This document shows positions 1-33,927 of a stretch of 33,927 nt of DNA, piece after piece. A model generated the notes under the pieces. It was not told the origin of the DNA. It saw only the letters and a list, made by a program, of their open reading frames with translations, and searched no databases. Source of the stretch: Coemansia sp. RSA 922. Taxonomy: Eukaryota; Kickxellomycota; Kickxellomycetes; Kickxellales; Kickxellaceae. The DNA lies in NCBI GenBank assembly GCA_027577415.1, contig JANBQS010000115.1, forward strand, positions 1-33,927. The letters are read 5' to 3'. Every line of letters begins with the position of its first letter. Positions within the stretch are counted from its first letter, which is position 1. The position numbers and the translations under genes are program-made.

Positions 1-74
1 AGAAATCCAACTACCAGTCGGTCAAGTGGGTGCGGTACATGACCAAGGCTGGCAGCTATGAGATCCGCATCTGA
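1..74 (+). CDS. 3' end of an unidentified upstream gene (partial)
   Basis: Codons in frame from base 3 give a short tail ending in Val-Arg-Tyr-Met-Thr-Lys-Ala-Gly-Ser-Tyr-Glu-Ile-Arg-Ile, with TGA at 72-74. The composition is protein-like and the other two forward frames close inside the same stretch. Too little is present to name a family. The gene lies on the same strand as the peptidase gene that follows, whose ATG is about 180 bases downstream. Confidence 0.4.
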   Translation, partial: KSNYQSVKWVRYMTKAGSYEIRI

Positions 75-252
75 AAAGGATCGTCATGTGAGGCTCCCCC
101 GTGACCTTACTGCTGCGTCAACAACCCACGGGCTGCTTTTTCTTGCCCTACTCCTGTCCTCTCATTTCGTCTCTTCTCTACAAATTTATTTCGAAACTAT
201 TATTCACCTCTATCTATCTTTTTTTATTTTTTTGTATTACCTATTCGCCACT

Positions 253-1455
253 ATGAAATTCAGCCTTCTCGCCCTCGCCGCCCTCGGCCTAGCCATGGGC
301 CAAGCCGCTGCGTCGCCAGCTCAGCAGCACCCCTTTGTCCACCGGCCTAACGCGGTTGTTGCTCCTGTCGATATCAAGACGTCGAGCGAGTTCAAGCCAG
401 GTAGCCTATACAACTCGCAGCGTCTTATCAAGGTCAGCGAGGCAGCCAGGCCGCGGTGGATGGAGCTAGAAGACATTTTGGTACTGCGCCGTGCGGGTGT
501 CAAATTCATGGACATTACTGATGCTCAGGCCCTACACAAACCAGCTTCTTCTTTTGATGGTGAGACGCAGTACCCGTCGCGCCTGCCGACCAAGCTGGTG
601 CATGGCAAAGAGGTGGCCAAGGCCATTGAGGGGCTGACCACGCAGCTGTATGGCGATGTGCTAAGGCCGTTTACTGCGTTCCACAACCGCTACTATGACT
701 CTGAGAATGGACGCAAGTCGTCGCAGTGGCTGCAGGGCCAGATTCAGGGCCTCGTCACGGCCTCGGGAGCCAACGTCTCCGTGGCGGCCTTTCCTCATCG
801 CTTCCCGCAGTCGTCGGTCATTGCGCGCTTTGAGGGGACGGGGGCTGGCGCTGAGGAGACTGTTGTCGTGTCGGCGCACCAGGACTCGGTCAACCAGTGG
901 CTGCCCTGGTTCGGCCGTGCGAATGGCGCTGATGACGACGGCTCGGGCACAGTCACTATTCTCGAGGCCTTCCGCGTGCTGCTGAGCCGTGGCTTTGCGC
1001 CGAGCCGCTCGGTGGAGTTCCACTGGTACGCGGGCGAGGAGGGCGGTCTTTTGGGGTCGCAGGACGTTGCGTTGGCGTACAAGAAGGCTGCGCGCAAGGT
1101 CGTCGCCGACTTCCACTTTGACATGACTGGGTTCTGGAAAGGCTCTGAGGTCATTGGCCTTGTGTCTGACCATACTGACCCAGAGTCACGTGCGCTGGTC
1201 AAGAGCTTGGCTGAAACCTACACTCGTCTGAAGACCAAGGAGTTTGCTTGTGGGTACGGGTGCTCTGACCACGCTAGCTGGAATACCGCCGGCTACCGCT
1301 CGGCAATGGCCTTTGAGTCTGATGAGCTCGAGGGCAATACTAATATCCACTCGCCGCGCGACACTGTAGAAACGTTGGATTTTGACCACATGCTGGAGTT
1401 CTCAAAGCTTGCTGTGGCATTTGCCTATGAGGTTGGATACGACAGCACCAACTAG
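253..1455 (+). CDS. secreted M28 family zinc aminopeptidase
   Basis: Predicted 400-residue secreted aminopeptidase releasing N-terminal residues from peptides outside the cell, as fungal leucine aminopeptidases of family M28 do. The ATG at 253 begins a clear signal peptide (MKFSLLALAALGLAMG, then AAAS). The reading frame extends upstream to 58, but that part translates an AT-rich leader and has no signal peptide. The co-catalytic zinc site is complete: His209 in SAHQDS, Asp228 in GADDDGSG, catalytic Glu262 and ligand Glu263 in GEEGG, Asp290 in DMTG and His366 in NIHSPRD. Cys333 and Cys337 (CGYGC) match the short disulphide loop of the Lap1-type branch. A propeptide of roughly 60-100 residues probably precedes the catalytic domain. 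The gene has one exon, and a pyrimidine-rich leader lies at 175-245. Substrate preference cannot be read from sequence. Confidence 0.93.
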   Translation: MKFSLLALAALGLAMGQAAASPAQQHPFVHRPNAVVAPVDIKTSSEFKPGSLYNSQRLIKVSEAARPRWMELEDILVLRRAGVKFMDITDAQALHKPASSFDGETQYPSRLPTKLVHGKEVAKAIEGLTTQLYGDVLRPFTAFHNRYYDSENGRKSSQWLQGQIQGLVTASGANVSVAAFPHRFPQSSVIARFEGTGAGAEETVVVSAHQDSVNQWLPWFGRANGADDDGSGTVTILEAFRVLLSRGFAPSRSVEFHWYAGEEGGLLGSQDVALAYKKAARKVVADFHFDMTGFWKGSEVIGLVSDHTDPESRALVKSLAETYTRLKTKEFACGYGCSDHASWNTAGYRSAMAFESDELEGNTNIHSPRDTVETLDFDHMLEFSKLAVAFAYEVGYDSTN

Positions 1456-1638
1456 GCTGGTTCTAACTTGAAAGGAATTGAATGGAAGATTCGGCTTGGA
1501 AGCGAGACTTTTGAACTTGCTTTCCTCAAAGGAAAACTGGCATGGGTTTCAAGTTTTTTTTCTCGCTTTCTTTTCTTTCTCTCTCCTCTTCAATTTTCCC
1601 CCCTTCTGAATACACTATTTTTTTGTTGCTTGTTCTAA

Positions 1639-2445
1639 ATGGATGTCTCATATCAAGGCGACGCCTTTTGCATGGCCAAGAACTGTATTCGCAGCTCTGA
1701 CTGGCTAACCTACATGCCAAGCGGTGCAGCTGCTTTTTGCATCATTTGTGTCGTGATGCTTTTCACCTACATTGGGTCAAGAGTGAGGTGCGGAGAGAAG
1801 GAAAGTCCCTTATACAATGGCTTTGCCCTAGTACTTCTTACGCTGAGCTTGTTTATGCGTACTTGGATACAACCCAAATACAGCAATGCGACAGCCTTTT
1901 ACAGGGCTTCGATTTACTTCAACTACGCCTGTGCCATTTGGTTCTCCATGCTTAACATTGTTCCTTACGCTGCACTTAAGGGAACTGGCGTAAAGTTTCT
2001 AATCGGATTTAACAAGAAGCACGCGTCTACAAAATACTTTTTGTTTGTCCACCTAATTCTGCTAGTCATTGTTATACCTGCTGTTATCATCATGTTTAAA
2101 ACTGTTGATTCCCGTGGCGTTGACCCTTCTAGATATCTATTACAGTTTGTGATATATGTTATTATGCCATTTTCATTGATTACCATCATTTTTACTTTGG
2201 CTTCAGCGCGGATAGGTATATTCAAAAACTGGTTTAGAATTGCAGCTACGATCGCAAGAAGTTCACTGTTGCTTATGTGGGCGTCGTTTATGCTCAGCAG
2301 AATGTTTTTGTCGTTGGATAGTCCAGCACGTGACAGCGAAGTAATGTTTTACTTTTTCAATTATGTTCCGCTGCTTCTAATGAGTGTTCTTCCAAGCTCC
2401 TTGCCAGTATTCCACAGTTGCGAAGAACCTGATTCGGTTGTCTAA
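1639..2445 (+). CDS. seven-helix membrane protein, family member 1
   Basis: A 268-residue integral membrane protein with about seven hydrophobic segments (near 28-46, 60-77, 92-115, 133-153, 166-190, 204-225 and 237-258). It has two paralogues in the window, starting at 3503 and 18402. All three share an N-terminal motif Cys-x-x-Lys-Asn-Cys-Ile-x3-Asp-Trp-Leu-Thr, a central [RK]ASxxFNY and a C-terminal SRxFxxLDxxAR[DS]xE followed by an aromatic helix. The short N-terminus with two Cys probably faces outside. Topology and the Arg/Glu spacing near the end recall fungal RTA1-like proteins, but this is a weak resemblance and function is unknown. The ATG at 1639 follows a T-rich leader. It converges on the small minus-strand gene ending at 2533, with 87 bases between them. 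Confidence 0.8.
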   Translation: MDVSYQGDAFCMAKNCIRSSDWLTYMPSGAAAFCIICVVMLFTYIGSRVRCGEKESPLYNGFALVLLTLSLFMRTWIQPKYSNATAFYRASIYFNYACAIWFSMLNIVPYAALKGTGVKFLIGFNKKHASTKYFLFVHLILLVIVIPAVIIMFKTVDSRGVDPSRYLLQFVIYVIMPFSLITIIFTLASARIGIFKNWFRIAATIARSSLLLMWASFMLSRMFLSLDSPARDSEVMFYFFNYVPLLLMSVLPSSLPVFHSCEEPDSVV

Positions 2446-2532
2446 TAATTTGAATATAAGAAAATATTTTTATTATTATTTTCATAGCTTTCTTTTATTA
2501 GAATACACACAGGCTTTTTCCATGTGTTATAC

Positions 2533-2838
2533 CTACGGAGTGGCTGGTTGTGTGTAATACACAATCACATTACAGTCATCCGCGCCAAGACATGGGTTGG
2601 CCACAGGGGAAAAGATTAGTGGTTCTCCAGTATCTTCTCGCATTCCGTTTTTGTGAACTAGATCAAATTCTACTGCGTAGAATGATTGCTTGTCGATAGG
2701 TGTCTGTTGCTTTATGCGTTCCTTGATTTCCTGAGGAGTACAAATGGGTGGAATTTTAATAGCGAATGGTTTCTGATACAATCCATTAATCTTGTGTAAA
2801 ACATACACAGGAATGGTAGCCTCATTGGTGTTGGTCAT
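2533..2838 (-). CDS. small orphan protein, 101 residues
   Basis: The ATG at 2838 gives MTNTNEATIPVYVLHKINGL, a soluble 101-residue protein with no signal peptide or membrane segment. The frame extends upstream to 2949, but that part is Phe/Arg-rich and looks like translated leader. The pattern of short strands with a central helix (PQEIKERIKQQ) could be a ubiquitin-like fold of the kind found in header domains; this is speculative. No family was recognised. It is divergently arranged with the membrane-protein gene at 3503, sharing a 664-base intergenic region that holds a repeated motif. Confidence 0.6.
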   Translation of the reverse strand: MTNTNEATIPVYVLHKINGLYQKPFAIKIPPICTPQEIKERIKQQTPIDKQSFYAVEFDLVHKNGMREDTGEPLIFSPVANPCLGADDCNVIVYYTQPATP

Positions 2839-2978
2839 TTTGACAAAAAAGGGATAGAATGGAGAAAAAAATGTGTGGTAGAGAAAAAAAATAGGCAACA
2901 AAAAAAATGTTCTTCTCGTCCTTCTCCCTTTTATTGACAGCAAGTACACAAGCCCTAGTTGCCTGACTGAAGAGGGCT

Positions 2979-3158
2979 CACGTTGCTTGCATTGACTGGA
3001 GGCTCTATCCTGTGCTTGACTGAAAGCAAAGAAAGAACACTGTTTTTTTTAGCAATCGACTTAATGCAGAAAATGCACATGCCAGATTGTTTTGCCAACT
3101 ACAAGGCCACGTTGCTTGTGCACTGACTGGGGAACTATATCACGTGCTTGACTGAGAG
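2979..3158. repeat. two degenerate direct repeats in a divergent promoter
   Basis: Units at about 2979-3027 and 3108-3158 share CACGTTGCTTG, TGACTGG and GTGCTTGACTGA in the same order and spacing, with a few substitutions. They sit between the divergent genes starting at 2838 (minus) and 3503 (plus). This may be a duplicated regulatory segment, but could be a neutral local duplication. Confidence 0.5.
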
Positions 3159-3502
3159 CTACATACTGCGCTTCGAAGTAAAAGATGCAAATCAACAATG
3201 TTGCTTCAAAAAGGCAGACAGCTGATGCTTTGTGCTTTTGCTGGGAAGAAAAAAACTAGAAAGAAAAAGGAGGGGGAGCGCCTTTGGCTGAATGCATGTT
3301 TGTTGGACTTGCTTAAAAGAAAGTACATGTTTCTTTTTAAGCGAGTGCGAGCCAGCCCATTCCAACAAACACTGTGCCATATAGTGCCGACTCTTTCTTC
3401 TTCCTCACTCGCCCTCTTCTTGCTATACACTACTTTTTTTTGACATTTACTTTTTTTGTTTTATAGTCTCTCTGCACTTTTTATCACTTGACGCACCTTA
3501 TC

Positions 3503-4333
3503 ATGAGTACTGACAGTATATACTGCTTGGCAAAGAACTGTATCCAAAGCCCCGACTGGCTAACTTACACGCCAAGTCCTGCAGTCGGATGGGCTGTGGG
3601 CGGAATTGCTGTGCTTATAGCAGCCATGTCTATCATTCCAACATTTTATAAGGGAGAGGTGCGACTGGCTCATGGCACTGACGCATTCTACCTCTTGGCA
3701 CTATCTCTGTTTTTGCGCTCAGTACTAAACTATAAAGTTGTCAATACAGCTGCCGCATACAAGGCTTCGCTATTCTTCAACTACTATACGGCTATATGTC
3801 TCCACGAACAAGTAGTTTCATCAATATTCAGGTACACCATCAAGCTCAACTGGCGGATAAGTGGACTCGCGGAGCAGTTTAAAATACCGTTTTCAGCAGT
3901 TCACCTCATTCAATTTGTCATGATGATTCCAGCAGTGGCTGTCATGTTTGACGTCGTTAATGCCAATGGTGTGGATCCTAGCGTATACCTTATCAGGACT
4001 GTAGTGTTTTCTACTATGGTCATGTCATTGGTTGTTATTGTAAAGGCCTTGGCAATCGATATTAGAAAACAAAACTGCAACCTTCGGGCGCTCCTGGTAT
4101 CTGTACTGCCACGGAATCTTCTGTTTATCATGTGGGGTTGCTATATGGCTAGCAGGACATTTTTGCCACTGGACAGCGTTGCTCGGGACAGTGAGGTGGC
4201 GTTTTATATGCTAAATGTTTTCCTCCTAATCCTTGCTGGCGTTGCCCACGAGTCTGTGTCTGGACTGGTTGTTTTTGAACCAGAGCAAGACGACTCTACA
4301 TTTAAGGTTATCCGCGTGTACAAGAATAGCTAA
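3503..4333 (+). CDS. seven-helix membrane protein, family member 2
   Basis: A 276-residue paralogue of the protein encoded at 1639. It starts MSTDSIYCLAKNCIQSPDWL, so the Cys-x-x-Lys-Asn-Cys-Ile...Asp-Trp-Leu-Thr signature is intact. The frame is open to TTG at 3488, but the ATG at 3503 is the first Met and matches the paralogue's start distance. Seven hydrophobic segments are visible. MIPAVAVMF followed by GVDPSVYL aligns with VIPAVIIMF and GVDPSRYL of the first copy, and the C-terminal SRTFLPLDSVARDSEV block is conserved. It ends with a short charged tail (FEPEQDDS). The two copies lie 1.1 kb apart on the same strand with a small minus-strand gene between them. Function is unknown. Confidence 0.8.
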   Translation: MSTDSIYCLAKNCIQSPDWLTYTPSPAVGWAVGGIAVLIAAMSIIPTFYKGEVRLAHGTDAFYLLALSLFLRSVLNYKVVNTAAAYKASLFFNYYTAICLHEQVVSSIFRYTIKLNWRISGLAEQFKIPFSAVHLIQFVMMIPAVAVMFDVVNANGVDPSVYLIRTVVFSTMVMSLVVIVKALAIDIRKQNCNLRALLVSVLPRNLLFIMWGCYMASRTFLPLDSVARDSEVAFYMLNVFLLILAGVAHESVSGLVVFEPEQDDSTFKVIRVYKNS

Positions 4334-4345
4334 GCAGAGAATATA

Positions 4346-4557
4346 TTTGATAGGTTAGCTAGACTCTAACGAGCAAGTGGGTTGTGCCCTTTTCAGGTCT
4401 GAAAATCTATTTAGTTTTAAAGGAATTTTTAAAATAAAACAAGGTGCCGCCTCTCTTTCCTTACTCCTGGTTAGCCTGACCGTAGCTCTGGCCGCTTGCA
4501 GGGTCGGTGGGCGGGCACCCACTGCTCGTTAGCAAGTGTATAACCTAAGCTATCAAA
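4346..4557 (+). mobile_element. MITE-like non-autonomous element, copy A
   Basis: A 212-base segment bounded by imperfect inverted repeats: TTTGATAGGTTAG at the left, and TATCAAA at the right whose reverse complement begins TTTGATAGCTTAG. Subterminal blocks AACGAGCAAGTGGG and CCCACTGCTCGTTAGC also mirror each other. It has no coding capacity. A diverged copy lies inverted at 12173-12378 and a terminal fragment at 19848-19882. The Fanzor remnant starts about 50 bases beyond its right end. Confidence 0.7.
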
Positions 4558-4603
4558 CAGTTTTTACGCGTGTATTTAAGGCTAAAATAAATAATAACAA
4601 TAA

Positions 4604-5385
4604 ATTAGGGATATTCTCAGCGACTTTTACTCAAATACGATTACCACCCACACTGAGTCCACGCACCAAGTCCACTCTGATGATGACTACGAGCCCTGCA
4701 ACTACCCATTCTACCGCAAGCTACGTCTTTCCGCGTACATCAACCAGCAGCAGGCAGACGCGCGTTTGAAGCGCAACATGATCCGAAAGTTTGGCAGGCG
4801 ACTGGCCATGGTCTGCGGCAATTGGTCTGCATCAATGGCTTGCTTCCATGCACCTATTCGGGGTCGCGGCTGGCGCAAAAGTTCAAGAAATTCGGCTTTC
4901 CGACGTACCTGTTTGACGAGTTCTGTACGTCCAAGACCTGTCCCGGATGCGATGGCGACCTCCACAAGCGCAAGGTAATTGACAACACCCGGCCTTATCG
5001 GCGTTGGCAAAGACGTCTTACGTTCTGTCACGGCCAGCTTCAGTGTTCAAACTGTCTCGTCAAGCAGCTCGATGATGAACGTAATGTCGTCTACAAGCCT
5101 CGCCTGTATAATCGCAACCTGGCTGCCACTCTGAACTTCCGGCGCATCATCCAGTACTTTATTAGAAAGGGTGACATTCCTCCAGTGTTCAAGCGCCCTA
5201 CTCGTGTGGTTGCTGCTATGCCGACGCCTATGTCTGCAGATGCCAGAGGCCGCGGTGCTGCTAGGGCTGCTGTGGCTGTTACTGCGGCACCTGAGCATAC
5301 TTTTTCGATGACGTTGCGTTCTGCTCATAGGAGTGACTTGGCTTCTGATGTGCAGCCTTTGTCCAAGCGTCCTCGTCGTGGTTAA
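4604..5385 (+). pseudogene. truncated, frameshifted Fanzor (eukaryotic TnpB-like nuclease)
   Basis: C-terminal half of a Fanzor protein, the eukaryotic relative of transposon-encoded TnpB, an RNA-guided RuvC-type nuclease. The first frame (4604 to about 4870) carries FYRKLRLSAYINQQQADARL and then GNWSAS and HAPIRGRG, matching the Fanzor Gly-Asn-Trp-Ser-Ala block. A frameshift near 4850-4880 moves the match to the next frame, which continues FGFPTYLFDEF, CTSKTCPGCDG, a second zinc pair LQCSNC, and NRNLAATLNFR. The last block is the RuvC-III region, normally Asn-Arg-Asp-Leu-Ala-Ala; here AAC (Asn) replaces the catalytic Asp. The tail ends in basic SKRPRRG, a likely nuclear localisation signal. 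The N-terminal half and RuvC-I are missing. An acceptor-like ATTCTCAG at 4613-4620 may mark a lost intron. The copy is dead as a nuclease. Confidence 0.75.
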
Positions 5386-5480
5386 CCCTGAACCACCGCC
5401 ACCACCAACTACTATATAATCTATCCGACGAGTTATCGCTTCGTTGACACGCCCACTCGGGCAAGATGACTTGATTAAAC
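5386..5480 (+). ncRNA. candidate 3' end of a Fanzor guide RNA
   Basis: The stretch just past the Fanzor stop is conserved in the inverted fragment at 19575-19660. It holds two hairpins: CGACGA (5426-5431) with TCGTTG (5441-5446) around a 9-base loop, and GCCC (5451-5454) with GGGC (5459-5462) around ACTC. In the second copy the first stem changes an A-T pair to a G-T pair and the second loop loses one base, so both stems survive. Guide RNAs of TnpB and Fanzor overlap the gene's 3' end and run to the element's right border, which here appears near 5470-5480. Expression is not shown. Confidence 0.4.
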
Positions 5481-5781
5481 CCTCTTTGGCGTTTATTCAT
5501 TTTCAGAATTGAATTTCCCCAGTAACGTCTCTGGGAATGATTAAATTTTCCAAATTTTGCACAGTTCACTTGACCTCAATAGAGTCAAATGATGCGCGTG
5601 CGACATGCATGGTTGACATCCCAATAGTAAGTGTCAAGCATGTCACTTGGTCACACTGAGGGGGGGTTGTTTCAAATTTTTCACAAACAGCTTTTTCTCG
5701 AGAATAGAAAATGAGCTCGGCACATTTTTCTCATCCGCATACTTCATGTTTATCTTTTTTAATGTTCACTATTTACTTAAA

Positions 5782-7392
5782 ATGAGGCATATCAGCGACC
5801 TTCCCAACAAAGTCCTAGAGCTGATATTGTTCAAGGCAGCAGCTACTCCCTCCTCTAGACTACATGAGTGGAAGTACAAGCTACCGCTACTAGCCGTCTG
5901 CCGGGTATGGACAAAGCTGGTGATCGGCGCCGTGTTTAACCATGTGTACGTCGAGTTTGCTACCGCGCTACGCTATCATTTAGACACCCACCTCTTATGG
6001 ACTTCCAATGCCGACCTGTTTATCTCGCGCGGGTGTATGCTGATGGCTAGACGACTAACGATTGAGTGGGAGGAAATGGTTACTCCTGCCTGCCTACAGC
6101 GCATTGTGCTGGATATCCTTAATCTGGATCGCGTGGACTGGCAACACATCAACTCGCTGACTTTTACCAGTTCCCTCTGGACATTCAATCGCTTTGTTGA
6201 ACCCGTTTCTCAAGACAAACGGGCTGTCACAGATATTGCGCGTACCGTACAGTACTTTGCTCAAAACCTGCGTAATATCGTCGACTTGAATTGGTATGAT
6301 TTGAGGCGTGGATCCACGGGGAGATATCTATACACCCAGCTTATTACGTATTACGGCCATCAGCTGCAGGTTCTAAAAGCACAAGGGTCCACTCCGTTGC
6401 CCATTTCTTGCTTTTCAAGAAGAATGAGGGTGCTGGATCTTACCCTAGACTCCTCGGCGACTCGTGTACTTCCAAGTATCTGCGGCGAGACTCTCGTGGC
6501 GTTGAGGCTAGAAGATGTTCCGCACAATTTCGCCTGGCACCACTTTTGCTACGAAAAGTTTACCCGACCTATTTCTTTTAACCGACTGACCATTCTCTAC
6601 ATTGGATTCGAGGGCAGGGGTAAGGCTCTTACTGAGGGCGAGATAGAGGACAAGACCGGCTTGGGGGCACACAACTGCGACAAACTCAGCTTTCCCATGC
6701 TAAAGCAGCTGTCCATTGCGAATTGTACTCCTGACTGCGACCTTTTGTATGCCGATATCCCGTTCCGCGAGCTAGAGAAGGTGCATCTGTCGGGGCCTAT
6801 TTTCTGCATCTGCCACTGCAGTCGACTAAAGCTTACTTGCGTTGGGCACTTGGATGTCAATATCACTCCATCCGACTCGGGTGACACTGCGGACATCTAC
6901 AGAGTCACTAACCACCTTTTCACTGACATATGCATTGGTCGAACGGCGTCTCTACGCATCATTATTGACTGGTTTATTCTGGATCCAGAACTCATGCGAT
7001 GGGTCAACCTCACCACACTTGACATTGGGAAGGTACGCTATACTACAATCTGCAGGGCAATAGGTCAGTTGCCAAAGCTTCGTCAGTTGACCATAAACCG
7101 TCTGGAGTTCAGTGACATGGCTACACACAACTCTACTGTAGACTTGCCGCTATTTACTAGTGCAGATCCGATGCTGATATGGGGCGAGAAACTGGCTACC
7201 CTTCTTGTGCGCAATTTCAACAAGTCCTATCCTTTAATGGATTGTGTCGGCGGAATCCAAGCTCTTATTCTGCATGCGGGTGCCATCAAGGAATTGGTTG
7301 TGCCAAGACTGGCCAATCAACATATGTTCACATTTATCGACATGTTCAAGGATAAACACCCTCATCTAGCTAACCTGACAGTACACAGATAA
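5782..7392 (+). CDS. F-box/LRR-like protein
   Basis: A 536-residue single-exon protein. The ATG at 5782 gives MRHISDLPNKVLELILFKAA, an F-box-like opening (DLPxxVLxxIL), followed by LLAVCRVWTKLVI, the usual Cys-Arg-x-Trp helix of F-boxes. The rest is a string of irregular leucine-rich strands (for example MRVLDLTLDS, LKQLSIANC, LRQLTINRLEF), consistent with a degenerate LRR substrate-binding region. Members of this kind serve as substrate receptors in SCF ubiquitin ligases; that role is inferred. The frame is open upstream to 5647, but that part is leader-like. It shares its architecture with the broken gene at 9428-11114 on the same strand. Confidence 0.7.
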   Translation: MRHISDLPNKVLELILFKAAATPSSRLHEWKYKLPLLAVCRVWTKLVIGAVFNHVYVEFATALRYHLDTHLLWTSNADLFISRGCMLMARRLTIEWEEMVTPACLQRIVLDILNLDRVDWQHINSLTFTSSLWTFNRFVEPVSQDKRAVTDIARTVQYFAQNLRNIVDLNWYDLRRGSTGRYLYTQLITYYGHQLQVLKAQGSTPLPISCFSRRMRVLDLTLDSSATRVLPSICGETLVALRLEDVPHNFAWHHFCYEKFTRPISFNRLTILYIGFEGRGKALTEGEIEDKTGLGAHNCDKLSFPMLKQLSIANCTPDCDLLYADIPFRELEKVHLSGPIFCICHCSRLKLTCVGHLDVNITPSDSGDTADIYRVTNHLFTDICIGRTASLRIIIDWFILDPELMRWVNLTTLDIGKVRYTTICRAIGQLPKLRQLTINRLEFSDMATHNSTVDLPLFTSADPMLIWGEKLATLLVRNFNKSYPLMDCVGGIQALILHAGAIKELVVPRLANQHMFTFIDMFKDKHPHLANLTVHR

Positions 7393-7947
7393 TAACCCGG
7401 TACCAGTACAAATATTATCAATCAGGCATATAGCTGCCAGCCTTTAAAGACACCTTAAACAGATGTCCAACATGCCCACTTTTCGAAGCATGTTTGCATA
7501 AGAGAAATTCGGGCGTTAGCGCTCATTTTTGATAATAAAATTAAAGATGGCATTTATGTCAATCCTCATTGACTGAGACCTCCTTCAAACCCTTACAAAC
7601 ATAGGTGATTGGTATCACAGCTATCCGAGACATTGGGGGACTTTACAATATTTATACCTCTCATTAGGGCCTGCAAATATGCATTCAATGATTGCCATCT
7701 TATAAATGTACATCCCCATTGATATAATGCTCTCGTCGTATCTATCTGATAGATTTATAGCTAAAAATATTATAGTTTTGCATCAAGGCAATGTTAAGAC
7801 TCGATGGTCAGTCTACGTTTTCTCATAAAACGTTGGGTATGTCCTACAAGTTGGCACCACTTCCATATATTTTCCAACATTCACTAAGGAACAACATAAT
7901 TTTTGGCCATGCACGGTAGCTCTGATTTAAAAGAAGTCACGTGTAAC
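7393..7947. other. AT-rich intergenic stretch, nothing recognised
   Basis: No open frame of useful length, inverted repeat or recognisable element was seen. It separates the F-box gene from the degraded minus-strand fragments that follow. Confidence 0.5.
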
Positions 7948-8703
7948 TTATGTGGAGAGAAATACGGCGTAAAAGAAAGCATTTTTAGTCATATAAACAT
8001 CTGCATTCCCTATTTGATGAAAATACGTGTCATTAAATAGCTCGCTTTTATGACAAACAAGTACAGCTTGATACTTTCCTATTCGTATTGGTAGCCTTTG
8101 AAAATATGGCAGGTTGGAATAAATATATTTATCCTCCACGAATGGCTTGCGATAAACGATGTCCGTATTGTCAAAATTGGGGCAAGCCAGAGCTAGTAGC
8201 AGCATACTTCTCATAACTCCGCACAGATCACCCAAATGTAAGGATTCCAAAATGACAGCACTGGAGCCATTTGCTCATTGGGGCGTAGGTCGAGCGTACA
8301 TAATCGGGAGTGATTGACTGCAAGAGGCGGGTTAGAAGCTGAAATGGTGAAAAGGTACGCATTTTCAGGACAGTTTTAGAGATGCAAAAAGAAATAATAA
8401 TAATAATAATAATAGGTGAATAGGAAGAAGAGAAGGGTTGTTGGCTCTATCGTCTTTCAGTATTCCCTTGCTGTGGAGCACAATACCATTGCTTGCGTCA
8501 TAAATCAATCAAGAATGACAGATTAAAGAGCCACATTTACTAATTGCTTTAGAGGCGATTCGTTGAACATGGCTAAAAGTCAGCTCCCGTGAATAAACCG
8601 ATTTTTGTATTGGCCAAAGTGCACTGGCTTTATTGTGTCCTTCTACAACAGCTCTCAAATAAGTATAGATGCGTTGCCACTGTAGAGGCAACAGACTATC
8701 CAT
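7948..8703 (-). pseudogene. degraded F-box/LRR-family gene
   Basis: Two minus-strand open pieces in the order expected for a broken copy. The N-terminal piece starts with ATG at 8703 (MDSLLPLQWQRIYTYLRAVV) and resembles the opening of the neighbouring family (LPLxxxQxIxxYL). The C-terminal piece (7948-8250) contains MRSMLLLALACPNFDNTDIV, similar to TCMLLLALAYPDYTYIGIL near the end of the gene at 9428-11114. The middle is missing or scrambled. It lies divergent to the related gene, which suggests a local inverted duplication that decayed. Confidence 0.4.
8393..8414 (+). repeat. AAT microsatellite
   Basis: About seven tandem copies of the trinucleotide AAT, between the two pieces of the degraded F-box-family copy. 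Confidence 0.9.
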
Positions 8704-9427
8704 GCTTTCGTCTGAATGACCGTAATAAATTTTCTGGCATATTTGACATTTTTGGCTAAATGCAACTCTCCATAGCCCCAGCTCTATAACTAAAGCCTGT
8801 TAGCCTCGCCTTCCTTGTTAACACTACAGCAACATATTTCCTATTGAGCTATTCCCTGACCTACTTCCAAACTCACAAGTAATCCTACTCTGGCATATAT
8901 GAGCTGCTTTACTGACACTGAGCGCCATTATATGGGTCTGTAACATGCTCAACAATGGAAGCTCACGAGTATGGTCTGCAGTTTTTTGGGTCTACATTTG
9001 TCCAGATCAAGAAGATCCAAATATAGCTGGTAGTTGGTGTAGCCAATATCATAAGGGAAATAGTTCGAAACACATGGCCGATATTTTCTTGGCCGACTCT
9101 ATTTGTCACGCAGAATTAGTCAAGATCACTGGATCGGCGGTTTGGACAAGGGTCTGCGGCTTAGCCGCAGTAGAACGTTGTTATTTAAAAAGAGTTTATT
9201 GTTGTTTACAAAATAGAACGCTTTATCTTCTCTTTTATTTATTGAATTACATTTTAGTATCACACTATTGGCAAAATTTGCGGACACATGCAACATGCAC
9301 AGGATGCATTGCTGATGGTGTCACGGATACCTGCAATACATACATGGTGTCATCAAGCGACATTCTATTCTTTGGCTTTCATTCCTATGCTTTTTCATTT
9401 CCCTTATTTTTTTTTATCATATTGGCG

Positions 9428-11114
9428 ATGTCTTCGATATCTCTATTTCAGTATCTTCCTCACCACGTAATTCAGCTTATTATCAACTATGTTTTGGGCC
9501 GTATTCGCGCGGATTCTGAGGGAGCCATCACTGGGAAAGAACAGCGCAAGGCTAGGCTAAAACCGCTGCTGGGGGTCTACAGCAACTGTCGTGCCATAGC
9601 TCTTCCACTTTACTGCTCAGACTTTTCTATTGACTTTGTTAGCGTTCAACCTGGCGGATTTAAAGAGCGTCGCCTATTTGCAAATAGCCCAGATACTAGC
9701 TCTCCGGTGCACCGTCACTTGGCCTCTGTCCTTAATATTATTATCGACGAAGGGGATGATTACACGGGCGAGTCACTAAAACGGCTGTCGGTTGTGCCTT
9801 ACAATGGCTATGCATTTCCAATGGCTCGTATGGTAACTCTCTTCTTTGCTTCTAATATCTTTGACGGAAATAGTGTGCCCAGTGCTATTTTTGTTAAGAG
9901 CAACATCACGGCGTTTGTTCGGCGGATCCGGCAGATGGTGCCCAAAGCTACCAAAATTGTAGTGACGTATATTCCCCATTGTAGCCAGGCCAAAAGCACT
10001 CGTTATATTGGCACTTTTGTTTCCCAGCTCTTTCAGCTATCCTCTCATGTCATGTACTTACACCTGTTCGGGACAGACGTGCCCATACGACTGCAGCTAG
10101 ATATAATTCGCAACCTAGTCTTTGTATTTTAAGGTCGATGGCTATACGTGTCCATCAATTCAGTTGGTGCGGCATAATGCACCAACGTTGCAAACCCTGC
10201 TGCTTGTATCTGATTGTGTCGCCGACCTAGCCAGCCTCATACAGAGCCCAGATGGCAGTTACATCACGTACCCACACCTACGCGACCTAGAGTTGCTTGA
10301 TGAATCTGATGACTATACACCAGAGCGAGTAGCCGTTAAGGGAGTTGTACCGTTTCCTTGTCTTCAGCGTATTTACTTGAATAGCTGTTATCCGTTTGGC
10401 GACGACGTACTTTTCAGGGGCAATTCCAGTACCCTTAAGCACTTGGAGTTGTTTATGAGCGACCTGCTGGTTTCCATTATTATCGACCACAACATTTTTA
10501 CGCCGACCAGTCACCCAAATTTGCGGCGAGTCGTAACCAAGTATCCACCAGAGGAATACCCAAGTCAATTCGATACGCCTGCTGATGCTTTGCAGTTTAT
10601 GCTTAGCATCTGTCCAGGAACACCGGTGCGAGAGGTCGAGGGAGATCATTCTAGTTCCGAGCTTGTCCCAGCACTCTTATCGACTTTGAATTATGCCTTC
10701 ATCCGAGTTCTGACATTGCCTTTCCTCTGCCCGGAGCTCCTGGATATTGTTGCTTTGGTTAGAGCATTACCAACTCTATCTACTCTGCGTACTTCGCCTC
10801 CAATTTTTGGGTTTATTCCAAATCGTGTCGATATGGATGATCTACCCACGTACATTACGGCGACTTACGCTCCGGATGGTAAAAAATTGCAATACTGGAA
10901 TCATCAGCCAGCCCCGCCCCTATATCGTGCAGAGAATGCTACGTGTATGCTATTGTTGGCGCTGGCGTACCCCGATTATACCTATATTGGTATACTTGGA
11001 GGCGAAGCTAAAGGATTCAGAGAAGAGCTAGAGGCCGCTGTAGCTTCGAATATGTTCAAGCCGTATGCCTCACGTTTACAGGATTTTGTGCGTCGCAGTG
11101 TGGAATACTTTTGA
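9428..11114 (+). pseudogene. F-box/LRR-like gene with one-base frameshift
   Basis: The first part (ATG 9428 to TAA 10130-10132) starts MSSISLFQYLPHHVIQLIIN, a family-typical F-box-like helix, and runs through RIRQMVPKATKIVV and HVMYLHLFGTD. Its frame stops at NLVFVF. The homologous protein continues at once in the next frame (KVDGYTCPSIQLVRHNAPTL) to TGA at 11112-11114. Removing one T from the TTTT run at 10127-10130 would fuse the two into a protein of about 560 residues reading NLVFVFKVDGY. Each half is otherwise free of stops and LRR-like (YPHLRDLELLD, LKHLELF). The break is therefore recent, or an assembly error in a homopolymer. The frame is open upstream to 8945, but that part has no resemblance to the family. 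Confidence 0.65.
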
Positions 11115-11345
11115 CTCTCTCTAGTGACACTAATATACTATCTATGTGCTCTATCTTTTGCTACATGCGACAGGTAAATCGAAGGTGACAACTTGAGATT
11201 AAAGAACATTAACGGCTTTATTTGCCCTAAGGTTTGGCCTTATGACACGAGAGACATTCAATAATTACTGGGAGAATATATTTATTGCTTAAGTTGCCGT
11301 AATGTTTCCAGAGGTAAAGACTGCATATAATGCTCCTACAGAATT

Positions 11346-12026
11346 CTAATACAATGTTACCATTGACATTAACAGGTTTATGATAGCCATATCGCGGTAC
11401 GTGTCCAAGGCAGGTGGCTTATCTCCAGTGGTCTTGGCCGCGGCGATGTCCCACACTGCAAGCTGCACCTTCTGCTTGAAGAGCGGGTCTTTCTCAAACT
11501 CGCGCATTTCAGTAGGCGAGAGTGGGCCACCCCACATCGGGATTGTCACCCGGATGGGGGCTTCCAATATCTCGCGCATAATGACTCCAATGTTCTTAGA
11601 AATGATGCTCACAAGGCCCTCAGGCGCCATGCCCCCAAGGTAACGCTTGGCCAAAATGTTAGACTCAACCAGCTCGCTTGTCTTGTTAGAGAACCCGAGC
11701 TTGCGCACAATGACATCATCGACCACATCGCTATCAAAGGTGTTGATCGTGTTTCTGTCATATCCACTCCAGATGAACTCTACTCCGTCCCCGATTTTAT
11801 AATTGTCATATGGAGGTATGGTTACCGTGATCTTACCGGCATTGAGAATTAGCTCGGATAATGTGGTATCTTCGTCAGCACTATCTATCTTGGAAAGGTT
11901 GGCAACTCGAAGCGCATGGTCCAGCTGTGGCATGTTACCACTGATGTGCTCCTTCTTGCCGAAAATTTCTAGAAGCTCAAACAGCTTGGACAAGCCTTGC
12001 TCGGGAGTCATGGTAGTGGTAGACAT
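11346..12026 (-). CDS. hypothetical protein, 226 residues
   Basis: Soluble 226-residue protein from ATG at 12026 (MSTTTMTPEQGLSKLFELLE). The frame is uninterrupted with balanced composition and no signal peptide or membrane helix. Features visible include an N-terminal helical segment, KITVTIPPYDNYKIGDGVEF, and IRVTIPMWGGPLSPTE. A TATA-like TATATAAAAG on the minus strand lies at about 12078-12088, roughly 55 bases before the ATG, which supports a real promoter and this start. I do not recognise a family. It stands alone, with AT-rich intergenic DNA on both sides. Confidence 0.65.
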   Translation of the reverse strand: MSTTTMTPEQGLSKLFELLEIFGKKEHISGNMPQLDHALRVANLSKIDSADEDTTLSELILNAGKITVTIPPYDNYKIGDGVEFIWSGYDRNTINTFDSDVVDDVIVRKLGFSNKTSELVESNILAKRYLGGMAPEGLVSIISKNIGVIMREILEAPIRVTIPMWGGPLSPTEMREFEKDPLFKQKVQLAVWDIAAAKTTGDKPPALDTYRDMAIINLLMSMVTLY

Positions 12027-12077
12027 CGTAAAAAAAGTTGTTGTTTCTCAATTTGATAAGCTGTGCCATATATTACT

Positions 12078-12088
12078 CTTTTATATAA
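12078..12088 (-). promoter_or_regulatory. TATA box of the 226-residue gene
   Basis: Reading the minus strand, TTATATAAAAG occurs about 55 bases upstream of the ATG at 12026. The position suits a short leader. Confidence 0.5.
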
Positions 12089-12172
12089 CATTCTCGCATA
12101 AAGCGATGCTTTATTGTAGGAATTGAAAATGCCAGCTAACGCCAAGCCTAATCCGCTGTTGTTGTGCATGTA

Positions 12173-12378
12173 TTTGATAGGCTAGCTAGATTCAAACAAG
12201 CAGTGGGTGCCCGCCCATCGACCATGCAAATGGCCAGGGCTATGGTCAGGTTTAGCCAAGAGTAAGGAAAGAGGAGCGGTGCCTTGTTTTTTAAATTTAA
12301 AATTCTTATAAAACTAAATGCATTATCAAGCCTGAAAAGGGCAAAACCCACTGCGAGAGCAGCGGATTGCTAATCAAA
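12173..12378 (-). mobile_element. MITE-like element, copy B (inverted relative to copy A)
   Basis: The reverse complement aligns along its whole length with the element at 4346-4557. Shared blocks include GGGCGGGCACCCACTGCT, TCTTTCCTTACTC, CTGACC, AAAACAAGG and GCCCTTTTCAGG. Its ends are TTTGATAG on the left and AATCAAAA on the right. Many substitutions separate the copies, so neither insertion is recent. It has no coding capacity. Confidence 0.7.
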
Positions 12379-13261
12379 ATTGTGTGGTCACATAAAATAA
12401 TGAATTCATGAGTACGTAAAGTGAAAAGGAGACAAGAGGAAGAGACTAGCCTCTTTTCAGCAGTTGAAACTTGCTCACACACATATTAGAGATCAAAGTT
12501 GGATAATTGGATTACTAATACGCACGACTTGTTGATTGCTGTTGGCTTTTGTGTACTTTCACATGCCCTGTACAGCTTAGGCGGTGTTTTACTTTTGGCA
12601 CATTGGTAAGACCAGTGTGGGCAGGAGTACCCGTGGCTAACACAACCCGTGGCAATAGGGCTAATACTCTACTACATGCTTTTTGCCCGTCTATTTTGTT
12701 TTCTCGGGCTGTTCAAAAATGGATGACGCTCTCTCATGTCATACAACTGCTCTGCTGTTCTGTGTGAAATAGAATGTAGATATCAGACAATTCAGCACGT
12801 AAGGCACACATCAAAGAACGCAAGCTTTATAAATGAAAGAAGATTATTATTCATGATGACAAAACAAGAAAGTTGAGTAAAAAAAAATAATAAGAATGAA
12901 GATATTCCATAACTCTAATAGAATGAACAGGTGTAAGATAAGCCAAGCCCCGTTTAGTGCTTGGTTGCTATAAACTATTCAACTAGTTAGAGTGGCAAAT
13001 TAGCTGCTTCAAATTTTCTCCAACAACTAGCATATTCAACAGCTACGTAAAACCAAGATATAATCCAGTAGATGTTAGGGTACTCGTTGGAACAGTCAAA
13101 GTGGGCTGTAGCAATTACGGAGTAGGCCAGTATACATATCCTGCTTCTCTGTCAGAAAGAGAAGGAAATAGTAAAGTTTTCTTTATTAACCTCATTTGTT
13201 TATTTGATACTCTCCTAAGCGGAGCTTGTATCTATTAGACAAATATTAATAAGCAAACTTC
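12379..13261. other. AT-rich intergenic stretch, nothing recognised
   Basis: Only short open frames without protein-like features on either strand. The last part is the 3' flank of the minus-strand gene that ends at 13262. Confidence 0.5.
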
Positions 13262-13606
13262 TTATATCGCTTCAACGTGGGCATACTTGGTTATTAGCTT
13301 CTCAATGTCAAGCATTATATCCCCTGTACCATAGGTCACACTCATAGCAAGGGTTAGCTCCTCCTCACTTCCAAAGAATATATAAACATGACGCTCTGTA
13401 TCGATTTCGGCGCTTTCATAACGACTAATGCTTGCTGTAATGCCATTACCCCAAATTATTGGGCATGATGGGTAAATTTCATTCTTGGCTTGTGTAGCTA
13501 GAGAACCTTTCGCCTGATCAATGGTGTTTCCCTTTCTAGCAACATGCCCTTTAATCTTTAGGTCACCACCCACTTCGTAGGTAACGGCATAGTAATAATA
13601 AGTCAT
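13262..13606 (-). CDS. small orphan protein, 114 residues
   Basis: The ATG at 13606 gives MTYYYYAVTYEVGGDLKIKG, a soluble 114-residue protein with no signal or membrane segment. The frame extends upstream to 13789, but that part is translated leader and crosses the TATA box. TATAAAAAG on the minus strand at 13710-13718, about 105 bases before the ATG, supports this start. Alternating strand-like stretches (HVYIFFGSEEELTLAMSV) suggest a compact beta-rich fold. No family recognised. It resembles the other small orphan genes here in size and promoter layout only. Confidence 0.6.
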   Translation of the reverse strand: MTYYYYAVTYEVGGDLKIKGHVARKGNTIDQAKGSLATQAKNEIYPSCPIIWGNGITASISRYESAEIDTERHVYIFFGSEEELTLAMSVTYGTGDIMLDIEKLITKYAHVEAI

Positions 13607-13709
13607 GGTTGGAACAGCTATAGCGAGCAAGAAAGTGTGTGTTGGATTGATAAGAATGTGGTGTGTTTGGTAGCTATCTTGAAAAAGGCCAAGAAGTGGT
13701 CGCAGCCGG

Positions 13710-13718
13710 CTTTTTATA
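13710..13718 (-). promoter_or_regulatory. TATA box of the 114-residue gene
   Basis: TATAAAAAG on the minus strand about 105 bases upstream of the ATG at 13606. Confidence 0.55.
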
Positions 13719-13926
13719 GCAGAGAAAAAGAGAAAATCCCCCCGTTTGCTGTAGGAAAAAAACCAGAGTGGGTAGGCTGTGCAGTACAAAATTTTTTCAG
13801 TGAATGTGAAAGAGCCAAAAATAAGTTGGGAAAGGCCAGTTTTTTCTTTACATCAAAGGACATACGTCATGGCCTAATTGAATTGCAGGACTTTCAAAGT
13901 GCTGTTTCTTTTTATAGCAGCTTGAT

Positions 13927-14266
13927 ATGTGCATTCTGCTTCCCTTCGTCGTCATCAACAGCAATGAAGCTAGAAAATGACATCATTGACATACTTTGCC
14001 TCAAAGGACAAATGTGCCAGGTTGTATATTGCAATAATAATATCTGTCGTCATGTTTCGCATTCAACTGTTCTATGTACACTTTCCTTTTTTTTGCCGAA
14101 AGCGGCTAAGCAGAACAATGGGGAGGGCTATTTTCCTTGTTTCAAAGAGCATGCGTTATAGGCAAGTTTTCCGAATTGGCATGTCCATTTTCTGCTTTTA
14201 TGTGCATTCTGCTCTTCTTCCTTGTCACCAACTGTGAAAGAGCCACCAAATGACATCATTATTTTT
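13927..14266 (+). repeat. diverged direct duplication
   Basis: TATGTGCATTCTGCT followed about 45 bases later by AAATGACATCATT occurs near 13927-13988 and again near 14199-14262, with similar intervening sequence. A further match (ACTTTGCCTCA) follows each unit at different distances, so the second unit carries an insertion. No gene was recognised across 13800-14640. Confidence 0.45.
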
Positions 14267-14661
14267 CCTTTTTCTTTGAAACAAAGAAGCAGGCAATATA
14301 TAGGTGACTTGCACTTTGCCTCAGAGCTGGCTAAGGTCCACACTCGACATTTTCTTCTGCTTCTAGGGATGTTCGCCCCTGCTGGGTTGCAGCTAGAGCT
14401 GAATTATTTGCCATCGTTATTCTCCTTCCTTGTTTATAAAAAATAAGATTTTGTTGCCACACCTGCCCTAACTAGTTCTTGGCTAGGGTCGACAACGCCT
14501 TTGTTAGTTAGCTATTATTTGACCTATGGAGCTTGGAGTCGTTTCCAGACAAAAAATGAATGTGATAAAACAACATAGCTATAATGGCGCTAGGCCCCAT
14601 GTGTCTGAGGACGACTTGTCATTTTCCACTTCCTCGTAGTCAAAGTTTCTGAAGCCGCACC

Positions 14662-16070
14662 CTACTTACGTTTCTTTAAAGGACCAACGCTCTGCTCAGT
14701 CCTGACTGCCGTAGGAGACCCAGTTGTTCCCAGAGCCACAAGTGCATTCATTCTGTGCTGCTCCACTATGTGTATAGGCTCCGCCCACAATCTCTTCCTC
14801 AAGGTCGTCATGCCAGATAAGTGTGGGTCATGTAGTCCAGTGAGTCGCATTGATCGCGTCTTCCAAACTTGACCCAAGCCCCATGGTACCTCGGGTCAAG
14901 AAAAAAGAACGCTGTGCATATCAACCACCAGCCGACGGGGTCATTCATCTTGTGATGTCGTCATCAAATTGGTACACAGTGTCCAAGTGAGAGCGCTCTT
15001 AGTTGGCGGCAATGAGCAGGTCAGATGAATTCCACGACTTGATGGGAGGACGGCAGGAATATCTGTTTGGGCATGCATTTCGCTCTGCCTGGTTAACATA
15101 AAATGTACCCAACATGCTTATAGTGTATAGCAGACCTTTCATATCGTCGGAAAAAGTGTCTTGGCCCTGTGCGTGCACCCTTCTGTGTTTATTAAGTGTC
15201 TGGGGGATCTAACAGACGCTCCAAGCTGCGAGTGGATTGGGAGAGCATCATCTCAGGCACCTCAGCTTTGGTTGCATCGGGACTACCACCAGCATAGGAG
15301 GCATAGCCAAACCCTTTCAAAAAACCCCTTTACTCCGTCTGTCGTCTCCTGGTACTGGATGGCGAGATCGCTAATATTGCTGTGGACAATTTTGTACTTG
15401 ACGGACACTGCATTGAGTGCTGCCATAGCGTTGGTGATAGCAATAACAATCGTATTCAGGTCATCAGCCGCAGATATCATCTTTTCTGTCCACTCCAACA
15501 CAGTGCGCCTGTGCAGGCAAACACAGCTAATTTTTGGCATTATTGTAAATGCTCAAGTAGTAGAGTCTGCAACAGATGAATTTCCTCGATTAATGTACAC
15601 TGGCCCAGTGCCCAGAAAATACGACAATCTGCCGCCAAACTCCCTGGACTTGTGAAACATATCGTTTTATGGCATAGTTGACCGAGCTTCTGAGCACGTC
15701 ACTGGTAAAGGCGCTGACTGGAGCTGTCTACACATCCTTGATTAAGTATCCCGGAGTATCCAGCTTCTCAAGGCTGGTTGACACGGCAAAAGTGCTTGGC
15801 GTGGCATCCGAAGAGGCATTCTGCAGCCCCAACGCATTGTTTGCTGTAGTATGTGTGGTGTTCCACTTGGCTCGTACTCTCGTCCATCTCAGGAACATCG
15901 ATCTCAAGGTAAGAAACACCGCTGTCTCTTTTAACAACAAATTGAATAAACGGCTCAAATTCAAGGCAGTCGACAGGGCACAACGACCAATTAATAGGCT
16001 GCGAGATAAATGCCTGATGCCCCTCGGCACTGCAAAAGTTTTCACCAGCTCAGGCACTGTCATCCTCTGT
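14662..16070 (-). pseudogene. relic of a FunK1-like protein kinase gene
   Basis: Minus-strand fragments in several frames. The clearest (about 15540 to 15192) reads VKYKIVHSNISDLAIQYQET and then VKG, which resembles the FunK1 catalytic loop His-Arg-Asp-Ile-Ser with Arg-Asp changed to Ser-Asn. After a frameshift it continues FGYASYAGG and VPEMMLSQSTRSLERL, similar to the kinase's post-DFD region. Upstream, 15768-15983 carries another open piece (EFEPFIQFVVKRDSG). Downstream, 14662-14877 may hold the C-terminus. Multiple frameshifts and stops make it non-functional. FunK1 kinases are a fungal-specific expanded family. The assignment is by resemblance only. Confidence 0.45.
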
Positions 16071-16124
16071 TGGCTGTATGCTAATTGCTACTCTGGGTGG
16101 CCAGGTCATTGTTCATTATGCTGA

Positions 16125-16600
16125 GCGCGTAGTCAAAATAAAGTATGTTAGAGTAGCTGAAAAGTAGGAAAAGTATGAGCCGCGGATATAAGCAAAAGCT
16201 TGGAGAATTGCAGACAGCGCAAGCAGGTGGCTAAAGTACAATGCAAGCTTATGGCGGAAGCTTCTACTCCAAGTGTTCAGGAGAATATGAGCCCCTTATT
16301 TGGCTTTACATTTGTTTGACAAAACATATCTAAGTGGACATTAATTGAAAGTATTGTTTATTCACGAGTAAAGACTCTAGCCAGAAGAGAAGGGTATAAA
16401 AGAAAAGAGAAATGCTAGTTTGGTGTTTGTCATAAGATAGGTAGAAGCTTAGGAAATCAGAGAGGGCAAGCGGGCAAAAAATTGCGCTGCCTAAAGGAAT
16501 AAAAGAAGAAAGTGCTTAAAAGGCAGTAAATTGTTTTGAAAATCTGACGTAGCTCCTGGCTGGTCAGTCCGTCAGGCCGGCGCTATGCCAGCAAGTGCTC
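16125..16600. other. intergenic stretch, nothing recognised
   Basis: AT-rich sequence with purine-rich patches (for example 16379-16420). No protein-like frame or repeat was seen on either strand. Confidence 0.4.
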
Positions 16601-16604
16601 CGAC

Positions 16605-16977
16605 ATGGCTTGAACAGCAGAAAAGGCCATGTCATGGTAAACATTTAGTTTGTCAAGAAGCTGCTTGTTTTTGGCTCCCTTGCTGCCATTGACAGGTAGC
16701 GCCGCATATGCATGGGCAAAGTGCTTCTTGAAAACTGCGTCGGTCCAAAAAAGAACTCGGAGCGGTGGGTCAGAATCTTGTGCATATTTACGCTCGCGTA
16801 GGCATGATCCAGCATGCTGCTGCGGCTTGGCGCAGTGATAGAGCGTACAGTGGAGCAGGTCTTGTTAGCCATGGTGACTTTGTCCATAGTTGAGTTGGCA
16901 TAGCCCGAGTACTTCGTATTGAGGGGTTGGTCGCAAAACCGTCGCTTGGCAATATTATGCTGTAAAGAATATAACAA
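16605..16977 (-). pseudogene. unidentified gene fragment with a frameshift
   Basis: On the minus strand one frame (from 16977) reads through MANKTCSTVRSITAPSRSSM and YASVNMHKILTHRSE. Near 16760 protein-like sequence moves to another frame: VLFWTDAVFKKHFAHAYAAL, then KNKQLLDKLNVYHDMAF and QAMSEHLLA before TAG. Both parts look like coding sequence and fit end to end, so a broken gene is likely. I do not recognise the family; it might derive from a transposon. Confidence 0.4.
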
Positions 16978-17167
16978 CTGCTTGCGTTATAAGCTAATTG
17001 GAAACAAAATAGTTAATTTACAAGCGCCACTGGTGCCACAAGTTGGCTAATAACCACCACTAAGTATTGTATAAATTATAACATGTATTAATATCCTACC
17101 TATTCTAAATTTCTAGTTGCCTATTAAATATATCCAAATAAATATGGATAAAAACTTGTTGTCACAG

Positions 17168-17407
17168 TCATCCTGAGAAAGTGTAGTTAAGTGGACGAGT
17201 GTCTATCCTTATAACATCACGCTCCAACCGAGGATTATGATTTTTCGTTAGCGACTCAAAATCAATAATGTCCGTTTCTTTATATATTTCGCATGTTTCC
17301 GCAACCACGTAAAACTCTTCTTCAAAATGAACAATCAATAGTTCCTTCGCCCTTTCCTTAACTTTGGCTTTGAACCACTGAACTGAACAATTTTGGTTAA
17401 AGTACAT
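17168..17407 (-). CDS. small hypothetical protein, 79 residues, possibly truncated
   Basis: The ATG at 17407 opens a charged soluble frame (MYFNQNCSVQWFKAKVKERA, later ETDIIDFESL and RLERDVIRIDTRPLNY). Composition is protein-like, but there is no clear TATA box close by and the protein is shorter than the other small genes. It may therefore be the remaining end of a longer gene. No family recognised. Confidence 0.4.
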   Translation of the reverse strand: MYFNQNCSVQWFKAKVKERAKELLIVHFEEEFYVVAETCEIYKETDIIDFESLTKNHNPRLERDVIRIDTRPLNYTFSG

Positions 17408-17617
17408 AAATAGTGGGCTTTCGTAGCGTATTCCACTCTTGTGGACTACCTGAACGCAGTATTTGTAAGGATTGAGGCATTGGAATATAGAAAAGACAAT
17501 AATGTTGGAAGGGTAAAGAACAGGAAGAAAATTGTATGCACTTTGCGCTCTCTTTTAATGGGTGGCTACACGCTTTTGCTTTTCAAAAAAGCGTTGACTG
17601 CCACAGTCATTGCCAAA

Positions 17618-17920
17618 TCAACGCCCACTCAGGTGGCCAGAAATTTGATTGTCAGCCTCTGATACTCTTTCCTTTGACAGTCGAACGCTTGAGTCGAGTC
17701 GATTGAGTGGGCCTTCTGAGGAGGGAACTGTGATTGGGGAAAGGGTATGCCCATCTTTTCTTGTATTGGATGAAAGCGGCCAACCCTGGTCAACAACAAG
17801 TGTGCTGATTTCTGTGCTTTGGAGGGGCATCTTGTAAAGCGGATCCATCCAAAGCGCTTTGTAATTGGACAAAATATCAAGCTGCCAAGTACGCCCTGTC
17901 CTACGTGGTTCATTGAGAAT
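17618..17920 (-). pseudogene. unidentified coding fragment
   Basis: A minus-strand frame open for about 100 codons contains NEPRRTGRTWQLDILSNYKA and LWMDPLYKMPLQ before drifting into less convincing sequence and TGA at 17618. It has no start codon in the convincing part, and an in-frame stop lies just upstream. It is probably a relic, of unknown family. Confidence 0.3.
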
Positions 17921-18231
17921 TCCTGTTTAGTATACTAAAAAAAGCCCTTAGCGGAGCTTTGTGTCAATGCAAGGGTTCATCCTCCGTACAAAGAATGTCC
18001 ATCCCTTCCAATTTTTTTTGATCCACTTCTTTCTAGCTCTCTGCATTAGAAACTGGAAAGAGCCAATCGGATGTGTCAAAAAGGGGGAAGTGCCTAGCTC
18101 TTTTTGCGTATTCCAGAAAGAAAGATCCACCTCTTTTATTGAAAAGCCGCAAAGAAGCATAAAGAGTACCCCCATCCCGCAAGATTGAAGAAACTGTCAT
18201 TTGCGTTAGGAGACTCTGCTAAACATAGCAG

Positions 18232-18242
18232 TGTATATTAAT
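18232..18242 (+). promoter_or_regulatory. TATA-like element of the third membrane-protein gene
   Basis: GTATATTAATA lies about 160 bases upstream of the ATG at 18402, ahead of a long pyrimidine-rich leader. Confidence 0.4.
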
Positions 18243-18312
18243 AGGGGAGTGGGCGGAGCCAGCAAAGCAATACTCTTCTTGTCTCTTCGCTCTATCTGCA
18301 TACGCCCTTTTA

Positions 18313-18366
18313 CCATTTTTTTGCATCTCTCATTTTTTTGCATCCTTCATTTTTTTTGCATCCTCA
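18313..18366 (+). repeat. three tandem units in a 5' leader
   Basis: Three consecutive units of 17-19 bases of the form CATTTTTTTGCATCCTT end about 35 bases before the ATG at 18402. They lie in the likely untranslated leader and have no coding role. Confidence 0.6.
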
Positions 18367-18401
18367 CTCATCATCCGACATACTCCCACATACATACGAC
18401 C

Positions 18402-19502
18402 ATGTATATCTCATCCGCAGTTTCACTGACTGTTCTCAGCGTATCAAAATGCATTCCCCGGCCAACAGCAGTTGTGCCAGCGCCATTCCCTACACGTAAC
18501 GGACGGCTTCCCGACGCAAAAGTCACTCCGATTGTAGTGTATACAAATCTACCCACATTTTCCACAACCACGCTGCTACCGAGCACTACGACATCATCCA
18601 GCTGCACTACCAGCACTTCATCCAGCCCGGTAGCGGCTCTGGCCAACAACCGCGATACAGTGGCCAACGACAATGACAAAGATGGCGGTCAGGCTAAGCG
18701 TGACCTGCCAACGATATTCTGCCCGACCAAAAACTGCATTAGGGCACGCGACTGGCTGACAAACATTCCCAATGCGGTGGCGGCCTGGTCAGTAAGCGGA
18801 ATTGCACTCATACTTAGCGGGCTACTTTTGATGTCGACGATTGGATGGAGAAACCCCGGGTTCCTCGACGGCGTGCTAGCAATGCTCGAGGTGGCGCTCA
18901 GCCTGGTTCTCCGCGCATCTATCGGCTACGCAACCAGCGATGGAGTTGCTACGGCGATTTACCGTGCGTCAATGTTCTTCAACTACCATGCCGGTGTTCA
19001 ACTTTGCCACCTGTTATCGGTGATGGTCCTCGATTTAAGCGCACATTTTGACCCGCGGATTACGGCGAAGCAGATATTTGCCAAGGCCGTATCACGCCTA
19101 CTATCGCTGTGCTTACTGGCTCTGACAGTGGCGGCTGTCGTAGTCATGTTTAACGGCGATCCTACAAAGGCTACCACTGCGGGGCTGCACATGGTGCAGG
19201 CTGTCGTGTTTGTCGTACTGGTGATATCGTTGGTCATGGCGATGGCTGCTGCACAAATCGTCGCGAGAGAGGGGTCAGTTAATTACCGCAAGCATATCGT
19301 TGCTGCAATTTTGCCTTTGCTATTACTGGCGCTCTGGGCGGGATTCATGGCCAGTCGGACTTTTGTGTCTCTGGATAATGTGGCAAGGAGCAACGAAATA
19401 ATGCTCTACTTTTTGAACTACGTGCCACTACTAATGATTGGCGCAACACTGATATTGCTCAACGTGCCTCGCCTATTCAACTTTGAAAAGCTATACCACT
19501 GA
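18402..19502 (+). CDS. seven-helix membrane protein, family member 3, with S/T-rich N-terminal extension
   Basis: A 366-residue paralogue of the proteins at 1639 and 3503. It carries about 95 extra N-terminal residues: a hydrophobic start (MYISSAVSLTVLSV), then a Pro/Ser/Thr-rich stretch (around 50-75) and an acidic linker ending QAKRDLPTIF. Next comes the family signature CPTKNCIRARDWLT, seven hydrophobic segments, ASMFFNY, and the C-terminal SRTFVSLDNVARSNE block. The extension looks like an extracellular O-glycosylated stalk, and Lys-Arg before the core is a candidate Kex2 cleavage site; cleavage would leave a core of the same length as the paralogues. The ATG at 18402 is preferred over the open frame back to 18231, which crosses a repeat-rich leader. 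Function is unknown. Confidence 0.75.
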   Translation: MYISSAVSLTVLSVSKCIPRPTAVVPAPFPTRNGRLPDAKVTPIVVYTNLPTFSTTTLLPSTTTSSSCTTSTSSSPVAALANNRDTVANDNDKDGGQAKRDLPTIFCPTKNCIRARDWLTNIPNAVAAWSVSGIALILSGLLLMSTIGWRNPGFLDGVLAMLEVALSLVLRASIGYATSDGVATAIYRASMFFNYHAGVQLCHLLSVMVLDLSAHFDPRITAKQIFAKAVSRLLSLCLLALTVAAVVVMFNGDPTKATTAGLHMVQAVVFVVLVISLVMAMAAAQIVAREGSVNYRKHIVAAILPLLLLALWAGFMASRTFVSLDNVARSNEIMLYFLNYVPLLMIGATLILLNVPRLFNFEKLYH

Positions 19503-19574
19503 AAATCTAAAATATGTTTGTTAAAACCTGTTCTAACCCCTGTAATAAAAATATGTACTGAAAATAATTGAAAA

Positions 19575-19846
19575 TTTAATGGTCATCTTGCCCGAGGGGC
19601 GTGTCAACGAAGCGATAACTCGCCGGATAGATTGTACAGTAGTAGTTGGTGGTGGTGGTGGTGGTGGTGGCTCAGGGCTAGCCATGACGAGGACGCTTGG
19701 GCAAAGGCTGCGCATCAGAAGCCAAGTCACTCCTATGAGCAGAACGCAACGTCATCGAAAAAGTACGCTTAGGTGCTGCAGTAACAGCTACAGCAGCCTT
19801 AGCAGCACCGTGGCCTCTGGCAGCTGTAGACATAGGCGTCGGAATA
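19575..19846 (-). pseudogene. 3' fragment of a second Fanzor copy
   Basis: The reverse complement matches the last 60 or so codons and 3' flank of the Fanzor remnant at 4604-5480. The match runs from CCGACGCCTATGTCT through PKRPRHG and a stop, a CCACC-rich run, and the two-hairpin end (19590-19625). It ends close to the same border, near GATGAC. The upstream part of the gene is absent, and a MITE terminus begins immediately at 19848. The copy is non-coding and inverted relative to the first. Confidence 0.75.
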
Positions 19847-19847
19847 A

Positions 19848-19882
19848 CCCACTGCTTGTTAGCGTCTAGTTAACCTATCATT
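19848..19882 (-). mobile_element. terminal fragment of the MITE-like element
   Basis: CCCACTGCTTGTTAGC followed by TAACCTATCA matches the right terminus of copy A (CCCACTGCTCGTTAGC, TAACCTAAGCTATCA). Only this end is present, joined directly to the Fanzor fragment. Confidence 0.6.
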
Positions 19883-20406
19883 TTTTAAAAAGAAAATCTA
19901 AAGGAAAGCAAGAAAGCACCATGTTGGATCTTTTTTTTTTTTTTTTTGACAAAAATGGGAAAGTTTGCCTCCCCCTTCCTTTATTTTCAACAAACTGGAA
20001 AAAGGACAGCTTGTGAATGCTATTTGTCAGCACCAAAAAGCAGAAGAACCTATTTTTGTACTACCCCCAACCGAAAGCGTACAAAGCACACGTGCAGTTC
20101 TTCAAAGAAAGTCGACGAACATGGATGCGAAACAGAGCTCGAGCACCCCTTTTCTTCAACAAAGGCAAGCACTTCCTTTGAGGCTCCTCCCAAAAAAAAT
20201 TGTGCAATGTATGACGTGATTGTGCTTAATGGGAAATAACCAAAGGGAAACAAACATCACTTGTACGTCATTTTCTACTACTTTATGACGTATTTGACAC
20301 GTATCCTTCCCCAACAAAAAGGTAGGCTAGCTATCAGTCAACGGGTTGACTATTTTTGTAGGCAAGAGCTAGAAAATAATTCCTTCCGTCAACAGGGCTG
20401 CTCGAC

Positions 20407-20415
20407 TATAAAAAT
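20407..20415 (+). promoter_or_regulatory. TATA box of the 106-residue gene
   Basis: TATAAAAAT lies 108 bases upstream of the ATG at 20515, the same distance as in the small gene at 13606. Confidence 0.6.
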
Positions 20416-20514
20416 AAGAACGCACTGGAGACGGGAATAGTTTGTTTCTCCATCTCACTCCAGCTATCCACTTGTCTCACATAGAATTCTTGACAATTTA
20501 CCAATTGGCTAACA

Positions 20515-20835
20515 ATGACCACAATTAAAGACAGAGTTCCTGGTGTGGCTTACAATGTCAAGGTTAGATGCCGCTTTGTTAGTGGCTCGCAGAAGAGGAA
20601 AATCGAGGGCATAGAATATGTCCAAGAGGGTGGTGAAACTGTCGCTAAGTTCATAGGAAAAGCTGAGAACAAAAGTGAAATATATTCGTGGAATTTGTTT
20701 GAGACAGTTAAAAGTGTTCACTTAACAGAGGATGATTGTATTAAGGGAAGCAATCCCATCACAGGGAATATTATCCCTGATCAGGCCACGGAGAAAGATG
20801 GAGATGTACCTATTCTTTACTTGCTGATTGATTAG
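20515..20835 (+). CDS. small orphan protein, 106 residues
   Basis: The ATG at 20515 gives MTTIKDRVPGVAYNVKVRCR, a soluble charged protein of 106 residues ending YLLID. Strand-like stretches (YNVKVRCRFVSG, IEYVQEGGETVAKFI) suggest a small beta-rich fold. There is no signal peptide or membrane helix. A well-placed TATA box supports expression. No family recognised. In size and promoter layout it resembles the genes ending at 2533 and 13262. It converges on the megasynthase gene, with a transposase-like relic between them. Confidence 0.65.
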   Translation: MTTIKDRVPGVAYNVKVRCRFVSGSQKRKIEGIEYVQEGGETVAKFIGKAENKSEIYSWNLFETVKSVHLTEDDCIKGSNPITGNIIPDQATEKDGDVPILYLLID

Positions 20836-20840
20836 CAAGT

Positions 20841-21035
20841 CTAGCCTTGATAATCAAACCAGGGTGTTGTGCTGCCATAGCTGGTTGCACTACATATGTT
20901 ACACATAAAACATGTATCTGCCTTTCCTTTGGTCTTGCATCGCCCGCTATAGTCGCACAGGGGTTTCCGACGTGGTTCTCTTGGCTCGCTGTTATCAAAA
21001 GTAGCCGTTCTATAGCTTACTACTCCATTAGACTA
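20841..21035 (-). pseudogene. Cys-rich C-terminal fragment, possibly from a transposase
   Basis: A minus-strand frame without a start codon reads REPRRKPLCDYSGRCKTKGK, then CFMCNICSATSYG and WFDYQG before TAG at 20841-20843. The Cys spacing (C-x5-C, C-x2-C-x2-C) near a C-terminus recalls the zinc-binding tail of piggyBac-type transposases. This is a weak resemblance and the rest of the gene is absent. Confidence 0.3.
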
Positions 21036-21340
21036 GGTATTTTGGAATTAGTAGTTTGAAATAGACACAATATAGAACACGTTTACATCAACAACCTCCA
21101 TTAATCCGTGAAAGTTGTTTGCAAGTAGTTATAGGAGCGAATATAATAGGAGAAGTTAGCGAATAAAAGGTAAAGTAAATAAGCGGATGTGAGTAATAGC
21201 GAACTAAGGAACCTCGACTCCTATCTTACGGCTCAGCGCGTCCCAACACACTATCTGATGTAGATGGCTAGAGAGATATCAATAATAAAACAGCGTGTAT
21301 TGTGCTGGCTTTTGATAAACATCATTGAGGGTAATTATAG

Positions 21341-24300
21341 TTAAAAATGATACGATTTGGTCTTTGCGTCGTATGTGGCGCGAGATAGCGGGTCGAGATA
21401 GACGCGCTCTTCTTGTTCAGGAGTAAATGGAGGAGCGCTCTTGACTTGCACCAGCGAATGGTTGCCAGCAAATGTGTCTTGCCAGTAGCGGTAAGACTGG
21501 GTCTCACGAAGACCCACGCGAGCGTTGTAATCGTTGAGCTGCTCCTCAGTCAGCGTAGCCAGCAAATAATCCGGGTGAACGACTAGCAGCTCAGCGCCGA
21601 CTTGTCCAAAGCCAAAGGACTTTAGCAAGGCGGCTTTGATCTTTGGTGTATGGATAGGGCGCGACGGATAGACAATAAACTCGTGCTTGAGGTTACTGTC
21701 AATGTTATCGGCGTTGCGGTTTCCAGGCACAATGCCAGTACGCAAACTCTGCAGAGCGCCGTTGAGCATCCACGCAGCAGCGGGGCCCTTTGGATGACCA
21801 GTCAGATGCTTTTGGCATACGGCTGGTACAGCAAAGCCCGGAGTACGACCAAGCTTGTGTAGCTGTGCGTTGAGGACCGTAGACTCGTTCCGATCGTTGG
21901 CATGAGTACCCGTACCGTGGAATGAAGCCAAGCCAATGTCGTCGGGCGTCAGACCCCAGGCAGCCAAAGCGCCACGCAGCGGCGATATATGGTCAGGACA
22001 AGTACGCCAGAACTCAGTACCCCATGCGTCCAGTACCTGGTTGCGCTTAGCGGCGGCCATAACCGGGATCATGCTCTCGTCCATGTCAGGATGCGGGTCG
22101 GCGTGCTCCTCGGCCTCCCAGGCATCGACAGCTCTTAGACCCCGATTGATCTGGCGGCGGCGATAAGAAATGTCGAGCAAAGCGCTTGTAGCGCCAGTGT
22201 CAGCTTCGCGTGCGGTAGTCAGTACGCCCATACCGGGAGCCGGCAGCGAGGATCCTTGCTTATCCGTGGCCGTAGCAGTGTGCGCGAGAATGGCGTAGAT
22301 AGGAGCTCCATACTCGATTGCAGCAGCAGCGGACATGAGCACGGCAATGCCAGCGCCTTGTGCCTCGACAAAGCCCGTGCGCGTAGTAGTACAAGGACGG
22401 CTCATCTCAGACGGCTCTCGGCCACAAGCAGCCTCTTCGACAGCATTACTGGTAGCGCCCATCTGCGCAAACTCGTAGCTCCCCTCCTCGACAAAGCCTT
22501 CGAATCCACCAGCAAGCATAACACGAGCCTTGCCAGAGCGAATGGTATCAGCAGCAATGTCAAACGAGAGCACTGATGTAGCACACCCGCCAGTTGGAAT
22601 CTTGATAGGTCCAGACGCCGAGAGCAGCAGCATGTTGATCCAAGCAGCCGTTGTGTTGGCAAACGTCTCTTGCAAAACGTCGCTCTGCACTTGCTTGTCC
22701 ATTAGGCGCTTGTGGTACATGGCGCGAATAGCGTGGATACCGCCAGCACCCGCACCCACCGATGTGCCGACTTGAGAGACGTGGAAGTAGCGGTAGAGCT
22801 CGTAGGGGTCGGTGATTCCGGAGCGGATCAGAGCCTCGGCAGTAGCGACAAGGGCGAAGCATGTGACAAGATCTACTTGGTCGACGACGTCGGGCGGAAT
22901 GCCAAAGCGCACAGGGTCCCAGCCCGTAGGCAGCTGAGCGCCAACCAGGCGGTCAAAGCGCAGGGCCTTGGGGACCATTAGCACGGCGCCCTTGCGGAGC
23001 TTAACAGACCACGAGCCTCCATTGTCGGAGTTGGCCCAGGTGTCGGCCAAGTCTCCGTTGCGCAGCTTGAATTGCGCAGCCTCATCAGCACTGGCCTCAA
23101 AGGGCGGCAAGTCATGCTCGATCAGCAGTTCGCGGAAGATAGGCACGACAGCAGGATCGTTTTCGGGATTCTCAAGCATGGCGGACTCTAACAGGCGGAT
23201 ACCAGTATGAGCCAGAATGTACTCTTCGTAGCGAGCCTTGACGTCCATGTCACGAATGGGCTCACCCAATGCGGCGTCAACCCAGCCAGTGTACTCTGCG
23301 CTGCTTACATGCTTGATCAGGCCCATGATCCACGCCAGCTCAATACAGCCTTCGAGCGAAAACTCGCCATACGCTTCCATCTCCCAGCGCGTCTCGGCAT
23401 TACCCAGAGGACTGACCTCGCCGTAGCCAGTGACGACAACGACCTTGTCCAAGTTGGCCATTCCTTGCAAGTGCTGCAGGTGCTGGAGCTGGTCGACCGA
23501 TTTTAATGTCGGGTACTCTTGGCGATGGTCGAACAGCGGGCGGAAGTCATGGTCCATGTGCAAAATGCACACGCGGTGGCCAAGCGCAGTAGCGATATCT
23601 GCGCCGGCAGAGGCAGCAACATTCTTGCGGCGCGAGACGTCGGCGACCAGCGCTTTGCGTGCATTGGTGACTGCGTCGTTGACTTTGGCTATGCGCTGCA
23701 GACCGCCGTTGAGATCGGCCCACACTGGCGCGTGCAGGGCCAGTGCGGCAATGCGAGGGTGTAAAAGAGCGACGATATTCAGCGCCATTTCGTTGGTCGA
23801 AAATGTGCGTGCTCCGACGCCTTCGGCCACCTCCAGCGCCTCAGCAATGGCGTTGTTAGCAGCCATTAGGCCCGTACCACGCGTCCAGCCAATGACAGCG
23901 CCAGCTACTGAGACGTGATCGCCCCAGGCTTCAGATGCCCAGCGATTGAAAGCCGTCTCCAGCGCAGCCTTGCTTTCACCGTAGAGGCCGTCGTGGCCAA
24001 AGACGCCATGGTTGGGCGACAGCGGCAGCACAGCCAGCGTGGGACGTGTGTTGAGTTCCATAGCCTGCTTGGTGCGCTTAATCTCGCCGATAAGGCGCAA
24101 AACATTCGTCAGCATGATGCGCACGCTCAGCTCAGACCGCCCGTCTAGCTGCGACACATCGCGCCCGTAGTCACCAATAGCAGCAAACGGTAACACATAG
24201 TCCAGGTCCCATTGCAATGTCTGGAACACATGCGATACAAGCGAGCGTACGTCAGCCGCTGAGCCTTGGTTGAACGGTAGGGCGATCAGCTCTGACCCGC

Positions 24301-27300
24301 GTGAACCGTGCTCCTTGTACATACTCTCGTAGAACTGCATAGTCTTTTTGCTGTAGCTCGACGTCGTAGCAATGACCCTGGCACCGCCTGCCAGCAGCCG
24401 CTCTACCACTGTCGCAGCTATTGACCCGCGACTGCACCCTGTAACCAGCGCTGTCGTCCCAGCAAACGCCGACGACCCGCTGGTGCTTAGCTCCGTCAGG
24501 CACGCATAGTACTCGCTTGAGGGCTCTGCTGCGTACACCCACGCGTGCGCCGCCGTCTTGTGCCGCAGGTGCAGCAAGGGCCGGTGCTCAGGGTTACCAG
24601 TCGTTGGCTCGGCTTGCATGTGCGCTACGTACTCTGCCATCGTCGGCTCATCGAGTCGCGGTGCCTCGCGATATGTGACACTGCCAACGTCGCCCACCGA
24701 CGTCTCAGGCTGTGTTGGCACAGCTGCTATTCTGACTACTGGCGCCTGGCCCAGCGCCTGGGTGCACGCTGCGAGCATGCGCTGCGCAAGCTCGTAAGCC
24801 CGGGTCACCGATGGATCGTCGCCAGCGCTGCTGCCAAGCGTCGAGCACAGCCCATTGAGCAGCTGGACAAGCAAGTCATCTGAGCGGTTGGCCAGCATCA
24901 GCATCCGAGCTTGTTCCTCGGTCTCGATCGCGGTCTCATCGGTCCGAGTCAAAACTTGCCCAATCCACTGTAGGGCGTCCTCTCGCGCCCAGTTCCAGTA
25001 CGAGTCGAACACGCGAGCCTTGCGGGCGTCAAACTTTGGCTGCACGCCCGCCAAAAACTCTGGTCCAAGCTCATCAGCCAGCGCATCCAGCTGCTGCTGT
25101 GCTTGCTGCCCAGTGGCCGCAGACTTTTCGGCTAGGCGGTACCCGGCACGCATATCCAAGCCCAGATACTGTGCATACGCCTCGACCTGCTGCAGCGCCA
25201 ATGCTCGCTGTGCTGCTTGTGCCTTGTCAAACTCTTGGCTGTTGATGACCACTGCCTGCTTGCCCTGCTGGTGCGCACCACTGGACTTTGTCGAATTACT
25301 TGAGCCGAGTACTATGCCGCACGCTTGGGCGTAGGCTTGCACGACGCTGGCAATCCATGCATTCGCATCTTGCTCGCTGCCCAGCCGCGCTCCAGGCTCC
25401 ATCGTCAGCGCCAGCAGCAGAACGGCATCCTGCTGGTGCGCACGTCCAATCCCATGCTCAGACTCGAGGCGACGCCTGACTGCCGACTGCGTCACACCGC
25501 CAGGCATCTTGGTGCTGAACAGCCGAGCGACCTGCGCCGTTGTGTGCTTGCCCAGCGCTCGCACAGCACTACCGCCGCTGCTGCTTAGGCCGGCTGACAG
25601 CTCGTGCAAGGTAATCTCGTCTGGCCGGTCTGGGATGGGTCCACTGGGGCTGAGGTTAAACTCTTTGAGCAAGTCGCCCAGAATCTCGTTCTGCAGCGTC
25701 GATTTGCCACCGGTCAGATCCCTGACCGAGCGGTCTGCTGAGACTTCCGACAGGGGCCGCTTGAGCTTTTGTGCAATCACCGTGCGGATGACAAACACGC
25801 TCTTCAGAGGCACGTCTGGCACGTCTGCAGCACCCTCTACAGCTGTCGTCGCCGACTCGGAGCTTGACACCACCGACTCTGGGGCCGAATCTTTCTCGCC
25901 GGAGACAGAGTCAGCACGCGACGCTGTTGCAGTTTCAGTCTGCGACACAGAGCCACTGCTCTCGTACGCGGCCGTTTCTGGCAGGGACTCTGGCAACGCC
26001 GGTCGGAAGTTGACCTCGTCCTCATCGCGGAAGACGTGCAGCGTGGACACTTGGTTCTCAAGGCCTGCCAGCTTGACCGAACCCTCAGCCATGCGGCATA
26101 GCGTGGCGCTGGGGCCAATCTCGATAATGCGCTCGACCTTGTACTCTTTCAGCAGTCGGTCCTGCGCCTCGATCCAGCGCACGGGCGACGCAAACTGGTA
26201 TGCCAGGAGCTCCTCCACCAAGACTCGTCCCAGGCGGGCGCGCTCGACGTCGGTCATCATTCCTTCTGCCGGCCAGCGACTGAGCTCCAGAGCTGCCACG
26301 GGAGATCCCGTCTGGTCGACCATGAGCTGGAAGTACTCGGGCGTTACGGCGTACGGCACGGCAGTCAGATTGGGGATGTACCGGTTGCAGAGCAGCGAGC
26401 AGTCGTCGTCAGTCGGCCGGACCATTGCGTTGATGCACATGCGGAAAAAGTCGGCTCCTGGCAGCAGGTGGCTCGAGTGGAAGGGCACGTCGATGCCGGG
26501 GATCGGGATAGTCGACTTTGTGCGCTTCACTTCGTTGCCACACCCGCCGCGAGCAACAAACGCCTCGACAATCGGCGCTACTCGGCACGATGCGCCGCCA
26601 CCTGGGCTGATTCCCAGGCGCGACATCTCGTCGAGCACGCAGCCGAGCATGGCCAGCTGGGCCCGCGTCCCAGCCACGACATACTGGTAGCCGCGCACGT
26701 TGTAGTTGACGACCTCCAGCAGGCCGCCGCTCTGATTCAGCCTGCGGATCAGATCAATGGTGGCAGCCAAGGCGCCCTCGTCGAACGTCTTGTGCACACG
26801 CGACGGATTGGCAGCGACCATGGCAAAGTCGGAGCGGTACTGGGCGTCGCGCGTGACAGTCGACTGCATGGTCATGCCGCGGATGAAGGTGATGTCGATG
26901 ATGTCCTCCAGCGTCATGACGCCATACGCCGCCAGCGCGCCGTACTCGCCCAGCGAGTGGCCGGTCAGAATGGCCGTCTCGTCGAACAGGCCGCGCGACC
27001 GCAGATCGTTCGCAATGGCGACGTCAAAGAGCATGATCGACGGCTGAGCAAACTGCGTGGCGTTGAGGAGACCGGTCGGCGACCGGAAAGTGTAGCTGTG
27101 TGCCGTCTCCGTGACTTCGGGGAACAGCGGCACGTACTTGTAGTCGCCGGGCTCGCCAGACTCGCCGTAGACGCGCTGCTGGAACTGCATGTAATTGCGC
27201 CGGATTTTAGCGCCAGCCAGCCCGCCAAAGCGCACAGTGTACTCGCGCGGGTTCTTGCGGATGATGTCCAGGATCGAGAACCCGAACCGCTCGCGCATGT

Positions 27301-30300
27301 GGCGGTCGGCGCGGTCGTACGTGCGCCGCACTGCGTCCGACGTCTCGTACAGGTCAAAGCCCATGCCCTGCTCTTGCGAGCCCTGGCCGGTGAACATGTA
27401 CGCTGTGCGCTGCGGCGCCACCTCGCACGTGGCCTCGAGCACCGTGGCGCCCGTCGTCCGGCTGCGCGCCACTGCCTCGACGACGAGCCGCCCGCTGCGC
27501 ATGCCCACGTGCGCGAGCTGCACGTCGACCTGGTCGCCGGCGTGCACAGGCCCTGCAAACTGCGCCGAGTAGCGCTTTAGCCGGTGCGGGTTGCCATTGG
27601 CGACATTGTGCTCGATGAAGCGGCGAACAGTCGCGCTGGCCCACTGGTCTGCCACTATGGCCTGCTGTCCGAGCTGCGCCAAGTCCGCAACGTACTCGTT
27701 GGTGCTGCGTGGATTGTAGCTGCCCATTGCTGCTGCGCTGCGCTGGGTGCTCTGAGGCGCCCATGCCACCAGGCCCGACGCCAGGCAGTACGCCCGGTTT
27801 CTGCCGCTGCGGTCCTCGTCAAACAAGCTGGCTGCTGGCTCGCTAACGACGCTCGCACGCTGGGCCAGGTACTCGACTACCGGGTTGCCGCACGATGCGC
27901 CATCTGCATAGTCGACATTGGCAATGTGCGTGTACTCGTACAGAGCAGTCTTGAGATGCACACTGCCCGTCGTCACAGCCTGCGTAAATCCAGCCCCGCC
28001 TAGCTTGTACTCGGAGCGGAGGCGGAACTCGAGTATGCTGCCAATTTGCAGCCTTGCGGCAAGCGCAGCGTCGCTGGTGTGTGTCGGGAGATACCACTCC
28101 TTTGCCTCGAGCACGGCAATGTCGTCGGCAGACTGGATAGTCAGCCTGGCCAACGGCTCGTCGACATGTCGGAACTCAAACCCAGATGGCGCAGCTCCAG
28201 GGCTGGCGAATGTGCTGGTCACTAGTGCAACTGGCTTGCCATCACGCTGCAAAGACGAGCGCAGCACGACTGTTGTGACGCCGCTGCTGCTGCAATCCTC
28301 TTTGGCTGACGACGACACCTCGATGACTCTGGTAGTGCATCCGACAGCATGGCCGATCTGGACTGGCTCAGCTCCTGGCGTCAGCTCAACGTGGCTCGTA
28401 GTCTGCCGCAATGTCAGCAGCCCGCAGTGGACACGACGCGAGACCAGTGCTTGGGTTATACTACGCGAGGCTAGCACAGCCATATACTCCATCGGCACAT
28501 CCCGCGCCTGCTCGCTGTTGGGCGGATATGCTGGCAAGTCGGTGCTCGTCGTGCGGCAGTAATCAGCCACGCTCTCTTTGGTTACGACGGTTTCAGCAGT
28601 CACAAACTCCAACTGGTCATCATCAATGACATGAAGGCTTTCCTCAGAGTCTTTGGGCTCGGATGTCATCAGACACATGTCCGCGTAAAAGTCGCGTACT
28701 CGAGCCTCGCGCTCGCACATCAGCTCATGGATAGGCGCCTGAGGTGTCTGCTGCGGGCGGTATTGGTAGTCAAAGCACAACGCGCGCTGGATGTGCCCGT
28801 TGCTGTGGAAAATGCAGAGCGATATCACGCCGCCATCCTCCTCGGCTGTGATTTCCAATTCCTTGGCCCCGTCAGCACTGCGAATCTCCACTGACGCCGG
28901 CACTTGTGCATTACGGCCCTCGCTGGCGTCGGTTAGCAGCTCAATAATCACTCGCCGACCAGGTCGGGGCCGCATGACGTCACGGACATAGTTGCGCACG
29001 CGACGAGGCCCCTGCGCTATCCAAGCGCTGGTCAGCAGCGCACGAAGCCAGCTTGGGCTGGGACCAGCAATGGCGCTGAGCCAAGCATCAAGCCCAGGCA
29101 TCTCAGAGTACCCTGCTTCCACAGGCAGCTGGTACGTACGCTCCGACTCGGTGCAAGTGACCACCACGCTGCTGGGAAGCGGAGGAGCAAGCGTCCTGAC
29201 CGGTGACGGCGCTGGGTGCTCGACATACTCTACCAGTGGGAGTGGAACATCGGCGGGAGCTGTTGCTGCAAGCGCAGAGGTAATCCCGCTGTAAGTGGCA
29301 TCGAGGATCTGCTTGATCGGCTCGTTAGCAAGCGTGGAGTACCGCACCGACACTGGACCCTGGCGTACTAGCACGCGCTGCGCGTCCTGCCCAACCACAG
29401 TGGCAAGGTTCTCGCTCTGCCACCACGAGTCGCGTAGGAGATAGTCGGCAAAGTCGGCATCCATGCTGGCGATAAAGGGCAATGGGCGACGGTCAGTCAT
29501 CCACAGGCGACACATGTTGAAAAAGTACTGGATGTCCTCCGACGAGACAAGAAGAGTCGACGCCTTGGGGATGGCACGCAGTACGTAAGCCGCTTCATCG
29601 AGCACCACGTCAAAGAGGGGCATCGAGGCATCCTCAACAGTAATGCTGGGCGTAAACGGGCTCTCACTAGTCAACAGGCGCATATTCGTACGATCAACAA
29701 ACTTGGCCGCAAACTGGCGGTAGCTGTTGTCGACCCAGCGCTGCTCGTGCTTGACGTATAGGAGCTCAACCAGGCGGCTAATAACCTCGGCGTAGGTCAT
29801 GTCTTGCAAGTCCGCTACGCGCCCATCTGCCTTGCGGCCGAACCACGGTCTCATAAAGTCGCTGTTGAGGCGAGCAATGATTTCGTCCTTTTGAGCCAAC
29901 AACAGCGGCAGCTGCTTGTCCTTGGGCTTGCTGAACACAGTCTCGCTCAGGTGCTTGCAGAGTAGCGCAGCACGTGTTGCTAGAACATGCGTCGGCGTGC
30001 CATCGGCCGCCAAAATCGAAACTACGCCGCAGCCACTCTCGACGCCGCCGTTATTATTGTCGTCTGTAAACAAGCACTCCACGTTGTACGGGTCCATGCC
30101 CTTGGCAGCTACAATCAATTGCTTGACGGCGTCATCGGCGCGGGCCTCCAGCGCAACCATAGCGCGCGAGCCCAGCATAATACCGTCAAACGGCATGTGC
30201 GCTCGGCCGACATCTTGGCCCCAGGCGCCCGTCACATAGGGCAGCGCACTGTCGGCGTCGCCAAAACCAGAGTTGGCAACCAAGACTACGTTGCGGTGCT

Positions 30301-32479
30301 GACGGATCTGCTTGTACATCTGCATAATTGGCATATGGAACTCCTCGAATGAGTGTGCGCCGCCAGTCCGGCCGCCAGTCCACTGCATGACGATGACTGC
30401 TGAGGGATTAGCCTGGGCAATATCCAAGGTCTGCTGTATCTGCGCTACCGTCGTAGGCTTGAGCGCAAAGTAGCAAAGACCCGCCGCTTGCAGGCTGCAG
30501 ATGAGCTGAGAGGCCTGAGTCACTGGCGGTATGGCGTCGTCGATGCATACTCCGATAATGGGCAGATGCTCTTGCTGGCGCAAGTCAGCAATCACTGGCG
30601 CTTGCCACGCAGCGAGACCTGCCAGCGAGCAGCTCAGCGCAATGCCGTGCCCTACTGGCTGCAAGTCAGCGAGCTGAGTGACCAAGCTGCGCAGCTCGTC
30701 TTTGGTGCGCACTGAGCTGACAGCCAACTCGGCGAGGTACCCGGCGTGGGCAACGGCGGCGACAAAGTTTACATTGGCTGTGGTTGGCTGAACTCCAGCG
30801 ACTACCACGGCAGGGTGGCCTAGCGCGCGGCTGAGTGGCGTGTCAAGATGTAGCTGGCCTTTGCCGCTTGGCGTGGCGAGACGCACGAGCCGCGGTCCAT
30901 ATACCTGAGCCCAGTTGCTGCCAGCGTCCATTGTTGACGAGGCAGAGGAGACAACAGCAGATACCAGCGAGGTACCGCTACCCTGAGTAACCTGTCTAGT
31001 AATGTCGCTCAGGTGGCTGTCGGCTCCACTAAAGTCGACAATGCGCGTCGTGTCAGGGCGGCCAACAGCTAGTGGCCAGTTTACCCGGCGCGTGTAGACG
31101 CTCTCGACCAGAATGCGAGCCAAGTCTGCGCCAGATTGAGTAACCTCCTGGCCGTCACAGCTGGAGCGCAGAGGGACTAGTAACTGGCTCTGCTCGTCAT
31201 CGTCAGCTGTGGTAGTATTATAGTTCCAGCCCTTGGCCGCAGCTACCGCCATATGCTGGTCGACAACCACAGCCAAGTGCTCGCAGTAAAGCGGCACACT
31301 TGCCGAGCGCACATAGCTGACTTGGACTTCGGGCTTGCGCGCATGGAAGGGCACACGTGACTGGTCGGCTCCAGCAGGATTCGCCTTGCTGCGAACGACT
31401 CTAACGAACCGATAAATCTCGCTGATGTGGCCGGAGCTGATAAATTCGTCGTCTGTGTTGATAGCCGATAGATGTATCTTGGCCGCGGGGCTGTCACGAA
31501 AGTGTGAGTTGTACTTGCTCAATACTGAGTCGACGATGTACTGAGGCGCTCCTCGCACTTTGATGACAGTCGTCGCAACACCCTCGTGCTGCTGAGCTTC
31601 GGCAACTGCGCTTGGGTGCAGCGTGGACTCGGGTGCGATATGCAAGGGCAAGCAGCCGGCCAGCATCAGAGTGCCAAGAGCTCGCTTGGAAGCCGAGACG
31701 AACTGCTCATCGCTGGTGGCAGATGCAACCGCGGCAGCAACAACCATGCCTTGACCATATCCGGTAACAGCTACACACAAACAAAAAACATTGAAGGCAG
31801 CATTAGTATCAGTAATAAAAAAAAGTGTAAACATATCCGGCAAAATGCACATGCAATAAATAAGCATAATTTTTTTACCTTTGAAATGGCACACGTAATC
31901 ACTCATAGTCACGCCTGATAGCCGACAATGCACCAACACTCGCACGAGCTGCACAAGACCAGACAGTGGCGTAGCCACTGGTGGGGATTCAAGGTATGTG
32001 GCATTGTCAGCCGGCTCAGAGTTGTCTTGTGCTGCAAGCCATGCGGCCACATTCAAGCCATGAGGGTAAAAGTGAGCAAACATGATATCCTGAGCCTCGA
32101 TAGCAAGAAACTGCGAAAGCTGGTCTAGGAATTCAGCCGTCAGCGAACGATGAACGCTGGCCAGGTAGCGCAACTCGGCCAGGCACTGCGACCCGCCGGC
32201 GCTGTGTAGAGCATCTCCAAATATGGCCAAGCTGTTGCAATGGCTTGCTGTGTCGAGAGCAGCGGCAATGTTGGCGGCAGAGGCATCGGTAGCACCGCGC
32301 TGCCGGCAGAACTCGATGAACTGTGTGCGCGGATGAATGTCGTCAGAGTAGGTGACAAGTGTAGTAGCAAACTCGTTGGCCAGGCGCTGGGAATCTTCCA
32401 CCAAACTGGGAGCAACTTCTAAACGGATAGTCGTAGCATGACCGAGACTGATCTCAATGGATTGCAGATAATCCACCAT
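21341..32479 (-). CDS. FAS-like type I megasynthase (fused beta-alpha), AT and DH sites lost, no PPT domain
   Basis: Two exons (32479-31879 and 31770-21341) encode 3676 residues in the fungal FAS order, beta then alpha. Acetyltransferase region 1 to ~500: the GHSQG nucleophile motif reads GYGQG, with Gly206 for Ser. Enoyl reductase ~510-820: QWTGGRTGG and His673 retained. Dehydratase region ~1180-1640: the GDxNPIH signature is absent around 1549-1570. Malonyl/palmitoyl transferase from ~1658: GQGSQEQG, Ser1806 in GHSLGEY, His in VPFHSS. ACP ~2180-2350: Ser2224 in GGKSTLQNEIL. Ketoreductase from ~2634: Tyr2797 and Lys2801. Ketosynthase ~2975-3590: Cys3263, His3485, His3526. It stops after YLDPLSRATYD, where fungal alpha chains continue into the phosphopantetheine transferase. 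The ATG at 32479 has A at -3; the frame begins at a TTG at 32500. Expected to be cytosolic. It may be a paralogue beside a normal FAS. Confidence 0.93.
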   Translation of the reverse strand: MVDYLQSIEISLGHATTIRLEVAPSLVEDSQRLANEFATTLVTYSDDIHPRTQFIEFCRQRGATDASAANIAAALDTASHCNSLAIFGDALHSAGGSQCLAELRYLASVHRSLTAEFLDQLSQFLAIEAQDIMFAHFYPHGLNVAAWLAAQDNSEPADNATYLESPPVATPLSGLVQLVRVLVHCRLSGVTMSDYVCHFKGKKIMLIYCMCILPDMFTLFFITDTNAAFNVFCLCVAVTGYGQGMVVAAAVASATSDEQFVSASKRALGTLMLAGCLPLHIAPESTLHPSAVAEAQQHEGVATTVIKVRGAPQYIVDSVLSKYNSHFRDSPAAKIHLSAINTDDEFISSGHISEIYRFVRVVRSKANPAGADQSRVPFHARKPEVQVSYVRSASVPLYCEHLAVVVDQHMAVAAAKGWNYNTTTADDDEQSQLLVPLRSSCDGQEVTQSGADLARILVESVYTRRVNWPLAVGRPDTTRIVDFSGADSHLSDITRQVTQGSGTSLVSAVVSSASSTMDAGSNWAQVYGPRLVRLATPSGKGQLHLDTPLSRALGHPAVVVAGVQPTTANVNFVAAVAHAGYLAELAVSSVRTKDELRSLVTQLADLQPVGHGIALSCSLAGLAAWQAPVIADLRQQEHLPIIGVCIDDAIPPVTQASQLICSLQAAGLCYFALKPTTVAQIQQTLDIAQANPSAVIVMQWTGGRTGGAHSFEEFHMPIMQMYKQIRQHRNVVLVANSGFGDADSALPYVTGAWGQDVGRAHMPFDGIMLGSRAMVALEARADDAVKQLIVAAKGMDPYNVECLFTDDNNNGGVESGCGVVSILAADGTPTHVLATRAALLCKHLSETVFSKPKDKQLPLLLAQKDEIIARLNSDFMRPWFGRKADGRVADLQDMTYAEVISRLVELLYVKHEQRWVDNSYRQFAAKFVDRTNMRLLTSESPFTPSITVEDASMPLFDVVLDEAAYVLRAIPKASTLLVSSEDIQYFFNMCRLWMTDRRPLPFIASMDADFADYLLRDSWWQSENLATVVGQDAQRVLVRQGPVSVRYSTLANEPIKQILDATYSGITSALAATAPADVPLPLVEYVEHPAPSPVRTLAPPLPSSVVVTCTESERTYQLPVEAGYSEMPGLDAWLSAIAGPSPSWLRALLTSAWIAQGPRRVRNYVRDVMRPRPGRRVIIELLTDASEGRNAQVPASVEIRSADGAKELEITAEEDGGVISLCIFHSNGHIQRALCFDYQYRPQQTPQAPIHELMCEREARVRDFYADMCLMTSEPKDSEESLHVIDDDQLEFVTAETVVTKESVADYCRTTSTDLPAYPPNSEQARDVPMEYMAVLASRSITQALVSRRVHCGLLTLRQTTSHVELTPGAEPVQIGHAVGCTTRVIEVSSSAKEDCSSSGVTTVVLRSSLQRDGKPVALVTSTFASPGAAPSGFEFRHVDEPLARLTIQSADDIAVLEAKEWYLPTHTSDAALAARLQIGSILEFRLRSEYKLGGAGFTQAVTTGSVHLKTALYEYTHIANVDYADGASCGNPVVEYLAQRASVVSEPAASLFDEDRSGRNRAYCLASGLVAWAPQSTQRSAAAMGSYNPRSTNEYVADLAQLGQQAIVADQWASATVRRFIEHNVANGNPHRLKRYSAQFAGPVHAGDQVDVQLAHVGMRSGRLVVEAVARSRTTGATVLEATCEVAPQRTAYMFTGQGSQEQGMGFDLYETSDAVRRTYDRADRHMRERFGFSILDIIRKNPREYTVRFGGLAGAKIRRNYMQFQQRVYGESGEPGDYKYVPLFPEVTETAHSYTFRSPTGLLNATQFAQPSIMLFDVAIANDLRSRGLFDETAILTGHSLGEYGALAAYGVMTLEDIIDITFIRGMTMQSTVTRDAQYRSDFAMVAANPSRVHKTFDEGALAATIDLIRRLNQSGGLLEVVNYNVRGYQYVVAGTRAQLAMLGCVLDEMSRLGISPGGGASCRVAPIVEAFVARGGCGNEVKRTKSTIPIPGIDVPFHSSHLLPGADFFRMCINAMVRPTDDDCSLLCNRYIPNLTAVPYAVTPEYFQLMVDQTGSPVAALELSRWPAEGMMTDVERARLGRVLVEELLAYQFASPVRWIEAQDRLLKEYKVERIIEIGPSATLCRMAEGSVKLAGLENQVSTLHVFRDEDEVNFRPALPESLPETAAYESSGSVSQTETATASRADSVSGEKDSAPESVVSSSESATTAVEGAADVPDVPLKSVFVIRTVIAQKLKRPLSEVSADRSVRDLTGGKSTLQNEILGDLLKEFNLSPSGPIPDRPDEITLHELSAGLSSSGGSAVRALGKHTTAQVARLFSTKMPGGVTQSAVRRRLESEHGIGRAHQQDAVLLLALTMEPGARLGSEQDANAWIASVVQAYAQACGIVLGSSNSTKSSGAHQQGKQAVVINSQEFDKAQAAQRALALQQVEAYAQYLGLDMRAGYRLAEKSAATGQQAQQQLDALADELGPEFLAGVQPKFDARKARVFDSYWNWAREDALQWIGQVLTRTDETAIETEEQARMLMLANRSDDLLVQLLNGLCSTLGSSAGDDPSVTRAYELAQRMLAACTQALGQAPVVRIAAVPTQPETSVGDVGSVTYREAPRLDEPTMAEYVAHMQAEPTTGNPEHRPLLHLRHKTAAHAWVYAAEPSSEYYACLTELSTSGSSAFAGTTALVTGCSRGSIAATVVERLLAGGARVIATTSSYSKKTMQFYESMYKEHGSRGSELIALPFNQGSAADVRSLVSHVFQTLQWDLDYVLPFAAIGDYGRDVSQLDGRSELSVRIMLTNVLRLIGEIKRTKQAMELNTRPTLAVLPLSPNHGVFGHDGLYGESKAALETAFNRWASEAWGDHVSVAGAVIGWTRGTGLMAANNAIAEALEVAEGVGARTFSTNEMALNIVALLHPRIAALALHAPVWADLNGGLQRIAKVNDAVTNARKALVADVSRRKNVAASAGADIATALGHRVCILHMDHDFRPLFDHRQEYPTLKSVDQLQHLQHLQGMANLDKVVVVTGYGEVSPLGNAETRWEMEAYGEFSLEGCIELAWIMGLIKHVSSAEYTGWVDAALGEPIRDMDVKARYEEYILAHTGIRLLESAMLENPENDPAVVPIFRELLIEHDLPPFEASADEAAQFKLRNGDLADTWANSDNGGSWSVKLRKGAVLMVPKALRFDRLVGAQLPTGWDPVRFGIPPDVVDQVDLVTCFALVATAEALIRSGITDPYELYRYFHVSQVGTSVGAGAGGIHAIRAMYHKRLMDKQVQSDVLQETFANTTAAWINMLLLSASGPIKIPTGGCATSVLSFDIAADTIRSGKARVMLAGGFEGFVEEGSYEFAQMGATSNAVEEAACGREPSEMSRPCTTTRTGFVEAQGAGIAVLMSAAAAIEYGAPIYAILAHTATATDKQGSSLPAPGMGVLTTAREADTGATSALLDISYRRRQINRGLRAVDAWEAEEHADPHPDMDESMIPVMAAAKRNQVLDAWGTEFWRTCPDHISPLRGALAAWGLTPDDIGLASFHGTGTHANDRNESTVLNAQLHKLGRTPGFAVPAVCQKHLTGHPKGPAAAWMLNGALQSLRTGIVPGNRNADNIDSNLKHEFIVYPSRPIHTPKIKAALLKSFGFGQVGAELLVVHPDYLLATLTEEQLNDYNARVGLRETQSYRYWQDTFAGNHSLVQVKSAPPFTPEQEERVYLDPLSRATYDAKTKSYHF
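31771..31878 (-). other. intron of the megasynthase gene
   Basis: On the minus strand the donor is AAAG|GTAAAA and the acceptor TGTGTAG|CTGTT, with branch-like TACTAAT at 31802-31808. The length is 108 bases, a multiple of three without an in-frame stop, so the frame reads through it. Removal is supported because splicing joins HFK to AVTGYGQG, matching the corresponding FAS segment (LKGATGHSQG), whereas the intron translates to unrelated hydrophobic residues. Confidence 0.88.
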
Positions 32480-32540
32480 CTTGGGTCTGGCAGTAGACAA
32501 GAATATATAAAGAGTAAAAAAAAACCGAAGACGTTGCTCG

Positions 32541-32549
32541 ATTTATAGT
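32541..32549 (-). promoter_or_regulatory. TATA box of the megasynthase gene
   Basis: Minus-strand ACTATAAAT lies about 65 bases upstream of the ATG at 32479, downstream of a long pyrimidine-rich promoter segment (32640-32815). Confidence 0.5.
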
Positions 32550-32855
32550 AGAGGTGAATAAATAGAGAAAAATAGATAATAGCTCAACAGTAGAAGAGGC
32601 AATGTAACTGTAAAATAATAATAACCGGCGCTGAGAGCGAGGCTTCAGAGATGTTTGTGTAGAGTCAGTCACAGTAAAAGGGAGGGAGGGACGGGGGGAA
32701 GAGGAGTCCTGTGCCAAGGTTATAAGGGATCGGGAGGCTGGGAGAGGTTGTCGTAGTAGTAGGAGTACGCAGTAAAGTGGCGGTTCTGTGGAGAGAAAGA
32801 AAAAAAAAAAAAGACAACAAACCAAAAAGAGGCTTTTGTCCCGCGTGCTGGCCGA

Positions 32856-32952
32856 TTACACCTGGGCGGGGTAGTTGTCTTTCAAGAAAACAAGCAATGC
32901 TTGGGCATCCTTCTTGTCCTCCATTAATGGAGGCGTTGGGTCTGCATTAGCG
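32856..32952 (-). CDS. possible last exon of a tiny spliced gene
   Basis: Minus-strand sequence after the acceptor-like CATTTCAG reads NADPTPPLMEDKKDAQALLV followed by FLKDNYPAQV and TAA. It is compact, charged and protein-like amid non-coding DNA. A candidate first exon lies at 33151 (ATG, then Ala-Trp-Ala) next to GTGTGAGT. Joining at GC|GTGTGA or at GT|GTGAGT with a slightly later acceptor both keep the frame and give 32-35 residues. A longer gene with other exons is possible. No family recognised. Confidence 0.3.
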
Positions 32953-33190
32953 CTGAAATGATTTTTTCTTTCTAATTTTCATATATATTTTTTGTTGTTG
33001 AGCTTTTCACCCAAGGGCAATTGGGCGTGATGCTATTTGCGTGACAGCAATAAAAAAAAAGGGGGCAGAGGAAAAGAAAAAAAGAAGTGGCACTAGTTGA
33101 ATTGGGGAGAGAGGAGGGGTTTGGGAGGCTTTACTCACACGCCCACGCCATTATGACAGAACGACCCGATTGCGTATTTGTTATTGTGAA

Positions 33191-33228
33191 AAAAAAAAAA
33201 CAACAATTGTAATTGTTGTTTTTTTTTT
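33191..33228. repeat. perfect 18-base inverted repeat
   Basis: A10 followed by CAACAATT, a 2-base centre (GT), then AATTGTTG followed by T10. The arms pair perfectly. It lies in non-coding DNA and could form a hairpin or cruciform. On the plus strand the T run after the stem resembles a terminator for short RNAs, but no RNA gene was recognised beside it. Confidence 0.85.
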
Positions 33229-33229
33229 G

Positions 33230-33927
33230 TTGACACTATTTGCGCAATGCATAGCGCCACACTGACATGCACATAGTTGCAGCTATGAGCTTTGACTCGG
33301 ATAAGCTCCGTTCACTGAAGGTATCTTTATATGTAGTGTGTGTGAACAACAATGATAACAGTCAGGATGTTTTTTTTCGTTTTTTTTTTCTGATTCGGAT
33401 GTAAGGGAAAAAAAAAGAGCAATGGCGTAATCTTTAGATGGTTCTTTTGTATATCTATGCAAGGTCTCATGCTATGGCATAATAGTGTGTGGCACACTGT
33501 GAGTAAAAAAAATACACAGGGGACACTAGGAAGATTAAAAGAGATATAGAGCGTAATGCACAAATGTCGGACTTGTTTGTCCCAGATACAATGTGGCTGT
33601 GTGAGCGCCATTTTTTTTTCGCTTGGTTCACACGGATCTGCCGGATGGTCCTTTTTTTTTAAGCGCCACCATGTGCTTACGTGATTAGCATTCCGATCGT
33701 AAATAATCTAATCATGATCTAAAAATAACCAGATTTCAAAGTGTGGAATATTCCAAGAGGAAAAACTGTGGAAAGTGCTTGGCAGAAAGCAGATGTGATT
33801 TAATCCTCGGTTTTTTTTATGCCAAGACCTGCAAAGAGATGATGTTTACTACGGGATTTTTATTGTTAGTTGGTTTTTTCACCGACCAAGGAGCCGATGC
33901 ACTTTTTACTAGAAAGAGTGCCAAGAA
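33230..33927. other. non-coding stretch with many A/T runs
   Basis: No convincing gene. A short plus-strand start at 33286 (MSFDSDKLRSLK before a donor-like GTATCT) might be a first exon, but no matching later exon was found. Several homopolymer runs of eight or more A or T are present. Confidence 0.4.

Follow-up and report, generated by a model that had tools for sequence, protein, structure and literature searches.

A Coemansia fatty acid synthase paralogue that has lost DH, ER and AT active sites and keeps those of MPT, ACP, KR and KS: a possible reducing polyketide or polyol synthase

The window (the whole stretch of DNA analysed, 33,927 nucleotides) is contig C115 of an assembly of Coemansia sp. 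RSA 922 that comprises 20.4 Mb in 960 contigs. It carries a gene for a fungal type I fatty acid synthase (FAS) paralogue, here called FAS-X (Table 1). The mechanical ORF runs from 32500 to 21341 with the ATG at 32479 and the stop at 21341, and the interval first reported for this locus is therefore the ATG-to-stop span. The 11-kb stop-free frame of the preliminary description is real, but it is not one exon; an intron had been overlooked, and the syntenic copy on contig C9 has an in-frame stop within the same 108-bp GT..AG stretch. A single uninterrupted exon is ruled out by this intron. The spliced length is 3719 residues less 7 ahead of the ATG and 36 for the intron, giving 3676, which is exactly the length of the nearest database protein (P0002; Coemansia, annotated 'fatty acid synthase alpha subunit Lsd1', 99% identity to the KR-KS query). 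The top database matches to this query are Coemansia (Kickxellales) proteins. By Pfam the FAS-X protein (P0001) has FAS architecture from AT to KS, in the domain order AT-ER-DH-MPT-ACP-KR-KS, with no match to PF01648 (PPT).

Table 1. Coordinates of FAS-X, its regions and a separate PPTase gene (window positions unless a contig is given; site numbers are those of yeast).
Feature	Coordinates	Strand	Details
FAS-X gene, ATG to stop	21341..32479	-	one intron; encodes a single-chain fungal type I FAS paralogue of 3676 aa that lacks a PPT domain
Intron, 108 bp	31771..31878	-	GT..AG, TACTAAT; upstream of the AT motif; in frame and stop-free in the C115 copy
N-terminal and AT/SAT region	31001..32479	-	active site lost: S274 to G (codon 31756-31754), PFHS to PLYC
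ER region	29291..31003	-	H740 to A (codon 30358-30356)
DH region	27431..28663	-	D1559 to S (27721-27719), H1564 to S (27706-27704)
MPT	26246..27433	-	GHSLGEY Ser (26956-26954), PFHS His and malonyl-binding Arg retained; QFTQ changed to QFAQ, specific to the clade
ACP domain (Pfam stretch)	25307..25819	-	GGKSTLQ with phosphopantetheine Ser (25702-25700)
KR	23456..24583	-	Tyr839 (23983-23981) and Lys kept
KS	21503..23458	-	catalytic Cys (22585-22583), Lys and the two His retained
KS gate	22745..22747	-	M1251 to A, codon 22747-22745; fixed in clade X
Free-standing PPTase like the FAS PPT domain	C78:34547-34906	-	

No biosynthetic or tailoring neighbour was recognised by Pfam among the 10 window ORFs scanned; nothing but peptidase families, in one ORF, matched above cut-off. 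Window positions 4822-5385 match the Cas12f1-like TNB domain PF07282 weakly (E 8e-5, under the curated cut-off), lie within sequence that recurs on several contigs at 84-91% identity and possibly represent a TnpB/Fanzor-like mobile element. A 581-aa ORF at 5647-7392 has no Pfam match and belongs to a DNA family with many repeats (67-71%), several of them in a row on C49. The stretches 9262-12000 and 12500-16000 are repeated at approximately 82-89% on several contigs and are transposon-like; synteny with C9 stops near 17154. From there to 33927 (approximately 17 kb) C115 and C9 are collinear at 92-96%.

Active sites were read by alignment to yeast FAS and in its numbering, the numbers of the KS Cys and His being those that we take to be the yeast ones. 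The KS gate number rests on an equal-length match (205 residues) to the yeast chain, and the AT, ER and DH site numbering follows the catalytic residues mutated in yeast FAS, as given in the available text of PMC7260205. The selective retention that had been noticed in FAS-X is confirmed. The MPT Ser, Arg and His, the ACP Ser, the KR Tyr and Lys and the KS Cys, two His and Lys are all present, and both AT and DH are dead as proposed, each through the two changes in Table 1. The list of dead sites was nevertheless incomplete, since the loss at ER had been missed.

We built a KR-KS tree of 141 tips, comprising the best 120 of 655 database matches, P0001 and 20 copies from the same genome. P0001, the C9 copy and 24 of the database proteins, all of Coemansia and among these best 120 of 655, form a clade (X) with support 1.0. 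Its sister in this tree is clade B (support for X+B 0.914), which holds most own-genome copies together with genes of Martensiomyces, Dipsacomyces and Kickxella; lineages H1 and H2 fall outside X+B. A phylogeny of the KS and MPT domains had been suggested as a check on the preliminary description, and in six single-domain trees X was monophyletic each time (6/6, support 0.999-1.0). The sister relation of X and B is not firm, as the ER, DH and MPT trees place X inside B and the AT tree does not recover X+B as a clade.

Catalytic residues were counted in a hand-picked set of 70 sequences (22 near-full-length X members, 29 B, 8 H2, 7 H1 and 4 outgroup). The DH pair was complete in none of the 22 X members (D in 12, H in one, never both); D and H were both present in all 48 non-X sequences. 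ER H740 was retained in two X members (P0016 and P0018). The AT Ser was replaced by Gly in 6 of the 21 X members with letters at this position, and the AT His was absent from the same six; the AT loss first described thus holds for this gene, but its restriction to one subclade had been missed. MPT, ACP, KR and KS catalytic residues were retained in 22/22. Clade B has both DH residues in 29/29, ER H740 in 28/29 (the exception, P0074, reads GGRGGSYS) and the AT Ser in all 27 sequences with letters there. The FAS-X pattern is common to a clade and is no private lesion. In the simplest order of events, DH would have been lost first, ER in most lines, and finally AT, in the subclade to which this genome belongs. 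Among the same 70 sequences, the H2-type FAS P0113 of Coemansia reversa has three tandem ACP domains and the other 69 have one (motif count).

Clade X is also marked by changes in the domains that it keeps. The KS gate position (yeast M1251) is Ala in 22/22 X members and in 1/48 others, the remaining 47 having Val, Leu, Met or Ile. The residue before the KS catalytic Cys is Gly in 22/22 (Ala in 48/48 others), the KS motif HGTST has become HGT[GA]T in 22/22 (Ser in 48/48 others), and MPT QFTQ has become QFAQ in 22/22 (Thr in 48/48 others). These clade-fixed changes support the earlier view of a 'retooled' enzyme. According to the available text of PMC5353594, M1251 of yeast FAS gates the inner KS acyl channel and the yeast MPT takes acyl chains of varied length. 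Ala at the gate could open the channel to hydroxylated chains.

Retention was scored domain by domain at positions invariant in 19 reference FAS (H1, H2 and outgroup). X kept 78/99 such positions in MPT (0.79), 28/37 in ACP (0.76), 81/114 in KR (0.71) and 193/253 in KS (0.76), versus 10/35 in the N-terminal/AT region (0.29), 65/219 in ER (0.30) and 14/53 in DH (0.26), in agreement with the sharp divergence of the N-terminal half originally described. The corresponding values for B were 75/99, 30/37, 90/114 and 211/253 (0.76-0.83) versus 23/35 (0.66), 127/219 (0.58) and 29/53 (0.55). X and B are therefore roughly equal in MPT, ACP, KR and KS, and in AT, ER and DH retention in X is approximately half that of B. 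Shared across the clade and contrasted between domains in this way, the residue pattern is more than chance. The X stems in the domain trees are 0.45, 0.42 and 0.55 long for AT, ER and DH versus 0.32, 0.23 and 0.18 for MPT, KR and KS. At matched KS distance (0.15-0.30), AT, ER and DH divergence was 0.53, 0.51 and 0.55 in X versus 0.39, 0.29 and 0.46 in B; MPT (0.34 versus 0.34) and KR (0.37 versus 0.33) differed little. Against a clean split, ACP (0.37 in X versus 0.27 in B) and the helical region (0.55 versus 0.37) also diverged more in X. Further, H2 keeps its DH residues yet has a DH divergence of 0.52, near the 0.55 of X, which indicates that divergence alone is no proof of lost function. 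Because these ACP, helical and H2 values, and the dN/dS of one B pair given below, blur the split, the case rests mainly on the lost residues and the ER divergence.

Short-term selection was estimated by a Nei-Gojobori count on the DNA of this assembly for one syntenic FAS-X pair, C115 and C9; the dN/dS by domain that had been proposed across orthologues was thus computed per domain for a single pair within one assembly. Neither copy contained a stop over the 3422 codons compared, and dN/dS was 0.120 overall (0.10-0.15), with 0.170 from AT to DH (meander included) and 0.082 from MPT to KS; single regions ranged from 0.040 (ACP region) and 0.049 (KS) to 0.235 (DH). Constraint persists in the dead domains (omega 0.12-0.24). 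Relaxed selection over the whole gene, which the preliminary description had named as evidence against itself, was looked for and not found. Four clade-B pairs gave 0.115-0.168 overall and 0.127-0.191 from AT to DH, and one of them had the same N-to-C contrast as X (0.169 to 0.093). Recently, then, the dead half has been constrained like a live one, and over deep history it diverged faster. The short-term values show only that the whole FAS-X protein is maintained, and they do not single out X.

FAS-X is not the sole FAS of its genome. KR-KS matches were found on 22 contigs (C2, C5, C9, C18, C34, C78, C97, C111, C115, C117, C153, C156, C182, C189, C481, C485, C496, C544, C548, C705, C753 and C907), those on C34 and C153 being partial or broken, and this count removes the other objection foreseen, that the gene might be the only FAS. 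Such a large type I FAS expansion in one 20-Mb assembly consists mostly of members of one paralogue clade of Kickxellaceae whose sites are of intact type. Sixteen own-genome matches cover almost all of the 2886-residue query. Of the long clade-B copies, 14 in number, all have ER GGHHS and the DH D..H motif, which reads DGNIIH in three; AT GHS is seen in 13, C496 ending near there. In the KR-KS tree C753 is H1 and C2 is H2. A 692-bp stretch is 97% identical between C753:11835-12526 and C2:96332-97023, longer matches of these FAS paralogues being at 69-71%, which suggests gene conversion.

Both alleles (two haplotypes) and recent duplicates were considered for the C115-C9 pair. The collinearity over approximately 17 kb and the similar dS of two clade-B pairs (0.13-0.14) speak for haplotypes. 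Against them, the C2 FAS had no further copy in the assembly apart from the one 692-bp stretch, and the four RPB1-type matches are confined to three contigs, which may or may not correspond to three different polymerases.

The missing PPT domain is not a peculiarity of FAS-X. PF01648 is likewise not listed for the Coemansia FAS proteins among the best 120 of 655 matches, and separate PPTase genes occur in Kickxellales. A search with the PPTase, confined by length limits to short proteins, fused forms being outside its scope, yielded relatives from Coemansia, Martensiomyces, Kickxella, Linderina and Mycoemilia, the Mycoemilia one marked partial; a relative in Basidiobolus was weaker (48%). PF01648 is listed for FAS proteins of Ramicandelaber, Furculomyces and Smittium. 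On this distribution the PPT was likely split from FAS in Kickxellales.

By descent FAS-X is a fungal type I FAS, with the full domain order and high similarity over both halves. Judged by its lost AT, ER and DH residues and the lack of its own PPT, it is a FAS homologue and should not be described as a functioning fatty acid synthase. Among structure matches its KS is closest to fungal FAS alpha chains, with PKS/FabF chains ranking far lower (the trees contained no PKS), so that an iterative PKS by KS kinship was rejected. In its residues FAS-X would fit an iterative PKS-like way of working, with KS, acyl transferase and ACP active and beta-processing incomplete.

On balance we lean towards FAS-X being a working, secondarily simplified KS-MPT-KR barrel that makes beta-hydroxy or polyketide-like chains, a predicted product class that follows from the retained catalytic residues; KS, MPT, ACP and KR probably suffice for beta-hydroxyacyl chains. 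A separate PPTase would arm the ACP, and the one on C78 may serve FAS-X. MPT would load malonyl and, in the AT-dead subclade, also the acyl starter; with AT dead the starter should come via MPT or, alternatively, be made by KS through malonyl decarboxylation. KS, its gate residue reduced to Ala, would then condense and KR reduce to beta-hydroxyacyl, and the hydroxyl would stay with DH and ER gone. Release by MPT as beta-hydroxyacyl-CoA or further elongation to a partly reduced polyketide or polyol chain could follow. We infer barrel formation, turnover, priming route, product and release alike. Either H1564A or H740A alone abolishes the activity of yeast FAS (PMC7260205, available text), which implies that a DH-dead barrel needs further changes for turnover. 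That no tailoring neighbour was recognised among the window ORFs scanned also speaks against this reading. The fuller account, in which a Coemansia FAS paralogue became a reducing polyketide or polyol synthase by losing DH, mostly ER and then, in one subclade, AT, with the KS gate opened, MPT changed and the PPTase acting in trans, is put forward tentatively, at a little under an even chance.

The constraint on the dead domains is explained as well by an auxiliary role, in which FAS-X chains co-assemble with intact FAS in mixed barrels and shift the ratio of KS/MPT/KR to DH/ER/AT per dome; neighbours would do the missing steps in trans, and the product would be an ordinary or altered fatty acid. 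Purifying selection close to that on paralogues with intact-type sites is expected if surfaces must fit a barrel, and there are many paralogues in the same genome. However, identity between FAS-X and the 14 other long own-genome matches is just 48-50%, which lowers the likelihood of mixed barrels; the AT, ER and DH of FAS-X have diverged beyond B at equal KS distance, and the clade-fixed KS and MPT changes near substrate sites exceed the needs of co-assembly. We regard this role as unlikely, though deserving of serious consideration. Less probable again is a single turn without iteration, MPT taking a cellular acyl-CoA, one malonyl being added and reduced, and the 3-hydroxyacyl handed back. 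It draws on the same residue set as the working barrel, and the residue evidence is the same for one turn as for several; MPT can carry acyl chains (PMC5353594, in the text available), and AT would be dispensable, which fits its loss in one subclade. A decaying pseudogene would account for three lost active sites and is very improbable, given two open copies, a dN/dS of 0.12, a dead half (0.17) within the range of B pairs (0.13-0.19) and a clade present in many Coemansia. An assembly artefact, a chimera of FAS with something else, can practically be dismissed despite the fragmented assembly, as the same gene occurs in other Coemansia strains (99% and 96% identity in the KR-KS region) and all six domain trees put it in one clade. 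The original interpretation is partly supported: 'better than a pseudogene' well, 'retooled' by the clade-fixed KS and MPT changes; its product and auxiliary role are graded here as readings only.

Fungal FAS is viewed as a sealed saturated-fatty-acid machine, from which other products had to be engineered. The staged site loss (of DH from all members examined, of ER from most and of AT from one subclade), together with the KS gate change, would if true offer a natural test case for the passage from FAS to a polyketide-type enzyme, and a lineage whose predicted PKS are FAS-type would have its own polyketide machine. No report of a DH/ER/AT-dead FAS or of FAS expansion in Coemansia was found by title or abstract start in the open-licence literature. 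In the available text of Tabima et al. (2020; PMC7466969), the 'PKS' predicted in zygomycetes, Basidiobolus excepted, fall in the fungal FAS clade, and the set includes Kickxellales such as Linderina and Martensiomyces; a 2023 review (PMC10386755, likewise from the text available) credits Coemansia and Linderina with higher numbers of predicted PKS than the other Kickxellales. The predictions of PMC7466969 may include FAS-X-like genes, and such genes may account for some 'PKS' predictions in Kickxellales.

With yeast FAS1/FAS2 (PDB 2uv8, 4v58) FAS-X shares the domain order and the KS, MPT, ACP and KR residues; it differs in being one chain rather than alpha plus beta, in lacking AT, ER and DH active sites and the C-terminal PPT, and in having Ala for M1251 at the gate. 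HexA/HexB of aflatoxin biosynthesis is a complete FAS dedicated to secondary metabolism that makes a hexanoyl starter; like it, FAS-X is a duplicated fungal FAS, proposed here to have left housekeeping, but unlike it FAS-X has lost DH, ER and AT residues. The closest relatives in the KR-KS tree, those of clade B (C5, C18, C544 and others), are likewise single-chain, without PPT and expanded, but they keep DH, ER and AT residues and have KS Ala-Cys with a bulky gate in 28/29. The models in the available text of PMC7466969 were defined by profile hits for domains (AT and/or KS only), whereas FAS-X is defined by catalytic-residue loss. In engineered yeast FAS (PMC5353594, as far as its available text describes it) chain fate was altered via the KS gate and transferases, as proposed for FAS-X; the latter is natural, has Ala at the gate, the opposite of Trp, and keeps the MPT Arg.
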